From positions 7,626,001 to 7,690,000 of the forward strand of contig NZ_CP109435.1 of the NCBI RefSeq assembly GCF_036227125.1: a stretch of 64,000 nucleotides of DNA, read 5' to 3'. A program made the position numbers and the translations under genes. Each line of letters starts with the position of its first letter. Positions within the stretch are counted from its first letter, which is position 1. The DNA comes from Streptomyces sp. NBC_01485 (GTDB taxonomy: Bacteria; Actinomycetota; Actinomycetes; Streptomycetales; Streptomycetaceae). Below the pieces are notes generated by a model. It did not search any database. It had not been told where the DNA came from and was given only the letters and a program-made list of their open reading frames with translations. Shown piece by piece: positions 1 to 64,000 of this stretch.

Positions 1-29
1 CCGTACCAGCCGACGGGAAGGTGAGGACG

Positions 30-248
30 ATGGTGACGTTCGTGACCGTGATCGTGATCCTGGCGATGATCGCGCTCGGGGTGTTCCTCATTCACCGGCT
101 CAACACGCAGCACGGCGAACGCATCGCCGCCTTCCACTACGGCCGCTCCGGGACACCGATCGAGGGACCGGACCCGACGGCCCCCCGCAGATCACGCTCG
201 CGCAGACGGCCCCACCTCCGACACCGCACCCACAAGGGAACGCTGTGA
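30..248 (+). CDS. small single-pass membrane protein, hypothetical
   Basis: I do not recognise this 72-residue protein. Residues 2-22 form one hydrophobic helix (V-T-F-V-T-V-I-V-I-L-A-M-I-A-L...). The rest is a hydrophilic, arginine-rich tail, so it is probably anchored with a basic cytosolic C-terminus. The ATG at 30 is preferred over the GTG at 21 because a purine-rich GGTGAGG sits just 5' of the ATG. The gene is close to the window edge, so its operon partners upstream cannot be seen. The C-terminal arginine run could also come from read-through of GC-rich DNA, so it is only moderately secure. Confidence 0.45.
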   Translation: MVTFVTVIVILAMIALGVFLIHRLNTQHGERIAAFHYGRSGTPIEGPDPTAPRRSRSRRRPHLRHRTHKGTL

Positions 249-313
249 GCCCCCGGTCCTGACAGCAGGTCGCCGTCCATGGGCCCACGCATTCCACGCG
301 TCTTCCACGCGTC

Positions 314-1486
314 CTATGCGTCCTGGATGTCGAACTCCGGGATCAGGTCCCCGATCAGCCGGATGCTGCGCAGCACGCTCTCGTGGGGCAGGGCGCCCAC
401 CTGCTGGAAGCACATGAGGCGGTCGATGCCCAGGTCGGCGTAGGCGCGGAGCTTCTTGCGGCAGGTTTCGGGGCTGCCGACGATCAGGGAGTCCTGTTCG
501 CTGAGGGCCTCGAACAGCTCGTCGTCGGGGACGGTCTCGCCCTGGAGGATGCGGCCGATGGCCAGTTGGGCGCGGTTCGGGCCGCCGGACGCCGCGGCCT
601 CGGCGCGCAGGAAGGCGCCGGCCAGGCCACCACCGCCCGGGGCGCTGACGAGTTCCTGCTCGCGGGCCATGTTCTCGACGAACGCCTCGGCGGCCTCGAA
701 GAAGATCAGCGCACGTGCGGTGTACCAGGCGGCCGCGGCCGCCGCGCCGTCGCGCATGGCCTGTTCGTCGGTCTCGGCGCAGTGCACGAAGGTGAAGAAG
801 GCGACCTGGTCGTTGACGAACGCGCCGACCGGTTCCCGGCAGTCGGCGGCCGCCGTCCGGTACAGCTCGACCAGCCGCTGAACCCGGTCGAGCGATTCCC
901 ACAGCGTGGTGCCGAGCACCCCGACCCCGCGCCGCCCGGCCTCCTCGAACGAGGCGGGGGTGGAGGCCGCCTGCCACAGCGGCGGGTGCGGACGCTGGTA
1001 GGGCGCGGGCAGCACCGGCACGCCGCCGGTGACGGTGGTGTCCCCGGCCCACATCCGCGGCACCTGACGGAAGGTGTCGGCGACCTGGTCGCGGACCGTC
1101 GCCGGGTCGATGCCGAACAGCCGCCACTCGGGCGCCGTCGACCGGGTCAGGCCCATCTCGACCCGGCCGTTGCTCAGGTGGTCGAGCATGGCGGCCCGTT
1201 CGGCCACGCGGATGGGGTGGTTGATGGCGGTGGGGGCGAGGACGGCGGCGTGGCCGAGCCGTATCCGCCGGGTCTGCTGGGAGAGGGCGGCGAGGAAGAG
1301 CTCGGGCGCGGAGGAGAGGCTGTGCTCCTCGGCGCCGTGGTGCTCGACCTGCCACCAGCAGCCGTAGCCGAGTTCGTCGGCGAGCCTGGCCTGCTCCAGC
1401 GCCTCCGTGATGCGCGTGTGCTCGTGGTCCGGGGACCACGGCCTCGGGTCCTGGATCTCGCTGAACATGTCGAGTTTCATCGGCAC
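314..1486 (-). CDS. LLM-class flavin-dependent oxidoreductase (luciferase-like monooxygenase)
   Basis: This 390-residue protein has the bacterial-luciferase-like TIM-barrel signature. It opens with MKLDMFSEIQ, then has a W-Q-V-E-H-H-G segment near residue 45, the R-I-R-L-G-H-A-A-V-L-A-P block near 75, and D-H-L-S-N-G-R-V-E-M-G-L near 105. Such enzymes use FMNH2 (or F420) from a partner reductase to oxygenate or oxidise small organic substrates. The substrate cannot be read from sequence. Start is the ATG at 1486; an in-frame ATG two codons later is equally possible. It is transcribed divergently from the AlaDH/PNT-family gene across a 321-bp intergenic region that holds a palindrome, a possible regulator site. 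Length is normal for the family. Confidence 0.85.
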   Translation of the reverse strand: MPMKLDMFSEIQDPRPWSPDHEHTRITEALEQARLADELGYGCWWQVEHHGAEEHSLSSAPELFLAALSQQTRRIRLGHAAVLAPTAINHPIRVAERAAMLDHLSNGRVEMGLTRSTAPEWRLFGIDPATVRDQVADTFRQVPRMWAGDTTVTGGVPVLPAPYQRPHPPLWQAASTPASFEEAGRRGVGVLGTTLWESLDRVQRLVELYRTAAADCREPVGAFVNDQVAFFTFVHCAETDEQAMRDGAAAAAAWYTARALIFFEAAEAFVENMAREQELVSAPGGGGLAGAFLRAEAAASGGPNRAQLAIGRILQGETVPDDELFEALSEQDSLIVGSPETCRKKLRAYADLGIDRLMCFQQVGALPHESVLRSIRLIGDLIPEFDIQDA

Positions 1487-1807
1487 GGAAGCCTTTCTGT
1501 TGCGCGGTGGCGCGCTGCGCGGTCGTACGCCTTGCGCGGCCTTTCGCCCGCCCGAACGGCATGCGAATTACATTGATAGTTCAAGTATCGGTGATGGTCC
1601 CGCAGCCCTCCGCACCGGCCCACCGAGCCGGCCCACGCACCGGCCCACCAGGAACGGCTCCAGGCCTCTGAGCTCACGGGAGCCGCCGGGACGGGAGTAC
1701 GGTGGCAGTACCGAGCGCACCTCGCACGCCGTCTCCGTTTCGGCGTCGCCCTCGGGGAACGGCAATGCCGGAGCGCATCGCGTCCGGTCGGAAATGAGCC
1801 GCCCCAC
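1487..1807. other. divergent intergenic region
   Basis: This 321-bp stretch separates two divergent genes and should hold both promoters. The part next to the LLM gene is relatively AT-rich (around 1561-1600) and carries the short palindrome at 1575-1589. No convincing small gene, terminator or RNA structure was seen in the rest. Confidence 0.6.
1575..1589. promoter_or_regulatory. imperfect palindrome, putative operator
   Basis: GATAGTT-c-AAGTATC is a 15-bp near-perfect palindrome (6 of 7 arm positions pair) about 90 bp upstream of the LLM oxidoreductase start. It resembles the AT-rich palindromes bound by MarR-type repressors, but no such regulator gene is adjacent. The assignment is inference. 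Confidence 0.35.
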
Positions 1808-2986
1808 ATGAGTCTGATGAGTCTCGGAGTGCTTGCCTCCTCTCACAAGGAGAATGAGTTCCGCCTGCCGCTGCACCCCCGCCACCTCGACCGGATCGCC
1901 CCGGACGTCCGCGCGAGGATCTTCCTCGAACAGGGCTACGGCCAACGCTTCGGCGTCGCCGACGGCGCGCTGCGCCCCCTCGTGGCCGGCCTGCGCTCCC
2001 GCGAGAGCCTCGTCGCCGAGTGCGACGTCCTGCTGCTGCCCAAGCCGATGCACGAAGACATCGCCGAGCTGCGCGAGGGCCAGGTGCTGTGGGGGTGGCC
2101 GCACTGCGTGCAGGACGAGAAGATGACGCAGATCGCCATCGACCGGCGGCTGACCCTGATCGCCTGGGAGGCCATGAACCACTGGACCTCCACGGGCGCC
2201 TTCAGCGTCCATGTGTTCCACAAGAACAACGAGCTCGCCGGCTACTGCTCGGTGCTGCACGCCCTCCAGCTCGGCGGACTGACCGGCAGCTACGGGCGCC
2301 GGCTGCGCGCGGTCGTCATCAGCTTCGGCGCCACGGCGCGCGGAGCGGTCACGGGCCTGGGCGCCATGGGGGTCTCCGACGTCACGGTCCTCACCCAGCG
2401 CGCGGCGGCGGCCGTGGCCTCGCCGATGCCCTCGGTCGTGATGGGCCACTTCGAGGAGCAGGAAGACGATCCGTCGAAGCTGCGGGCCGTCACCGCGGCC
2501 GGTCCCGTGCCGCTGGCGGAGTACCTGGCCGGGTTCGACATCATCGTCAACTGCGTCCTTCAGGACACCGACGCGCCGCTCATGTTCGTCACCGACGAGG
2601 AACTCGCCCTCTTCCGGCCCGGCACCTTCTTCATCGACGTCGCCTGCGACGAGGGCATGGGCTTCGCCTGGGCCCGCCCGAGCGGCTTCGGCGACCCGAT
2701 GTCCACGGTCGGGCCGGGCTGCCACTACTACGCGGTGGACCACAGCCCGTCCCACCTGTGGAACTCCGCCACCTGGGAAATCAGCGAGGCGCTCCTTCCC
2801 TACCTGCGCAAGGTCATGAGCGGCCCCAAGTCCTGGGACTCCGACGTCACGGTCAGAAAGGCCATCGAGATCCGCGACGGCACCGTCCAGAACCCCAAGA
2901 TCCTCTCCTTCCAACACCGCTCAGCCGCCTACCCCCACCCTCCCGAGCCCCCGGCGACCGGCACCGGAACCAGCGCCGCCGCCTGA
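1808..2986 (+). CDS. alanine dehydrogenase/PNT-family enzyme, N5-(carboxyethyl)ornithine synthase-like
   Basis: The 392-residue product resembles the AlaDH/PNT superfamily, closest to N5-(carboxyethyl)ornithine synthases. Features are the N-terminal G-V-L-A-S-S-H-K-E-N-E-F-R-L-P-L-H-P block, the L-L-L-P-K-P-M segment near residue 76, and a Rossmann stretch at about 168-190 (V-V-I-S-F-G-A-T-A-R-G-A). Family members reductively condense an amino acid with pyruvate, or oxidatively deaminate alanine, using NAD(P)H. The exact substrate is not decidable here. The C-terminal 20 residues are Pro/Ala/Thr-rich and probably disordered. A second ATG lies three codons in. The gene stands alone, divergent from the LLM oxidoreductase. 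Confidence 0.75.
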   Translation: MSLMSLGVLASSHKENEFRLPLHPRHLDRIAPDVRARIFLEQGYGQRFGVADGALRPLVAGLRSRESLVAECDVLLLPKPMHEDIAELREGQVLWGWPHCVQDEKMTQIAIDRRLTLIAWEAMNHWTSTGAFSVHVFHKNNELAGYCSVLHALQLGGLTGSYGRRLRAVVISFGATARGAVTGLGAMGVSDVTVLTQRAAAAVASPMPSVVMGHFEEQEDDPSKLRAVTAAGPVPLAEYLAGFDIIVNCVLQDTDAPLMFVTDEELALFRPGTFFIDVACDEGMGFAWARPSGFGDPMSTVGPGCHYYAVDHSPSHLWNSATWEISEALLPYLRKVMSGPKSWDSDVTVRKAIEIRDGTVQNPKILSFQHRSAAYPHPPEPPATGTGTSAAA

Positions 2987-3187
2987 AGACGACGCACAGA
3001 CCGGTGCGGACGGGGAAGCGCACGGCAAGGGCGAGTGTGGCCTGCCGGCCATGCTCGTTCGCCGAGGGACAGGTGCCCGGGGTAGGGCAGGTCCCTCGGT
3101 GGCCTGCTGCCATTCAGCCGGGTCGAGTCCCTGGTGTGTCCGCTCGCGCGGAGAGCACGGTGGCCTTCCGATCCATGCCGGCGACGG

Positions 3188-3754
3188 TCAGGAGGCTGTG
3201 CCAGGATCCGCCGCACCACGGCGTGTCACGGGTTCGTCATCCACCGCGTATGTCTGACCCCCTCGTCTGATATTGGCCTGGGCACGCTGGTACGCGCGTC
3301 GGCCCGGCGGGTCCGAGGCCCTGTTCTGTTCGTCGCGGCGCGTGGTCAACTCCGCCAGAACAGCCCGGGCTTCGTCGAGCGGCATCGACGGGAGATCCAC
3401 GGCGCGGGTCTGGCGGGCAGCTGTCTGTACCTCGAGGTAGGCGTTCGCACAGGTCGTCGCATGGGTCATTCGCTGAGGCGGGTTGACCGTCGTCATGATG
3501 GTGCCGAGGCCGGCCGAGACGAGCGCGAGCACCCCGGCGGCGATGCGTCCCGTCGACTCCACCAGCGCGGTCGTGCCCGCGATGGCGGCCAGCAGGCTGG
3601 TGGGAATCCCCATCATCAGGTGCACTCCGCGCCAGTGCTTCGCCGTCTCGAACTGCATCTGTGCCGTGTACATGGCGCTTTCTTCGAGTCTGCGGAGTTC
3701 ATCGCCGATCGCCGCCCGCCGGGCCCGGGCATCTGCCTCAGAGCTCTCTGCCAC
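3188..3754 (-). CDS. SLATT-domain two-TM protein
   Basis: The 188-residue protein fits the SLATT (SMODS-associating two-TM) fold. It has an acidic/coiled N-terminus, a helix with M-Y-T-A-Q-M-Q-F-E-T-A-K-H-W near residue 28, and two adjacent hydrophobic helices at about 45-65 and 70-90. The second ends in the T-V-N-P-P-Q-R motif, followed by a helical cytosolic tail. SLATT proteins are predicted pore-forming effectors of nucleotide-sensing conflict systems (established for the family from comparative genomics). Here it is the last gene of a five-gene operon, 73 bp after its neighbour. An NTase is encoded two genes upstream, consistent with a sensor-to-membrane-effector logic (inference). Confidence 0.75.
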   Translation of the reverse strand: MAESSEADARARRAAIGDELRRLEESAMYTAQMQFETAKHWRGVHLMMGIPTSLLAAIAGTTALVESTGRIAAGVLALVSAGLGTIMTTVNPPQRMTHATTCANAYLEVQTAARQTRAVDLPSMPLDEARAVLAELTTRRDEQNRASDPPGRRAYQRAQANIRRGGQTYAVDDEPVTRRGAADPGTAS

Positions 3755-3827
3755 TGCGTGCCTCCTTGTCGTCGGTCACCGCGGACGGCCCTCATGGCGT
3801 CGGTTCTCGACCACGGCCGGGATGAAG

Positions 3828-5153
3828 TCAGCGACCGCGCTCCTCCCCGTAGAGCCTCAGGGCCACGGCGACGGCGTGATCGGGCGGGAGAGCCGCCGAT
3901 GCCTGCTTCCACAGGCGCAGCGTCGCCACGGAGGAAGCACGCAGCGAAGGCACCAACTCCACTGCGGGGACGTACCGCAGAGCCGCGAACGGCACGGCTG
4001 GCTCGTCAGCCGCCAACTGGAACCGTCCGCGCGGAGTGAACAGGGCCAGGCTCCCTTGCCAGGACTCCCCCGTACCACGCAAGGCGACCCAGAACCTACG
4101 CGGTTTCGAGTCCGCCGGATGGAGGACGAGCGGTACGACGAGACCGTCCGGTGCGGCCCAGGCGCCCGCGGCCGCACCCGAGGAAGCCGGCAGTGTCAAC
4201 GTCACCTTCAGCCGGCCTCCGGACGTCTGCTGCACCTCTGCCTCGAAGAGACCGTCCCGGACGCTTCGTCTGTGGGAGGTCCCGGCTGTACGGGCAGCGG
4301 CCGGCAGTACCGGCTCCAGCCGCAGTGTCAGAGAGGTCGGCCGGTCGGCCGTCGCGTCGGGGCGCAGACGGGCGGCGACCAGGCGGGCGGTGTGCTCCAG
4401 CAGCGCGTCCTGTCCTCTCAGCCGATCCGCCAGCCGACCGAGCCGGTGGGCGGATCGGCTGGGGATCCGATCCACACGGGCCGTCAGCAGACCCGTCATC
4501 AGGGAGGCGGCCTCATGACGCAGGACGGCCGCGTCGCGGCGCTCCCGCATTCCGCGCTCCAGTACCGCGAGAGGGCCGGCCACCCGGGTCACCGCGGGGG
4601 TGAACCAGTGGCGCAGTTCGTGGCCGGGGGGCTCGACGGACGACGCCCCGCCGAGCATGGTCAGGACGTTGTCCGCGACCGTGTCCAGCGCGGCCCAGGG
4701 AAGCGCGTGAAAGAGAACCGGGGACGGGTCGGTCTCGGCGTCGAGCCGGTGCAGCAGAAAGTACCTGAGGTCCGGGCTCTCCTCGGCCAGCGTGCCGAGG
4801 ACGTCCGGATCCGCGGACGGGGCATCCCACTCCGTCTCCATCCGGGCCACCAGTTCCGCACCCTCCCGGCTCACCCGCAGGGGCCTGCCCTGGTCGTCCA
4901 GCTCGATGTAGGTCGTGTCGCGTACCGGATGGTGAAGTGCCAGTGCGCGGGCCGCCGGGATGCCGTCCCGGCTCGCGACCACGCTCGTCCTGCGCCACGC
5001 CTCGTCGCGGAACAGGCGGAGCGTCCGCGCGTCGGTCCGCTCGGCACCGTCGTTCACCGGTCCCGTGATGCGGTGTGCGCCGGTGCCGGAGGCCTCGGCG
5101 TGCGCTACCCAGCGGGCGATGGGCCGGTGCGGGGTCGACGCCGCGCCGTTCAC
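3828..5153 (-). CDS. unrecognised operon protein (441 aa)
   Basis: I do not recognise this protein. The GTG at 5153 is chosen as start because it overlaps the TGA of the NTase gene (GTGA), and an AGGA sits a few bases upstream. Longer in-frame extensions only translate the neighbour's DNA. It is soluble-looking with no TM or signal. The N-terminal half (about 40-290) is helical and charged, with a W-F-T-P-A-V-T-R-V-A-G-P segment near 185. The C-terminal half (about 290-410) is beta-rich (L-T-L-R-L-E-P, R-L-K-V-T-L-T-L, F-W-V-A-L-R-G). Translational coupling suggests it works with the NTase, possibly as an adaptor or regulator (inference). Confidence 0.7.
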   Translation of the reverse strand: MNGAASTPHRPIARWVAHAEASGTGAHRITGPVNDGAERTDARTLRLFRDEAWRRTSVVASRDGIPAARALALHHPVRDTTYIELDDQGRPLRVSREGAELVARMETEWDAPSADPDVLGTLAEESPDLRYFLLHRLDAETDPSPVLFHALPWAALDTVADNVLTMLGGASSVEPPGHELRHWFTPAVTRVAGPLAVLERGMRERRDAAVLRHEAASLMTGLLTARVDRIPSRSAHRLGRLADRLRGQDALLEHTARLVAARLRPDATADRPTSLTLRLEPVLPAAARTAGTSHRRSVRDGLFEAEVQQTSGGRLKVTLTLPASSGAAAGAWAAPDGLVVPLVLHPADSKPRRFWVALRGTGESWQGSLALFTPRGRFQLAADEPAVPFAALRYVPAVELVPSLRASSVATLRLWKQASAALPPDHAVAVALRLYGEERGR

Positions 5154-6346
5154 TCCGCGTCCTGCCGCAGTGCCCGCACCAGATTCTCCACGCCCGGCCC
5201 CAGAATGCCCGCCACGGCCGTCTGCCGGTCCGTCGGCACTCCGTCCAGGCACTCGCGGTGCAGGGTGCGCAGCCGGCTCCAGTTCTGGGGGGCTCGCTCG
5301 CGGACGCGGCAGGCCAGGTCGTCCGGAAGCCCCTGCGCCCAGGCGCGCAGCTCATCGGTGTCCACCGGGCCGTCCGCCTCCCACCGCACGACGAACTTCA
5401 TGGCTCGCACAGCCACGGATGCCTGGACCAGCGGATCGGACGACGTGTTGACGGGCACCAGCGCGCGTCCCGGCACCGCCAGGTCCTCAAGGCCGCGTTC
5501 GCTCGCGTCGATGACGAGGTGGCGCTCGACGTCGTAGAGGATGCTGTTCACCGTGAAGTCCCGTTGCAGGCTGTCCGCGACGAGGTCGGTACCGGTGGCC
5601 GGGAATCCGAAGTCGCCCACGCCCAGGCCCCGGTATTCGACCAGGGGTGCGGACGGGTCGTCGCCGAGCACACAGCAGACGAGGGTGTCGGGGCTCACGG
5701 GGATCCGCAGTTCGTACGTCTCGCCGTCCTCTTCCAGCGCCTGGCGGGTCAGCTCCACGAAACGACCCGCCGGCGCGGTACCCGTCAGATCCAGATCGCG
5801 TACCGCCTCGGGCCCGTGGCCGGACAGGAGCTCCCGGGGGGCTCCGCCGCTCAACCAGAGCTCGTGCCCCGCCGCGCGCATTGCCCCGGTGATCGGGCCG
5901 ATCACCTGTGCCCAGGGCGAGGAAACGGTCGTCAGAAGGCCGTTCACGGCCGACGGGAGACACGGGGACCTCCGGGCGGCGGGCACCACGCAGTGCTCCG
6001 GCAGCCTGCGATGGGGCGGCCGTTCGTCGTAGGGTCCCGGGGCTCTGAGAGTAGGGACGGGGCGCTGCGGGGGCACGGCCTTGTCACGGTCGCTCTCTGT
6101 CAGAAGACGGTCGTCATGTGCGCTGGGCAGCAACGGTGCCGGCGGTGGAACGTAGCCGAATCCGGCGACGCGTTCCCCGTCGACGACGTCTCCCACCATG
6201 ATCGGGCCGGTCGGAGCGCGCCGCTCCGTGACCTCATGGGCCGACGAGAACGGGGGACAGGATCGGCCGCAGACGCAGTCCGGCACGTCCGGCGAGGCAC
6301 CGGCGCCCCCGGAGTGCAGGGCTCCGGCGTCATCCGTACATGTCAT
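5150..6346 (-). CDS. CCA-adding enzyme/poly(A) polymerase-type nucleotidyltransferase
   Basis: The 398-residue protein has a class II tRNA-NTase/PAP head domain at about 145-310. It shows G-G-A-P-R (167-171), the catalytic D-L-D (184-186), and R-D-F-T-V-N-S-I-L-Y-D (262-272). D-P-L-V-Q-A-S-V-A-V-R-A-M-K-F follows, like the D-P-x-R-x-x-R-A-x-R-F helix of that family. Known members add nucleotides to RNA 3' ends. The N-terminal 140 residues are not part of that fold, are low in predicted structure and carry a cysteine cluster C-V-C-G-R-S-C (24-30). The ATG at 6346 overlaps the upstream TGA. It is not next to any tRNA or murein gene, and its operon context (Lon-like/WD40 and SLATT) suggests a signalling or toxin-like use of NTP (inference). 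Confidence 0.75.
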   Translation of the reverse strand: MTCTDDAGALHSGGAGASPDVPDCVCGRSCPPFSSAHEVTERRAPTGPIMVGDVVDGERVAGFGYVPPPAPLLPSAHDDRLLTESDRDKAVPPQRPVPTLRAPGPYDERPPHRRLPEHCVVPAARRSPCLPSAVNGLLTTVSSPWAQVIGPITGAMRAAGHELWLSGGAPRELLSGHGPEAVRDLDLTGTAPAGRFVELTRQALEEDGETYELRIPVSPDTLVCCVLGDDPSAPLVEYRGLGVGDFGFPATGTDLVADSLQRDFTVNSILYDVERHLVIDASERGLEDLAVPGRALVPVNTSSDPLVQASVAVRAMKFVVRWEADGPVDTDELRAWAQGLPDDLACRVRERAPQNWSRLRTLHRECLDGVPTDRQTAVAGILGPGVENLVRALRQDAE

Positions 6347-7977
6347 GGCGTGAGCCTTCCCACCCAGAGGGCCTTGCCGCCCGATCCCAGCCGAAGTTGT
6401 AGCCGGTCGTCGAGTTCCGGCGCGTAGACGGTGCCGTCGTACGAGTCCTCGTCCTCCACCGGGACATCGAGCAGGGCGATGTCCTGAATCTGCTCGGAGG
6501 TGCAGCTGACGTCCTGGCCGGGCTCGTCGACGCAGTGGTGGGCCGCGAGCCCCGGGAAGACGACGCCGTTCTCGGTCCGGCCGGGATGGCTGCTCAGCAG
6601 CCGTACCAGCGCACGGCGCCCCTCTACCGTCGGGAGGGCCGCCAGGGTCTCCTCGTCGCAGTGGGCGCACAGCGAGCGCAGGAGCGGGACGTCACCGGCT
6701 TTTGCCGCGTCCCTGATGCGCTGAGCCAGCGCACGCAGCGGTTGGGGGAAAGGCTCTCCACGGTCGTCGGTACGGGCCACTTCGCTCTGTGCGGGCTGTG
6801 GCGTGGCGGGAGGCTCGGCCGCCCTGGCGCTCTCCGCCGGGGTGAAGGAGAAGAAGGACACGCTCGTGCCGATGACGAGACGCCCGCCTTGTCGGTCGGT
6901 GAACTCCAGATCGCCGAGGGCGGGGAAGGGGTTCTCGTCCGGCTTCTGGGCCGCCGGCCGCTCGGGGACCAGGAGCCGTGCGGAGCGTCCCTCGGCACCG
7001 TAGCCGAGGGCCAGCATGCCTGATCCGATGAAGCGCCAGGCGCCGTCCCTCAGGTAGTAGGACACGAAGCGGGCCGGATGCACTACCTGGCAGCCCACCA
7101 GCGGGCCGAAGGTCACGGTCAGGCCCTGGCCTGCCCAGGCGAAGGCGTTGACGGCGATGCGTTCCTTCAGCAGGCTCTGGGCCATCGCCGCGTCGGCGGG
7201 ACGTTTCGGCGACTGGCGGGCCTTCAGGTCGTACGACGCGAGCCGGATGTCGGCGACGTTCCAGCAGGCTCCGCCGGATTCGTAGGAGTTCCATACGATG
7301 CTCTGCCCGTCGGGAGATGCCTGGCCCTCCTGGAAGGACGTGGGCGCCCCGGCCGGACGGAACGGCGACACCGCGCCGGATCTGTCGACCGCGACCAACT
7401 GGTACTGGCCGCGGCCCACTTGCATCTCGGGCAACGGACTCACGACGGTGACTCCGTCAGCACCGCCTGCGGCGACCTTGGCGTAGTCGGGTTGCGGGGC
7501 GCTCAGCGGCGCACGCCGGGGCGCGCCGTCGTGCGGGAAGAGCAGCAGCGCGTCGCCGTCCGTGGTCACCGTGGCGACGTCGTCGCCGAGGAAGCCGACA
7601 CCGCGGCAGGGGCACGGCGTCGCCCGCTCACGCCCGGTGGCGATGTCGAGGACGTGCAGCTTCCGCCCGTTGGGGCTGTCGTACTCGGCGTCGATCCACG
7701 CCAGGGCGGATGCGTCGGGGGACCAGCGGACATCGTCCGCCGGTGCGGTCAGCCGGGCGCCTCGCCAGGTCCGGCCCGCCGCGTCCGCCAGCACGATCTC
7801 GTTCGCCTTCGGCCGGACGAAGGCGAGAACGGGGGAGCCGCGGTCGGCCGCGCCGGGTCTGCCGCTGCCGCCGGGCGATGCGTCGTCCGGGCTCGGCGCA
7901 CCGCAGCTCGCCCCCAGCAGAGCCGTCCCGGCTGCCAGGACCGCCAGCCGTCTCAGGGCTCTGCCGATCCTGTTCAT
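6343..7977 (-). CDS. beta-propeller lipoprotein (TolB/WD40-like)
   Basis: The 544-residue product starts at the ATG overlapping the WD40 gene's TGA (ATGA). It has a lipoprotein signal: basic N-terminus R-I-G-R-A-L-R-R, hydrophobic core, then L-L-G-A-S-C with the cysteine at about residue 26. Residues 50-400 contain propeller-like repeats (V-R-W-S-P-D-A-S-A-L-A-W, A-S-P-D-G-Q-S-I-V-W). A separate C-terminal helical/alpha-beta region with C-A-H-C near 455 follows. It is probably tethered to the outer face of the membrane, where the propeller could sense a ligand or partner and relay to the membrane-spanning WD40 protein encoded upstream (inference). Confidence 0.75.
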   Translation of the reverse strand: MNRIGRALRRLAVLAAGTALLGASCGAPSPDDASPGGSGRPGAADRGSPVLAFVRPKANEIVLADAAGRTWRGARLTAPADDVRWSPDASALAWIDAEYDSPNGRKLHVLDIATGRERATPCPCRGVGFLGDDVATVTTDGDALLLFPHDGAPRRAPLSAPQPDYAKVAAGGADGVTVVSPLPEMQVGRGQYQLVAVDRSGAVSPFRPAGAPTSFQEGQASPDGQSIVWNSYESGGACWNVADIRLASYDLKARQSPKRPADAAMAQSLLKERIAVNAFAWAGQGLTVTFGPLVGCQVVHPARFVSYYLRDGAWRFIGSGMLALGYGAEGRSARLLVPERPAAQKPDENPFPALGDLEFTDRQGGRLVIGTSVSFFSFTPAESARAAEPPATPQPAQSEVARTDDRGEPFPQPLRALAQRIRDAAKAGDVPLLRSLCAHCDEETLAALPTVEGRRALVRLLSSHPGRTENGVVFPGLAAHHCVDEPGQDVSCTSEQIQDIALLDVPVEDEDSYDGTVYAPELDDRLQLRLGSGGKALWVGRLTP

Positions 7978-10900
7978 TCGGTGACGCCTTCGCACAGGTT
8001 GATGTACTCGACGGAGCTGTTCACATACTTCTTCCACTCATCGCGTGAGAGGTCGCCGTCCGCCCAGTCGCACATCCGCTTCTCGAGTGATCCCTCGGCC
8101 AGCTTCCAGATGTCGACGGGCCCCGGATTCCTGCTCGCCCGTACGGAGGGCAGGGTGGCTCCGACCAGGTAGGCGCCGTCCGGCGACCAGGCCAGGGACA
8201 CCACGTCGTTGCCGTTGGTGTCGTGGAGCGGCGGCATGGTCTGCCGACCGGAGGCCAGGTTGTGGACGAGGACGTGGTCCCCCTGCGCGGTGGCCACGAG
8301 CCGGCCGTCCGGCGAGATCTCGGCTTCGGTGGCGATGTCACCGGCGGGCATGCTCAGCGGCTTGATCAACGGCTTCAGATTCCCGCTGTCCAGGAGGCTC
8401 ACGGTGTTGGTCTCCCAGTCGAGGGTGAGCAGCCGGGACCCGTCCGCCGAGAGCGACAGCCTGGCGACGCGGGGCGTGGCGACCGTGCGCAGTTTCCTGC
8501 GGGTGACCAGGTCCACCTCGACGAGTTGGGTGTCCTGCCCTTCGCCCTCGGTGAAGTAGCCGGTACGGCCGTGGAGCACCATGGCCGTCGTGCCGGGTTC
8601 GAGGGAGATCGTTCCCAGGCGGTCCCAGTTCTTGGTGGACCAGATCCCGACGTCTCCGGAGGTGTGCCGTGCCACCATCAGGCCGGCCTCCGGGACGAAG
8701 CCGACCTGGGCGACTATGCGGTCGGGCGCCTTGCGCTTCCGATCGTCCTCCGGGGACATCAGGATCTCCTGGAGGAAGGTGCCGTCCTTCTTCCACACCT
8801 GCACCGATCCGAGCCCCCCGGACTGACCGGCGGCCGCCACGAACTTGTCCGACATGGCGAGCGAGTTGATGTACGAAGCCGAGGCGCTGTAGTCGACCAC
8901 GGTCTCGTACGAGGAGCCCGCGGTGCTGATGAAGTCGGGCGCCGAGTCGATGTCGACCGTGTAGGCGCCGTAGGAGGAGTTGGTCATGAAGAAGTCGGAG
9001 AGCAGCAGAGTGTGCCCCGGGCCGAAGGTCGCGCCCGTCGAGGGCTTGGCCGGGGGCAGCGCCCGTTGGACGGGAGTGTTGGCGAGCACGGTGACGCGCG
9101 CGCCGTCCCCCGCCGCCACCACGGTTCCGTCACTCGCCCGCACAGCCGCGACGGAGCGCCCGCCGCTGGGCACGGACAAGGTCTGGGTGGCGCTGTCGGC
9201 GGAGGAGCGCACGGGAATCACCGCGGTCCCGCTCGGTCCGGCGATCACCACCAGGTCGCCGTCCTGCTGCATCCCCTTGGGCTGGCTGGACAGCCCACCC
9301 AGGGGGTAGGCGATCCGGCTCTTCTGCTCGCGGTCCCAGGCCAGTACGCCGCCCTCCGTGGCCAGTGTCACCATGTCGTCCGACGCCTGGACCAGTGAGG
9401 CGGCGCGGGGCACCTCCGAGGCGGGGACGACCCGCGACACCTTCTTCGTCCGGAGGTCGACGCTCACCACGTCGTTCGTGGTGAGAAGGATGACGGCCTC
9501 GTCCGCCGCGCCGTCGAGGCCGGTGCTCCCGGGCACGATGTCCGCGCTCATCACGGGCCGGCCCTGCGGGAGTTGGCCGGCGAGATCCTTCCCGGCGATG
9601 TCGCCGAGGTGCAGACACGCGGTCGTCGTACGGCTGACGGGGTCGATGCTCGTCACGCTGCCGTCGTTCCAGACGAGGGTGAGCGCGGAGCTGTTGGCGG
9701 TGAACGCCATCCCCTTGATCTCGCTGAACTGCCCCACGCAGGACGGTGCCTTCACGTCGCCCAGCGGTTGGGGGACGTCGCCCGACGTGTCGAAGAGCCT
9801 CAGCTCCCTGCCGTCGTGCGCGGCGAGGATGCCTGATTCGGTGTCGCGTACGAGTCCGGCGGCCCGGCCCTTCACCGCCGCCAGTTTCCGGCCCGACCGG
9901 GTGTCCCAGACACGGATCGCGTCGGCGCCGCCCGAGGTGTAGACCCGATGCCCGGTGTCGTCCACCGCGAGGACGTCGACGACGGTCTTGTCGGCCACCC
10001 AACTGCGCACCATGTTGCGGTTGGTCTCGAGGACCTCCTGCATGGCGTCCTTGGCGTCGGTGTTCTTCGGATCGATCCGGTACCCGGCGAGCGCCAGCAG
10101 ACCGGCTGTTCGCGGATCGGTGCCGCTGAGCTTGACCGCTTTCGTGGCGAGCCCGATCGCCACCGCCTTGCGGTTGTTCTGCTCGCTCTCGTGACTGGCG
10201 AAGCCCCACGCGACCAGGGCAGCGACGAGGCTCGTCACCAGCACGGCGCCCAGCAGACGCGATGTGGCCCGGCCGTCGAGACGGCGGATCGCCTTCGCGG
10301 CCTCCTCCACCGTGACCACACCGACGATGGCCGCCTGGTTCGGATTGGACTTCCGCGCTTCCGCCTCGTCGCGTTTCGGCACGACGACCCGGTCGCGTTC
10401 GCTCACCACACTGAGCTTGCTGTTGTATCCGGTGACGGACTCGACGACCTGGGGGTTCGCCGCGGACACCGAACCGACGACAGCCGTACTGGGGTTGACC
10501 CTGCGCAGCCGCAACGGTCCCCGGAACCTGGCCGCGGTCCTGCCGAGCTCCGTGAGGAGCACGGCGAAGGCCGCGCCGAAGGAGGAGTCGCTCACGTGGT
10601 CGACGGGTCCGTCGCCGTCACTCAGCGACCAGAGCACCGCGCCCTTCAGCTTGGCCGGCCGCGCGGTCGCCCACGCGTCGGCGAGCGAGCGGCGGAACCC
10701 CTCGTCACCGAGGAACGCCGTCATGCAGCGCGGGTCGGGCAGGAGGCCCGGCGGCAGTTCGCGCACCAGGTCCAGTCGGAGCTCGAACCGCGCGCCTCGG
10801 TAATCACCGCGGTCCGCGAGCACCGTCAGCCGCGGTCCGCGCAGGGGTTTGGGCAGTCCTCCGTCGAGTGCGAGAAGGACGAGGGAGAGGTGTCCGCCGA

Positions 10901-11393
10901 CAGAGGCGGGGGCACACTCGGCGGTGACGAGTGTGCCCAGCCGTTCACCGTGGCGCAGGTCCGGGTCTGGGGTCCACGGCGGCGTTGGTATGGCAGTCGG
11001 CGCCGCGGCCGCGCTCTGGAGCAGCCAGGACGTTCCCACCCGCAGATGCTCTTCGGCGTTTTCGAGGTCTCCGACCAGGGCGAGCCCGAGCGCGGCGTAG
11101 GCACGTAACGCGCGCGCCGGGACCGACTCGTCCTCGACGAAGGGAGCCGCCACGGGCTCGTTCGAATCGACCCAGCTCGGTGCCTCGTCGAGAACGTCGT
11201 GCAGGGGCGTCCTGCCTTCCATGAGCAGTCGCAGCGTCTCGGCGTCGTCCTCGGCGACGCACCGGGTGAGGAAGGCCCACAGCGGCTGTTGCGCACCGGT
11301 GAGACGGGAGTACAGCTCTGAGACGTTCGTACCGGGTGGCAGGCCGCGCAGCAGATCGCGGACGTCGGTTGCTTGTGGGCGATCTTCGGCCAC
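7974..11393 (-). CDS. Lon-like peptidase domain - TM - WD40 protein (1139 aa)
   Basis: First gene of the five-gene operon; GTG start with AAGGAAAGG upstream. Residues 1-130 are helical. Residues 180-370 resemble a Lon (S16) fold: G-A-V-L-W-S-L near 251, D-S-S-F-G-A-A-F (269-276) in place of the D-G-P-S-A-G serine motif, and Y-N-S-K-L (323-327) followed by V-V-V-P-K, where Lon has its catalytic lysine and I-P-x-x-N. Ser271 and Lys326 are candidate dyad residues. A TM helix spans about 380-398. It is followed by the G-T-D-P-R-T-A-G-L-L-A-L-A-G-Y-R segment typical of STAND-WD40 proteins, then a WD40-like propeller. The C-terminal A-D-G-D-L-S-R-D-E-W-K-K-Y-V...C motif is the usual end of such proteins. 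No NACHT/STAND ATPase is present. Confidence 0.75.
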   Translation of the reverse strand: MAEDRPQATDVRDLLRGLPPGTNVSELYSRLTGAQQPLWAFLTRCVAEDDAETLRLLMEGRTPLHDVLDEAPSWVDSNEPVAAPFVEDESVPARALRAYAALGLALVGDLENAEEHLRVGTSWLLQSAAAAPTAIPTPPWTPDPDLRHGERLGTLVTAECAPASVGGHLSLVLLALDGGLPKPLRGPRLTVLADRGDYRGARFELRLDLVRELPPGLLPDPRCMTAFLGDEGFRRSLADAWATARPAKLKGAVLWSLSDGDGPVDHVSDSSFGAAFAVLLTELGRTAARFRGPLRLRRVNPSTAVVGSVSAANPQVVESVTGYNSKLSVVSERDRVVVPKRDEAEARKSNPNQAAIVGVVTVEEAAKAIRRLDGRATSRLLGAVLVTSLVAALVAWGFASHESEQNNRKAVAIGLATKAVKLSGTDPRTAGLLALAGYRIDPKNTDAKDAMQEVLETNRNMVRSWVADKTVVDVLAVDDTGHRVYTSGGADAIRVWDTRSGRKLAAVKGRAAGLVRDTESGILAAHDGRELRLFDTSGDVPQPLGDVKAPSCVGQFSEIKGMAFTANSSALTLVWNDGSVTSIDPVSRTTTACLHLGDIAGKDLAGQLPQGRPVMSADIVPGSTGLDGAADEAVILLTTNDVVSVDLRTKKVSRVVPASEVPRAASLVQASDDMVTLATEGGVLAWDREQKSRIAYPLGGLSSQPKGMQQDGDLVVIAGPSGTAVIPVRSSADSATQTLSVPSGGRSVAAVRASDGTVVAAGDGARVTVLANTPVQRALPPAKPSTGATFGPGHTLLLSDFFMTNSSYGAYTVDIDSAPDFISTAGSSYETVVDYSASASYINSLAMSDKFVAAAGQSGGLGSVQVWKKDGTFLQEILMSPEDDRKRKAPDRIVAQVGFVPEAGLMVARHTSGDVGIWSTKNWDRLGTISLEPGTTAMVLHGRTGYFTEGEGQDTQLVEVDLVTRRKLRTVATPRVARLSLSADGSRLLTLDWETNTVSLLDSGNLKPLIKPLSMPAGDIATEAEISPDGRLVATAQGDHVLVHNLASGRQTMPPLHDTNGNDVVSLAWSPDGAYLVGATLPSVRASRNPGPVDIWKLAEGSLEKRMCDWADGDLSRDEWKKYVNSSVEYINLCEGVTE

Positions 11394-11693
11394 GGCTGCC
11401 TTTCCTTCGCATTTCTCGCGTGGCAGTCATTGCAGCACGATCAGCGGGAGGTCATCTTGGCAGCAACGGAAGCCTGGGGCGACGGAAATAGTCGAATTCA
11501 ACAAGTGCTCGTCTCGCACGGGACGGCATAAGACCACGTACGCATCACCAGAAACACGGGAAGCAGGAATCACGCATCGCGCGTATGTGCGAGACATGCG
11601 AACTGGTTTTCGTTCGCGTATATCCGCACCAGGAGCTCCGGCGCTCTGCCATTCTTTCCCGGACCGTTCACCATCGAAGGAGAGCCGGCGTCC
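11394..11693. other. divergent promoter region of the Lon/WD40 operon
   Basis: These 300 bp between the divergent operon and the lipoprotein gene are clearly more AT-rich than the flanking coding DNA, as expected for two promoters. GAAGGAGA at about 11678-11685 is the ribosome site for the plus-strand gene. I could not place a confident -10/-35 pair, operator or small gene in it. Confidence 0.5.
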
Positions 11694-13319
11694 ATGGCCT
11701 CTTCCCGGAGCCTTCGACGGCTTCTGTGCCTGCTCTGCGCGGCGATACTCCTCTCCGCACCGCTCTCCGCGTGCCAGAGTGGAGGAGATGACGACAAGCC
11801 CCGTCCCGACACGGTTGCCGTGAACTGGCGTCAGATTCCGCTCGCCGATCTTCCTTCCGTCTTCTTCGGGCTGACGGCCGGGTCGCTCGTCACCGCGAAG
11901 GACGGCTTCCTGTTCGCGGGCCGCCTGCCGGGCGGCGGATCCGAGATGTACCGCTCCGCTGACGGGATCCACTGGCGGGCTTCCCAGCCCTCGGCGGGAA
12001 ACATGTCGGTGCGCGCGCTGGCGGCGTACGACGGAGAGGTGGTCGCGGGGGGCAAGGTGCTGCGGGACGGGGAGGACTCCCCGGCGGTCATCCGCTATCG
12101 CGGAGAGGGGCGGTGGAGTGCCGTCCAGTACCTGCCCGGGGGAAAGCCCTCCGACGTCGTCCTGGCCGCGGCCCGTGGACCGCGTGGCAGCGTGGTGGTG
12201 GGCCACGACGGCGGGCCGTTCGAACCGGACACCGAACGGAAGCGGGGCCGGAGCCTGCGTGTGTGGGTCTCGACGGGCACGGACCCGTTCGGCGCGCCGC
12301 ACGAGGTGACCTGTCCGCAGTGGCCGGACCAGGAACCCGAGGTGGGGGCTCTCGCCGACGAGCACGGATTCACCGTGTGGGCGAGGTGTGCGGATCCCTG
12401 GGGCACGTCGAAGTCCCTGGTCATCGACAGTTCGGACGGTGCGGACTGGCACACCGCGGTCGGGCCCCGGACCTCGCTGCCCCTGAACGCGGCCGTGTCC
12501 GGCCCGTCGGGCTCCGTCGTTCTGACGGGTCCCCTCACGTCCGCCGCCGCGACGGCGAAGTCCCCGGAGGCATGGAGCCGGAAAGCCTCGGCCGACGGCT
12601 CGGGTTGGCGCCGGACCGGGAGCCTCGGCGGGACGGAAGGCGAACGCCGGTTGATCGGTGACGTGGTCGCCGTGCCCGGCGGATATGTGGCCGCGGGGTC
12701 GGCCGAGACCACGGCCGGCGTCACCGGTGCCGTGTGGTCTTCCGCCGATGGGCGGCACTGGAACAGGCAGACGGGCGGCGAGGACGGCTTCCGGCAGTCG
12801 GTGCGGGTGGATGCCGTCGCGGAGTACAAGGGCACCTTCCTCGCCTTCGGCACCGACCCGGCCACGGACGGGCACCCGCCCTCCAACACCCGGGTGTGGC
12901 TGGGCACGTCTCCCGGGCACACGCCGAAGCCGCTCCCCACCAAGGGCACGGGGCTTCGGGCGGTCGCCGGTGACTGGGGCTGGGCGCAGGGCTCACTGAA
13001 GATCTCGGAGCAGGGCGAGTTCGCCTACCGCTTCCGGATCTTCCGGGACTGCGCCACCGACGGACCGCCGTGCGACGACGTAGACACCTCCACCTGGGGT
13101 GGTGTCGTCACCGGCACGGTGACGGAAGGGTCCGGTGGCGGCTTCCAGGGCCGAGTGATTTCCTCCAACGCGCCCGACCGGCCCTACAAGCCCGGCACGG
13201 CGGTCGCCGTGACCCGCGAGCCCTACAGCGCGGTCGGCCTCACCATCGGCAAATCGGTGGTGGGAGTCTTCTGCGCACCCGGTGCCTTCGACGAACGATG
13301 CCTTGACGTCCAGGGCTGA
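11694..13319 (+). CDS. Asp-box beta-propeller lipoprotein
   Basis: The 541-residue secreted lipoprotein has a basic N-terminus, a hydrophobic stretch and the lipobox P-L-S-A-C with Cys27. It contains repeated Asp-box motifs of the BNR/sialidase type: S-A-D-G-I-H-W near 94, S-S-D-G-A-D-W near 248 and S-S-A-D-G-R-H-W near 350. This indicates a bladed propeller without an evident catalytic site. The last 80 residues carry paired cysteines (C-A-T-D-G-P-P-C, F-C-A-P-G...C), likely disulphides. It is divergent from the Lon/WD40 operon and shares its promoter region. Both clusters encode surface propellers, so co-function is possible (inference). The start is fixed by GAAGGAGA nine bases upstream. 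Confidence 0.8.
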   Translation: MASSRSLRRLLCLLCAAILLSAPLSACQSGGDDDKPRPDTVAVNWRQIPLADLPSVFFGLTAGSLVTAKDGFLFAGRLPGGGSEMYRSADGIHWRASQPSAGNMSVRALAAYDGEVVAGGKVLRDGEDSPAVIRYRGEGRWSAVQYLPGGKPSDVVLAAARGPRGSVVVGHDGGPFEPDTERKRGRSLRVWVSTGTDPFGAPHEVTCPQWPDQEPEVGALADEHGFTVWARCADPWGTSKSLVIDSSDGADWHTAVGPRTSLPLNAAVSGPSGSVVLTGPLTSAAATAKSPEAWSRKASADGSGWRRTGSLGGTEGERRLIGDVVAVPGGYVAAGSAETTAGVTGAVWSSADGRHWNRQTGGEDGFRQSVRVDAVAEYKGTFLAFGTDPATDGHPPSNTRVWLGTSPGHTPKPLPTKGTGLRAVAGDWGWAQGSLKISEQGEFAYRFRIFRDCATDGPPCDDVDTSTWGGVVTGTVTEGSGGGFQGRVISSNAPDRPYKPGTAVAVTREPYSAVGLTIGKSVVGVFCAPGAFDERCLDVQG

Positions 13320-13326
13320 TTCCTCG

Positions 13327-13349
13327 CGCCGGCACCATTCATGTCGGCG
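13327..13349 (+). terminator. putative terminator of the Asp-box lipoprotein gene
   Basis: CGCCGGCA and TGTCGGCG pair (one G-T) around a 7-nt loop starting 8 bases after the stop codon. There is no T-tract, which is common in high-GC actinomycetes. Confidence 0.4.
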
Positions 13350-13622
13350 TTGAAACCAACCGGGGAGCGGCACAGATCACTCCGGCCAGCCCGCCACGGA
13401 GGGGCGAGTGACTCGCCCACGTGCAGGCCGTGCGAAAACGCAGTACGTCTGTGAAAGCCGGTCCGCGTTGACCCCTACGTTCTTACGCAGACGTCTGGGC
13501 CAGCCATGATGGTCATAGAGGCTCCGCCCCGGGCGCCGGATGCTGTCGGCGAATTCCGCCCGGGCGATCCGGGCCGGGTGAGGGTGAGTCCGTGCTGGAG
13601 ATCCGGGGTGCTGCCGGCCGCG

Positions 13623-13656
13623 AACTGTGACACTTCCTAGCGGGAGTGTCACAGTT
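13623..13656. repeat. perfect 12-bp inverted repeat
   Basis: AACTGTGACACT and AGTGTCACAGTT are exact reverse complements separated by 10 nt. It lies in non-coding DNA about 300 bp downstream of the lipoprotein gene. It could be a regulator site, an element end or a folded transcript end; nothing nearby decides which. Confidence 0.6.
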
Positions 13657-13823
13657 GCAGAACTGGTACCCGGCCGCCCGTGGATTCGCCAACAGCGTCC
13701 GGGCGCCGGGGCGGAGCCTCTTCGTGGGGGAAGGGAATCCGCTGCGAGCGAGTTCGGGACCCATTTCTGAGCCGGCCGATCGTCTCCGCGTTCGCTGAGG
13801 CCGCGGTAACGGGCCCGTACAGG

Positions 13824-14043
13824 GAACTGCCCAGACCTCGCCCCACCGTGCCTGCACGAGCGCAGTCTTGGGGCGTTCGGTGAGGGTGACCGGTGAATCG
13901 GCGTCGAGGAGTACTTCCCGTGCCGCGCGAGTCAGTTCGTATGACGCGGTCCGGGCGGAACCTGTACCTCCCCAGCGCGCCTTGCCGCCGCCGTCGACCG
14001 GTTCGACGAAGCATCGCCGCCGGGACCAGCCGACGTACGTCAC
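13824..14043 (-). pseudogene. fragment resembling C-terminal region of an Lhr-type helicase
   Basis: One minus-strand frame reads V-T-Y-V-G-W-S-R-R-R-C-F-V-E-P-V, then K-A-R-W-G-G-T-G, then S-Y-E-L-T-R-A-A-R-E-V-L-L. This is the kind of sequence found near the end of large DEAD/DEAH (Lhr-like) helicases in streptomycetes: F-V-E-P...A-R-W...S-Y-E-L-T-R-A. Homology stops abruptly on both sides (around V-W-A-V-P and before V-T-Y), and no helicase motor motifs are present, so this is a remnant. The identification is from memory of the family, not a search. Confidence 0.45.
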
Positions 14044-14371
14044 CTGCCGGGGATACACCTGGCGGGGAGACACGACCGAGCCGGCCGGCTGCCGCAGGCC
14101 AACGCGGTTCAGACGGCACCTTCCGCAGTCTGATCAACAACTCTCCGCCTCAGGTACTGTGATGGCCGCTGAAGCCGTCTGCCCCGACCCGGCGGCATGC
14201 CTTGCGGGAGGCGCCCCACACGTGGACGTGACGCGATCTTCCCTCTTGCGCCCGCGAGACCCCGCCGAGGAGCGACTTGCCGTGTCGCCTGCCCGAGCCG
14301 CAGTGCGCAGCACGGGCCACGTCAGCAGGCCTGGCGTCTCTCCCCGCCATACCCCTCTTTTGGAGACCTGA

Positions 14372-14806
14372 ATGACCATTCACACAGCCACAGCATGGGT
14401 GCTGCTGGCCTCTGGACTCATCTTCCTGCTGGCACTGATCCTCGGAGTCTGGAAGTGGTTCGCGATGACCGGCTCGCCGGAGGGTCGTGCCCATCCCTAC
14501 GTCGACGTCGCTCATCGCTCCGCGTTGCTGTACGCGTTCGCGACCCAACTCATTGCCGTCCTCGTCGAACTGTCCGGATGGTCGTCCGTGGTCAACGCGA
14601 CCGCGGCCTCCGTGATCATCCTGCTGTTCGTGGGGACCATCGGAAACTACATCCGACTCGGACTGCAGGGCGGAACCGACAACCAGATGCGCAACCCGCC
14701 TCGAGGTCATCTGTTCGTCCTGCTCACCCTGATAATTGGTGAGATAGGCAGTTTCGGTGTTCTGCTTGCAGGCTTCGTCCAGGCTCAAAGCAGCGTCCTC
14801 TTCTGA
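14372..14806 (+). CDS. four-TM integral membrane protein, hypothetical
   Basis: I do not recognise this 144-residue protein. It has four hydrophobic segments at about 7-28, 52-70, 73-92 and 112-135. The conserved-looking loop A-H-P-Y-V-D-V-A-H-R-S-A-L-L-Y lies between the first two, and G-T-D-N-Q-M-R between the third and fourth. A TGGAGA ribosome site precedes the ATG. It is followed 21 bp later by a strong hairpin. Histidines in the first loop could bind metal or haem, but this is speculation. It is a single-gene unit with no informative neighbours. Confidence 0.75.
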   Translation: MTIHTATAWVLLASGLIFLLALILGVWKWFAMTGSPEGRAHPYVDVAHRSALLYAFATQLIAVLVELSGWSSVVNATAASVIILLFVGTIGNYIRLGLQGGTDNQMRNPPRGHLFVLLTLIIGEIGSFGVLLAGFVQAQSSVLF

Positions 14807-14827
14807 CGGATCGCATGCCCCCTCCGG

Positions 14828-14858
14828 CCGTCCGCCCGGCAATTGCCCGGGCGGACGG
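14828..14858. terminator. strong hairpin terminator
   Basis: CCGTCCGCCCGG pairs exactly with CCGGGCGGACGG around a 7-nt loop (CAATTGC), just past the stop of the plus-strand membrane protein gene. It may also serve the convergent response-regulator gene. Confidence 0.8.
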
Positions 14859-15051
14859 CTCCCTCCGTACCGCCTGCTCGCCGCCGTCTGCGCGGCCCTG
14901 TTCCGGCGCCGCCGTCCGTCCCGGAGCTGCCGTGACGGCTGGTCGCGCAGTTCCCCGCGCCCCTTCAGGGCACTGCCGCAGTGGACTTCGCCGGACCCGC
15001 TCAGGGAGTGTCTGATCGACGGCTGATCGCGTCGGCCGGCGGCGGGTCGGC

Positions 15052-15705
15052 TCAACGGTCGTGGAGCAGCCCGGCGTCGTGTGCGAGGACGGCGGCCTGT
15101 ACGCGGTTGGCGCAGCCGGTGCGGGTGAGGATCCGGCTGATGTGCGCCTTGACCGTGCCGGCGCTCAGATACAGCTGATCGGCGATCTCCGCGTTGGACA
15201 GGCCCGTCCCGAGCAGTCGCAGGACATCCCGTTCGGTCGGGGTCAGTTCCTCGGTCCTGTGCAGGGCGGCCTCGGTGTCGCGGCCGGACCGCACGTGCCG
15301 TTCCAGTAGCTGCCGGGTGATCCGGGGGGCCAGTACCGGCTCACCCTTCGCGGCGAGTTGCACGGCGCGGATCAGCTCGGCGGGACCGGTGTCCTTGAGG
15401 AGGAAACCACTCGCCCCGGCCCGCAGGGCGCGCGTCACGCTCGCTTCCTCGCCGAACGCCGTCAGCATCACGACACAGGTGCGGGGCGAGAGGCGGGCGA
15501 TGTCCTCGGCGGCGGCGATTCCGTCCCTGGACGGCATCTGGATGTCGAGCAGGGCGACGTCGATGTCCTGTGCGCGGCATGCCGCGGCGGCCTCGCGGCC
15601 GTCGCCCGCCTCGGCGACCACCTCGATGTCGTCGGCGTTCTCCAGGATCAGCCGGATTCCCGCGCGCATCAGCGCCTCGTCGTCGGCGACCAGGACTCGG
15701 ATCAT
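15052..15705 (-). CDS. NarL/FixJ-family response regulator
   Basis: The 217-residue response regulator has a receiver domain (1-120) with acidic pocket D8/D9, phospho-acceptor Asp54 in L-L-D-I-Q-M-P and the lysine in G-F-L-L-K-D near 104. A LuxR-type HTH (about 150-215) follows: L-T-P-T-E-R-D-V-L-R-L-L-G...S-N-A-E-I-A-D-Q-L-Y-L-S-A-G-T-V-K. It starts 4 bp after the kinase gene's stop on the same strand, forming a standard kinase-regulator pair. The regulon cannot be read here. Confidence 0.92.
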   Translation of the reverse strand: MIRVLVADDEALMRAGIRLILENADDIEVVAEAGDGREAAAACRAQDIDVALLDIQMPSRDGIAAAEDIARLSPRTCVVMLTAFGEEASVTRALRAGASGFLLKDTGPAELIRAVQLAAKGEPVLAPRITRQLLERHVRSGRDTEAALHRTEELTPTERDVLRLLGTGLSNAEIADQLYLSAGTVKAHISRILTRTGCANRVQAAVLAHDAGLLHDR

Positions 15706-15709
15706 CAGG

Positions 15710-17203
15710 TCATCTTAGGACCGCGTTCGCCAGCAGTACGACCAGGAAGGCGATCGTCGGCAGGACCACGAGCAGCGCCAGGCAGCCCGATCCCAGGACT
15801 CGCGGCCAGGTCAGGATCTCGTCCGGCAGCGGGGCCCGCGCTCCTCTCGGTTCGACGCCGTCGCGATGGAAGCGGGCCGTGTCCGGAAGGGGTTCGGCAG
15901 CGGCTCCGGGGAGCGCGGACAGTTTCGCGGGGCCGCTGCCGCGAGTCGGCAGCCAGGCCGCCATGCGGAAACCACCGTTCGGCAGGGCGCCGGCCTCGAA
16001 CGTGCCGCCGAGCAGCGAGATCCGCTCCTGGCAGCCGGCCAGCCCGCTGTGGTTTCCCCCTTGGGAGCGGCCCGCCGCGCGGGGCGCCTCGTTGGTGACG
16101 GACACCTCGATCCCGCTGCCCGTGCCCCTGACCACCACCGTGGTCGGCGCGCCGGACGCGTGCTTCAGCACGTTCGTCAGCGCTTCCCGGACCACTCGGT
16201 GGATCGCCTGACGCGTTCGGAGCTCCACATCGGCCGTGTCGGGGACGGACCAGTCCAGCTCGACGAGGCTGCCTGTCCGCCGGGATTCCGTCACCAGAGA
16301 GGTGATGTCCGCACGCGTACCCGTCTCGTCTCCGGTCCTGCCCATCGGGTCCGTCATGTCCTCGTACCGCAGGACGCCGAGGATCTCGCGCAGTTCCTCC
16401 ATGGCCGTACCGGCGGTCGTACGCAGGAGCTCGGCCTGCCCGGCGAGGGCGGGTGCCTTCCGCGCGGCGGCGAGTTCCAGCGCCCCGGCGTGCACCGAGA
16501 TCAGGCTCAGCCGGTGGCCCAGGAGATCGTGCATCTCTCCCGCGATCCGAGTCCGTTCCTCCATCCGGGCCGCCGCGGCGGTCAGCGTGCGGGCCTGTTC
16601 CAGATAGGCGTTGCGCTCCCGCAGCAGGCTGACCAGGGGTCGCCGCCGCCCCAACAAGGTTCCTGCCAGGGCGGGAAGCAGAAGCAGCAGAATCGCCGAG
16701 ACCGCGTTGTCGGCCAGTTCCGAAGGCAGGTCCTCGGGCAGGACCAGGGCACGGGCGACGGTCAGGACACCGACGGCGGCGCACGCCACCGCGACGAGCT
16801 GCCACGCCCGCCGCGGCGGCCCGATACGACGGGTGGCGGACAGGACGACCAGCGGCACCACCGCCAGCGTCCACGCGTTGTCACCCACGACCAGCGGAGC
16901 GGACCCCACGATCGCGGCGATCGGCCGGCCGCGCCGAGCGGGGACGAGCAGGGCCGCCCACAACGCCTCCAGAACGGCCGCCGACGGCCGATGCGGGGGC
17001 GCCAGCAGCAGCGGTGTCAGACAGAAGGCCGCCGCCAGGGCGCAGACGACCGACTCGACGACGACCGTACGGCGTTCGGCGGCCCGCACCGCGGCCCAGC
17101 TCGCGGCCACCTCATGGCGCGTCCACCGTGGCACACCGGTCAGCGCGTGCCTCAGCCGTACGGACGGGCGCGACAGCCGCGTGTCTTCGGACGCCTGACT
17201 CAT
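15710..17203 (-). CDS. sensor histidine kinase (NarX/DesK-type)
   Basis: The 497-residue kinase has several TM segments within 48-185. A HisKA_3 dimerisation helix follows, with E-M-H-D-L-L-G-H (phospho-His at 225), and an HATPase domain with R-E-A-L-T-N-V-L-K-H-A-S and G-G-N-H-S-G-L-A-G-C-Q-E-R. It has an unusual extra C-terminal hydrophobic segment (about 470-495) after the ATPase domain. The start is the ATG at 17203, immediately 5' of the TnpB element, so its native upstream region may have been displaced. The gene is paired with the response regulator downstream. The signal is unknown. Confidence 0.88.
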   Translation of the reverse strand: MSQASEDTRLSRPSVRLRHALTGVPRWTRHEVAASWAAVRAAERRTVVVESVVCALAAAFCLTPLLLAPPHRPSAAVLEALWAALLVPARRGRPIAAIVGSAPLVVGDNAWTLAVVPLVVLSATRRIGPPRRAWQLVAVACAAVGVLTVARALVLPEDLPSELADNAVSAILLLLLPALAGTLLGRRRPLVSLLRERNAYLEQARTLTAAAARMEERTRIAGEMHDLLGHRLSLISVHAGALELAAARKAPALAGQAELLRTTAGTAMEELREILGVLRYEDMTDPMGRTGDETGTRADITSLVTESRRTGSLVELDWSVPDTADVELRTRQAIHRVVREALTNVLKHASGAPTTVVVRGTGSGIEVSVTNEAPRAAGRSQGGNHSGLAGCQERISLLGGTFEAGALPNGGFRMAAWLPTRGSGPAKLSALPGAAAEPLPDTARFHRDGVEPRGARAPLPDEILTWPRVLGSGCLALLVVLPTIAFLVVLLANAVLR

Positions 17204-17350
17204 CGGAGGTCCCTTCGTGGATACCCCCGGCTTTGGCCGGGGGCGGAAACGAAACCCCTGCGGAGCAGGGCAAGGAGCTGGGATTCGCTGCCAGGGCGGA
17301 TCATGGTGTCCTGACCCAGGTTTGCTCTTCACCTGGAGTTGATCTAGTTC

Positions 17351-18556
17351 GTGAGCGTGACCGCGAACCATGCGAAGCGGGCGTTCAAGTACCGCTTCTA
17401 TCCGACCGATGCGCAGGTAGCCGAGCTGTCGCGCACGTTCGGTTGCGTGCGGAAGGTCTACAACCTGGCGCTCGCCGCCCGTACCGAGGCGTGGGCGCGG
17501 CAGGAGCGGGTCAACTACAACGCCACGTCGGCGATGCTGACGGCATGGAAGAAGACCGAGGAGCTGGCGTTTCTGGGCGACGTGTCGTCGGTGCCGTTGC
17601 AGCAGACGCTGCGGCACTTGCAGACCGCGTTCACCAACTTCTTCGCCAGGCGGGCGAAGTACCCGCGCTTCAAGTCGCGGAAGAAGTCGCGCAAGTCGGC
17701 GGAGTACACCACCAGTGGGTTCCGCTTCCGTGACGGGAAGCTGACTCTGGCGAAGATGACCGACCCCCTGGGCATCGTCTGGTCCCGTCCCCTCCCTGAC
17801 AGGGCGAAGCCGTCCACGGTGACCGTTTCCCAGGACGCGGCGGGACGCTGGTTCGTCTCGTTGCTGTGTGACGACCCGTCCGTCCAGCCCCTCCCCGCCA
17901 CCGACAGCGCGGTCGGAATCGACGTCGGCCTGACACATCTCCTGACCCTCTCCACCGGGGAGAAGATCGCCAACCCCCGGCACGAGCGCCGGGACCGCAC
18001 CCGCCTCGCCAGGGCCCAGCGCAGCCTCGCCCACAAGGCGAAGGGCGACGGAGCCAACCGCAGGAAGGCCCGGACCAGGGTCGCGAAGATCCACGCGCGG
18101 ATCACCGACCGCCGCCGGGACCACCTGCACAAACTGACCACCCGGCTCGTGCGTGAAAACCAAACGCTCGTGATCGAGGACCTGACCGTGCGCAACATGG
18201 TCAGGAACCGGAGACTCGCCCGCGCCATCAGCGACGCGGCCTGGGCGCAGTTCCGGAGCTTGCTGGAGTACAAGGCCGCCTGGTACGGGCGGGAAGTGAT
18301 CGCGGTCGACCGCTTCTTCCCCTCCTCCAAACTGTGCTCCGCGTGCGGCGCCCTCGCTGAGAGGATGCCGCTCAGCGTCCGCGCCTGGACGTGCGACAAC
18401 TGCGGAACGGCCCACGACCGGGACGTGAACGCGGCGAACAACCTTCTGGCCGCCGGGCTGGCGGTGACAGTCTGTGGAGCCGGTGTAAGACCTCAACGGA
18501 GCACTCCGGGCGGGCAGTCGGCGACGAAGCAGAAAACCCCACGGCGCGAGCCGTAG
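17351..18556 (+). CDS. tnpB: RNA-guided nuclease/transposon protein TnpB
   Basis: The 401-residue TnpB looks intact. It has an N-terminal helical domain with A-F-K-Y-R-F-Y-P-T. The RuvC-like catalytic residues are D191 (G-I-D-V-G-L), E276 (V-I-E-D-L-T-V) and D356/D358 (H-D-R-D-V-N-A-A-N-N). The zinc ribbon has C329-x2-C332 and C348-x2-C351. Family members are RNA-guided DNA nucleases that use an omega-RNA made from the element's right end and help retain the element at its site. GTG or ATG starts are possible; GTG at 17351 keeps the full N-terminal motif. No TnpA is nearby, so mobilisation would depend on a transposase elsewhere. Confidence 0.9.
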   Translation: MSVTANHAKRAFKYRFYPTDAQVAELSRTFGCVRKVYNLALAARTEAWARQERVNYNATSAMLTAWKKTEELAFLGDVSSVPLQQTLRHLQTAFTNFFARRAKYPRFKSRKKSRKSAEYTTSGFRFRDGKLTLAKMTDPLGIVWSRPLPDRAKPSTVTVSQDAAGRWFVSLLCDDPSVQPLPATDSAVGIDVGLTHLLTLSTGEKIANPRHERRDRTRLARAQRSLAHKAKGDGANRRKARTRVAKIHARITDRRRDHLHKLTTRLVRENQTLVIEDLTVRNMVRNRRLARAISDAAWAQFRSLLEYKAAWYGREVIAVDRFFPSSKLCSACGALAERMPLSVRAWTCDNCGTAHDRDVNAANNLLAAGLAVTVCGAGVRPQRSTPGGQSATKQKTPRREP

Positions 18557-18591
18557 GAATCCCCCTCGTTCACGAGGGGGGAGGAAGTCAA
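18470..18591 (+). ncRNA. probable omega-RNA (reRNA) of the TnpB element
   Basis: The 3' end of tnpB and the following 35 bp fold into two hairpins (18541-18554 and 18561-18580) and end in GTCAA, which would directly precede the guide (GATCCTCC... in the flank). This matches the known arrangement of TnpB guide RNAs. The 5' limit is a guess. Confidence 0.4.
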
Positions 18592-18675
18592 GATCCTCCT
18601 TTGCCCGTCTCACAGTGGATCCCCCGGGAGGGACGGTAGCCGCGGCGGTGGTCGTCGCGCGGCGGACCCCGGGTG

Positions 18676-20004
18676 TCACGCGCCGAGCCTGAGGCCCAAC
18701 TCCGCCCGCAACGCGGCCACATCCACCTGGTCGGCGGCCAGCAGCCGTACGACCATGACGTCGGCGTCGGCGTCGGCGTCGGTGTCGGAGTCCGTGCCCG
18801 TGCCCGTGTCCGTCGCCGACTCGTCGAGCAGCGCGGCCAGCAGGTGGACCGTGTCGACCGTGGGCGAACCGTGCTCGGCGGCGGACAGTTGCGCCACTGC
18901 CCTGACCCGGTCGGCGGCGGCGGACGGACGCACCTCGCCGCTGTCGGGAACACCGGCGGACGGGATCGCCGAATCCGAAGCCACGACCGAAGCCGACGTC
19001 CCGACCGAAGCCGAAGTGACCAGGGAAGACTGCCGTACCCCGTGCCGACGCATCAGGGCCGGAGCGGAGTTGGCCTTCGCCAGCTTCTCGGGAAGCGAGC
19101 GCCCGGCGACGAACAGGGCCCGGTCCAGGGCCAGTATCCCGAGCAGAAGATCCACCGGCTCCACCGCGGCGCGCCCGCTCCGTACCGCCTGCCGCGTGGC
19201 CTCCATGAACACCACGGACAGAACCGGTGAGCCGTTCATGGGGCTTCCGGAGGTCCACGAAATCAGCGCGCGGGTCAGGCGGTTACCGCTTTTGCCCAGC
19301 GTTCCGGCCTGTCGAAGAAGGGTGACACCGCGGGATTCCGGCCCCTCGGTCCACGCCGGGGCGCTCGCGTCCAATGCGTCCAACGCGTCCAACGCGTTCG
19401 TCGCGGCGGAGAGATCCAGCCTCTCCAGCACCATCGCCTCCCGTGCCCTGCTGTCCGGCAGTTCCAGCACGGCGCGGGCGACATGCCGGCAGCGCACCGA
19501 GATCGTCCCCTCGGCGCGGGCCGACCTGAGCGCGAGCAGCAGGCACGCGCGCAGCGCCCCGGTCGTCCCGGGCGGCACCCGGCCACCTTCCGGGGCTGAT
19601 CCGCGCACCCCGAGGCCGTAGCGCCACCGGGCCTCACGCCAGGTGGCGTCGACCTCCTTCTCGTCGGCTTCCTGACGGGGGGCTCCCTCATCGGCACCGG
19701 CCGCGACCGGCACACCGCGCACCTCGTCGTCGCTCACCCAGCCGTGGCCCGCCCGACCGGCGATCAGACCACTGAGCGAACCGGCCTTCCGCATCCCGGG
19801 GGCGATCGCCTCACCGGCTTCCGTGTCCCCCAACACGAGTGCCCCCAGCAGGGTGTCCGTCCCCACGGCCGACAACTCCCCCTTGACCGCCCGGCGCAGT
19901 GTCTCCACGAGCAGGTCCATGACGTCCGGCTCGAACTCCGTGGCCGCCCCGATCACGGCCGTGCCGTCGTCGGCGTGGACTCCGGTCGTCTCTTGCTGCC
20001 CCAT
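18676..20004 (-). CDS. Clp N-terminal-domain-like repeat protein
   Basis: The 442-residue protein has no AAA+ module. It shows several ClpN-like helical units, recognisable by G-T-D-T-L-L-G-A-L-V-L (about 38-50), V-E-P-V-D-L-L-L-G-I-L-A-L (about 290) and T-V-D-T-V-H-L-L-A-A-L-L-D (about 390). It may therefore be a stand-alone ClpS/ClpN-type adaptor or substrate-binding protein (inference). The tail contains an Asp-rich run (D-T-D-A-D-A-D-A-D-V). Start ATG 20004 follows GAGGGG at good spacing; the longer upstream frame lacks a ribosome site. A TnpB element is inserted 85 bp past its stop. Confidence 0.7.
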   Translation of the reverse strand: MGQQETTGVHADDGTAVIGAATEFEPDVMDLLVETLRRAVKGELSAVGTDTLLGALVLGDTEAGEAIAPGMRKAGSLSGLIAGRAGHGWVSDDEVRGVPVAAGADEGAPRQEADEKEVDATWREARWRYGLGVRGSAPEGGRVPPGTTGALRACLLLALRSARAEGTISVRCRHVARAVLELPDSRAREAMVLERLDLSAATNALDALDALDASAPAWTEGPESRGVTLLRQAGTLGKSGNRLTRALISWTSGSPMNGSPVLSVVFMEATRQAVRSGRAAVEPVDLLLGILALDRALFVAGRSLPEKLAKANSAPALMRRHGVRQSSLVTSASVGTSASVVASDSAIPSAGVPDSGEVRPSAAADRVRAVAQLSAAEHGSPTVDTVHLLAALLDESATDTGTGTDSDTDADADADVMVVRLLAADQVDVAALRAELGLRLGA

Positions 20005-20115
20005 CAACGTTCCCCTCGCAGTGCGGTGGTGGCCTGGTGACGACGACGCTAGGCGCGCCTCCCGCGACACCGCGACGGCCGACCGGCCAGACTCCCGGTC
20101 CGATCGGCCATCCGG

Positions 20116-20997
20116 CTACGGGACTCCGTGCCCCTGCGAGGGATCGTGCAGACCGGCGAGCAGTTGGAGCCGCTCGGCGTCGGGGCCGCCCTCGACGGCG
20201 GTGTAGACGATCAGCATCGGGCCGGGAGTGCCCGGCAGCGGGTAGGCGTCCCAGTCCAGGTTCAGCTCCCCGACCAGGGGATGGTTGACGCGCATCCGGC
20301 CGCGCGTCGTCTCCGCCACGTCGTGGCGGGCCCACAGCGTCGCGAACTCGTCGCTGTGGACGGCGAGTTCGCCGACCAGCTCCACGGCGCGCGGATTCCC
20401 CGGATCGGCGGCGACCTGTGCGCGCAGCATCGCGGTCAGCTCGGCGACGGTGGCGGCCCGTTCCGGGCAGGTCTGGTCGGCCTCCGGGTGCAGCAGGAGC
20501 GACAGCAAGTTCCGTTCTGCCAAAGGGAGTTGGGTGAACTCGCCCAGCAGGGCGCCGGCCAGTGGGCTCCAGGCCAGTACGTCCAGGTGGCGGCCCACGA
20601 CCAGTGCGGGCGAGGGCATCGTGCGCAGCAACCGCTGTGTGGTGTCGGGTACTTCCTCCGGTTCGTACCGGCGTGCGGCGCGGGCCGGTGTCCGCGCGGC
20701 GGCGGCGAGGCTGTGCAGGTGCCGGGACTCCTCGGCGGAGAAGCCGAGGGCGCGCGCGAGGGCGTCCAGGACCTGTTCGGAGGGCCGTACGTCGCGTCCC
20801 TGCTCCATGCGCTGGTAGTAGTCCGAACTCACCCCCGCCAGCAGGGCCAGCTCCTCACGCCGCAGCCCGGCGACACGCCGCCTCGGGCCGGGTTCGAGGC
20901 CGACGTCCTCCGGCCGCAGCCGGGTCCGGCGGGTGCGCAGGAATTCGGCGAGTTCGCGTCGGGGATCGTCGGTCGGTGCGAGGGGGGCGTCGGTCAC
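20116..20997 (-). CDS. XRE-family transcriptional regulator, MmyB-like
   Basis: The 293-residue regulator has an N-terminal HTH (R-R-E-E-L-A-L-L-A-G-V-S-S-D-Y-Y-Q-R-M-E-Q-G at about 50-70). A MmyB-like ligand-binding domain (about 120-280) follows, with P-A-L-V-V-G-R-H-L-D-V-L-A-W-S-P-L-A and the C-terminal P-G-P-M-L-I-V-Y-T-A. These regulators commonly control an adjacent divergent oxidoreductase. The quinone oxidoreductase gene 131 bp away on the plus strand fits that pattern (inference). Length and domain order are normal. Confidence 0.9.
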   Translation of the reverse strand: MTDAPLAPTDDPRRELAEFLRTRRTRLRPEDVGLEPGPRRRVAGLRREELALLAGVSSDYYQRMEQGRDVRPSEQVLDALARALGFSAEESRHLHSLAAAARTPARAARRYEPEEVPDTTQRLLRTMPSPALVVGRHLDVLAWSPLAGALLGEFTQLPLAERNLLSLLLHPEADQTCPERAATVAELTAMLRAQVAADPGNPRAVELVGELAVHSDEFATLWARHDVAETTRGRMRVNHPLVGELNLDWDAYPLPGTPGPMLIVYTAVEGGPDAERLQLLAGLHDPSQGHGVP

Positions 20998-21128
20998 GGC
21001 GCCAGTATGCCGCCGGCGCCGCTCGGGAGGGTGGGTCTGCCAGTCCCAGGAAAAGGCGAACGACCGTGATGCCGCGAGCGGGGACCACTATCGGTTCCAC
21101 ACCAGCCGACCACGGAAGGAACAGCGCC

Positions 21129-22079
21129 ATGAAGGCCGCCCAGATCACGAGTTACGGTGCACCGGACGTCCTGCGGATCAGCGATGTCGACCGCCCCGCT
21201 CCCGGTGCCGGCGAGGTCCTGGTGTCGGTCGAGGCGTCCAGCGTGAACGGACACGACGTGATCGTCCGCGCCGGGGAGCTGAAGATGGTGTCGGGGCGCC
21301 GCTTCCCGATCGGCGCGGGGCTGGACTTCGCGGGCGTCGTCGTCGAGACCGGCGCCGACGTCGAGGGCTACCGGGCCGGGGACCGGGTGTGGGGCATGGT
21401 GCATCCCCGGCAGCGGCACACCACCGCGGGGGCGGCCGAGTACGTCGTGGTCCCCGCGGACCGGATCGCGCCCGCCCCGCCCGGCATCTCACCGGTCGAC
21501 GCGGCCTCCCTCGTCGTCGCGGGCGCCACGGCGCTGATCGCGCTGCGCGACAGCGTGCACCTCGCGGTCGGGGAACGGGTCCTCGTACGGGGCGCGGCCG
21601 GCGGTGTCGGCACAGCCGCCGTGCAACTGGCACACGCGCTGGGCGGCCACGTCACCGCGCTGGCCCGCGACCGCCACGCCCGACCGCTCACCGACCTCGG
21701 CGCCGACGAAGTCCTCGACCACGGCTCCACCACGTCGGACCGGATCGGACCGTTCGACGTCATCGTCGACACCGTAGGCTCGGAACTGCACTGCTACCGA
21801 AGCCGGTTGGCCAAGGGCGGCCGGATGGTCACCGTCGGCCTGTCCGCGTCGGCCCTGGCCGCGATCGCCGCGTCGAGCGTGCACGGCTCCCGCCGTATCC
21901 GCACCTTCAGCGCCAACCCGGACACCGCCCTACTGCGCGCCCTGGCCGACCACGTCACGTCGGGTGCGCTGCGCCCGGTGGTCCACAGCGTGTACCCGCT
22001 CGCGGACATCGCCGCCGCGCACGCGGCGTTCGAGCGCGGCGGCGTCGTGGGCAAGCACGTGGTCGCGGTGTCCGCGTAG
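21129..22079 (+). CDS. NADP-dependent quinone oxidoreductase/zinc-free alcohol dehydrogenase-like
   Basis: The 316-residue MDR-superfamily enzyme has a GroES-like N-domain (M-K-A-A-Q-I-T-S-Y-G; G-L-D-F-A-G-V-V at about 62-69). The Rossmann domain carries V-R-G-A-A-G-G-V-G-T-A-A-V-Q-L-A near 155. Zinc-binding cysteines are absent, as in quinone oxidoreductases. It likely reduces quinones or enones with NADPH. The ATG at 21129 is preceded by GGAAGGAAC. It is divergent from the MmyB-like regulator, its likely controller. Confidence 0.88.
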   Translation: MKAAQITSYGAPDVLRISDVDRPAPGAGEVLVSVEASSVNGHDVIVRAGELKMVSGRRFPIGAGLDFAGVVVETGADVEGYRAGDRVWGMVHPRQRHTTAGAAEYVVVPADRIAPAPPGISPVDAASLVVAGATALIALRDSVHLAVGERVLVRGAAGGVGTAAVQLAHALGGHVTALARDRHARPLTDLGADEVLDHGSTTSDRIGPFDVIVDTVGSELHCYRSRLAKGGRMVTVGLSASALAAIAASSVHGSRRIRTFSANPDTALLRALADHVTSGALRPVVHSVYPLADIAAAHAAFERGGVVGKHVVAVSA

Positions 22080-22092
22080 CTCCGTCTGTTCC

Positions 22093-23433
22093 TCACGGGT
22101 GGGCTTCCGGGTGCGGTGGTGCCGTCCGCTCGGCATCGATGGTGGCGCGGCCGGTGGCGGCCAGGAGTGCGAGCAGTGCGAGCACGGCCAGCAGGACGAC
22201 GACCAGCAGCAGGATGGTCAGAGCCGTCGGGTGGTTCCAGAGCGCGAAGACCAGGGCCACGATCAGCAGGGCGGCCAGGGCGATCCACCGGCGGTGGGTC
22301 TGGGTCCAGGTTCCCACCCGGCCGGTGCGGACCTGGTGGGCGTAGGCCCACTGGGCCGCGGAGCCCGCGGCGCGCTCGGACGTGCCCCGGACAGCGCGCG
22401 GCAGTCGTCCGGGGCCGATCAGATAGGCGCCCAGCGCGATGACCACGCCGAGCACGATCGCCGTGCGCAGACTCACCTTGAGGAAGTGCACCAGGGTGTC
22501 GAAGACGGCTGCCGCGGCTGCCTCCGACTGGACCTGGGGCGGGAGGTGGTCCAGGTAGTAGCGGCGGGCGACGACCAGGACGACGGCCACGACCAGGCAG
22601 GCGAAGGCCGCGCCCAGAGCCGTACGGGCCAGGGCCCGGCGGCGCCGGTGGGCGAGCAGCACACCGGCCGCGCCGATCACCACGACGATCACGGGAAACC
22701 AGTTCCCGACCACGTCCAGCAGATGGGCGCCCTTGCGGATCTTTTCCAGTTGGTCGGACTGGAAGAGCACCATCTCCTTGTCGACCTCGGGGATCTTGGA
22801 GGCGGGGGATACGCCGGCGTTCACGAGCGCCTGTTTGACCTGTTCGACGGCTTCGCCGACGTCGAGGGTGACCGTCCCGCCGTTCACGCCCACGGCGCCA
22901 CGGCCCTCGCCGGTGAGCGCGTGGACGACCGCGGCGTGGGCGCGCCGGTTGGCGTTCGTCCAGATCCGCTCGAAGCGGTCGCTCCGCACGAAGCGGGTGG
23001 CCACCTTCTCGACCGTGTCGTTGACGGCGGAGTCGAGCTGCGGGCCCAGCCCCTTCACGGCCTGCGCGGCGCGGGGCGGCAGCCCCTGGGCCTGGAGCCA
23101 GGCGGCGATGTCCGCGGCGGCCCGGCTGCCGTCCACCCGTACGTCGGCGGCATGGGTGATGCGCTTGACGGCCGCGTCCTCGATCGCCGGATCCGAGGCG
23201 AGCGGCGAGACGGTCTCCACGTACCGGTCGGTGTCCAGCGCGATGTCGTGCACCCACACCGTGAGCAGCGCGACCGGCACCAGGATGCAGGTGAGCACGA
23301 TGAGCACGGCCGAGACGGTGTTCCGGGCGATCCGCGAGGCCGCCGTGCCGTGCTCGGGCCTGCTCCCCGCCGCGCCGCCGGCGCCCCCCTTCGGGACGGC
23401 AGCGGGCTCGGACGGCTCGTGCGGGCTGCTCAT
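22093..23433 (-). CDS. multi-pass integral membrane protein, hypothetical
   Basis: I cannot name the function of this 446-residue protein. It has TM1 at about 38-60 and an extracytoplasmic domain of about 165 residues (V-H-D-I-A-L-D-T-D-R-Y-V-E-T-V-S-P-L onward). Four or five further TM segments lie at about 230-425, including two long hydrophobic runs near the C-terminus. The arrangement is common in actinomycete membrane proteins of unknown role. Start ATG 23433 follows GGAG. It is convergent with the quinone oxidoreductase gene (13 bp apart) and divergent from the lipid-kinase gene. Confidence 0.75.
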   Translation of the reverse strand: MSSPHEPSEPAAVPKGGAGGAAGSRPEHGTAASRIARNTVSAVLIVLTCILVPVALLTVWVHDIALDTDRYVETVSPLASDPAIEDAAVKRITHAADVRVDGSRAAADIAAWLQAQGLPPRAAQAVKGLGPQLDSAVNDTVEKVATRFVRSDRFERIWTNANRRAHAAVVHALTGEGRGAVGVNGGTVTLDVGEAVEQVKQALVNAGVSPASKIPEVDKEMVLFQSDQLEKIRKGAHLLDVVGNWFPVIVVVIGAAGVLLAHRRRRALARTALGAAFACLVVAVVLVVARRYYLDHLPPQVQSEAAAAAVFDTLVHFLKVSLRTAIVLGVVIALGAYLIGPGRLPRAVRGTSERAAGSAAQWAYAHQVRTGRVGTWTQTHRRWIALAALLIVALVFALWNHPTALTILLLVVVLLAVLALLALLAATGRATIDAERTAPPHPEAHP

Positions 23434-23688
23434 GGGGTCTCCAGGGCTCCTGGGGGATCGGCCTGCCTCCATTTCCGCCGCTTTACGGCGAGACGGCCCG
23501 CCCAGATGGGCCGTACGGGCGAGACGCGGTCAACCGCGCGGCGGCGGTGGTGAACATGCGGCGCACACCGTCGGGTGGTGCACTGGCAGTGGTGGTGGGG
23601 GCGCTTCCGCGTGGACGGCTCGCGGCCGTGGACGCGGCGGTGCCGCGTACGGTCGTGTCGGCCGTGCCCGCGACCGGCAGGAGGTTCC

Positions 23689-25026
23689 ATGCACAGGGAC
23701 TCCGGGGCGCGCGTTCGCCCCGCACAGCGTTGGTCCGCACGCCTTGCCCTCGCGGCAGGGCTCGCCGCGGTCGTGATCCTGCTCCTGTTCGCGGGAATCA
23801 GGAGCATCGCGCTCCTGGGCGCCGGGCTGGCCGGGTTGGCCGTATCGGCGGCGAGCCTGTGGTGGGCGCTGACCCTGCGTGGAATCGGCAGGCTGCTCGC
23901 CTTCACCCTGGCCGCCGTCGCCCCGCTCGCGGTGCTGGTGCTCTACGCATGGGCGGAGCTGCTGTGGGTCGTACTCGTCTCCCTCGGCCTGTGGGCCCTC
24001 GGGGTTTCCGTCGGCGGAGCGGCACTCAGCGCGGACAGGGAGGGCAGCGGGGACAGCGGGGACGGGGAGCCGGCAGGGCCCCCGGAGACGCGGACGGCTC
24101 CTCCCAAACACCCCTTCCTCATCATGAATCCACGGTCAGGCGGCGGAAAGGTGGGGAAGTTCCACCTCAAGGAGAAGGCCGAGGCGCTCGACGCCGACGT
24201 CCTCCTGCTGGACACGGCTCATCAGCAGGACGTGGTCGCGCTCGCCGAGAAGGCGGTCGAAGACGGCGCAGACCTCCTCGGAGTCGCCGGCGGTGACGGC
24301 ACACAGGCCCTGGTGGCCGGCGTCGCCGCCCGGCACGGCATTCCCTTCATGGTGATCTCGGCCGGAACCCGCAACCACTTCGCCCTCGACCTCGGCCTGG
24401 ACCGGGACGACCCGTCGACCTGCCTGGACGCGCTCGCCGACGGCGTCGAACTCCGCGTCGACATCGGTTTCATCGGTGAGCGGGCCTTTGTCAACAACGC
24501 CTCCTTCGGTACCTACGCGGCCGTGGTGCAGAGTCCCGCCTACCGCGACGACAAGGTCCGCACCGTCCTGCGGACGCTTCCCGACCTGCTGACCCACCGA
24601 CGCGGCCCGCGGCTGGCCGTCCAGGCTGCGGACACGGCCATCGACGGGCCGCAGGCCGTGCTCGTCAGCAACAACCCCTACCGGATGGGCGACCTCGCCG
24701 GCCTCGGCCGCCGAGAGGTCCTGGACTCGGGCGCCCTCGGCGTCCTGGGCGTCAACGTCGACAACGCCGCGCAGGCGGCCGAGCTGCTCGCGGGGAGGCA
24801 CGCGCCCGGTCTCACCGCTCTGACCGCCCAGGAGGTCGTCATCGACGCGGACGAGCCCGAGATCGAAGCCGGGGTCGACGGTGAGGCGCTGACCCTGCCG
24901 ACACCCGTGCGGTGCACGATCCGACCCCGGGCCCTGCGCGTACGCGTACCGCGCCACCGCCCCGGCGCGCCCCGCACGAGGGCCCCGATGGACTGGCGGC
25001 GGCTCCGGAAGCTGGCACTGAGCTGA
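23689..25026 (+). CDS. diacylglycerol kinase-family protein with N-terminal membrane segments
   Basis: In this 445-residue protein, residues 18-115 contain four hydrophobic segments. Residues 140-420 form a DAGK catalytic domain with F-L-I-M-N-P-R-S-G-G-G-K, the nucleotide-binding V-A-G-G-D-G-T-Q-A and I-S-A-G-T-R-N-H-F-A-L-D. Family members phosphorylate diacylglycerol or related lipids with ATP. The membrane-fused form is frequent in actinomycetes. The start was set at ATG 23689 because CAGGAGG lies just upstream; the longer frame has no ribosome site. Role could be phospholipid recycling or lipid signalling. Confidence 0.88.
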   Translation: MHRDSGARVRPAQRWSARLALAAGLAAVVILLLFAGIRSIALLGAGLAGLAVSAASLWWALTLRGIGRLLAFTLAAVAPLAVLVLYAWAELLWVVLVSLGLWALGVSVGGAALSADREGSGDSGDGEPAGPPETRTAPPKHPFLIMNPRSGGGKVGKFHLKEKAEALDADVLLLDTAHQQDVVALAEKAVEDGADLLGVAGGDGTQALVAGVAARHGIPFMVISAGTRNHFALDLGLDRDDPSTCLDALADGVELRVDIGFIGERAFVNNASFGTYAAVVQSPAYRDDKVRTVLRTLPDLLTHRRGPRLAVQAADTAIDGPQAVLVSNNPYRMGDLAGLGRREVLDSGALGVLGVNVDNAAQAAELLAGRHAPGLTALTAQEVVIDADEPEIEAGVDGEALTLPTPVRCTIRPRALRVRVPRHRPGAPRTRAPMDWRRLRKLALS

Positions 25027-25298
25027 GCTGAACTGAGCTGAACCGGTTCTGGGTGCGTTGCGAGGAGGGGGTCCCGCACGGCTCGTGCGGTGCGTAGCCC
25101 GGCCGTGTGACGTGCCGCGCCGAAATCGGCGGCGCAGCGTGCCGGTCGGTACGCCTCGCGGCGCGGGGTGCTTTCGTCTGGAGGCCGGGTGGGCGACGGC
25201 TCCTGTGTCTGTCCCGACGGCCGGCCGAGTGCCGGCCTTCCCCATGCGCGTCGCAGGTTTCCCGAGGGCGTGCCGTCCGAATCGGCCAAGGAGAGATC

Positions 25299-26138
25299 GT
25301 GGTGGCAGTGAAAGTCGAGAACCGCGGGACGACGTCAGCGCAGCTTCTCAAGGGCCAGAAGGCGCTGGTCACCGGTGCCAACTCGGGGATCGGCCTGGCG
25401 ACCGCCGTCGCCCTGGGCCGGGCCGGGGCGGACGTCGTGGTGAACTACGTCGTCGGTGAGCACGAGGCGGACAACGTCGTGAAGGAGATCGAGAGCTTCG
25501 GCGTCCGCGCCTACGCCCACGAGGCCGATGTGTCCGACGAGGACCAGGTGACCGCCATGGTCGCGCGGATGGTCGAGGAGTTCGGCACCATCGACATCAT
25601 GGTGGCCAACGCGGGCCTCCAGCGGGACGCGGCCCTGACGGAGATGACGCTCGCCCAGTGGCAGAAGGTCATCGACGTCAACCTGACCGGCCAGTTCCTG
25701 TGCGCGCGGGAGGCCGCCAAGGAGTTCATCCGGCGCGGTGTGGTGGAGGAGGTCTCCCGTTCGGCGGGAAAGATCATCTGCATGAGCTCGGTCCACCAGA
25801 TCGTCCCGTGGGCGGGGCACGTGAACTACGCCTCCTCCAAGGGCGGTGTGGGCATGCTGATGCAGACCCTCGCCCAGGAGCTGGCCCCGAAGCGGATCAG
25901 GGTCAACGCGGTGGCGCCCGGCGCCATCCGCACGCCGATCAACCGCGACGCCTGGTCCACCCCCGAGGCCGAGGCCGACCTGCTGCGCCTGATCCCGTAC
26001 CGCCGCGTGGGCGACCCGGACGACATCGCCAACGCCGTCGTCGCCGTGGCGTCCGACCTGCTCGACTACGTCGTCGGCACCACCCTCTACGTCGACGGCG
26101 GCATGACGCTCTTCCCCGGCTTCGCCACCGGAGGCTGA
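25299..26138 (+). CDS. SDR-family oxidoreductase (glucose 1-dehydrogenase-like)
   Basis: The 279-residue classical SDR has the cofactor motif T-G-A-N-S-G-I-G at about 27-34, N-A-G-L-Q near 107, catalytic Ser in C-M-S-S-V-H-Q, and the Y-x-x-x-K pair in N-Y-A-S-S-K. The C-terminal D-G-G-M-T-L-F-P-G-F is typical of glucose 1-dehydrogenase-annotated members. AAGGAGAG precedes two adjacent GTG codons (25299 and 25302), either of which may start. It lies 6 bp before the NDH-2 gene, so NADH made by this enzyme could feed directly into the respiratory genes downstream (inference). Confidence 0.88.
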   Translation: MVAVKVENRGTTSAQLLKGQKALVTGANSGIGLATAVALGRAGADVVVNYVVGEHEADNVVKEIESFGVRAYAHEADVSDEDQVTAMVARMVEEFGTIDIMVANAGLQRDAALTEMTLAQWQKVIDVNLTGQFLCAREAAKEFIRRGVVEEVSRSAGKIICMSSVHQIVPWAGHVNYASSKGGVGMLMQTLAQELAPKRIRVNAVAPGAIRTPINRDAWSTPEAEADLLRLIPYRRVGDPDDIANAVVAVASDLLDYVVGTTLYVDGGMTLFPGFATGG

Positions 26139-26144
26139 ACTCCG

Positions 26145-27467
26145 ATGCAGGATCACGTCACGCCCCGCCGGGTGGTGATCCTCGGCGGAGGGTTCGCGGG
26201 GCTGTTCGCCGCCCGTGCCCTGCGGAAGTCACCGGTCGCGGTGACCGTGGTCGACCGCCGCGCCCACCACCTCTTCCAACCGCTGCTGTACCAGTGCGCC
26301 TCCGGGATCCTGTCCGAGGGGCAGATCGCGCAACCGCTTCGCGCGGTCCTGCGGCGCCACCACAACGTGCGCTGCGTGCTGGCCGAAGCCACCGACGTGG
26401 ACGCGGGCGCCCGGCTGGTCCACGCCCGGCGGCCCGACGGCGCAGCCCTCGCGCTGCCGTACGACGATCTGATCGTCGCGGTGGGCATGCGCCAGTCCTA
26501 CTTCGGGCACGACGAGTTCGCCGCGCACGCCCCCGGCATGAAGACCCTGGACGACGCGCTGGACATCCGCCGACGGATCTACCGGGCGTTCGAGATGGCC
26601 GAGACGGCCGCGGACGAACGGGAGCGGCGGCAGTGGCTCACCTTCGCACTCGTCGGCGGTGGGCCGACCGGTGTCGAACTCGCGGGACAGATCCGGGAGA
26701 TCGCCGGCCACACGCTCGACCGGGAGTTTCAGCGGATCGATTCCGCCAAGGCCCGGGTGCTGCTCTTCGAGGGGTCCGACGCGGTGCTGGGCGCGTTCGG
26801 CCCGCGACTGGCCCACCGCGCGGCCCGGACCCTGCAGGATCTCGGAGTGGAACTCCACCTGGGCACGATGGTCACCGACCTCGACGCGCACGGCCTGACC
26901 GTACGAGACCATGACGGCGCGACGACCCGCTTCGACGCGCGCACCGTGCTGTGGACGGCGGGCGTCGAGGCGCCGCCGATCGCCGCCGCGCTGGCCCGGG
27001 CGACCGGCGCCGAACAGGACCGGGCCGGACGCATCCTCGTCGAACCCGACCTCACCGTCCCCGGCCATCCGGAGATCCGCGTCACGGGTGACGTGATGAG
27101 TCTGAACCGGCTGCCGGGACTGGCCGAGGTCGCCATGCAGTCGGGCGCGTACGCCGGCCGGAGTGTGCGCCACGTCGTCGAGGGCAGGACGAAGAAGCCG
27201 AAGCCCTTCAGATACGTGGATCTCGGCAGCGCCGCCTACATCTCCCGCGGCCGGGCCGTCGTCAAGGCCGGTCCGCTGCATCTGTCGGGCTTCACCGGCT
27301 GGCTCGCCTGGCTCTTCATCCACCTGGCCTTCCTCACCGGCTTCCGCAGCAGGCTGGGAGCGGTGCTCAGCTGGTCCGTCGCCTTCGCCACGGGCTCGCG
27401 CCGCGAGCGCGCCTTCACCATGCCCGACGCCGACGCGCCGACGGCCCAGGCACCCCCGTCGCCCTGA
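26145..27467 (+). CDS. ndh: type II NADH:quinone oxidoreductase
   Basis: The 440-residue flavoprotein has FAD-binding V-V-I-L-G-G-G-F-A-G-L-F-A-A at 10-23 and F-Q-P-L-L-Y-Q-C-A-S-G-I-L typical of NDH-2 near 45. The NAD-binding F-A-L-V-G-G-G-P-T-G-V-E-L-A-G is near 167, and a second FAD contact sits in V-T-G-D-V-M-S-L. An amphipathic/hydrophobic C-terminal region (about 385-420) would dock it on the membrane. It oxidises NADH and reduces menaquinone without pumping protons. It lies between the SDR and cydAB. Confidence 0.92.
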   Translation: MQDHVTPRRVVILGGGFAGLFAARALRKSPVAVTVVDRRAHHLFQPLLYQCASGILSEGQIAQPLRAVLRRHHNVRCVLAEATDVDAGARLVHARRPDGAALALPYDDLIVAVGMRQSYFGHDEFAAHAPGMKTLDDALDIRRRIYRAFEMAETAADERERRQWLTFALVGGGPTGVELAGQIREIAGHTLDREFQRIDSAKARVLLFEGSDAVLGAFGPRLAHRAARTLQDLGVELHLGTMVTDLDAHGLTVRDHDGATTRFDARTVLWTAGVEAPPIAAALARATGAEQDRAGRILVEPDLTVPGHPEIRVTGDVMSLNRLPGLAEVAMQSGAYAGRSVRHVVEGRTKKPKPFRYVDLGSAAYISRGRAVVKAGPLHLSGFTGWLAWLFIHLAFLTGFRSRLGAVLSWSVAFATGSRRERAFTMPDADAPTAQAPPSP

Positions 27468-27554
27468 GGAGCGCCCCGGCCGCACCCCCTCCACGTCCCT
27501 CCCTCCTCAGCCCCGCCCCCCTCCCTCCCCGCAGGGCAGACCATCGAGGCGCAC

Positions 27555-29042
27555 ATGCTCAGCACCGCCGTCCTTGTGGCGAACAGCACCCCGGCCCAAC
27601 TCCTGCCGGCCCGAGAGCTGATGGCCTTCACCCTGGCCTCGCACATCCTGCTGGTTCCGTTCGGTGTGGCACTGCCGTTCATCACTCTGCTGATGCACCA
27701 CCGGGCGCTGCGTCGCAATGACCCGGTCGCCCTCACACTCGCCCGGCGCTGGTCGGCGGTGATGGCCGTGCAGTTCGCCATCGGCGTCGTCACCGGCACC
27801 GTGCTGTCCTTCGAGTTCGGCCTGCTGTGGCCCGGCATGATGGGCCGCTGGGGAGACGTCTTCGGCCTCGGGTTCGGCATCGAGGCGTGGGCGTTCTTCC
27901 TGGAGGCCGTCCTGATCGCGATCTACCTCTACGGCTGGCGCCGGCTCAAGCCCTGGACCCACTTCTGGCTCGCCGTACCGCTGCCGCTGGCCGCCCTGAT
28001 GGGGGCGTTCGGCATCATCGCGGCCAACTCCTGGATGAACACCCCCCAGGGGTTCAGCCTCGACGCCCAGGGCAAGCCGATCCACGTCGACGTGCGACAG
28101 GCGATCTTCACCCCGATGTTCGGCCCGGAGTACTGGCACTTCGTGGTCGCGATGCTCCTGACCGCCGGGTACGTGGTCGCCGGCGTGTACGCGGTCGGCT
28201 GGCTGCGCGGCCGCCGCGACCGCTACCACCGGCTCGGCTTCACCGTGCCGTTCACGGTCGCCGCGGTCCTCACGCCGGTCCAGTTCATGCTCGGCGACTC
28301 CGCCGCGCGCGCCGTCTTCCACAAGCAGCCGATCAAGTTCGCCGCCACGGAGATCGTCTGGAAGACCGACACCCACGTACCGGAGTACATGTTCGGGCGG
28401 CTGCATCCCGACGGGACGATCTCCGGCGGCCTCAAGATCCCCCAACTGGACTCGATCCTCGCCGGATTCAGCCCCGACACCAAGGTGACGGGCCTGTCGT
28501 CGGTCGCCGCGAGCGACCGCCCGACGGCGACTCAGGCCACCATCGCCCACTGGGCCTTCGACATCATGGTCACCGTCGGCAGCCTGTTGATCCTGCTCGC
28601 GCTCTGGTACGCCTGGTCCTGGTGGCGACACCGGGACAACCCGCGCGGCCGCTGGTTCTACCGCTGCGCCGCGCTCGCGGGAGCCGCCTGCCTGGTCACC
28701 GTGGAGTGCGGCTGGATCACCACGGAGGTCGGCCGCCAGCCCTGGATCGTCTACCAGCACATGCGGGTCTCGGAGGCGGTGACCGACACGCGCGCCGGAT
28801 CGCTGTGGGCGATGCTCGGCATCGTCGTCGTCGTGTACGTGACCGTCTTCGGCGCGTTCCTCGCGGTCGTCCTGAAGATGCGCACCCGCTGGCGCATCGC
28901 CGACGAGGGCACGGCCGCCGCGCGCGCCGAACTCCCCCCGGAGACCGACACCCCGTACGGGCCCAGAAGCGAGCCCGAGCCCGCGGCCGCCCAGGCCGCG
29001 CCCGGCGGCGGGTCCGACCACACCCCTGGCGGTGCGTCGTGA
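27555..29042 (+). CDS. cydA: cytochrome bd ubiquinol oxidase subunit I
   Basis: The 495-residue CydA has nine hydrophobic segments. His30 (L-A-S-H-I-L-L-V) is the conserved N-terminal haem ligand, G-I-E-A-W-A-F-F carries the conserved Glu near 115, and the signature G-W-I-T-T-E-V-G-R-Q-P-W-I-V-Y lies near 395. The Q-loop between the fifth and sixth blocks is short, as in the CIO/short-loop group. It oxidises menaquinol and reduces O2 with high affinity. It is preceded by 87 bp of very C/T-rich DNA after ndh. The cydB start overlaps its stop. Confidence 0.95.
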   Translation: MLSTAVLVANSTPAQLLPARELMAFTLASHILLVPFGVALPFITLLMHHRALRRNDPVALTLARRWSAVMAVQFAIGVVTGTVLSFEFGLLWPGMMGRWGDVFGLGFGIEAWAFFLEAVLIAIYLYGWRRLKPWTHFWLAVPLPLAALMGAFGIIAANSWMNTPQGFSLDAQGKPIHVDVRQAIFTPMFGPEYWHFVVAMLLTAGYVVAGVYAVGWLRGRRDRYHRLGFTVPFTVAAVLTPVQFMLGDSAARAVFHKQPIKFAATEIVWKTDTHVPEYMFGRLHPDGTISGGLKIPQLDSILAGFSPDTKVTGLSSVAASDRPTATQATIAHWAFDIMVTVGSLLILLALWYAWSWWRHRDNPRGRWFYRCAALAGAACLVTVECGWITTEVGRQPWIVYQHMRVSEAVTDTRAGSLWAMLGIVVVVYVTVFGAFLAVVLKMRTRWRIADEGTAAARAELPPETDTPYGPRSEPEPAAAQAAPGGGSDHTPGGAS

Positions 29043-30082
29043 TGGCCGACTTCATCGCATGGGTGCTGGTGCTCGCGATCGCCGCCTACGCCTGCGCCGG
29101 AGGCACCGACTACGGCGCGGGCTTCTGGGACCTCATGGCCGGCGGCGCGGAGCGCGGCAAGCGGCCCCGCTGGCTCGTCGACCACGCCATGGCGCCGGTC
29201 TGGGAGGTCAACAACGTCTGGTTGATCTTCGTTCTGGTCATCATGTGGACCGGCTTCCCGACGATGTTCCAGGCCGTCTTCTCCGCGATGTGGCTGCCGC
29301 TCGCCCTCGCCGCCGTCGGCCTGGTGCTGCGCGGCGCCGGGTTCGCCCTGCGCAAGCCGTCCCGCCGCCTGGCCCAACGGCGGATCTACGGCGCGGTGTT
29401 CGCCGTCTCGTCACTGGTGACGCCGTTCTTCCTCGGAACGGTGCTCGGCGGCATCGCCTCCGGCCGGGTCGAGGTCGGCACGACCGCCTCCGCGGACGCC
29501 TGGGCCAACGGCACCTCCGTCCTCGTAGGGCTGCTGGCCATCGCCGCCACCGCCTTCCTCGGCGCGGTGTTCCTCTGTTCCGACGCCCTGCGGTTCGGCG
29601 CGCACGATCTCGTCGACTACTTCCGCCTGCGGGCGCTGATCGCCTTCGGCGCCGTCGTGGTCCTCGCGCTCATCGGCCTGCCCGTCACCCACGACGACGC
29701 CCGGTACGTCTGGGACGGCCTCACCGGGGGCTGGGGGCTGGCGCTGGTCGTCCTGGCCGCGGTCTGCGGTCTGGCCACGGTGCTGCTTCTGCTGCGCCGG
29801 TCCCACGGCTGGTCCCGCTACTCCTCGGTGGCGAGCGTCGCCCTGGTCGTCGGCGCCTGGGGCTTCGCGCAGCGCCCCTACGCGCTGCCCACCTCGCTGA
29901 CGGTGGCCGAAGCGGCCGGCGCCGCGCACACCCTGCGCTGGCTGATGATCGTCACCGGCATCGCGATCGTGCTGGTCGGTCCGGCGCTGGTGCTGCTCTA
30001 CCGGCTCGACACCATGGGTGAGCTGGAGGAGCTCACCGACGCCGACACACGGGCCGCCAGAACACCCGGCGACAACCTGTAG
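29042..30082 (+). CDS. cydB: cytochrome bd ubiquinol oxidase subunit II
   Basis: The 346-residue CydB has about eight TM helices. The conserved opening Y-A-C-A-G-G-T-D-Y-G-A-G-F-W-D-L is followed by W-E-V-N-N-V-W-L-I-F and A-W-G-F-A-Q-R-P-Y. The ATG at 29042 shares a base with the cydA stop (TGATG), so the two are translationally coupled. cydDC assembly genes are not in the window. The 11-bp gap to the convergent GMC gene leaves no visible terminator. Confidence 0.95.
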   Translation: MADFIAWVLVLAIAAYACAGGTDYGAGFWDLMAGGAERGKRPRWLVDHAMAPVWEVNNVWLIFVLVIMWTGFPTMFQAVFSAMWLPLALAAVGLVLRGAGFALRKPSRRLAQRRIYGAVFAVSSLVTPFFLGTVLGGIASGRVEVGTTASADAWANGTSVLVGLLAIAATAFLGAVFLCSDALRFGAHDLVDYFRLRALIAFGAVVVLALIGLPVTHDDARYVWDGLTGGWGLALVVLAAVCGLATVLLLLRRSHGWSRYSSVASVALVVGAWGFAQRPYALPTSLTVAEAAGAAHTLRWLMIVTGIAIVLVGPALVLLYRLDTMGELEELTDADTRAARTPGDNL

Positions 30083-30093
30083 CGACGTCCCCG

Positions 30094-31674
30094 TCAGCCC
30101 AGGCGGGCGGCGATGTGGTCGCCGACCCGCAGGGCGTTGGCGATGGCGGTCAGGGACGGGTTCACCGCGCCGATGCTGGGGAAGAAGCTGGTGTCCACGA
30201 CGTAGAGGTTGTCGAGGTCGTGGGCCTTGCAGTTGACGTCGAGGGCCGAACTGCGCGGGTCGTCGCCGAACCGCACGGTGCCGGCCTGGTGCGCGGTGGC
30301 TCCGATCGGCATGCCTTTGTGCAGGTAGATGCTGTGATCCAGCAGATGGTGCTCGTGCATGCCCAGGTGCCCGAGCATCCCCCGCAGCTTGTGCTGGAGG
30401 CGCTTCAACCCGGCCACGTTGTTCTTCTCGTCGAGCGCCAGGTGGATGGCGTCGTCCTGGTCGAGGGTGACGCGGCTCCCGGGCAGCGGAAGATCCTCGC
30501 CGCACAGCCAGAAGTCGACGGCGTGGTGCGCCAGTACCTCGAAGGGCATGTCGGGCGTGACGGCGCCGGCCCAGCGCGGCGCCTCGCCGTGGATCTGGTC
30601 GGCGTCCGACTTGCCGAGCATCTGGATGCCGCCGAGCGGATACTCCCAGTCGTCCGCGCCCAGGTACCAGTCGTTCAGCGCCAGGGTCTTCTGGAACCTG
30701 GTGGGGTTCGGTTCCTTCGACACCGCCATCAGCGCCAGGTTGTTGTGCCGCATGTAGTGGCGTCCCACCACGTCCGAGCTGTTGGCCAGCCCGCCGGGGT
30801 GCTTGTCGTTGGCCGAACGCAGCAGCAGGACGGCGGAGTTGACCGCGCCGGCCGCGACCACCACGATGTCGGCGCTGAACCCCTCGGTCACTCCGTTCCG
30901 GAGCTCGGCGACGACTCTGGTGACGGTGCGTCCGGTCGGGTCGGTCTCCAGGCGGCGCACGTTGGCGTCGGTCACCATCGTGACGTTGTCGTACCTGAGC
31001 GCCGGGTCGACGCAGATCACCTGCGCGTCGGACTTCGCGCCCACCAGGCAGGGGAAGCCGTCGACCCGGTCGCAGCGGATGCAGACGCTGTCATGGGCGG
31101 CCCGGCCGTGCTCGTCCTGGGTGAGGTTCACGCCGATCGGCAGGTGGAACGGGTGCAGCCCGGCCTTCCCCAGATCGTCGCTGAGCTGCTGGATGCGCGC
31201 CTCGTGCTCGACCGGCGGGTAGGCGTACTGCGCGCTGGTCGGCCCTCCGGTGGGGTCCTCGCCGTGCCGGCCGTGCACCAGGTAGAGGTGCTCGGCCTGG
31301 GTGTAGTACGGCTCCAGGTCCTCGTAGCGGATCGGCCAGGCAGGGGAGATGCCGTCGTGGTGGCGCAGTTCGCCGAAGTCCTCGGGCCGGAGGCGGAAGA
31401 GCGCGGCGCCGTAGAACTTGGTGTTGCCCCCGACGTAGTAGTTGACCTCCGGGGGGAACTCGTTGCCGTGCTTGTCGTACCAGAACTCGGGGGCGCGGTA
31501 CTTGCCCTTGACGAAGACGGCGGTGGAGTCCCAGTTGTCCCGCTCGCGTGGCAGGTAGCCGCCGCGTTCCAGGATCAGGACCCGTTTGCCGGTGGGGGCC
31601 AGCCGGTGGGCGAGCGTACCGCCGCCCGCTCCCGTACCGATGACGATGACGTCGTAGTGCTGATCGTCGGTCAT
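30094..31674 (-). CDS. GMC-family oxidoreductase
   Basis: The 526-residue FAD enzyme has D-V-I-V-I-G-T-G-A-G-G-G-T-L-A-H-R-L at 8-25, L-I-L-E-R-G-G near 32-40 and the N-T-K-F-Y-G-A-A-L-F-R-L GMC segment near 80. The C-terminal catalytic region has H-Q-A-G-T-V-R-F-G and N-P-S-L-T-A-I-A-N-A. Substrates of this class are sugars, alcohols or cholines. With gluconokinase and a GH15 enzyme upstream, glucose or gluconate oxidation is a reasonable guess. No Tat or Sec signal is seen. Start ATG 31674; the 15-codon upstream extension lacks support. Confidence 0.85.
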   Translation of the reverse strand: MTDDQHYDVIVIGTGAGGGTLAHRLAPTGKRVLILERGGYLPRERDNWDSTAVFVKGKYRAPEFWYDKHGNEFPPEVNYYVGGNTKFYGAALFRLRPEDFGELRHHDGISPAWPIRYEDLEPYYTQAEHLYLVHGRHGEDPTGGPTSAQYAYPPVEHEARIQQLSDDLGKAGLHPFHLPIGVNLTQDEHGRAAHDSVCIRCDRVDGFPCLVGAKSDAQVICVDPALRYDNVTMVTDANVRRLETDPTGRTVTRVVAELRNGVTEGFSADIVVVAAGAVNSAVLLLRSANDKHPGGLANSSDVVGRHYMRHNNLALMAVSKEPNPTRFQKTLALNDWYLGADDWEYPLGGIQMLGKSDADQIHGEAPRWAGAVTPDMPFEVLAHHAVDFWLCGEDLPLPGSRVTLDQDDAIHLALDEKNNVAGLKRLQHKLRGMLGHLGMHEHHLLDHSIYLHKGMPIGATAHQAGTVRFGDDPRSSALDVNCKAHDLDNLYVVDTSFFPSIGAVNPSLTAIANALRVGDHIAARLG

Positions 31675-31793
31675 GAGAGGGTCCCGTTCCAGGAGTCGTA
31701 CAGTCGGAACATTCGGCACCGATTACCAAGCTATCGGGTGGGCCGGGTGGCTGCGACCCGGCGGAGTCGAACGGGCGTGCGGCCACCGTGCGG

Positions 31794-32309
31794 TCACCTC
31801 GTGTTCCGTACGGCGTGCACCGCCTGGTCGACGATGGTCCGCGGGTCGGCCACCGCGGCGACGGTCAGGCCGGGCTCGTCCGGCCGCAGCGGTTCGAGGG
31901 CGGCGTACTGGGAGTCCACCAGCCGGGCGGGCATGAAGTGGTCCACACGGCCCGCGACCCGCCGGTCGGCCGTCGCGCGGTCGAGCGCCAGATACAGGAA
32001 CCACGCGCCCGCGCCCGCCCTGCGCAACAGATCCCGGTACTCGCGCTTGAGGGCCGAGCACGCCACCACCCCGCCCCGGCCGGTGTCGGTCGCCTCCCGG
32101 ATCCATTCGGCGACGGACAGCAGCCACGGCCGCCTGTCCTCGTCGTCGAGCGGGTGACCCGCGGCCATCTTGGCGCGGTTCGCGGCCGGGTGGACGTCGT
32201 CCGCCTCCAGGAAGGGCACCCTGAGCCGCCGCGCGAGCAGCGGTCCCACAGTCGACTTGCCCGATCCCGAGACCCCCATGACCACCACGACCGTGGGCGC
32301 CGGGGTCAC
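31794..32309 (-). CDS. gntK: gluconokinase
   Basis: The 171-residue P-loop kinase has V-M-G-V-S-G-S-G-K-S-T-V-G near 10-22, F-L-E-A-D-D-V-H-P near 34 and A-C-S-A-L-K-R-E-Y-R-D near 85-95. R-V-D-H-F-M-P-A-R-L-V-D-S-Q follows; all are hallmarks of GntK. It phosphorylates gluconate to 6-phosphogluconate, feeding the pentose phosphate pathway. The GTG start at 32309 overlaps the TGA of the cyclase-family gene (GTGA), indicating coupling. The GMC gene follows 119 bp later on the same strand. Confidence 0.93.
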   Translation of the reverse strand: MTPAPTVVVVMGVSGSGKSTVGPLLARRLRVPFLEADDVHPAANRAKMAAGHPLDDEDRRPWLLSVAEWIREATDTGRGGVVACSALKREYRDLLRRAGAGAWFLYLALDRATADRRVAGRVDHFMPARLVDSQYAALEPLRPDEPGLTVAAVADPRTIVDQAVHAVRNTR

Positions 32310-33250
32310 AGGACGGCGATCGGGTTGACCGGCGAGCCGGTGGCGTCCGGCAGTCTCAGCGGGGCGATCACGCAGAGGAACGACCAGCGTCCCTCCGCCT
32401 CGCAGACCGGGGCCAGGTCCTCGAACTGCAGGTAGTCCAGCAGGTGAAGGCCCATCGCGTGGACCGCCAGCACGTGCACGGGGAAGTCGACGCCCTCGGT
32501 GGAACTCGGGGCGGTGTCGTTGTTCCCGTCGCCGCCGAGCACGGCGACCCGCCGGTCCGCGAGGAACTCCAGCGCCGACGGGTGGAGCCCGGCGCGCTCA
32601 CGTGCCGCGTGCCACGCCCCGAGTTCGGCGCGGCGCCGACGGTGACCGACCCGGACGAACAGGAGGTCGCCCTCTCCGACGCGGAGGCGCTGGGCGCTCT
32701 CGGCCGCGGTGAGGTCGTCGGCGCTCACGTGATCACCCGGTTCGAGCCAGGACACGCCGCGCAGCCGCGGGACGTCCAGCAGCACGCCCCGTCCGACGAT
32801 CCCGTCGCGCGCCGCCTCGACGGAGAGCGCCGTGGCCCCGCCCGCCGTGACGCTGCTCGCGGACACGTCGCCGTGCAGTGTGCCGTCGTAGATCACGTGA
32901 CACAGGGCGTCGAGGTGGCTGTCGGCGTCGCCGTGCACGTTCATCGCGAAGCTGTCGAGCGCGAAGTGGAGCCCGCTGGAGGTGTCTTCCTCCGGCCGCC
33001 CGCTCATCCGGTGCTTCGCGGGCTCCGGGTTGTCCGGGCCGGGCCGCGTCTCCACCGGGGCGGCGAGCGTGACCGTCCGGCCGGTCCGCACCTCGCGGGT
33101 GGCGGCCAGCACCCGGGCGGGAGTGAGCGCGTCCAGCGCGCCCCGCTCACCCGCGGCCCAGGCGGCGCGCGAGCGCAGGCGCCGGTACAGCGCGCCGAAC
33201 TCGTCCTCGGTCAGCGGCGGCGGTCCTGCCGGACGGGCATGCGTGACCAT
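32306..33250 (-). CDS. cyclase-family metal hydrolase
   Basis: The 314-residue member of the cyclase/kynurenine-formamidase-like family carries the metal motif S-H-L-D-A-L-C-H (H-x-D-x-x-x-H) near 111-118, and G-G-D-G-N-N-D near 242. Relatives hydrolyse formamides, lactones or similar bonds, usually with Zn or Mn. Because it sits between a sugar-releasing GH15 and gluconokinase, a lactonase role in a glucose-to-gluconate route is attractive but unproven. ATG 33250 is 3 bp after the GH15 stop. Confidence 0.85.
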   Translation of the reverse strand: MVTHARPAGPPPLTEDEFGALYRRLRSRAAWAAGERGALDALTPARVLAATREVRTGRTVTLAAPVETRPGPDNPEPAKHRMSGRPEEDTSSGLHFALDSFAMNVHGDADSHLDALCHVIYDGTLHGDVSASSVTAGGATALSVEAARDGIVGRGVLLDVPRLRGVSWLEPGDHVSADDLTAAESAQRLRVGEGDLLFVRVGHRRRRAELGAWHAARERAGLHPSALEFLADRRVAVLGGDGNNDTAPSSTEGVDFPVHVLAVHAMGLHLLDYLQFEDLAPVCEAEGRWSFLCVIAPLRLPDATGSPVNPIAVL

Positions 33251-33253
33251 GGG

Positions 33254-35074
33254 TCAGCGCCCCTCCTCCGCGTCGAGCGCCTGATCGAGGGTGGTGGCCG
33301 CCATGATGAGCGACAGATGGGTGAACGCCTGCGGGAAGTTGCCCAGTTGCTCCCCGCTGGGGCCGATCTCCTCGGCGAAGAGCCCGACGTGGTTGGCGTA
33401 GGTCTGCATCTTCTCGAAGGTGTAGCGGGCCTGGGGCAGCCGCCCGGCCCGGGCCAGCGCGTCGACGTAGAGGAAGGTGCACAGACTGAAGGTGCCCTCG
33501 GAACCGCGCAGCCCGTCCGGCGACGCGGCGGGGTCGTAGCGGTAGACGAGGCTGTCGGAGACGAGCTTGCGGTCCATCGCGTCGAGCGTGGAGAGCCAGG
33601 CCGGGTCCTTCGGGGCGATGAAGCCGACCCTCGGCATGAGCAGCAGGGAGGCGTCCAGGACGTCGCCGCCGTAGTGCTGGACGAAGGCGCCCTCCTGGTC
33701 GCTCCAGCCCCGTTCCATGATCTGTTCGAGGATGGAGTCCCTGGCGCCGCGCCACTTCTCCAGGTCGGCCGGCCTGCGGAAGTGGTCGGCCAGGCGCAGC
33801 GCGTGGTCGAAGGCGACCCAGGACATGACCCGGCTGTAGGTGAAGTCCTGACGGCCGCCGCGGGTTTCCCAGATGCCCTCGTCCGGCCGGTCCCAGGCTT
33901 CGGCGAACCAGTCGAGCGCCCTGGTCAGTGTCTTCCAGCCCCGGTAGGTGGCCTGCTGCGCGATCTCCCGGCCCTGCGACAACGCGTAGACGGCCTCGCC
34001 GTAGATGTCCAACTGGAGTTGGCCGGCGGCGCCGTTGCCGATGCGGACGGGGGAGGAGCCTCGGTAGCCCTCGAAGTGTTCGAGTGTCTCCTCGGGCAGG
34101 TCGGGGTTGCCGTCCACCCGGTACATCGTCTGGAGCGGCTCTTCCTCCTTGCCCTCGCGCTCCTGCAGCCTTTCGATCAGCCAGTGGAGGAAGGCGGTGG
34201 CCTCCTCGGCGAAGCCGAGGTCCATCATGGCGCGCACGGACAGCGCGCTGTCGCGTACCCAGGTGAACCGGTAGTCCCAGTTGCGTTCTCCGCCGACCTG
34301 CTCCGGCAGGCCCATGGTGGCCGCCGCGATGAGGGCGCCGGTGGGGGCGTAGGTGAGGAGCTTGAGGGTGATGACCGAGCGGTGCACCAGCTCGGGCCAG
34401 CGGCCCCGGTAGCGGGACTGACGCAGCCACTGCTGCCAGAAGAGGCCGGTGTTCTCGACCTGTGCGGTGACGTCTTCGACCGTGAGGGGCGCCGGTGCCT
34501 CACCGCCGGACGCGCAGACGGTGAACACGGCGCCGCCGGACTCGCCGGCGCTCAGCGTCACCCTGCCGCGTACGTCCTGGCCGTCCCGCTCCAGCGGGAA
34601 GGAGGTCTGCAGGTGCGCGTCCATCCCCGGGGACCGGAACAGGCCGGTGTTCTCGCCGAGTTCCAGCCGGTGCTCGGCCCGGCCGTAGTCGAAGCGCGGC
34701 CGGCACTCGAACGTGAAGTCGACGGTCCCCCGCACGCAACGCACCACGCGGATCAGGGTGTGACGGTCGCTGGCGGTGCGGGTCCGGTCCGGAGGCATGC
34801 AGTCGACCACCTCGCCCACCCCGTCCGGTGACATGAACCGGGTCACCAGAATGGCCGTGTCGGGGTAGTAGAGCTGCTTGCAGGACGCCTCGGGGTGCTC
34901 GGGGGCCAGCAGCATGTATCCGCCGCCGTCATGGTCGAGCAGGGCGGCGAAGATGCTGGGCGAGTCGAACCGGGGTGCGGCGAACCAGTCCACGACACCC
35001 TGCGACGAGACGAGCGCGGCGGTCTGCAGGTCGCCCACCAGGCCGTGTTCGGCGATGGGTGGGTAGCGGTCCAT
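33254..35074 (-). CDS. GH15-family glycoside hydrolase (glucoamylase/trehalase-like)
   Basis: The 606-residue intracellular GH15 protein has an N-terminal beta-rich domain (P-P-I-A-E-H-G-L-V-G-D-L-Q-T-A-A-L-V) and an (alpha/alpha)6 catalytic domain. It shows G-E-R-N-W-D-Y-R-F-T-W-V-R-D-S near 260 and C-terminal E-E-I-G-P-S-G-E-Q-L-G-N-F-P-Q-A-F-T-H, both typical of the actinobacterial trehalase/glucoamylase group. It likely releases glucose from trehalose or malto-oligosaccharides. ATG 35074 has CGGAGCAGCC directly upstream. First gene of the operon GH15-cyclase-gntK-GMC. Confidence 0.9.
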   Translation of the reverse strand: MDRYPPIAEHGLVGDLQTAALVSSQGVVDWFAAPRFDSPSIFAALLDHDGGGYMLLAPEHPEASCKQLYYPDTAILVTRFMSPDGVGEVVDCMPPDRTRTASDRHTLIRVVRCVRGTVDFTFECRPRFDYGRAEHRLELGENTGLFRSPGMDAHLQTSFPLERDGQDVRGRVTLSAGESGGAVFTVCASGGEAPAPLTVEDVTAQVENTGLFWQQWLRQSRYRGRWPELVHRSVITLKLLTYAPTGALIAAATMGLPEQVGGERNWDYRFTWVRDSALSVRAMMDLGFAEEATAFLHWLIERLQEREGKEEEPLQTMYRVDGNPDLPEETLEHFEGYRGSSPVRIGNGAAGQLQLDIYGEAVYALSQGREIAQQATYRGWKTLTRALDWFAEAWDRPDEGIWETRGGRQDFTYSRVMSWVAFDHALRLADHFRRPADLEKWRGARDSILEQIMERGWSDQEGAFVQHYGGDVLDASLLLMPRVGFIAPKDPAWLSTLDAMDRKLVSDSLVYRYDPAASPDGLRGSEGTFSLCTFLYVDALARAGRLPQARYTFEKMQTYANHVGLFAEEIGPSGEQLGNFPQAFTHLSLIMAATTLDQALDAEEGR

Positions 35075-35471
35075 GGCTGCTCCGAGTTCTCGGAAAACGC
35101 CCCCTGCGTCCACTATCGGCCACTCGGGTGACCCTTGCGCGTCGGAAGCGACCGGCGACCGCCCGCCCACGGCGGCCGGTGACGGCAGCCCCCCGGCCGG
35201 CACCAGCACCCTTTCGGCGCAACGGGGACGTGTCGCAGGCCCGCCGCGGTCATGGGGCAGCGGCGGGCGGCCGAAGCGACCGGGGGCGCCGGAGCCGAAG
35301 CAGCCGGGGGCGCCGGTGCAGAGCACCGCACCCGGCTTGCCGTCCCCCGCCCGTCGGGCGTTACTGACCGGAGTCGGTCGGTCACAGTCGGGGGAGGCTC
35401 GGCGCTCGGGCACCGTGGCGCGCCTCGACAGCGCCTCGGCGGGTCCGTCGGCCGAGCGATGGAGGTGGTGC
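35075..35471. other. divergent intergenic region with 24-bp tandem repeat
   Basis: These 397 bp between the GH15 operon and the DUF389 gene should hold both promoters. A 24-bp unit beginning CCGAAGC occurs twice in tandem at 35271-35318 with three differences. No convincing small gene was seen; open frames here are antisense GC artefacts. Confidence 0.5.
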
Positions 35472-36413
35472 ATGGAGATGATCCACGTCCGACTGGTGAG
35501 CCCCCCTGATCTCACCCCCCGGGCGGTCGGGCTGCTGACCGACGACCGCTATGTCTTCAACCTGGTCGTGTTTCCCGAACTGGCGCACAACCCCGACGGC
35601 GACGCGATCGAGTGCGACATCCTGGCCGGTGCGGCCAACGCCGTGCTGCGCGGTCTGCGCGAGCTGGAACTCGACCGCCGCGGATCCATCGTCATCGAGC
35701 CGGTCGAGATGGCCTTCTCCGGCACCGCGGCCGCGGCGGAGCGCCAGCAACTCGGAGCGCTCGCACACGCGCCGGTCTGGGAGGAGGTGGAGGCGCGCAT
35801 CCGCGCCGAGGGCACCTATCTGCCGAGCTTCTACGTCTACCTGGTCATCGCGGGCGTCATCGGGGCGGTGGGCATCATCACCAACTCCCAGATCCTGATC
35901 GTCGCGGCGATGGTCGTAGGACCGGAGTACGGCGCCATCACCAGCGTCGCGCTGGGCATCGACCGCGGCAACGGCACCAGGGTCCGGCAGGGCCTGTTCG
36001 CCCTGACCGTGGGATTCCTGCTGGCCGTCCTGGTGACCTTCCTGTTCTCGTGGGCGATCCGGGGCCTCGACTTCCAGCCCGAGGCGTTCGACCTGGGCTT
36101 CAGGCCGGTCTCCACGCTGATCGACGCCCCCAACGTCTTCTCCGTCGTCGTCGCGGTGCTGGCCGGAATCGTCGGGATCATGTCCCTGACCCAGGCCAGG
36201 ACGAGCGCACTGCTCGGCGTCTTCATCTCGGTCACCACCATCCCCGCCGCCGCCGACATCGGCGTCTCCTGCGCGTTCTCCAGTTGGAGCGAGGCGCGCG
36301 GATCCCTGGTCCAACTCCTGCTCAACATCGTGCTGCTGATCCTGGTGGGCGTACTGATGATCAGATTCCAACGGGCTGTCTGGCGGCGCATCGGCCGTCG
36401 TACCCACCCGTGA
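35472..36413 (+). CDS. DUF389 membrane protein
   Basis: The 313-residue DUF389 protein has a soluble N-terminal domain (1-110; H-V-R-L-V-S-P-P-D-L-T-P) and about six TM helices at 118-300. It shows the family block I-I-T-N-S-Q-I-L-I-V-A-A-M-V-V-G-P-E-Y-G. The function of the family is not established; a transport role is usually guessed. The start ATG follows GGAGGTGG. Its stop overlaps the GTG start of the broken cation/proton antiporter gene (GTGA), so the two were once co-translated, which hints at a link to ion homeostasis. Confidence 0.88.
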   Translation: MEMIHVRLVSPPDLTPRAVGLLTDDRYVFNLVVFPELAHNPDGDAIECDILAGAANAVLRGLRELELDRRGSIVIEPVEMAFSGTAAAAERQQLGALAHAPVWEEVEARIRAEGTYLPSFYVYLVIAGVIGAVGIITNSQILIVAAMVVGPEYGAITSVALGIDRGNGTRVRQGLFALTVGFLLAVLVTFLFSWAIRGLDFQPEAFDLGFRPVSTLIDAPNVFSVVVAVLAGIVGIMSLTQARTSALLGVFISVTTIPAAADIGVSCAFSSWSEARGSLVQLLLNIVLLILVGVLMIRFQRAVWRRIGRRTHP

Positions 36414-36908
36414 CGACGGACCAGGTGCTCATCGGCGTCGGCCTGATCCTGGTCATGGCCGTCGGATCGCAGGTCCTGGCCGGCCGCCTGCGCGTCCCCG
36501 CCCTCATCGTCCTGCTGCCGGTCGGCTTCGCCGCCGGCGCGCTGATCGACGACGTCGACCCCGAGCGGCTGCTCGGAGCGGCGTTCTCCCCGCTCGTGTC
36601 GCTGGCCGTCGCCGTGATCCTCTACGACGCGGGCCTCGGGCTGGACCTGGCGCGGCTGAAGGGCCACACCCGCCGCGTCGTCGTCCGGCTGATCTGGATC
36701 GGCGTCCTGATCACCGGGCTGCTCGGCACGCTCCTCGCCGTGCCGCTGCTGGGCATGTCCCCACGGGCGGCCCGTCATGACCGGCGCGATCCTCGTGGTC
36801 TCGGGGCCGACGGTCGTCGGACCGCTGCTCGGCTTCGTGCGACCGAAGGACCGGCTCCAGCGCATCCTGATCTGGGAAGGCTCCCTCATCGACCCGGTCG
36901 GCGGCGTC
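36410..36908 (+). pseudogene. truncated, frameshifted CPA-type cation/proton antiporter
   Basis: The GTG start overlaps the DUF389 stop. The first 118 codons give antiporter-like TM segments: L-A-G-R-L-R-V-P-A-L-I-V-L-L-P-V-G-F-A-A-G and V-A-V-I-L-Y-D-A-G-L-G-L-D-L. After L-G-M-S-P-R-A-A, an extra C in the CCC run at 36771-36773 shifts the frame. The adjacent frame continues correctly as M-T-G-A-I-L-V-V-S-G-P-T-V-V-G-P-L-L-G-F-V-R-P and E-G-S-L-I-D-P-V-G-G. Similarity stops there, near 36905, leaving about a third of a normal antiporter. The truncation makes it non-functional regardless of the frameshift. Confidence 0.8.
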
Positions 36909-37155
36909 TCGACCTCCGTCGTTCCCGGCGGGCTGCGTCGTACCTGGACCGCGACTCACCCGGCCGCCCGACTCACCGGTGTCCGCGCACGTCACGTCAC
37001 CCGCATGGACAGTCCCGGTGGCACGTCGACGTACACCGGTGCTTGCTGGTCTTACGCCGCCCGCCGGGCGTGCGCGCGGGCCGCACCGGACGGGGGAACA
37101 CAGGACCGTCATCGGACGAGGCACACCGGCCGGGAGAGGAAGCGGAAGACCGCCC

Positions 37156-37824
37156 ATGGAAAGGAAGCTTCAGGCGCTGCGCACGCCACGAGCCGCAGGA
37201 GTGGTGGGGGTCGCCTTCGCCCTGCTGCTCGCCGCGGCCATCGTTCTGATCCGCGTGGCGGTACCGGACGAGCCCGGGAACATGGGCAGCGACTGGGTCA
37301 CCGACCCCTCGCGCCGGGGTACCGTGCAGACGGCCCTCAACCTCATTCCCTTCGCGGGCATCTTCTTCCTGTGGTTCATGGGCGCTGTGCGCGCACGCAT
37401 CGGAGAGGCGGAGGACCAGTTCTTCGCCATGGTCTTCCTGGGCAGCGGTCTGCTGTTCGTGGCGACTCTCTTCGGGGCCGCGGCGGCGGCCGGCGGCCTC
37501 CTGGTCACGGCCGATGTGTCCAAGGCCGGCTCCACGCTGCAAGGGTGGCCCTTCGGCCGTCACGTCACCTACAGCCTCCTGACGACCTACGCGATGCGCA
37601 TGGCCGCGGTGTTCACCTTCACGACCTCCACCGTCGGGCATCGGCTCGGAGTCCTTCCGCGCTGGCTTGCCTTCCTCGGCTATCTCGTCGCTCTGACGCT
37701 GCTTCTCCTGACGCGCAGCATCGCCTGGTCCGAACTGGTCTTCCCCATGTGGGTACTTGTCGTCAGCCTGCACATTCTCGTGGCCAGTTTCCGCCCGGGA
37801 CCCGGACCTGCCGGTGCGTCCTGA
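37156..37824 (+). CDS. multi-pass membrane protein, hypothetical
   Basis: I do not recognise this 222-residue protein. Hydrophobic segments lie at about 14-34, 62-80, 93-118, 135-155, 160-180 and 185-205. The loop V-P-D-E-P-G-N-M-G-S-D-W-V-T-D-P-S-R-R follows TM1, and H-R-L-G-V-L-P-R-W-L-A-F-L-G-Y is a motif also common in DUF4386-like and related actinomycete membrane proteins. The ATG at 37156 is preferred over longer frames because hydrophobic coding begins there and GGAAGA lies upstream. It is a single gene after the broken antiporter. Confidence 0.75.
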   Translation: MERKLQALRTPRAAGVVGVAFALLLAAAIVLIRVAVPDEPGNMGSDWVTDPSRRGTVQTALNLIPFAGIFFLWFMGAVRARIGEAEDQFFAMVFLGSGLLFVATLFGAAAAAGGLLVTADVSKAGSTLQGWPFGRHVTYSLLTTYAMRMAAVFTFTTSTVGHRLGVLPRWLAFLGYLVALTLLLLTRSIAWSELVFPMWVLVVSLHILVASFRPGPGPAGAS

Positions 37825-38018
37825 TCGTGCGTCCTGATCGGTGCTCAGGAATCGAGGATCCTGCGTTTCCCGGCGGAGGTACGAATTACCGGCGCACTCC
37901 GCCCCTCGCCGCGCGAATGGCGGTGTTCTGCCGGTCTGTGATTCTCGTGGCAAGCTGATATGAGGGTGACCGGGCCGCGGCCACACCAGTGGCGACGTCT
38001 ACGTGGGAGGAGCCCGAT

Positions 38019-38453
38019 ATGGCTACGACTGGAATGCACCACGAACACAGAACAGGGAGCAGCGGCGAAGGCGCGTGGGTGACCGGCTGGACCGGATTCG
38101 CCGGCGTCATGATGATCTTCGGCGGGCTGATGGCGATATTCCAAGGAATTGCCGCCATCGCCCAGGACGACGTCTTCGTCGTCACCCGCGACTACGCCTA
38201 CAACTTCAACCTGACGAGCTGGGGCTGGATCCACCTCTCCCTCGGCGTCCTGGTGGTCCTCGCGGGCGCCGCCGTGTTCCGCGGAATGCTGTGGGCCCGG
38301 GTGGTCGGCATCGCTCTGGCCGGCCTGTCGATGATCGCCAACTTCATGTGGCTGCCGTACCAGCCCGTCTGGGCCATCGTGCTGATCGCCGTCGACGCCT
38401 TCGTCATCTGGGCGCTGTGCGTCGGAAAGGGCCGGGAGGCTCGCACCGATTAG
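38019..38453 (+). CDS. DUF7144-like four-TM membrane protein
   Basis: The 144-residue protein has four TM helices at about 24-45, 65-85, 90-108 and 112-130. It shows the recognisable pattern G-W-T-G-F-A-G-V-M-M-I-F-G-G, then D-Y-A-Y-N-F-N-L-T-S-W-G-W-I-H-L, then L-P-Y-Q-P-V-W. Such small proteins are abundant and often stress-induced in streptomycetes, but their function is unknown. ATG 38019 has a strong GGGAGGAG upstream. A 15-bp-stem hairpin 176 bp beyond the stop probably ends the transcript. Confidence 0.8.
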   Translation: MATTGMHHEHRTGSSGEGAWVTGWTGFAGVMMIFGGLMAIFQGIAAIAQDDVFVVTRDYAYNFNLTSWGWIHLSLGVLVVLAGAAVFRGMLWARVVGIALAGLSMIANFMWLPYQPVWAIVLIAVDAFVIWALCVGKGREARTD

Positions 38454-38628
38454 TCGACGGCGCGTACCGGTCCATCGAATTCCATTTCATCACCGGGCCG
38501 AAATCGCCGTACCTCGGCGGTCAGTGGTGATCATGTCGGTCGCCTTCACGATCCGCGAGTTCCCGGACCCTGGTGGCATCCGCGATCCGGCATCGCAGAA
38601 CCGCGCCTGAGCAGTTCCCGATTTCCTC

Positions 38629-38666
38629 GGTGCGTCACCGCCGCACGAATCCGGCGGTGACGCACC
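38629..38666. terminator. strong bidirectional hairpin terminator
   Basis: GGTGCGTCACCGCCG and CGGCGGTGACGCACC are exact complements (15 bp) around an 8-nt loop. The hairpin lies between two convergent genes ending at 38453 (+) and 38683 (-), so it can stop transcription from both sides. Confidence 0.85.
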
Positions 38667-38682
38667 GCTGTTCATGACCTTC

Positions 38683-39249
38683 TCAGTACGGTGCCATCAC
38701 GAGATCGCCGATCACCCGCAACCCGACCTGCGCCGCCAGCCATGGAGCGCGTTCGGCCTCGATCTGCTTGACGTGGACGAAAACCGTGTGATCGGCCGCG
38801 GGCTCCTCCAGATCGAGGTCGCGGACATTCACGCACATCGTCACGAACGCGCCCCTGGTACCCCCCGCATCGAGGCCGACTTCAGGGGCCTCGGGCCAGC
38901 ACGCGAAGTCCCACCTCACCGTGGCCGGGCTGTCGCCCACCGCCTCGAGGAACGGCTGCACGGTCTCCACCGGCATGGCCCAGCCCCGCAGCCGGATGGG
39001 CAGGTGTGCCGACGGATCGTCCCCCTTCCTCGACGAGCCGTCCCTGTCCCCGTCCACCCACCATTCGGCGTCCGGCAACACGACCAGCGCGGCCGAAAGG
39101 ACGTGCGTCGACGAGATCCGCACGTCGAAATCGACTTCGAGATCACTGAGATCGGCGATACCGAGCAACCGCTCGACAACGGACAGCCCGTCCGAGAGGT
39201 CGTTCGTCCTCAGGACGGGTTGCGCGTAGGAGTTGGACATGGCGACCAT
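38683..39249 (-). CDS. hypothetical soluble protein
   Basis: I do not recognise this 188-residue protein. It is acidic, without signal or TM, and predicted alpha/beta. It carries a D-L-E-V-D-F-D-V-R-I-S-S strand near 38, A-E-W-W-V-D-G-D-R-D-G near 65 and a C-terminal strand-rich half (V-T-M-C-V-N-V-R-D-L-D-L-E). The start may be ATG 39249 or the ATG three codons later; neither has a strong ribosome site. It lies just downstream, on the same strand, of the broken kinase gene. Confidence 0.65.
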   Translation of the reverse strand: MVAMSNSYAQPVLRTNDLSDGLSVVERLLGIADLSDLEVDFDVRISSTHVLSAALVVLPDAEWWVDGDRDGSSRKGDDPSAHLPIRLRGWAMPVETVQPFLEAVGDSPATVRWDFACWPEAPEVGLDAGGTRGAFVTMCVNVRDLDLEEPAADHTVFVHVKQIEAERAPWLAAQVGLRVIGDLVMAPY

Positions 39250-39304
39250 GGTGCCACCGGGCGCTTCTCAACCACACCGGCGGCGACCGCCGTGGCGCTC
39301 CTGG

Positions 39305-40648
39305 TCATCGGAGTGTCCAGGTCTGGTTGTCCCTCCCGTTGCATTCCCAGAGGACCGCCCCCGTTCCGCTCGCGCCCCCGAAGATGTCGACGCACTTCTG
39401 GGATTGATCAGCCATCAGCCGGGTGCCGGCGAGGTGGAACCGCTGGCCGGCGTCGCCGTCGCAGCCGGCGAGTTGGATCTCGGTCCGGTCGTCGGTCGCC
39501 CCTCCGGCCAGTGTCATGCATTTCCCCGATGACCGGAGGGTCCCACCCGGTCCGGTCCGCCATCGCTGCGCCGCGGAGCCGTCGCACGTGGCCTGGAACA
39601 GTTGCAGTCCCTCGGTCCCGGCGCCGCTGCTCAGGCACTTCCCCGAGGCGGCGACCGCCAGAGCACGGCCGACCGGGGCGACCGATGTGCCGGATCCGCT
39701 CTCCGTGGACGTGTCCTTGTCCTCGGATTCCGGCTCGGAGTCGTCCTGCGCGGCTTTTGACGCCGACTGCGATGGGGCGGGCGTCGGCGACGCGGTGCCG
39801 GAACTCGCGGCGTGTGACGAGGCGGCCGGGGATGTCGCGGGTGCGGGCGTGTCCGTGGGCTGCGGCGTGCGGTCGTCGGCCGCGAGCGGGCCGCCCGACG
39901 CCGTGGCCTTGGCGCCGTTGTTGTGCGTGGGCATGGTGATCAGCACAGCGATCGCGATCAGCAGCGCCGTGGCGACGGCTGCGGCAAGCACAACCGGCTT
40001 CTTCGAACGGGCCGGGGACCGCTGCGTCCGCAGTTCGGTCGTAGCGGGCTGCGGACGTTCCGCGGGTCGCCCGGCAGCGGGTGCCTCGTCCGTTCCGCGG
40101 CCCGAGTTCAGCCCCGCCCCCGACTCCGACGCCGCCCCCGACTCCGCCCCCGACTCCGACCCCGACCCCGACTCCGACGCCGACCCCGACTCCGACGCCG
40201 ACGCCGACCCCGACTCCGACCCCGACCCTGACTCCGACGCCGCCCCCCACGCCGCCCCCGACCCCGGCTTCGTCACCGGAGCCGGAGCGTTGTCGGCCGT
40301 CGTACGGGCGGCGGGCGCCACGGCGGAAGAGCCCGCTTCGCCTGCCGGTGCTCGCAGCATGCGCTCGGCGTCCTCGGCCGAAAGCCGCTCGGCCGGTTTG
40401 GCGGCGAGCAGGCCCTGGATCAGCGGGGTGAGCGGCCCGGCGCCTCGCACCTCGGGAGGCGGCTCCATGGCGATGGCGTACATCGTCTGCGCCACCGTGC
40501 TCCGGAGAAACGGCGAGCGGCCCTCGACCGCCTGGAAGAGCGTTGCCCCCAGCGCCCACAGGTCGGCCTCCGGACCCGGCGCGCCGCCGACGAGGCGCTC
40601 GGGAGCCATGAAGTCGACCGACCCCACGAGTTGGCCGGTACGGGTGAG
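39305..40648 (-). pseudogene. 5'-truncated Ser/Thr protein kinase with ricin-B lectin domain
   Basis: The remaining frame begins inside a Hanks-type kinase activation segment (L-T-R-T-G-Q-L-V-G-S-V-D-F-M-A-P-E-R-L). It continues through the C-lobe (E-A-D-L-W-A-L-G-A-T-L-F; K-P-A-E-R-L-S-A-E), a Ser/Gly/Glu repeat linker, one TM (V-V-L-A-A-A-V-A-T-A-L-L-I) and an extracellular ricin-type beta-trefoil with Q-x-W/F motifs (A-Q-R-W, G-Q-R-F, N-Q-T-W). The N-lobe, H-R-D and D-F-G are missing because the frame abuts an IS right end. There is no start codon with a ribosome site. Confidence 0.85.
40118..40260. repeat. 6/12-bp low-complexity repeat in kinase linker
   Basis: Many units of CCCGAC / TCCGAC / GACGCC run in tandem, encoding the Ser-Glu-Ser-Gly linker on the minus strand (S-E-S-G-S-G-S-E-S-G...). 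It is a likely site of replication slippage. Confidence 0.8.
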
Positions 40649-40800
40649 GTGACTCCTCCCCCCGGATAAATCCGGGGGGCTTCTCCTGTCGGCGGCTAGG
40701 CCACGTCGGGAAGGACCAGCCCGGCCCTGACAACGGCGGGCGGAGGCCGGACCGCTCGACACCGGCTGCTCCGCGAGAGTCCGCCCGGATCGGGGCGCGG
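40649..40800 (-). mobile_element. right-end remnant of a TnpB-type IS
   Basis: Read on the minus strand, this segment ends a frame with R-A-G-L-V-L-P-D-V-A-stop (stop at 40698-40696). It then has the hairpin CCCCCCGGA-ttta-TCCGGGGGG (40658-40679) and closes with GGAGGAGTCAC. The same hairpin-G6-AGGA-(A)GTCA order terminates the intact TnpB element at 18561-18591. The rest of the element is missing, and the kinase remnant starts directly after it. That this is a TnpB tail is inferred from the end structure. Confidence 0.6.
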
Positions 40801-40872
40801 CGGATTCCCCCTCACGACGTCTGCTCAGAGCGGGGCCACTTCAGGCACATCGGCCGCCCGGACCCGGACGGC

Positions 40873-42345
40873 TCACTCCGCGTCGGCGACGACCGAGCCC
40901 ACCCGCTCGGCCAGGCCGGGGTCACGGCGGACCAGGAGGGTCGCGTAGCCGACGGCCGCGACCAGGGTGGCCAGGGCCGCGTACGGGAACCAGTTGTAGG
41001 GGGCGGGCTGGCCGGGCTTGGCGAGGTAGTAGAGCGGAACCAGGATGGCGAGGGTACCGATCGCGGGCAGCACGAGGTGCCGGACGGTCCGGAACTCCTG
41101 TGGGCGGTATCTGCGGTAGTACAGCGGCAGGGCGATGTTGGACGCGAGGTAGACCAGCAGGATCAGGATGGTGCCCAGGCTCGAGGACTCCGTGAAGAAG
41201 ACCACGGGGTTCATCGAACCGTCGTCGGACCCGAGCAGATGGCCCAGCCCCCAGCCTCCGATGATCAGCAGCGCGGTGGCGGCGAAGGTGACGATCGCGT
41301 TGTTCGGCGTACGACGGGTGGGGTGGACGTAGCCGAAGAAGGACGGCAGCAGCCCTTCGCGGCCGGCGTTGAACACCAGGCGGGCCTGGGAGTTGATGCC
41401 CGCGATGAGTACGCCCAGGGTCGAGGTCAGGCCGCCGACGTAGGCGAGGAGCGCCAGCGCGCCGAGCGTGTGGTGGGCGACGTCGATGAAGGGGATCCGG
41501 GAGGCGCCGAGCCGTTCCACGTCGTAGCCGAAACCGGTCACCGTGGCGTAGGAGAAGAGGATGTAGCTCACCGTCATGATCGCGATGGAGGAGAACACGG
41601 CGCGGCCGACGTTGCGCCGTGGGTTCTCCGTCTCCTCCGCGAGTGCCGCCGAGTTCTCCCAGCCGATGAACAGGTACACCGCCAGCGGGAAGCCGGCCGC
41701 CAGCCCCTTGAGGCCGTGGGTGAGGTGGCTGGGCAGGAACGGGGTGGCGGAGAGGTCGCCGCGGTGCTCGACGATCGTCGCGACCGACACCACGACGAGC
41801 ACCAGCATCTCCACGCCGAAGAAGTAGCCGGCCCACTTGGTGGAGACCACGATGCCGCGCAGCATCAGCACCACCGACAGCCCGGTCAGCAGCAGCGTCC
41901 AGATGATCCACGGCAGGTCCACGCCCGTGTAGTGGTCCAGGGTGATCTGCACGAAGCCGCCCGAGATCGCGATCACCGAGGCCATCGCGATGATGTAGCC
42001 CAGTCCGGCCAGCAGCGCCGTGGTCACCGCGCTGACCGGCCCGAACGTCCGGCCGACGAAGGTGGTGAAGCTGCCCGCCGAGGGGTGCGCCCGGGAGAAC
42101 TCGGCCAGCGTGTTGCCGAGCAGCGCGACCGCCACCCCTGCCGCCACGATGGTCAGCGGGGACGCCACCCCCGCGGTGGTGGCCAGGAAGGCGAAGCCGA
42201 AGAAGAAACTCATCGCCGGGCCGACGTTGGCCATCGTGGCGGCGGCGATGTCCGCCATGCCGAGGACGCCGCCGCGCAGCCGCTGGGGCGCGCCGACGGG
42301 GGGGCCCGACGTCGACGACGGGCCGACAGCTCCGGGGTCCGGCAT
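40873..42345 (-). CDS. APC-family amino acid permease
   Basis: The 490-residue transporter has about 12 TM helices. The APC opening G-V-L-G-M-A-D-I-A-A-A-T-M-A-N-V-G-P-A-M (about 27-46) is followed by E-F-S-R-A-H-P-S-A-G-S-F-T-T-F-V near 85 and F-I-G-W-E-N-S-A-A-L-A-E-E-T near 225. ATG 42345 has AAGGAG eight bases upstream. It is downstream of the GntR-type regulator on the same strand (55 bp), so the regulator probably controls both this permease and the divergent one. The substrate is not evident. Confidence 0.88.
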   Translation of the reverse strand: MPDPGAVGPSSTSGPPVGAPQRLRGGVLGMADIAAATMANVGPAMSFFFGFAFLATTAGVASPLTIVAAGVAVALLGNTLAEFSRAHPSAGSFTTFVGRTFGPVSAVTTALLAGLGYIIAMASVIAISGGFVQITLDHYTGVDLPWIIWTLLLTGLSVVLMLRGIVVSTKWAGYFFGVEMLVLVVVSVATIVEHRGDLSATPFLPSHLTHGLKGLAAGFPLAVYLFIGWENSAALAEETENPRRNVGRAVFSSIAIMTVSYILFSYATVTGFGYDVERLGASRIPFIDVAHHTLGALALLAYVGGLTSTLGVLIAGINSQARLVFNAGREGLLPSFFGYVHPTRRTPNNAIVTFAATALLIIGGWGLGHLLGSDDGSMNPVVFFTESSSLGTILILLVYLASNIALPLYYRRYRPQEFRTVRHLVLPAIGTLAILVPLYYLAKPGQPAPYNWFPYAALATLVAAVGYATLLVRRDPGLAERVGSVVADAE

Positions 42346-42400
42346 GGCGACAACTCCTTCTGCGGGGTGGCGACACGGGGAAGGGAGGGAAAAGAGGAGA

Positions 42401-43135
42401 TCAGTGCAGGCCGGCGTGCCGGTGTGCCTTCACCGCGTGTACCGCCGGGTCCATCGCGCCGCAGGTGAGCTCGTCGAGCAGGTCGGCGTGGCAGCGGTTG
42501 CGGGCTCGTACGACCGCGGGGTCCGGCGAGGGCCCCAGCAGGCACTGCCGGCCGAGCAGGTCGGCCGCGAACTCACGGATCCCGGCGCCGCCGAGGGCCT
42601 CCGCGAGGCCGAGGTGGAAGCGGGTCTCCAGCTCGAGCAGCCGGGCCGGATCCTCGACCAGGTCCATCTCCTCGACCAGCGCCCGCAGTCCGTTGAGCCG
42701 CCCGTCCGGGACCTCGCCGGTGTTGTGCGCCACGAGACCGCATTCGAGCAGCAGATGGAAGGATTCCAACGCGGCCGCCTCGTCGGCGTCGTGCAGTACG
42801 GCGACGACCGTGTCCCAGTCGGCGGCGACGAAGGTCCCGCCCGCCCGGCCCCGACGGCGGTCGAGCAGGCCGTCCTGGCACATGGCCTCCAGCGCGCGGC
42901 GCACGGTGATCTCACTGATCCCCAGTTCCTCGGCGAGGACGCCCGCGTCCGGCAGCCGGTCTCCCGGCGCCACGGACTTCAGACGCACCCGCAGGGCGAT
43001 CCTGGACCGGACGAGCTCCGCTCCCGTGGGCCCCCGGCCTGCCAGGACGCGGGTGTCCCATGCCCCGCCGACCGGCGCGGACCGCGCGGGCACCGGCTGG
43101 TTGTAGGGACCGAACTTGCCCGCTGCATTCACCAC
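42401..43135 (-). CDS. GntR-family (FadR-type) transcriptional regulator
   Basis: The 244-residue regulator has a winged HTH at about 40-105: R-S-R-I-A-L-R-V-R...G-D-R-L-P-D-A-G-V-L-A-E-E-L-G-I-S-E-I-T-V-R-R-A-L. A helical FCD-like effector domain (about 125-235) follows, with F-H-L-L-L-E-C-G-L-V, E-T-R-F-H-L-G-L-A-E and N-R-C-H-A-D-L-L-D; the conserved histidines and Asp could bind metal. Two adjacent GTG codons can start it. It is flanked by permease genes on both sides, with a perfect palindrome in the divergent region. Confidence 0.85.
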   Translation of the reverse strand: MVNAAGKFGPYNQPVPARSAPVGGAWDTRVLAGRGPTGAELVRSRIALRVRLKSVAPGDRLPDAGVLAEELGISEITVRRALEAMCQDGLLDRRRGRAGGTFVAADWDTVVAVLHDADEAAALESFHLLLECGLVAHNTGEVPDGRLNGLRALVEEMDLVEDPARLLELETRFHLGLAEALGGAGIREFAADLLGRQCLLGPSPDPAVVRARNRCHADLLDELTCGAMDPAVHAVKAHRHAGLH

Positions 43136-43333
43136 GAAGCCACCCTAACGGCCTGTCGAGCGCGGGCCGGGCCCACGGCGACGGCATCCGCACGGAGGGT
43201 TCTCGCGACCGTGCCGCGGTGTGATGCATGGGGCTCCCCAGGGGACCGGAACACGGGGACGACACGGCGGCAGCCACGGGGGACGGAAGACGCCGTGCGC
43301 ACTGCACGAAAAATAGAGCAGGGTGAACAGTTA

Positions 43334-43346
43334 AACAAGTCTTGTT
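43334..43346. promoter_or_regulatory. palindrome, putative GntR operator
   Basis: AACAAG-t-CTTGTT is a perfect palindrome in the divergent region between the GntR gene and the GabP-like permease, 53 bp before the permease start. It sits in the most AT-rich part of that region, so it is a natural candidate binding site for the neighbouring regulator. Confidence 0.5.
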
Positions 43347-43398
43347 CTTTTAGATCGCACTGAACTAATTTCCAGGGGCCCTGGTCCGCACTCCCTCC

Positions 43399-44850
43399 AT
43401 GGATGTCGAGATGACCACAACCGTCCCCAAAAGCCCTCCCGCGGAGCCCGAGTCCGGCCTGCAGGCCGGACTGAAGAGCCGCCATCTGTCGATGATCGCG
43501 ATCGGCGGTGTCATCGGCGCCGGCCTGTTCGTCGGCTCCGGCTCCGGCATCGCCGCCGCCGGTCCCGGCATCCTGATCTCGTACGCCCTCGTCGGCGTCC
43601 TGGTCGTCCTCGTGATGCGCATGCTCGGTGAGATGGCCGCGGCCAACCCCACCTCCGGCTCGTTCTCCGCCTACGCCGACCGCGCGCTGGGCCGGTGGGC
43701 CGGCTTCACCATCGGCTGGCTGTACTGGTTCTTCTGGGTCGTGGTGCTCGCAGTCGAGGCGACCGCCGGGGCCAAGATCCTGGCCGGCTGGATGCCGGCG
43801 GTCCCGCAGTGGGGCTGGGCCCTGATCGTCATGCTCGTCCTCACCGCCACCAACCTGGCCTCGGTGAGCTCCTACGGTGAGTTCGAGTTCTGGTTCGCCG
43901 GCATCAAGGTCGTCGCGATCGCCGCGTTCATCGTGGTCGGCGGCCTTGCCATCTTCGGCCTGCTGCCCGGCTCGGACCACCCGGCGAGCGGCTTCTCCAA
44001 CCTCACGGCGCACGGCGGCTTCCTGCCGAACGGACCCGGAGCGATCCTCACCGGCGTCCTGATGGTGGTCTTCTCCTTCATGGGCAGCGAGATCGTCACG
44101 CTGGCGGCGGGTGAGACCGCGGACCCGCAGGCCGCCGTCACCAAGGCCACCAACAGCGTCATCTGGCGGATCGCCGTGTTCTACCTGGGCTCGATCCTGA
44201 TCGTGGTCTCGCTGTTGCGCTGGGACGACCCGGCCATCCTCAAGGACGGCTCGTACGTCGCCGCGCTCAGCTCCGTCGGCATCCCGCACGCCGGCCAGAT
44301 CATGAACACCATCGTGCTGACCTCGGTGCTCTCCTGCCTCAACTCCGGCCTGTACACCGCCTCCCGCATGGCCTTCTCTCTCGGCCGCCGCAGCGACGCC
44401 CCGGCCGCGTTCGGTCGGACGACGGACCGTGGCGTCCCGCGCTCGGCCATCCTCGCCTCGGTCGTCTTCGGCTTCGTCGCGGTCGCCTTCAACTACCTGT
44501 GGCCGGACACCGTCTTCCAGTTCCTGCTCAACGCCTCCGGAGCGATCGCCCTGTTCGTCTGGCTGGTGATCTGCTTCTCCCAGCTGCGGATGCGCAAGAT
44601 CATCGAGCGGGAGTCGCCGGAGAAGCTGGTCGTCCGGATGTGGCTCTACCCCTACCTGACCTGGGCCACCATCGCCCTCATCACCTTCGTCCTGGGATAC
44701 ATGCTCACCGACACGGCTGACGGCGGAGGCCGCGACCAGGTCGTCCTCTCCACCCTGCTGGCCGTGGCCGTGGTGGTCTTCGCCGTGGTCCGCCAGCGCC
44801 GGGCCGCCCGGAACGGGACACACACGCCAGACCGCGTCACGGCGTCCTAG
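43399..44850 (+). CDS. GabP/AnsP-type amino acid permease
   Basis: The 483-residue AAT-family transporter has 12 TM helices. The N-terminal L-K-S-R-H-L-S-M-I-A-I-G-G-V-I-G-A-G-L-F-V block is followed by G-P-G-I-L-I-S-Y and V-V-F-S-F-M-G-S-E-I-V-T-L-A-A-G-E. The order and motifs match GABA/asparagine permeases. An in-frame ATG four codons in is an alternative start. It is divergent from the GntR regulator and followed by a strong hairpin. It probably imports a small amino acid such as GABA with protons. Confidence 0.9.
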   Translation: MDVEMTTTVPKSPPAEPESGLQAGLKSRHLSMIAIGGVIGAGLFVGSGSGIAAAGPGILISYALVGVLVVLVMRMLGEMAAANPTSGSFSAYADRALGRWAGFTIGWLYWFFWVVVLAVEATAGAKILAGWMPAVPQWGWALIVMLVLTATNLASVSSYGEFEFWFAGIKVVAIAAFIVVGGLAIFGLLPGSDHPASGFSNLTAHGGFLPNGPGAILTGVLMVVFSFMGSEIVTLAAGETADPQAAVTKATNSVIWRIAVFYLGSILIVVSLLRWDDPAILKDGSYVAALSSVGIPHAGQIMNTIVLTSVLSCLNSGLYTASRMAFSLGRRSDAPAAFGRTTDRGVPRSAILASVVFGFVAVAFNYLWPDTVFQFLLNASGAIALFVWLVICFSQLRMRKIIERESPEKLVVRMWLYPYLTWATIALITFVLGYMLTDTADGGGRDQVVLSTLLAVAVVVFAVVRQRRAARNGTHTPDRVTAS

Positions 44851-44877
44851 GAGGAAGGAGCACCTTCCGCCCCGCCC

Positions 44878-44921
44878 CCGCGGTGGTGGCATGAGCCTCC
44901 CCGGCCATGGCACCACCGCGG
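44878..44921. terminator. hairpin terminator of the GabP-like gene
   Basis: CCGCGGTGGTG pairs with CACCACCGCGG, with a further CATG/CATG pairing inside one mismatch and a loop of about 12 nt. It starts 28 bp after the permease stop. The following 44922-45148 holds no recognisable feature. Confidence 0.8.
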
Positions 44922-45148
44922 CGTCGCTTCCGCGGAGTGCGAAACCGGCAGGACGTCCTCGATCTCGTCGTGGAGAGGGGATGGAAGTGCCCGTACTCCG
45001 CAGGAGAGGCAGTGCTTCCGGTGCCTGGGGCGGAGCGGCTGTGCTGTCCCGACCGGCGGATGCTGAGCGGCCTGACCTGCGTGTCTGGCTGACTGCCGAT
45101 GTGCCGGCGGTCTTCCGTTTCTCTTCAGTGTCCGGCACACCCGCCCCC

Positions 45149-46084
45149 TCAGTTCGCAGCCTGGGACCGGGCGGGCAGGTCGCGCGAAGAGCCGTCGGCC
45201 AGGATGCGCTCCAGGGATCGTCGGCCCATCCGACTCATGACCGGGTTGCTGTCGACGTAATACCAGACCAACCCCATCGCCTGAACGAAAGCCCACGCCT
45301 TGCCCCGCTCCCGTTGAAGGCCGCCGCAACCCAGGTGATCGAGGAGCACCTCGCGCGGCCCGGCCTCCAGCAGATGCCACGCGCTCACGAGATCCAGCGA
45401 CGGGTCCGCCGGCCCGAAGCCGCCGACGTCGAGAATCCCGGCAAGACGGCCGTCGGACACGAGCACGTTGCCAGGAATCAGGTCACTGTGGGCCATGACG
45501 TCCTCAGTCGCGCCTCGCGGGAGATCGCGCAAAGTCGCCCAGATACGGCGGAGCCGAGGAACGTCCAGGAGCTGCCCACTGTGCCTGAAACAGGTCTCCA
45601 TCCAGGCGTCATGGGTTCGCAGGTCGCCTCCTCGACCTGTGCCGGCGAACGTGCGGCCACGCGTGTCGATCGCGCGTAGGTCGCCGATGAGATCGGCCAG
45701 GTCGCGGGCGAACGCCACCGATTCGCCCGGGTCCTCGTCGTCGGCCACGGTCCCCGGCAGCCACGTCTGCACCGACCACGGAAGCGGGTAGCCCGCCCCG
45801 GATTCACCGAGTGCGACCAGCTCGGGCGTGGGGAAACGCGTGCGCCCTGCCAGCTCGCGAGCCGCTTCCGCTTCGGCCTTCAGCCGGCGCCGTGTCGGCT
45901 CGACGTCTGCGGGTTCAAGAGGGAAGCGAGCTGCGAACCCATCGCCGATGCGGAAGACGGCGTTGACCGTACCCTGTGCAGCGATGCTCCTGACGGGCAG
46001 GCTCTGCCACTCAGGAAACTGCTGATCCACCAACATGCGCACCGTCTGAGGCGACACCGTCAGCTGGTTGGCGTGCATCTGCAT
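45149..46084 (-). CDS. APH-family phosphotransferase
   Basis: The 311-residue aminoglycoside-phosphotransferase-fold kinase has the N-lobe G-T-V-N-A-V-F-R-I-G-D-G-F-A-A-R-F-P near 40. The Brenner motif H-S-D-L-I-P-G-N-V-L-V lies near 195-206, and D-V-G-G-F-G supplies the metal-binding Asp near 217. Family members phosphorylate antibiotics, sugars or other small metabolites; this sequence does not reveal which, and no resistance claim is justified. ATG 46084. It is divergent from kdpD with a 192-bp intergenic region that contains the 11-bp direct repeats. Confidence 0.85.
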   Translation of the reverse strand: MQMHANQLTVSPQTVRMLVDQQFPEWQSLPVRSIAAQGTVNAVFRIGDGFAARFPLEPADVEPTRRRLKAEAEAARELAGRTRFPTPELVALGESGAGYPLPWSVQTWLPGTVADDEDPGESVAFARDLADLIGDLRAIDTRGRTFAGTGRGGDLRTHDAWMETCFRHSGQLLDVPRLRRIWATLRDLPRGATEDVMAHSDLIPGNVLVSDGRLAGILDVGGFGPADPSLDLVSAWHLLEAGPREVLLDHLGCGGLQRERGKAWAFVQAMGLVWYYVDSNPVMSRMGRRSLERILADGSSRDLPARSQAAN

Positions 46085-46133
46085 GGCGGAAGCTTCCGCG
46101 TCACCCTAGTGACTCCTGTCCGTCCCCAGGGAT

Positions 46134-46149
46134 GTCAAGACGGCGTCAA
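46134..46149 (+). promoter_or_regulatory. putative KdpE box upstream of kdpD
   Basis: GTCAAG-ACGGC-GTCAAG is a direct repeat with an exact 11-bp period (46134 and 46145), the spacing bound by OmpR-family regulators such as KdpE. Matching repeats precede the K+ permease and kdpF genes. GTCAC-ccta-GTGAC at 46100-46113 is an additional inverted repeat. Confidence 0.55.
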
Positions 46150-46253
46150 GGTCCCCGTGATCGGTGCCAAGGAAGCGCTAACAACCGCCCCGCCCGGTCG
46201 CCGGAAGCGTTTCGGTGGAGAGAAGCAACCCGCCTCCCGAGGGAGTTGAGCCA

Positions 46254-46280
46254 GTGAGCGGAGCGCGTCGGCGGCGATGA
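46254..46280 (+). other. eight-codon leader ORF overlapping the kdpD start
   Basis: GTG AGC GGA GCG CGT CGG CGG CGA TGA overlaps the kdpD ATG (cgATGAgt). GAGGGAG lies about 10 bases before the GTG, whereas kdpD itself has no good ribosome site. Translation of this mini-ORF may bring ribosomes to kdpD. Confidence 0.35.
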
Positions 46281-48844
46281 GTGGTGACGTACGGCCCGGA
46301 CGGCTGAAGGTCTACCTGGGGGCGGCCCCGGGGGTGGGCAAGACCTACCGGATGCTCGACGAGGGGCGGCGGCGGGCTGCCCGCGGCGCGGATGTCGTGG
46401 TCGGCCTCGCCGAGTGCCACGGCCGGCCGCGCACCGAGGCCATGCTGGACGGCCTGGAGGTCGTCCCCCGTGCCCGCTGTGTCCACCGTGGCGGCGAGTT
46501 CGAGGAGATGGACCTCACGGCGGTGCTGGCCCGCCGCCCGCAGGTGGCGATCGTCGACGAGTTCGCCCACAGCAACGTCCCCGGTGACGGCCGCAACGCC
46601 AAGCGCTGGCAGGACATCGAGGCGCTGCTCGCCGCCGGCGTCGACGTCGTGACGGCGCTGAACATCCAGCATCTGGCCTCCCTCAACGACGTGGTGGAGA
46701 AGATCACCGGGGTGCCGCAGCACGAGACGGTGCCCGACGACGTCGTCCGGCGGGCCCATCAGGTCGAGCTGGTGGACATGCCCCCGGAGGGCCTGCGGCG
46801 CCGTATGGCCCACGGCAACGTCTACGCGCCCGAGAAGGTCGACGCGGCCCTCGCGAACTACTTCCGGCCGGGCAATCTGACCGCGCTGCGGCAACTGGCC
46901 CTGCTGTGGGTCGCGGACCGGGTCGACGCGGCGCTCCAGACCTACCGCGCCGAGCACTCCATCGGCGGCGTGTGGGAGACCCGGGAGCGGGTGGTCGTCG
47001 CGCTGACGGGCGGGCCGGAGGGGGACACGCTCGTCCGGCGGGCCGCCCGCATCGCCGCCCGGTCGGCCGGGGGCGATCTGCTGGCCGTGCACGTGGCCCG
47101 CAGCGACGGCCTGGCCGCCGGTGTCTCGCACGCCTCGCTGGCCCGGCAGCGGCGGCTGGTGGAGGACCTCGGGGGCAGCTACCACTCCGTCGTCGGGGAC
47201 GGCATCGCCACCGCACTGGTGGAGTTCGCCCGTGCCGAGAACGCCACCCAGCTGGTGCTGGGCACCAGCCGCCGGGGCCGCCTGGAGCGGTTCCTGACCG
47301 GACCCGGCACGGGGGAGACCGTGACCGAGCTGTCCGGGGACATCGACGTCCACCGGGTCACCCACGAGCGCGCCGGGCGCGGCTCCCTGCTGCCGTCCCG
47401 CCGCCGTACCCTGTCCACCGCCCGACTGATCGCGGGGCCGGTGGCGGGGCTGGTGCTGCCGGTGCTGCTGACGGCCGTCCTCGCCCAGGTGCGGGGCACG
47501 GTGAACCTGACGAGCGAGGCGCTGCTGTTCCTGCTCGCGGTGGTGGGGGTGGCCTGCATAGGAGGGGTCGCTTCGGCGCTGATCGCGTCGGTGACGGCGT
47601 CCCTGCTGCTGAACTACTGGTTCATCCCGCCCATCGGCGCGTTCACACTCGAGGATCCCAACGCGCTTCTCGCGCTGGGGGTGTTCGCGGTGGTGGCCGT
47701 CACGGTGGCCGCCGTCGTCGACCGCTCGCTGCGGCTGTCCCGCCGCTCGGCCCGGGCCACCGCGGAGGCCGAGACCATGTCGTCGCTGGCCGGCAGCATC
47801 GTGCGCGGTGGCGCGACCATCCCGGCCCTGCTGGAACGGACCCGCGAGACCTTCGGCATGGACTCGGCGGAACTCGTCGACGAACCTCCCGATGCCGAAC
47901 CGCCCGATGCCGAACCGCCCAACTCCCAACCTCCCGATGCCGAACCGCCCGACGCCGAGGGCGCCACCGCCGTGCCGGCCGGTCCCGGCGCGTATCTGCT
48001 GCTGCGGGGGCGGACGCTGTCGTCCTCCGAGCGGCGCGTGCTCGCCGCGTTCGCCGCGCACGTGGGGTCGGCCGTCGAGCGGGCCCGGCTGGCCGAGGCG
48101 GCGGCCGAGGTGGAGCCCGTGAAGGCCGCCGACCGGATGCGTACGGCGCTGCTGCGGGCCGTCGGGCACGACCTGCGCACCCCGCTCGCCGCGGGCTGGG
48201 CGGCCGTCACCTCGCTGCGCAGCCGGGACGTGGAGTTCACCCCGGAGGACCGCGACGAACTCCTCGCCACCGCCGACGAGTCCATGGCCAAGCTCAGCCG
48301 CCTGGTCGAGAACCTCCTCGACCTCAGCCGCCTGGAGGCCGGCGTCCTCCCGCTGAACCTGCGGGCCACGACCCTGGAGGAGGTGCTCCCGATGGCGCTC
48401 GCGGACGTGCCGGCGGCCGAGGCGCGGGACATGGAGCGGATCCCGGCGGTGCTGGCCGATGCGCCGCTGCTGGAGCGCGTCGTCGCCAACCTGGTCGGCA
48501 ACGCGGCCCGGCACACGCCGCCCGGGCAGAAGGTGATGGTCACCGCCAGCGCCCTGGCGGGACGCGTGGAACTGCGGGTCGTCGACCGGGGGCCCGGCCT
48601 TCCCACCGACGGCCGGGAGCGGCTCTTCGAGCCGTTCCAGCGGCTCGGGGACACCGACAACACCACCGGTCTCGGCTTGGGCCTCGCCCTCGCCCGGGGC
48701 CTGACCGAGGCGATGAACGGGACCCTCACTCCCGAGGACACCCCGGGCGGCGGCCTGACGATGGTCGTGTCGCTGCCCTGCGCGGAACAGGCCGGCACGA
48801 CGCGGCCGGCGCAGAACCCGCACCCCATGGTGCGCGGGGCGTAG
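46277..48844 (+). CDS. kdpD: osmosensitive K+ channel sensor histidine kinase KdpD
   Basis: The 855-residue protein is a full-length KdpD. The N-terminal KdpD domain has Walker-type G-A-A-P-G-V-G-K-T-Y-R-M-L (15-27) and V-D-E-F-A-H-S-N-V-P-G near 93. A USP-like domain (about 235-360) and four TM helices (about 380-485) follow. A Pro-Pro-Asp-Ala-Glu repeat linker near 535-555 lies in the GAF-like region. The HisKA domain has H631 in A-V-G-H-D-L-R-T-P-L-A, and HATPase motifs G-N-A-A-R-H and G-L-G-L-G-L-A come last. It senses low K+ or salt stress and phosphorylates KdpE. No kdpE follows it, and a second, damaged kdpD lies at the kdpFABC locus. Confidence 0.95.
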   Translation: MSGDVRPGRLKVYLGAAPGVGKTYRMLDEGRRRAARGADVVVGLAECHGRPRTEAMLDGLEVVPRARCVHRGGEFEEMDLTAVLARRPQVAIVDEFAHSNVPGDGRNAKRWQDIEALLAAGVDVVTALNIQHLASLNDVVEKITGVPQHETVPDDVVRRAHQVELVDMPPEGLRRRMAHGNVYAPEKVDAALANYFRPGNLTALRQLALLWVADRVDAALQTYRAEHSIGGVWETRERVVVALTGGPEGDTLVRRAARIAARSAGGDLLAVHVARSDGLAAGVSHASLARQRRLVEDLGGSYHSVVGDGIATALVEFARAENATQLVLGTSRRGRLERFLTGPGTGETVTELSGDIDVHRVTHERAGRGSLLPSRRRTLSTARLIAGPVAGLVLPVLLTAVLAQVRGTVNLTSEALLFLLAVVGVACIGGVASALIASVTASLLLNYWFIPPIGAFTLEDPNALLALGVFAVVAVTVAAVVDRSLRLSRRSARATAEAETMSSLAGSIVRGGATIPALLERTRETFGMDSAELVDEPPDAEPPDAEPPNSQPPDAEPPDAEGATAVPAGPGAYLLLRGRTLSSSERRVLAAFAAHVGSAVERARLAEAAAEVEPVKAADRMRTALLRAVGHDLRTPLAAGWAAVTSLRSRDVEFTPEDRDELLATADESMAKLSRLVENLLDLSRLEAGVLPLNLRATTLEEVLPMALADVPAAEARDMERIPAVLADAPLLERVVANLVGNAARHTPPGQKVMVTASALAGRVELRVVDRGPGLPTDGRERLFEPFQRLGDTDNTTGLGLGLALARGLTEAMNGTLTPEDTPGGGLTMVVSLPCAEQAGTTRPAQNPHPMVRGA

Positions 48845-48860
48845 AAGGAGCCTGATAAGC

Positions 48861-48890
48861 ACCGGAACCGGAACCGGAACCGGAACCGGA
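48861..48890. repeat. (ACCGGA)5 tandem repeat
   Basis: Five exact copies of the hexamer ACCGGA lie immediately after kdpD in non-coding DNA. It is a potential slippage or phase-variable tract. Confidence 0.85.
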
Positions 48891-49060
48891 AGCGGCAGAT
48901 GGCGGATGCCGCGCCGTACGGGCGGCGCCGGCGCAGCGCACCGTGTCCCGCACGTCGCGCGCCAAGCGGAGGTCGTGCGCCGCGTCAGCGGGTCCGCGCG
49001 CGCCGTTGCGGGGGGCCATGCGGTGACCGTAGGGATCCGGAAGGCCGGACCGCCTCCGTT

Positions 49061-49118
49061 TTGACGGGACGCTGACGGCGCTGTCACCTGCGTCACATCC
49101 CCGTCAAGGTCCCGTCAA
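49061..49118 (+). promoter_or_regulatory. putative KdpE boxes upstream of the K+ permease
   Basis: GTCAA occurs at 49103 and 49114 (11-bp period), preceded by GTCAC at 49092, also 11 bp away. On the other strand, TTGAC at 49061 and CTGAC at 49072 are again 11 bp apart. This is the richest of the three repeat clusters in the K+ region. Confidence 0.55.
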
Positions 49119-49244
49119 AGTCGGCCGCTTCGGCGCGAAGAAGCCGCAAAGGACGGTCGGCCTTGGCCGGAAACGGACACACCCTGAGTGCACCGCGCAC
49201 ACCTCAGCCCTCGTGCACGGACCTGGAAGAAGGAGCACGCGCCG

Positions 49245-51086
49245 ATGTCCGTCCTGACCCTGGAGCCGGGCGCGACCCCCGCCGACGAAGAGCCGCCGGA
49301 TACCGGCGAACGCCACCGGCTCACCGCTGTCACCGGCCTGGCCGCCCTCTCGCTCGACGCCATGGCGTCGGTGGCCTACGGCCCCGAGGCGATCGTCCTC
49401 GTCCTCGCCGCGGCCGGTGCCCACGGCCTCGGTTTCACCCTGCCGGTGACGCTGGCCATCGCGGGTCTGCTGGCGGTGCTGGTCGCCTCGTACCGGCAGG
49501 TGATCGCCGCGTTCCCGGACGGCGGCGGGTCGTACGCCGTGGCGAAGACGCATCTGGGCGCGCGCACCAGCCTGGTCGCGGCCGCGTCCCTGGTCCTGGA
49601 CTACGTGCTCAATGTCGCGGTCGCCGTCACCGCCGGTGTCGCCGCGCTGACCTCGGCCTTCCCGGAGCTGTACGGCGACCGCCTGTGGGTGTGCCTGGCG
49701 GTGCTCGTGCTGATCACGGCGGTGAACCTGCGGGGCATCGTGGAGTCGGCGAGGGTGTTCATCGTGCCGACCGTGGTGTTCGTCGGCTCGATCCTCGTCC
49801 TGATCGTCGTCGGGCTGTTCCGGTCGGCCCCGGTCAGCACGGCCACCGCGGACGGGCATGCGTCGGTCCTGGCCGACAACGCGACCACGGTGGGCGCGCT
49901 GCTGTTGCTGAAAGCTTTCGCCTCTGGTTGCGCGGCCCTCACCGGAGTCGAGGCCATCGCCAACGCCGTCCCCTCCTTCCGGGTGCCGCGCGTGAAGCGG
50001 GCCCAGCACGCCGAGGTCGCCCTCGGCGCCGTGCTCGGTGTGATGCTGATCGGTCTGTCGGTGCTGATCTCCCGCTTCCACCTCCAGCCGGTCGAGGGCG
50101 TGACCGTCCTCGCCCAGCTCGCGGACGCCTCACTGGGGCACAACTGGGCTTTCTACGTCATCCAGTTCGCCACGATGATCCTGCTGGCCCTGTCCGCGAA
50201 CACGTCCTTCGGCGGGCTGCCGGTGCTGCTGAAGCTGCTGGCCCGCGACAACTACCTGCCGCACGTGTTCGCGCTGAAGGCCGACCGCCAGGTGCACCGG
50301 CACGGAGTGCTGGCCCTGGCCGTGGTCTCGGCGGCGCTGCTGGTGTTCTCCGGCGGTGACACCAACACCCTCGTGCCCCTGTTCGCGATCGGCGTCTTCG
50401 TCGGCTTCACCATCGCGCAGGTGGGCATGGTCCGGCACTGGCGGCTCGAACGCGGGACGGGGTGGCGGGGCAAGGCCCTGCTCAACGGCTTCGGCGCACT
50501 CCTGACCGGTGTGGCGACCATCGTCGTCACCGCGAGCAAGTTCGAGGAGGGCGCCTGGCTGGTCGTGGTCGCGCTCCCGCTGCTCGCGCTGGCCTTCGTC
50601 GCCGTGCACCGCGCCTACGCCCGTATCGGGGAGAGTCTGGGCCTGGGGCGGATCCCTGAGCCCCCGCACCGCGAACGCTCGCTGGTGATCGTCCCCGTGT
50701 CCTCCCTCTCCCGCCTGACGTCCGAGGCGCTGACCGCGGCGGCCTCCCTGGGCGACGAGGTGCGCGCGGTCACCGTCTGCTACCCCGACCCCGAGGACCG
50801 GGTCGCCCTCCACGCGCTGGAGCGCGCCTGGGCGGAGTGGGACCCCGGGGTGCCGCTGGTCCGGCTGACCTGCGAGAGCCGCAGCCTGGGCCGTCCCATC
50901 GCCGCGTACGTCCGTGAGGTCACGGCGGCGGAGCCGGCCACCCAGGTCACCGTCCTGATCCCGGAGACCGAGCCGGAGCGGCTGTGGCAGCGGCTGCTGC
51001 AGAACCAGCGGGGCGCGGTCGTCGCCCACGCCGTGCGGCGGGAGACGGACGCGGTCATCTGCCGGCTGCGCTTCCGGCTGCTGTGA
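49245..51086 (+). CDS. KimA-like APC-family potassium permease
   Basis: The 613-residue protein has 12 TM helices (about 30-455) and a roughly 150-residue cytosolic C-terminal domain, an arrangement resembling KimA/YdaO-type K+:H+ symporters. Key segments are L-S-L-D-A-M-A-S-V-A-Y-G-P-E-A-I near 36, Y-R-Q-V-I-A-A-F-P-D-G-G-G-S-Y near 87 and L-T-G-V-E-A-I-A-N-A-V-P-S-F-R near 235. Potassium specificity is inferred from the family and from its kdp neighbours and shared upstream repeats. Start ATG 49245 has AGAAGGAGC upstream; the 19-codon extension is unsupported. Confidence 0.82.
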   Translation: MSVLTLEPGATPADEEPPDTGERHRLTAVTGLAALSLDAMASVAYGPEAIVLVLAAAGAHGLGFTLPVTLAIAGLLAVLVASYRQVIAAFPDGGGSYAVAKTHLGARTSLVAAASLVLDYVLNVAVAVTAGVAALTSAFPELYGDRLWVCLAVLVLITAVNLRGIVESARVFIVPTVVFVGSILVLIVVGLFRSAPVSTATADGHASVLADNATTVGALLLLKAFASGCAALTGVEAIANAVPSFRVPRVKRAQHAEVALGAVLGVMLIGLSVLISRFHLQPVEGVTVLAQLADASLGHNWAFYVIQFATMILLALSANTSFGGLPVLLKLLARDNYLPHVFALKADRQVHRHGVLALAVVSAALLVFSGGDTNTLVPLFAIGVFVGFTIAQVGMVRHWRLERGTGWRGKALLNGFGALLTGVATIVVTASKFEEGAWLVVVALPLLALAFVAVHRAYARIGESLGLGRIPEPPHRERSLVIVPVSSLSRLTSEALTAAASLGDEVRAVTVCYPDPEDRVALHALERAWAEWDPGVPLVRLTCESRSLGRPIAAYVREVTAAEPATQVTVLIPETEPERLWQRLLQNQRGAVVAHAVRRETDAVICRLRFRLL

Positions 51087-51103
51087 CCCTCGCCTCCAGC
51101 GGC

Positions 51104-51151
51104 GTAAGAGTCCCGTCAAAGGTGTGGGGGCCGCCGTAAGAGACGCGTCAA
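51104..51151 (+). promoter_or_regulatory. two putative KdpE boxes upstream of the kdp operon
   Basis: GTAAGAGTCCC-GTCAA (51104/51115) and GTAAGAGACGC-GTCAA (51136/51147) are near-identical 11-bp-spaced direct repeats whose starts lie 32 bp apart (three helical turns). A -10-like TCTAAT follows at 51185-51190, placing the nearer box just upstream of where a -35 would be, as expected for activation. Confidence 0.6.
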
Positions 51152-51232
51152 CGACCGCGGAATCCGGCCAAAAAGGCGGTTTCCTCTAATCGTCCGTTCC
51201 ACCCGAACCTCTTCTAGTTCTAGGAGTTCGCG

Positions 51233-51316
51233 ATGGCCGATCTGGCCTTCGTCGTCACCACGATCGCGGTGTTCGCGCTGGTGGCTCTCGTCGCCAAAGG
51301 GGTGACGAAGCTGTGA
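51233..51316 (+). CDS. 27-aa hydrophobic small protein preceding kdpF
   Basis: ATG after TAGGAG encodes 27 residues, mainly one TM helix (L-A-F-V-V-T-T-I-A-V-F-A-L-V-A-L-V-A) ending K-G-V-T-K-L. Its TGA overlaps the GTG of kdpF (GTGA), so it is the first cistron of the kdp operon. Its size and topology resemble KdpF, suggesting a second KdpF-like stabilising peptide or a paralogue (inference). It is too short for routine gene callers. Confidence 0.65.
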   Translation: MADLAFVVTTIAVFALVALVAKGVTKL

Positions 51317-51402
51317 CCGCCGAGAACGTCGTCGGTCTGGTCGTGGCCGTCGCCCTGCTGGGTTATCTCGTCCTCGCCCTGATCTTCCCGGAGAGGTTCT
51401 GA
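51313..51402 (+). CDS. kdpF: K+-transporting ATPase subunit KdpF
   Basis: The 29-residue single-TM peptide [13 protein letters not shown], then [10 protein letters not shown], ends I-F-P-E-R-F. The Y-L-x-x-A-L-x-x-P-E-x-F ending is the KdpF signature. KdpF stabilises the KdpABC complex. GTG start overlaps the preceding stop, and kdpA begins 5 bp after its own stop. The spacing shows a single translationally linked operon. Confidence 0.88.
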
Positions 51403-51406
51403 GATC

Positions 51407-53125
51407 GTGATGGGTCCCGTACTCGGCGGCGTGCTTCAGTTGCTCGCACTCATAGCGGCGCTGGCGCTCGCCTACGTCCCCCTCGGCAACTACATGGCCA
51501 GGGTCTACTCCTCCGACCGGCACTGGCGCGTCGAGAAGTGGATCTACAAGGGCATCGGCGCCAACCCGAACACGGAGATGCGCTGGCCCGCGTATCTGCG
51601 CGGGGTGCTCGCCTTCTCGGCCGTGAGCGTCCTCTTCCTCTATCTGCTCCAGCGGCTCCAGGGGCATCTGCCCGGCTCGCTCGGCTTCAAGGCCATCGAC
51701 CCGGACCAGGCGTTCAACACGGCCACGTCGTTCGTGACGAACACCAACTGGCAGTCGTACTACGGCGAGCAGGCCATGGGCCATGTCGTGCAGACGGCAG
51801 GCCTCGCGGTGCAGAACTTCGTGTCGGCGGCCGTCGGCATCGCCGTCGCGGTGGCGCTGGTGCGGGGGTTCGCGCTCCCCCACTCTCGGCTTCGCTCGAG
51901 CGGGGGGACCCCCATGCGCACCGGTGAGCTGGGCAACTTCTGGTCGGACCTGGTGCGCGGGACCATCCGTATCCTGCTGCCGCTGTCCGTCGTCGCCGCG
52001 GTCGTCCTGGTCGCCTGCGGCGCCATCCAGAACTTCTCCGGGATCCACGAGGTCGGGCAATTCCTGAATGGGCACAGCATGGGCGGCCACCAGCAGTGGA
52101 ACGGCGGCGCGGTCGCCTCGCAGGAGGCCATCAAGGAGGTCGGCACCAACGGCGGCGGTTACTTCAACGCCAACTCCGCCCACCCCTTCGAGAATCCGAC
52201 GCCGTTCACGAACCTCTTCGAGATCTTCCTGCTGCTGGTCATCCCGTTCGCGCTGACCCGCACCTTCGGGATCATGGTCGGCTCGGTCAGGCAGGGGTAC
52301 GCGATCCTCGCGACCATGGGCACGATCTGGGTGGGCTTCATCGCGCTGATGATGTGGACCGAGTTCGCGCACCACGGCCCGGCGTTCGAGATCGCGGGCG
52401 GGGCGATGGAGGGCAAGGAGACCCGTATCGGGGTCGGCGCCTCGTCGATCTTCGCGGTGTCGACGACGCTCACCTCGACCGGCGCGGTGAACTCCTTCCA
52501 CTCCTCGTTCACCGGGCTCGGCGGCGGTATCACCATGCTGGGCATGCAGTTGGGGGAGATCGCGCCCGGCGGTACCGGTTCGGGTCTGTACGGCATGCTG
52601 GTGATGGCGATCATCGCGGTGTTCATCGCCGGTCTGATGGTGGGGCGTACGCCCGAGTACCTGGGCAAGAAGATCGGGACCCGTGAGATCAAGTTCGCGG
52701 CGTGCTACATCCTGATCACCCCGGCGCTGGTGCTGGTCTTCACAGCCGCGGCGATGGCCCTGCCGACCCCGGGCAACTCGATGACCAACAGTGGGGCGCA
52801 CGGGTTCTCCGAGATCCTGTACGCCTACAGCTCGGCGGCGAACAACAACGGTTCGGCGTTCGCCGGGCTGAACGCGGACACGCAGTGGTTCAACAGCACG
52901 CTGGGGCTGGCCATGGTGCTGGGCCGGTTCCTGCCGATGGTGTTCGTGCTGGCGCTGGCGGGTTCGCTGGCGGAGCAGAAGCCGGTGCCGGCGACCGCGG
53001 GCACCCTGCGCACCGAGAAGCCCCTGTTCACGGGGCTGCTGGTGGGCGCGATCCTGATCATCACCGGTCTGACCTACTTCCCGGCGCTGGCGCTGGGTCC
53101 GCTGGCCGAGGGGCTGGCGTCATGA
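51407..53125 (+). CDS. kdpA: K+-transporting ATPase subunit KdpA
   Basis: The 572-residue channel-like subunit has ten TM helices and four filter-like loops, including T-N-T-N-W-Q-S-Y near 110, [12 protein letters not shown] near 247 and T-S-T-G-A-V-N-S near 361. It selects K+ and works with the KdpB pump. Between G-F-A and R-T-G-E-L-G-N-F-W (about 157-170) there are some 14 extra residues ([14 protein letters not shown]) encoded by a palindromic repeat. The frame is kept, so function may survive. GTG 51407 is favoured by ribosome-site spacing over ATG 51410. Confidence 0.95.
51874..51913. repeat. palindromic repeat inserted in frame in kdpA
   Basis: The segment reads GCTCCCCCACTC...GAGCGGGGGGACCCCC, a GC hairpin with TCGGCTTCGCTC at its tip. 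It is of the short interspersed type I recall from many streptomycete genomes, usually between genes. Here it adds about 14 codons without breaking the frame. Recognition as a dispersed repeat is from memory and needs a search. Confidence 0.6.
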
Positions 53126-55245
53126 CCACCGACACGCAGAAGCAAGAGGACTCCATGTCCACAGCCACCCCGACCCGGGCACCCCACCAGGACGTCCCGA
53201 CCGGTCACAAGGAAAGCCGTGTCGGCGCGGGCCTCTTCGACCCCAAGCAGTTGCTGAAGTCGCTGCCGGACGCCTGCCGCAAGCTCGATCCGCGGGTCAT
53301 GGTCAAGTCGCCCGTGATGTTCGTGGTGTGGATCGGCTCCGTGCTGACCACCGTGTTCTCCTTCAAGGACCCGGGCGACTGGTTCGGCTGGACGATCAGC
53401 GCCTGGCTGTGGCTGACGGTGATCTTCGCGAACCTCGCGGAGGCGGTCGCCGAGGGCCGAGGCAAGGCGCAGGCGGACACTCTGCGCAAGGCCAAGACCG
53501 ACACGGTCGCCCGGCGGCTCGTGGGGGAGTCCGAGGAGGAGGTGCCCGGCACCGAACTGCGCATCGGCGACCTGGTCGTCTGCGAGGCCGGTGACATCAT
53601 CCCCGGCGACGGTGACGTCGTCGAGGGCGTGGCCTCCGTCGACGAGTCGGCGATCACCGGTGAGTCGGCGCCCGTCATCCGGGAGTCCGGCGGCGACCGA
53701 AGCGCGGTCACCGGCGGCACGAAGGTCCTGTCCGACCGGATCGTCATCAAGATCACGACGAAGCCGGGCGAGACCTTCATCGACCGGATGATCAACCTGG
53801 TCGAGGGCGCTGCCCGGCAGAAGACGCCGAACGAGATCGCCCTCAACATCCTGCTCGCCTCGCTGACCATCGTGTTCCTGCTGGCGGTGGCGACCCTGCC
53901 GCCGTTCGCGGACTACGCGGGCACCCACCTCACGATGGTCGTGCTGGTGGCCCTCCTGGTCTGCCTCATCCCGACGACGATCGGCGCGCTCCTCTCCGCG
54001 ATCGGCATCGCGGGCATGGACCGGCTGGTGCAGCGGAATGTCTTGGCCATGTCCGGGCGGGCCGTCGAGGCTGCGGGCGATGTGTCGACCCTGCTGCTGG
54101 ACAAGACCGGCACCATCACGCTCGGCAACCGGCAGGCGTCGGAGTTCGTGCCGGTGACCGGGACGACCGAGGCAGAGGTGGCCGACTCGGCCCAGCTCTC
54201 CTCGCTGGCCGACGAGACCCCCGAGGGCCGTTCCATCGTCGTCCTGGCGAAGGAGAAGTACGGGCTGCGCGAGCGCCACCAGGGCGAGCTGTCCGGCGCC
54301 GAGTGGATCGCCTTCACCGCCCAGACCCGCATGTCGGGCGTGGACGTCGACGGGCGCAGGATCCGCAAGGGCGCGGCCGGCTCGGTCATCACCTGGGTCA
54401 AGGAGCAGGGCGGCACCGTCTCCAAGGACGCCGGCACGCTCGCCAACCGCATCTCCGAGGCCGGCGGCACCCCGCTGCTCGTCGCCGTCGAGGACGACAA
54501 GGGCGCCCGTGTACTGGGTGTCATCCACCTCAAGGACGTCGTCAAGGAGGGCATGCGCGAGCGGTTCGACGAGCTGCGGCGCATGGGCATCAAGACCGTC
54601 ATGATCACGGGCGACAACCCGCTGACGGCGAAGGCGATCGCCGAGGAGGCCGGTGTCGACGACTTCCTCGCCGAGGCCACTCCCGAGGACAAGATGGCCC
54701 TCATCAAGCGGGAGCAGGCGGGCGGCAAGCTCGTCGCGATGACCGGCGACGGCACCAACGACGCACCTGCGCTCGCCCAGGCCGACGTGGGTGTGGCCAT
54801 GAACACGGGTACGTCGGCCGCGAAGGAGGCCGGCAACATGGTCGACCTCGACTCCAACCCGACGAAGCTCATCGAGATCGTCGAGATCGGCAAGCAACTC
54901 CTCATCACCCGGGGCGCGTTGACGACGTTCTCGATCGCCAACGACGTCGCGAAGTACTTCGCGATCATCCCGGCGCTGTTCGCGGCCGTCTACCCGGGCC
55001 TGGACAAGCTCAACGTCATGGGCCTGGCCTCGCCGGACTCCGCGATCCTGTCCGCCGTCATCTTCAACGCGCTGATCATCATCGCGCTGGTGCCGCTCTC
55101 CCTCAAGGGCGTCCAGTACCGGCCGGTCAGCGCGGACAGGATGCTGCGGCGCAACCTCACGATCTACGGCATCGGCGGCCTGATCGCCCCCTTCATCGGG
55201 ATCAAGCTCATCGACCTGCTCATCTCCCTCATCCCCGGGCTGTAA
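53122..55245 (+). CDS. kdpB: K+-transporting P-type ATPase subunit KdpB
   Basis: The 707-residue P-type ATPase has seven TM helices. It shows the actuator motif [11 protein letters not shown], phosphorylation site D327 in [17 protein letters not shown] in the N domain and [12 protein letters not shown] in the P domain. It hydrolyses ATP to drive K+ through KdpA. The ATG overlaps the kdpA stop (ATGA). An ATG twelve codons in could also start it; the longer N-terminus is soluble and poorly conserved. Confidence 0.96.
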
Positions 55246-55269
55246 TTTCTTGAAAGCGTGCTGAAGGTC

Positions 55270-55938
55270 ATGAACAACTCCGTAACCAACACCGTCCGGT
55301 TGCTCTGGGCGGGCCTGCGCGCCCTCCTCGTACTGACCCTGGTGACCGGCGTCATCTACCCGCTGGTGGTGACCGGTATCGCCCAGGGACTGTTCAGCGA
55401 CCAGGCCAACGGCTCCGAGATCAAGTCGGACGGCAAGGTCGTCGGTTCCTCCCTCATCGGGCAGTCGTACAACCTGCCGCTGAAGACGGGTCAGGAGACT
55501 CCGGAGCCCGACCTGAAGTGGTTCCAGGGGCGTCCGCAGAACGGTCTCGGCAGCAACAGCGTCAACACGCAGTACAAGTTGATCCTGTCCGGCGCGACCA
55601 ACCGGTCCGGTGACAACAAGGACCTGATCGACTGGGTGACCGCCGCGAAGAAGGCCGTCGTCAAGGACAACTCGGTGAACGGCTACACGGTCAAGCCCTC
55701 CGACGTGCCCGCCGACGCGGTCACGTCCTCCGGCTCCGGCCTGGACCCGGACATCTCCCCGCAGTACGCGGACATCCAGGTCCACCGGATCGCCGAGAAG
55801 AACGGCCTGCCCGTCGCCCAGGTGCAGAAACTGGTCGACGCCCACACCGACGGCCGCACCCTCGGCTTCATCGGCGAACCCCGCGTCAACGTCCTCCAAC
55901 TCAACATCGCGCTCAAGGAACTCGCGGCGAAGAGCTGA
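55270..55938 (+). CDS. kdpC: K+-transporting ATPase subunit KdpC
   Basis: The 222-residue KdpC has one N-terminal TM (L-L-V-L-T-L-V-T-G-V-I-Y-P-L-V-V-T-G) and a periplasm-equivalent domain. The family motifs G-S-x-L-I-G-Q, W-F-Q-G-R-P, S-G-S-G-L-D-P-D-I-S-P and V-N-V-L-Q-L-N are all present. It assists assembly and K+ binding by KdpAB. ATG 55270 is chosen for its GAAGGTC ribosome site; a GTG four codons earlier is possible. The chimeric kdpE-kdpD pseudogene follows 119 bp later. Confidence 0.95.
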   Translation: MNNSVTNTVRLLWAGLRALLVLTLVTGVIYPLVVTGIAQGLFSDQANGSEIKSDGKVVGSSLIGQSYNLPLKTGQETPEPDLKWFQGRPQNGLGSNSVNTQYKLILSGATNRSGDNKDLIDWVTAAKKAVVKDNSVNGYTVKPSDVPADAVTSSGSGLDPDISPQYADIQVHRIAEKNGLPVAQVQKLVDAHTDGRTLGFIGEPRVNVLQLNIALKELAAKS

Positions 55939-56057
55939 TGGAGTTACACGTCCCACAGAGGAGTCGGCGGTCCGGGAGGGAGAGCCCCGTTCCGCCGACT
56001 CCCGCCGTCATGAAGCCGGTACGGCCCGACGACGTACGACAGGAAAGGCGCACGCCC

Positions 56058-58131
56058 ATGACACGGGTGCTGGTGGTGGAGGACGACCCGCAGCTCGTGC
56101 GGGCCCTCGTCATCAATCTCCAGGCACGCCGGTACGGGGTCGACGCGGCCTACTTCCGGCCCGGCAACCTCACCGCCCTGCGCGAACTGGCGCTGCTGTG
56201 GGTGGCCGACCGGGTCGACGCCTATCTGACCGAGTACCGCAGCGCGCACAGCGTCTCCACCATCTGGGGCTCGCGGGAGCGGATCGTCGTCGGGCTCACC
56301 GGGGGCCCCGAAGGGCGGACGCTGATACGCCGCGCGGCCCGGCTGGCGGAGAAGGGCGCGGGCGGCGAGGTGCTCGCCGTCTACATCTCCCGCAGCGACG
56401 GCCTGACGGCGGCCTCTCCGAAGGAACTGGCCGTCCAGCGCACCCTCGTCGAGGACCTCGGGGGCACCTTCCACCACGTCGTCGGCGACGACATACCGGT
56501 CGCGCTGCTCGACTTCTCGCGCGGGGTCAACGCCACCCAGATCGTGCTGGGCGTCTCCCGCCGCAAGGGCTGGCAGTACGCCTTCGGCCCCGGCGTCGGC
56601 GCCACGGTCGCCCGCGACTCCGGACCCGACCTCGACGTCCACCTCATCACCCACGACGAGGCCGGAAAGGGCCGCGGACTCCCGGTCAACCGGGGCGCAC
56701 GCCTGGGCCGGGCCCCGTCTGATCTGGGGCTGGCTGGTCGGCCTCGGCGGCCCCGTCCTGCTGACCTGGCTGCTGAGCAGCGTGTCCCCGGACGTCGGCC
56801 TCGCCAACGACATGCTGCTGTTCCTGGCCATGACGGTGGCGGCGGCCCTGCTGGGCGGGCTCTTCCCCGCGCTGGCCTCGGCCGCGGCCGGTTCCCTGCT
56901 CCTGAACTGGTACTTCACCCCGCCCGTCCACACCCTGACGATCGCCGACCCGAAGAACATCGTCGCCATCGCGATCTTCGTCGGCGTCGCCGTCTCCGTG
57001 GCCTCCGTCGTCGACCTGGCCGCCCGCCGCACCCACCAGGCCGCCCGCCTGAGAGCGGAGTCGGAGATCCTCTCCTTCCTGGCCGGCAACGTCCTGCGCG
57101 GCGAGACCAGCCTGGAGGCGCTGCTCGACCGGGTCCGCGAGACCTTCGGCATGGAGTCGGTGGCGCTGCTGGAGCGCGAGAACGAGGTGGCGCCCTGGAC
57201 CTGCGCGGGCAGCGTCGGCCCGCGGCCCTGCGCCACCCCGGAGGCGGCCGACGTCGACGTGTCGGTCGGCGACCACATGGCCCTGGCGCTGACCGGACGG
57301 GTCCTGCCCGCCGAGGACCGGCGGGTGCTCGCGGCCTTCGCCGCCCAGGCCGCCGTGGTCCTGGACCGCCGGCGCCTTCAGCAGGAGGCCGACCAGGCCA
57401 AGGAACTGGCCGAGGGCAACCGCATCCGCACCGCCCTGCTCGCCGCCGTCAGCCACGACCTGCGCACCCCGCTCGCCGGCATCAAGGCCGCGGTCACCTC
57501 CCTGCGCTCGGACGACGTCGAGTGGTCGCAGGAGGACCAGGCGGAGCTTCTGGAGGCCATCGAGGAAGGCGCCGACCGCCTCGACCACCTCGTCGGCAAC
57601 CTCCTCGACATGTCCCGCCTCCAGACCGGCACGGTCACCCCGATCATCCGCGAGACCGACCTCGACGAGGTCGTGCCCATGGCGCTCGGCGGTGTGCCCG
57701 AGGACAGCGTGGAACTCGACATCCCGGAGACGCTGCCCATGGTCGACGTCGACCGGGGGCTCCTGGAACGGTCCGTCGCCAACATCGTCGAGAACGCGGT
57801 GAAATACAGTCCGGCGGACACCCCGGTGCTGGTGTCGGCGAGCGCCATCGCGGACCGGGTGGAGGTGCGCGTCGTGGACCGCGGTCCGGGCGTCCCCGAC
57901 GAGGCCAAGGACCGCATCTTCGAACCCTTCCAGCGCTACGGCGACTCGCCGCGCGGCACCGGCGTCGGCCTCGGTCTGGCGGTCGCCCGCGGTTTCACCG
58001 AGGCCATCGGCGGCACCCTCGCCGCCGAGGACACACCCGGCGGGGGCCTCACCATGGTGCTGAGCCTGCCGAGATCGGCGAGCCACCCCACGACACCGGA
58101 CCCGGGCCTGCCGGCCACGGCCACACCCTGA
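56058..58131 (+). pseudogene. kdpE'-'kdpD chimera with frameshift
   Basis: The frame starts as a KdpE receiver (M-T-R-V-L-V-V-E-D-D-P-Q-L-V-R-A-L-V, then Y-G-V-D-A-A) and after about 31 codons jumps to mid-KdpD (Y-F-R-P-G-N-L-T-A-L-R-E-L-A-L-L). The rest of kdpE and the KdpD N-domain are missing. A USP-like domain follows. An extra C in CCCC at 56713-56716 then shifts the frame. The next frame (L-I-W-G-W-L-V-G-L...) restores TM helices, GAF-like region, H-box A-V-S-H-D-L-R-T-P-L-A and an intact HATPase to 58131. GTG 56782 could still start a 449-residue kinase core. Confidence 0.88.
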
Positions 58132-58283
58132 CGGCAGGCGGACCGGCGGCCAGGCGCTCGTGCTCGCCGTTCCCGTGGTCGGCGCGTACCACCTGCCGAT
58201 GGCCTCCGGCCACAACCTCGTCGGCCGCCCACCCGTGGCCGCCGTACGAGACGGCCTCGCCCGCCTTCCGGCCCGCCGGGTCC

Positions 58284-59264
58284 TCACCTTGTGTGCCGGG
58301 CGCTCAGGGAGTTGAGAAGGGCGGCTCCGCGTTCGGCGTCGTCCACGCTCACGGCGAACTCCCGGCCCTTGGAGGAGCGGACGACCAGGCACTCGCCGCC
58401 GCGCAGCATCACGGTGGTGCCCAGCCCGCTCAGCCGGTACCCCCAGCCGCCGACGTGGCCGGGCGTACGACTCTCCACGCGCGCCGACTCGACGTCCCCG
58501 GCGGCCCAGTGCCGCGCGGGCCACCCGAAGGGCCCGAACGAGACGTCCAAACCCCGCTCGTTGACCCGTGCCTGCACGGAGGAACACCCGAGAACCAGAA
58601 GAGAGGCGAAGACGAAGGGCGCGGCGGCCAGCAGGAACGAAAGGCCCGCCAGACCCGAGAGCGCCGCCACGCCGACCCCGACCGCGACCAGCCCGCTCAG
58701 CGCGGCAAGCGCCTGGAGCCACGAGTTCGACGTACGAGCCAGCCATACGACCCGCTGCCCGACGGGAATGTCCAGGGCCGGGCCCTCTGCCGCGGGCCGG
58801 GACAGCGCAGGCGCCCGGCGCGCGGCCAGCAGCCCGACCGCCCCCACAGCGGCCGCGACGGCGACCGTCCCCACGACCCAACTGGTCACCGATTCGGCGT
58901 CGCGCCAGTCCGCACGATCCAGATTCGCCCGCACGATGGACGCCTGCCCACCCAGCAGCATCACCCCACCGAACCCGAGGCCCGCGACCGCCCACCCCGG
59001 CACCACGCCACCGGCCCCCGTCCGGCGCAGCGTCAGCATGACGACGACTGCCGGCACCCCCCAGATCAGCGCGGGGAACAGTGCGGCGGCCCAGAACGGC
59101 ATGGAGCCGTCGGGCCTGCCCGAGCCGGCGCCCCAGTGGGTCGCCAGCCGGTCCGGGAGCCGGCCGCTCGCGGCCAACGGCAGCCCCACCAACAGGGCCA
59201 GGACGCCGCCGCCCCAGCCGACGGCGCCCCGCGCCGCCCCGCTCCTACGCGCCCGGTCGGTCAC
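58284..59264 (-). CDS. DUF1648-domain membrane protein
   Basis: The 326-residue protein has about six TM helices at roughly 17-35, 55-75, 90-110, 128-147, 182-200 and 203-222, plus a C-terminal soluble domain. The early loop L-P-D-R-L-A-T-H-W-G-A-G-S-G-R-P-D-G is the DUF1648 signature. Such proteins often sit with YtrA-type GntR repressors and may relate to cell-envelope stress, but the function is unknown. The GTG start overlaps the GntR stop (GTGA), so the repressor and this gene form one operon. Confidence 0.85.
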   Translation of the reverse strand: MTDRARRSGAARGAVGWGGGVLALLVGLPLAASGRLPDRLATHWGAGSGRPDGSMPFWAAALFPALIWGVPAVVVMLTLRRTGAGGVVPGWAVAGLGFGGVMLLGGQASIVRANLDRADWRDAESVTSWVVGTVAVAAAVGAVGLLAARRAPALSRPAAEGPALDIPVGQRVVWLARTSNSWLQALAALSGLVAVGVGVAALSGLAGLSFLLAAAPFVFASLLVLGCSSVQARVNERGLDVSFGPFGWPARHWAAGDVESARVESRTPGHVGGWGYRLSGLGTTVMLRGGECLVVRSSKGREFAVSVDDAERGAALLNSLSARHTR

Positions 59265-59608
59265 GAGATCCCCCTGATCATGTCGATGAGGTCGTCCTTG
59301 CCGTAGCCGAGGTGCGTCGCTTCGGTCACCAGGTCGCGTACGCGGTCCAGCAGGACGGAGCGCTGGTCCGCCCCGTCGGCCACCGTCACGCCCCGGCCCC
59401 GCCGGAACTCCAGCACCCCTTCGTCACGCAGCGCCCGAAGACCCCGTAGAACCGTGTTGACGTTCACATCCAGGGCCTGGGAAAGATCCCGGGCCGGGGG
59501 AAGGCGGTCTCCCGGCCCGCACTCGCCCTCGGCGATCGCGCGCCGGATCGCGCCGGCCACCTGCTCGTGCAGGGGGCGACTGTCCGCAGTGTTCAGTCTC
59601 AACAGCAT
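59261..59608 (-). CDS. YtrA-subfamily GntR repressor
   Basis: The 115-residue short GntR regulator has the winged HTH (H-E-Q-V-A-G-A-I-R-R-A-I...G-D-R-L-P-P-A-R-D-L-S-Q-A-L-D-V-N-V-N-T-V). Only a small helical C-terminal dimerisation tail follows, as in YtrA proteins. It is first in an operon with the DUF1648 gene. A perfect palindrome overlaps its start codon, consistent with autorepression. The inducer is unknown; relatives respond to cell-wall antibiotics. Confidence 0.9.
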   Translation of the reverse strand: MLLRLNTADSRPLHEQVAGAIRRAIAEGECGPGDRLPPARDLSQALDVNVNTVLRGLRALRDEGVLEFRRGRGVTVADGADQRSVLLDRVRDLVTEATHLGYGKDDLIDMIRGIS

Positions 59609-59630
59609 GGTGCTAATGAAGCTAGCACCA
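59608..59630. promoter_or_regulatory. putative YtrA/GntR operator
   Basis: TGGTGCTA and TAGCACCA are perfect 8-bp inverted arms with a 7-nt spacer, positioned across the start and leader of the repressor gene. The location implies the repressor blocks its own transcription or initiation. Confidence 0.65.
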
Positions 59631-59713
59631 ACGACTTGAAATGGGGCGAGGTTCTGAGAAGCTAACGGCAGGGGCAGCGGCAGGGGCAGGGGCAGGGGCC
59701 GGTTCGCGTGTGC

Positions 59714-60232
59714 TCACGGCGCACGTTGCTGCTCCTTGAGCACATCTCGCAGCCGCCGCAGCTCGTCCGCGGGCCGTCCCAGGCCGTTCAGCTGCAGCCG
59801 GGCCGCCTCGGTGCGGGCGTCCGGATGCCCGGTGTACGCCAGGTTCGCCGACTGCCGCACCATCCACTGGTGGTAAGCGAGCAGCCGCCCCGCGTACGCC
59901 CGGGCCTGTACGAGGTCGATGTCGGTGAGCAGCAGCTCCCGCAGCCGGGCTCGCAGGTGGAGGAGAGCTGAACTCGCGTCGCCGCAGGCCCGGGCGGCCC
60001 GGCCAGGGACAGGGCCGGGCTCGCCACACGCGGCCACCGCCGCATCGGCGGGCTGCTGGGCGGCCACAGCCTCGTCCAGTACCGCGAGCAGCGCCCGCAC
60101 CTGGGCCGGGCGCGGCAGGCGGACCGGCGCGGGACGACGACGGCGCAGACGCTCGAGGAGGCGGATTCCACGCTGCCACCGGGGCCGACCGGACCGGGCC
60201 ACGGACGGGGCGAGGGCGCTCGATGAGGGCAT
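59714..60232 (-). CDS. hypothetical helical protein
   Basis: I do not recognise this 172-residue protein. It is rich in Arg, Ala and Leu, without signal or TM, and looks all-helical. Charged amphipathic repeats run over residues 25-170 (A-L-L-A-V-L-D-E-A-V-A-A; L-R-A-R-L-R-E-L-L-L-T-D-I-D-L-V). It starts at ATG 60232, which has an excellent AGGAGGAGCC ribosome site, and this is the main evidence for it. It is monocistronic. Confidence 0.6.
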   Translation of the reverse strand: MPSSSALAPSVARSGRPRWQRGIRLLERLRRRRPAPVRLPRPAQVRALLAVLDEAVAAQQPADAAVAACGEPGPVPGRAARACGDASSALLHLRARLRELLLTDIDLVQARAYAGRLLAYHQWMVRQSANLAYTGHPDARTEAARLQLNGLGRPADELRRLRDVLKEQQRAP

Positions 60233-60623
60233 GGCTCCTCCTGGTGGCACCGCTGGATCAAGGGACCACAGCGGACGCCTCCGCGCTGCGGCGAACCCGT
60301 CACCGGGCCCACCTGGAAAAGCAGAGGTGTGCCTGGTGGTTCTGACCTGTGGTGATGCCGCTGATCACTCCTCTGGCCTGGGCTGATCCATCTTTCTGGG
60401 TCTTTCGGGTTCGTGCCCGGTTGCGCAGTCGATTCTCCCCGCACGTTCCCCGGAGGTCCTCCAGACTCCCCAGGCTCTCCCCAGGCGAGGGTCGCGGTCA
60501 GGATGCGTGCGACATGATGTGCGGGCTCGTCTGACGGGTTGCGGGAGCGAACGACGGGTGACTTCTGCGGCGGGTCGTGAGGGGCGGGCGGCGAGCGTCG
60601 CCGCGATGACCGCTGGCTGGAGG
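60233..60623. other. gene-free interval
   Basis: These 391 bp lie between the hypothetical gene and the end of marR. They should contain the promoter of the hypothetical gene. I see no small gene, hairpin or repeat that I would support. Confidence 0.5.
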
Positions 60624-61151
60624 TCAGGTACCTGTTGCCGGAGAGGTGGCGGGGAACCGGGGTCGTCCCTTGGTCAGCCCGGCTTCCATGGCGGCGAGCA
60701 GGGTGAGGGCCGCGTCGAGGTGCCGGGTGTCATGGTCGGCGGCCGCGGAGACGGCCTCAGCCCATTCCTGTCGAACGAGGACGGTGTTGTCGCGTCCGCG
60801 TTCCGTGGAGTGGACCGTCACCCCGCGACCATCGCCCGAGTGGGCGTGCCGCTCGATGAAGCCCTTGTGTTCGAGGCCGCGCAGGACCGTGGAGAGGTTG
60901 GTGCGCTGCAGCCCGGTTGCCGCGGCGATGCGGCTGGGTGTGGTGGCGGGGTCGCGCTTCAGGTAGCGCATCACCATGCCTTCGGACTGCGACAGGTGGA
61001 CAGCGCGCTCGTCCGTGTAGCGGCGGAACTGGATCTCCCGGCTGATGATCAGCACCAGGTCGGCCAGATCGGCCCATCGCTGATCTGCATCCGGTGCATC
61101 CGGTGCATCCGGTCCGGCCGCGGGGCCCGTCGGCTGGGCTCTGTTGCGCAT
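60624..61151 (-). CDS. MarR-family transcriptional repressor
   Basis: The 175-residue MarR protein has the winged HTH at about 50-115: S-E-G-M-V-M-R-Y-L-K...T-P-S-R-I-A-A-A-T-G-L-Q-R-T-N-L-S-T-V-L-R-G-L-E. The wing follows with D-G-R-G-V-T-V-H-S-T-E-R-G, and terminal helices form the dimer. ATG 61151 is preferred over the preceding GTG because GGGAGA is 5 bases away. It is divergent from a drug-exporter gene across 98 bp with two similar operator-like palindromes, so it very likely represses both directions until a ligand binds. Confidence 0.92.
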   Translation of the reverse strand: MRNRAQPTGPAAGPDAPDAPDADQRWADLADLVLIISREIQFRRYTDERAVHLSQSEGMVMRYLKRDPATTPSRIAAATGLQRTNLSTVLRGLEHKGFIERHAHSGDGRGVTVHSTERGRDNTVLVRQEWAEAVSAAADHDTRHLDAALTLLAAMEAGLTKGRPRFPATSPATGT

Positions 61152-61182
61152 CACATCTCCCGGGTACGGGTTGCCAAGGAAC

Positions 61183-61202
61183 TAGTTATGACACCATACT
61201 CG
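61183..61202. promoter_or_regulatory. putative MarR operator, imperfect copy
   Basis: TAGTTATG-acac-CATACTCG matches the downstream site in its left half and spacer length, and partly in its right half (CATA-CT). Its start is 31 bp from the perfect site, about three helical turns. Confidence 0.55.
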
Positions 61203-61213
61203 TCATGCCCTCA

Positions 61214-61233
61214 TAGTTATGAGTGCATAACTA
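61214..61233. promoter_or_regulatory. putative MarR operator, perfect palindrome
   Basis: TAGTTATG and CATAACTA are exact inverted 8-bp arms around AGTG, 17 bp before the exporter start codon. This is a standard position and shape for a MarR-family site. Confidence 0.75.
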
Positions 61234-61249
61234 CAATCGAGGATCTGTC

Positions 61250-62728
61250 ATGACGACAACCCTTTCCTCCGGGCGGACCGGGACCGCGACGGCCTCGCCC
61301 CGCGCCATGGCCCGCGCGGGCGGGCTGCACCCGGTCGGGGTGTTCATCCTGCTGGCCGGCGCGTTTCTGCCGATCATGGACTTCTTCATCACCAACGTGG
61401 CCCTGCCCAGCATCGACGCCTCGCTGCACGCCTCCGCGTCCTCGTTGGAACTGGTCATCGCCGGGTACGGCGTGGCGTACGCGACTCTGCTGGTCCTCGG
61501 CGGCCGGCTCGGTGACCGCTACGGCCGTCGCCGTATCTTCCTCGGCGCGCTCGTCGGCTTCGTCCTGGCGTCGCTGGCCTGCGGTGTCGCCCCGAGCGTG
61601 GGTGCGCTGATCGCGGCCCGCATCGTCCAGGGTGCCACCGCCGCCCTGCTCATCCCGCAGGTGCTGGCGACCTTCCACCACGTCCTCGAAGGCGAACGCA
61701 AGGCTCGTGCGGTGGCTCTGTACGGGGCGACCTCCGGCATCGCCGCCGTGGTCGGGCAGCTGGTCGGTGGCCTGTTGGTCAGCGCCGACATCGCCGGAAC
61801 CTCCTGGCGGCCGATCTTCCTGGTCAACGTGCCCATCGGCGTGGTCGTGCTCCTGGTGGCGGCCCGGATCGTGCCCGCCACCCGCTCGCACCACCCCGTC
61901 GGCATCGACCTGCCCGGCACCGTCCTGTTCGCCGCCACCCTGACCGCCCTGCTGGTGCCGCTGACCGAGGGGCACTCCCTGGGCTGGCCGTGGTGGACTT
62001 GGCTGCTGCTCGCCGTCGCGGTCGTCCTGGGCGCCGCCACCTACGTCGTGGAGAAGCGCACCGAGCGGCGCGGCGAGGTCCCTCTGCTGCCGCCGTCCCT
62101 GCTCCGCCTGCCGTCGATGTCCCGCGGGCTGACCATGGTGTTCGCCTTCAGCGTCGGCTTCGGCGCCTTCATGTTCGTCTTCGCCCTCACCGTCCAGAAC
62201 GGCCTGCACGCCGACGCCCTGCACAGCGGGCTGGCGATCCTGCCGATGGCCCTGCTCTTCTTCGCCGGTTCGCTGGTCGCGCCCCGCCTGATCACACGGT
62301 TCGGCCGGGCGGCGCTGTCCGTCGGTGCCGTCGTCCAGCTCGCCGGACTGGTCTCACTGGTGGCGGTCCTGCTCCAAAACTGGCCGCACGTCAGCCTGTG
62401 GGCGATGGCCGTACCGCTCGCCCTGGTCGGTGCCGGACAGTCGATGCTGTTCGCCGGCCTGTTCCGCAGCGTGCTCGCCGACGTCCCCACCCACCTGGCC
62501 GGCATCGGCAGCGGAGTGCTGATCACCCTCCAGCAGAGCGGACTCGCTCTCGGCGTGGCCACCCTCGGCACCCTCTACCTGGTCCGGGCGCCGCGCAACG
62601 TCGCCCACGCGTTCGCCGGAGTCGAGTACGTGCAGATGGGCATCGTCGCCCTCCTCGCGGTCGGCGCCGCCGCCCTGCCGCGCTTCACCAAGGTCACGTC
62701 GGCCGCCACTCCCGTCGTCGACGCCTGA
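61250..62728 (+). CDS. DHA2-family (14-TM) MFS drug exporter
   Basis: The 492-residue transporter of the EmrB/QacA type has motif D1 (F-I-T-N-V-A-L-P-S-I) near 50, motif A (G-R-L-G-D-R-Y-G-R-R-R) near 92, motif C-like G-P-type sequence near 150 and roughly 14 hydrophobic segments. It would export a toxic organic compound with proton influx. ATG 61250 has GAGGAT upstream; the nine-codon extension would overlap the operator. Regulation by the divergent MarR is strongly suggested. The second cydA follows 28 bp later. Confidence 0.9.
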   Translation: MTTTLSSGRTGTATASPRAMARAGGLHPVGVFILLAGAFLPIMDFFITNVALPSIDASLHASASSLELVIAGYGVAYATLLVLGGRLGDRYGRRRIFLGALVGFVLASLACGVAPSVGALIAARIVQGATAALLIPQVLATFHHVLEGERKARAVALYGATSGIAAVVGQLVGGLLVSADIAGTSWRPIFLVNVPIGVVVLLVAARIVPATRSHHPVGIDLPGTVLFAATLTALLVPLTEGHSLGWPWWTWLLLAVAVVLGAATYVVEKRTERRGEVPLLPPSLLRLPSMSRGLTMVFAFSVGFGAFMFVFALTVQNGLHADALHSGLAILPMALLFFAGSLVAPRLITRFGRAALSVGAVVQLAGLVSLVAVLLQNWPHVSLWAMAVPLALVGAGQSMLFAGLFRSVLADVPTHLAGIGSGVLITLQQSGLALGVATLGTLYLVRAPRNVAHAFAGVEYVQMGIVALLAVGAAALPRFTKVTSAATPVVDA

Positions 62729-62756
62729 AATCCGACCCTCTCCCAAGGGAGCTGTG

Positions 62757-64000
62757 ATGAGTCTTCTCGACTTGTCGCGATGGCAGTTCGCCATCACCGT
62801 CATGTTCCACATGACCTTCCCGGCGATCACTGTCGGACTCTCGATCTTCCTGTCGGTCGTCTACGGCCTGTACTGGCGTACCGGCAGGGCGGTCTACCTC
62901 CAGATGTTCCGGTTCTGGCGGCGCGTCTTCGCCGTCGGCTTCGCGATCGGCGTGGTCGCAGGCGCTGTCATCACCTTCCAGATGGGCCTCAACTGGGGCG
63001 TGTACGGAGCCAGGACGGGCCCGGTCATCGGGCCGATCATCGGCATGGAGGTCGTGACGGCCTTCTTCGTCGAGGCCGGCTTCATCGGCGTCCTGCTCTA
63101 CGGGGACGGCCGTGTGCGCAAAGGCACGATGTTCCTGTCCACCGTCATGGTGTCCGTGGGCACCGTCCTGTCGTCCACGTGGATCATCGCGGCGAACTCG
63201 TGGATGCAGACGCCCGCCGGATTCAAGGTCGTCCACGGCCGGTTCGAGCCCACGGACTGGACGCACGTCATCTTCAACCCGTCGTTCATCTGGCGCTGGC
63301 CGCACATGCTGGCCGCCGTGCTGATCTCGGCGGCGTTCTTCGTCGCCGGGATCTCGGCCTGGTACCTGGTGAAGGGACGCGCGAAGGGCTTCGCCCGCCG
63401 CTCGATGTCGATCGCGATCGGGATCGCTGCGCTGGTGATGCCCGTTCAGCTCTACCTCGGTGACAACGTGGCCGGGCATGAACTGCCCCGTCAGCTCTCC
63501 AAGTTGGAGGCGATCGAAGGCAACTGGGACAACGGAGACACCGGCTTCGTCCTCTTCTCCGTCCCCGACCAGCAAGCCGCGCGGAACATCGCCGAACTCG
63601 ACATTCCCTGCCTTGGCAGCTACATCGCCAAGGACCTCACCTGCAAGACGGCCATGCCCGGTCTGAAGCTCACCCCGGCTGCCGACCGGCCGGACATGGC
63701 CGCGACCTTCTGGGGCTTCCGCGTCATGTTCCTGGCGGCCGTGCTGATGTTCGGTACGACGTTCGCCGCCACGGTCCTGCGCGTGCGCAACCGCCTGTGG
63801 ACCGCGCGCCGCTTCCACCGGTTCGTCCTCTGGACGACACCGGCGGGGATTCTGGCCGTCCTCGGGGGCTGGGTCACCGCCGAAGCGGGACGGCAGCCGT
63901 GGATCGTCTTCGGGCAACTCCGCACCTCGGCCGCGGTGTCCCGCCTGGCGCCCGGTGAAGTCCTGTTCTCGGTGATCGGTTTCTCCGTGCTCTACCTGAT
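62757..64000 (+). CDS. cydA: cytochrome bd oxidase subunit I, second copy (3' end outside window)
   Basis: At least 414 residues of a second CydA are encoded. It begins M-S-L-L-D-L-S-R-W-Q-F-A-I-T-V-M-F-H, with the haem ligand H18. G-M-E-V-V-T-A-F-F-V-E-A-G-F carries the conserved glutamates. A Q-loop with G-H-E-L-P-R-Q-L-S-K-L-E-A-I-E-G-N-W is closer to the E. coli type than in the first copy, though short. G-W-V-T-A-E-A-G-R-Q-P-W-I-V-F lies near 382. The gene is open at the window end; cydB presumably follows. It is only 28 bp after the exporter, so it should share the MarR-controlled transcript. CAAGGGAG precedes the ATG. Confidence 0.93.
   Translation, partial: MSLLDLSRWQFAITVMFHMTFPAITVGLSIFLSVVYGLYWRTGRAVYLQMFRFWRRVFAVGFAIGVVAGAVITFQMGLNWGVYGARTGPVIGPIIGMEVVTAFFVEAGFIGVLLYGDGRVRKGTMFLSTVMVSVGTVLSSTWIIAANSWMQTPAGFKVVHGRFEPTDWTHVIFNPSFIWRWPHMLAAVLISAAFFVAGISAWYLVKGRAKGFARRSMSIAIGIAALVMPVQLYLGDNVAGHELPRQLSKLEAIEGNWDNGDTGFVLFSVPDQQAARNIAELDIPCLGSYIAKDLTCKTAMPGLKLTPAADRPDMAATFWGFRVMFLAAVLMFGTTFAATVLRVRNRLWTARRFHRFVLWTTPAGILAVLGGWVTAEAGRQPWIVFGQLRTSAAVSRLAPGEVLFSVIGFSVLYL

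Follow-up and report, generated by a model that had tools for sequence, protein, structure and literature searches.

The KdpE operators closest to the sites analyzed here are those of Escherichia coli and Mycobacterium smegmatis, which we compare as far as the accessible text of each report goes. The E. coli site consists of two direct-repeat half-sites of 6 bp with 5 bp between them, 11 bp apart, and holds two KdpE DNA-binding domains; residues R193, R200, and T215 are needed for DNA binding (PMC3264566). The minimal M. smegmatis site, CCGTAAAGAAACCATCAAGGCC, was mapped by EMSA and DNase I, whereas the kdpD promoter of that species was not bound by its KdpE (PMC5401905). In Bacillus subtilis, kimA is under a cyclic di-AMP (c-di-AMP) riboswitch, according to the available portion of the source (PMC11302148). 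For Streptomyces, the accessible text of one paper lists SCO5871/SCO5872 as KdpDE in a table (PMC9739842). According to the accessible part of a 2023 review, KdpDE had yet to be analyzed in a Streptomyces model, and unpublished data cited there indicate that S. venezuelae can dispense with it both for development and when grown in 0.5 M NaCl or KCl (PMC10117811). In the accessible part of the literature, we recognized no report that places KdpE at a kimA promoter or describes a KdpE site in Streptomyces.

Here we describe repeats in a 64,000-nucleotide stretch of the Streptomyces sp. NBC_01485 genome (the window) that precede the sensor kinase gene kdpD1, a gene for a KimA-like permease, and the kdp operon. 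Like the E. coli site, they are direct repeats with half-sites 11 bp apart, whereas the E. coli half-sites are AT rich (TTTATA and TTTACA) and form one repeat pair (PMC3264566, accessible text). With the M. smegmatis operator they share the form GTAA-N7-RTCAA, the 11-bp period, the position upstream of kdpFABC, and an actinobacterial KdpE; that operator differs in being one 22-bp site, and the accessible text of the report neither mentions a KimA gene nor uses the wording "direct repeat" (PMC5401905). On the strength of sequence comparisons, we predict that the KimA-like gene likely belongs to the KdpE regulon.

A K+ island with a broken kdpE-kdpD2 pair

In order, the island contains kdpD1, the KimA-like gene, kdpFABC (51233 to 55938), and the wreck of kdpE and kdpD2 (56058 to 58131) (Table 1). 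The only Protein Data Bank match of the window permease was KimA (6s3k; E value, 5.5e-120), over residues 22 to 605 of 614; by this full-length similarity the permease is a member of the KimA family, and K+ transport is predicted.

A deletion joined the linked kdpE to kdpD2, and a frameshift follows the fusion. Their 21-base junction, searched with one mismatch allowed, occurred in 1 of 392 genus genomes, namely, this genome only, so the fusion is either private to this genome or an assembly error; as the assembly stands, loss of the linked kdpE is apparently private to this strain. Among 80 relatives with the permease, kdpA lies downstream in 57, and in 49 of these 57 an unbroken KdpE match follows kdpC. 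The other eight either reach a contig end (L051, L067, and L087) or have a KdpE that is broken, short, or missing (L066, L072, L077, L080, and L086). The arrangement with kdpD1 upstream and kdpD2 after kdpE was found in many relatives, not all.

Table 1. Coordinates of genes and repeats of the K+ island in the window
Feature	Coordinates	Strand	Remarks
Direct repeat GTCAAGACGGCGTCAA	46134-46149	+	143 bp ahead of kdpD1; GTMAR-N6-GTMAR match
Weak second kdpD1 direct repeat GCCAAGGAAGC-GCTAACA	46166-46183	+	At +32/+43
kdpD1, unbroken sensor kinase gene	46277-48844	+	KdpD, Usp, DUF4118, HisKA, HATPase; no adjoining kdpE
Inverted direct repeat GTCAGCGTCCCGTCAA	49061-49076	-	Upstream of kimA; absent from the preliminary description
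Extra half-site GTCAC	49092-49107	+	11 bp ahead of main kimA repeat
Main kimA direct repeat GTCAAGGTCCCGTCAA	49103-49118	+	142 bp ahead of start codon
Weak second kimA direct repeat GCGAAGAAGCC-GCAAAG	49135-49151	+	At +32/+43
KimA-like K+ symporter gene	49245-51086	+	PDB 6s3k match; Pfam AA_permease_2
First kdp direct repeat GTAAGAGTCCCGTCAA	51104-51119	+	129 bp ahead of kdpF (51233)
Second kdp direct repeat GTAAGAGACGCGTCAA	51136-51151	+	Exactly 32 bp past first; 97 bp ahead of kdpF
kdpF, 27 aa	51233-51316	+	
kdpA	51410-53125	+	Pfam KdpA; in-frame insertion at ~51880-51920
kdpB	53122-55245	+	Start set at its first MTTDTQ
kdpC	55270-55938	+	Start set at MNNSV
kdpE remnant (~31 codons) fused in frame to mid-kdpD2	56058-56690	+	Pseudogene
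kdpD2 C-terminal half	56782-58131	+	Another frame

The kdpA insertion comprises about 12 residues in frame and looks palindromic by eye; none of the 52 relatives read has this stretch lengthened, and the core of the stretch occurred in 6 of 347 loci. Separately, a KdpB-like gene approximately 72% identical to KdpB was seen near kdpD1 or kimA in two relatives (L048:1335-3494 and L078:15347-17521, both on the minus strand), where no adjoining kdpA was found; minus-strand KdpB matches of this kind also occur in other relatives.

An 11-bp direct repeat upstream of kdpD1, kimA, and kdpFABC

The preliminary description of this DNA reported GT(C/A)A repeats at 46134/46145, 49103/49114, 51104/51115, and 51136/51147 and read them as a common code with an 11-bp period ahead of kdpD (here kdpD1), the KimA-like gene, and the kdp operon. 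All four repeats are present as described. Searching both strands of the window with GTMAR-N6-GTMAR returned five matches, these four on the plus strand and one at 49061 on the minus strand, and all five are upstream of kdpD1, the KimA-like gene, or kdpFABC. In 100 dinucleotide shuffles of the window, the mean was 0.54 matches and the largest number was 2, so that none reached 5. The looser pattern GTMA-N7-GTMA gave nine window matches, three of which (3225, 17730, and 51302) are outside the upstream regions of kdpD1, the KimA-like gene, and kdpFABC. Among GTMA pairs in the window with periods of 7 to 23, period 11 was the commonest (9 pairs; next, 5). A simple sigma-70 scan of window positions 44000 to 58500 found no site.

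Genome-wide, GTMAR-N6-GTMAR occurred at 101 places versus 58 for the reversed control, and a consensus with up to two mismatches occurred at 171 places versus 114. In the 9.17-Mb genome, a tighter pattern, RTMARRGNNNNGTCAA, matched five places (versus three for the reversed control), one at kimA, two at kdp, one at a distal kdpD, and one unrelated; like the relaxed core kdpD form used below, it was shaped after the sites had been seen, and such counts are descriptive. The kdpD1 site is not matched by this pattern. Partly against the earlier proposal, the loose GT(C/A)A motif thus stood at many unrelated loci, whereas the tighter form was specific. More independent tests were provided by cross-trained position weight matrices (PWMs), the M. 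smegmatis site, and kdpA regions of other families.

The fifth RTMARRGNNNNGTCAA place (6020506), AT rich, intergenic, and beside a lipoprotein-like gene by eye, was judged to be a chance match. At eight loci opened for near-matches elsewhere in the genome, no K+ gene was seen by eye in the translations. An 11-bp unit, GTCAGGGATCC, also forms a tandem array in locus L012 around position 1501 (G000:C1:1081342-1081368); the genes near it do not look K+ related by eye.

Conservation in Streptomyces relatives

Conservation was counted as GTMA-N7-GTMA within 400 bp upstream on either strand, window loci included. The motif was present at 36 of 40 kdpD1 loci, 63 of 81 kimA loci, and 58 of 58 kdpA loci, the last figure being raised by a match within conserved coding sequence at the kdpF end; with this match set aside, the strict site stood at 54 of 58, with a GTATG variant in the remaining 4. 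Other periods from 7 to 16 gave at most 8 in any class. The strict motif was thus missing from 18 of the 81 kimA regions. At kimA, linkage to kdp made a difference: within 350 bp on either strand, the strict motif was found in 51 of 58 kdp-linked kimA regions versus 11 of 23 others, and a relaxed form on the gene's strand ([GA]TCARN6GTCAR) was found in 53 of 58 versus 5 of 23. On the minus strand, GTMA-N7-GTMA occurred in 22 of the 58 kdp-linked regions.

PWMs were trained on one promoter class and tested on another, with the 99th percentile of shuffles as the cut-off. The kdpF matrix placed 65 of 81 kimA and 28 of 36 core kdpD regions above it, the core kdpD matrix 57 of 58 kdpF and 69 of 81 kimA regions, the kimA matrix 40 of 40 kdpD1, 52 of 58 kdpF, and 33 of 36 core kdpD regions, and the kdpD1 matrix 52 of 81 kimA regions. 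The weak pairs were kdpF on kdpD1 (12/40), core kdpD on kdpD1 (18/40), kdpD1 on kdpF (8/58), and kdpD1 on core kdpD (14/36), which marks kdpD1 as a dialect. Taken together, the cross-class results point to one code in two dialects, GTMAGRG at kdp and core kdpD and GTCAAG at kimA and kdpD1. A second control with 405 random 350-bp locus pieces, which gave 99th percentiles of 15.7 to 22.7 bits, was uninformative because the pieces could overlap the sites.

Operator architecture

When PWMs built from other promoter classes were used, the top-scoring second direct repeat was at +32 for 54 of 58 kdpF loci and for 36 of 36 kdpD1 loci scored. At kimA, the best offset was 32 in 23 of 53 loci and 31 in 16 of 53; among 33 core kdpD loci, 32 was outside the five commonest offsets. 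Column information agrees with a second repeat about 32 bp on. Another family (f30) has two repeats 32 bp apart in 5 of 5 kdpA upstream regions, one of them by a looser pattern. The island operators are paired, each a direct repeat with a second approximately 32 bp on, a point missing from the preliminary description, and half-sites at 0, 11, 32, and 43 would share one helix face.

Comparison with mapped KdpE sites and with other families

The M. smegmatis KdpE site reads GTAAAGAAACC-ATCAAGG, an 11-bp repeat of the Streptomyces code (site taken from the accessible text of PMC5401905). With the pooled Streptomyces PWM it scored 16.4 bits, and 0 of 20,000 shuffles scored as high; the corresponding numbers were 2 of 20,000 for each of the kimA and kdpD1 matrices and 173 of 20,000 for the core kdpD matrix, the weakest. 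The E. coli site, scored without a null, reached 9.4 bits with the pooled PWM and less with single-class PWMs.

Among 197 genomes searched, 78 non-genus genomes had KdpA, and 56 of these were read. RTMA-N7-RTCAA, that is, period 11 on the gene's strand, occurred in 17 of the 56 kdpA upstream regions, and 39 were without the motif; periods 7 to 10 and 12 to 16 on that strand gave 0 to 2 regions, and on the opposite strand period 11 was not special (2 regions). Two of nine loci of family f6 read GTAAAGAAACCGTCAA, which is nearly the M. smegmatis site.

A distal, intact kdpDE pair

An intact KdpE with Response_reg and Trans_reg_C domains is encoded at G000:C1:7092283-7092957, 580 kb from the island, beside an unbroken kdpD. 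It is 76% identical to the accessory KdpE of a relative (L032), the next OmpR-type match being 43% identical, and no other close, intact KdpE turned up in the genome. Judged by gene order, this pair is presumably the counterpart of SCO5871/SCO5872.

The repeat GTCAGGGTTGTGTCAA lies 112 bp ahead of the distal kdpD start. Across 36 core kdpD loci (35 of the genus and 1 of another family in the order; G017, with no KdpE match, and G012, with no usable kdpD start, were left out), GTMA-N7-GTMA was found at 18 and the relaxed form [GA]TCAGRN5GTMAA at 33. At an E value of 1e-65, KdpE was detected in 36 of 37 genus genomes, this one included (none in G017), and in 56 of 61 of all genomes searched. A strict site (L214) is kept in G013, a genome without a KdpA match at an E value of 1e-100.

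By our own mapping from E. coli KdpE, R193, R200, and T215 are conserved in the distal KdpE. DNA-binding domains were obtained from 12 of 13 loci (all except G060). Their comparison showed that distal and accessory Streptomyces KdpE have the same recognition stretch, NYLRVYMAQLRRKLE, from which the single f6 KdpE read (G054) differs only slightly. Three genomes belong to a family in which kimA adjoins kdpE; there, the stretch is GYLRFHMARLRRKLE, and the kimA repeat is GCAAG-N6-GCAAA, which was present at 6 of 6 loci of that genus, whereas four more distant kimA loci showed none. These data are at most suggestive of covariation between the recognition stretch and the kimA repeat.

The distal region also contains a core permease 38% identical to KimA, which was rejected as a regulon member: of 35 loci, 3 had a match in the 450 bp upstream, each at a position of its own. 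At L143:13801 (G000:C1:7095801), GTCAAAAAGATGTCAA lies with a trkA-like gene on one side and a KimA paralogue on the other; it is not conserved in relatives. In the other genus of the order in which kimA adjoins kdpE, the repeat, GCAAGCNNNATGCAAA, of 11-bp period, lies approximately 105 bp ahead of kimA in 6 of 6 loci (L181 to L186).

KdpE as the likely reader of the repeats

Four lines of evidence make KdpE the likely reader: the conservation of the repeats, the site ahead of the distal kdpDE, the kdpA regions of other families, and the mapped M. smegmatis site. They also support the earlier suggestion that the KimA-like permease is part of the KdpE regulon. That suggestion had named the strain's KdpE as reader. 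KdpE itself is supported, whereas the linked KdpE is a remnant fused to kdpD2, so that the distal KdpE is likely to read the predicted sites. We consider it very probable that the repeats are KdpE operators, with dimers on the half-sites, low-K+ activation of kdpFABC, the KimA-like gene, and kdpD1, and the distal KdpE as the reader.

Each GTMAR-like half-site would take one KdpE monomer, two half-sites 11 bp apart would seat a head-to-tail dimer, and at the three island promoters the second repeat, some 32 bp further downstream and facing the same side of the helix, would seat another dimer. When K+ is low, KdpE would be phosphorylated by a KdpD sensor and, bound upstream of the core promoter, would activate kdpFABC, the KimA-like symporter gene, and kdpD1 together. 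The site ahead of kdpDE would provide feedback, which may not be general, as the KdpE of M. smegmatis did not bind its kdpD promoter (PMC5401905, accessible text). With the linked kdpE destroyed, the distal core KdpE would read the island. We infer activation, rather than repression, from KdpE elsewhere; binding in this strain, K+ as the signal, occupancy by a dimer or a tetramer, and the feeding of the distal KdpE by KdpD1 are presumed. On balance, we lean toward a broader model in which Streptomyces KdpE would govern Kdp, KimA, and the orphan KdpD1 through a 0/11/32/43 operator holding two dimers, this strain's island having been handed to the distal core KdpDE in a recent rewiring.

The sites of MtrA, PhoP, and AfsQ1 are 11-bp direct repeats too. 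An OmpR-family regulator of this sort could read the sites in place of KdpE, and the genome, with 71 matches to KdpE at an E value of 1e-3, encodes many KdpE relatives; moreover, the sites are kept although the linked kdpE is broken. Such a reader is nonetheless improbable, given that the same sequence stands ahead of kdpDE itself at 33 of 36 loci, that 4 of the 5 tight-motif places in the genome are at K+ or kdpDE loci, and that the sites match the mapped M. smegmatis KdpE site (PMC5401905, accessible text).

Control might instead be split, with KdpE acting at kdp and the distal kdpD (GTMAGRG) and a second partner of the orphan KdpD1 acting at kimA and kdpD1 (GTCAAG). We regard this as quite unlikely: the two dialects seen in cross-scoring and the lack of a response regulator gene adjoining kdpD1 in the window would fit, but cross-scoring also connects the kimA sites to those of kdpF and core kdpD, all three island promoters have a second repeat some 32 bp further on, and the M. 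smegmatis site scores with both the kimA and the kdpD1 matrices (2 of 20,000 shuffles each). A c-di-AMP (ydaO-type) riboswitch in place of KdpE, the known control of B. subtilis kimA (PMC11302148, accessible text), is very unlikely at Streptomyces kimA, where, unlike in Bacillus, Rfam gave no match at the gathering score, either in window positions 42000 to 60000 or in nine kimA-type loci. Control by c-di-AMP may still operate by another route, such as the Usp domain of KdpD. That the repeats are chance occurrences or basal promoter elements without a regulator is scarcely credible, for although the loose motif's 101 genome places are modestly above the control, 0 of 100 shuffles reach five matches and conservation is concentrated at one period.

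Implications

The predicted control of the KimA-like gene by KdpE is a supported and well-grounded extension of the known regulon, in which expression of the Kdp pump and of a KimA-type symporter is probably switched on jointly. With these repeats, Streptomyces has a conserved and concretely defined candidate for a KdpE operator, and they predict that KimA, a c-di-AMP target in Bacillus, would be coinduced with the Kdp pump by KdpE. Because this strain alone seems to have lost its linked kdpE, it would allow a direct test of cross-regulation by the distal system.
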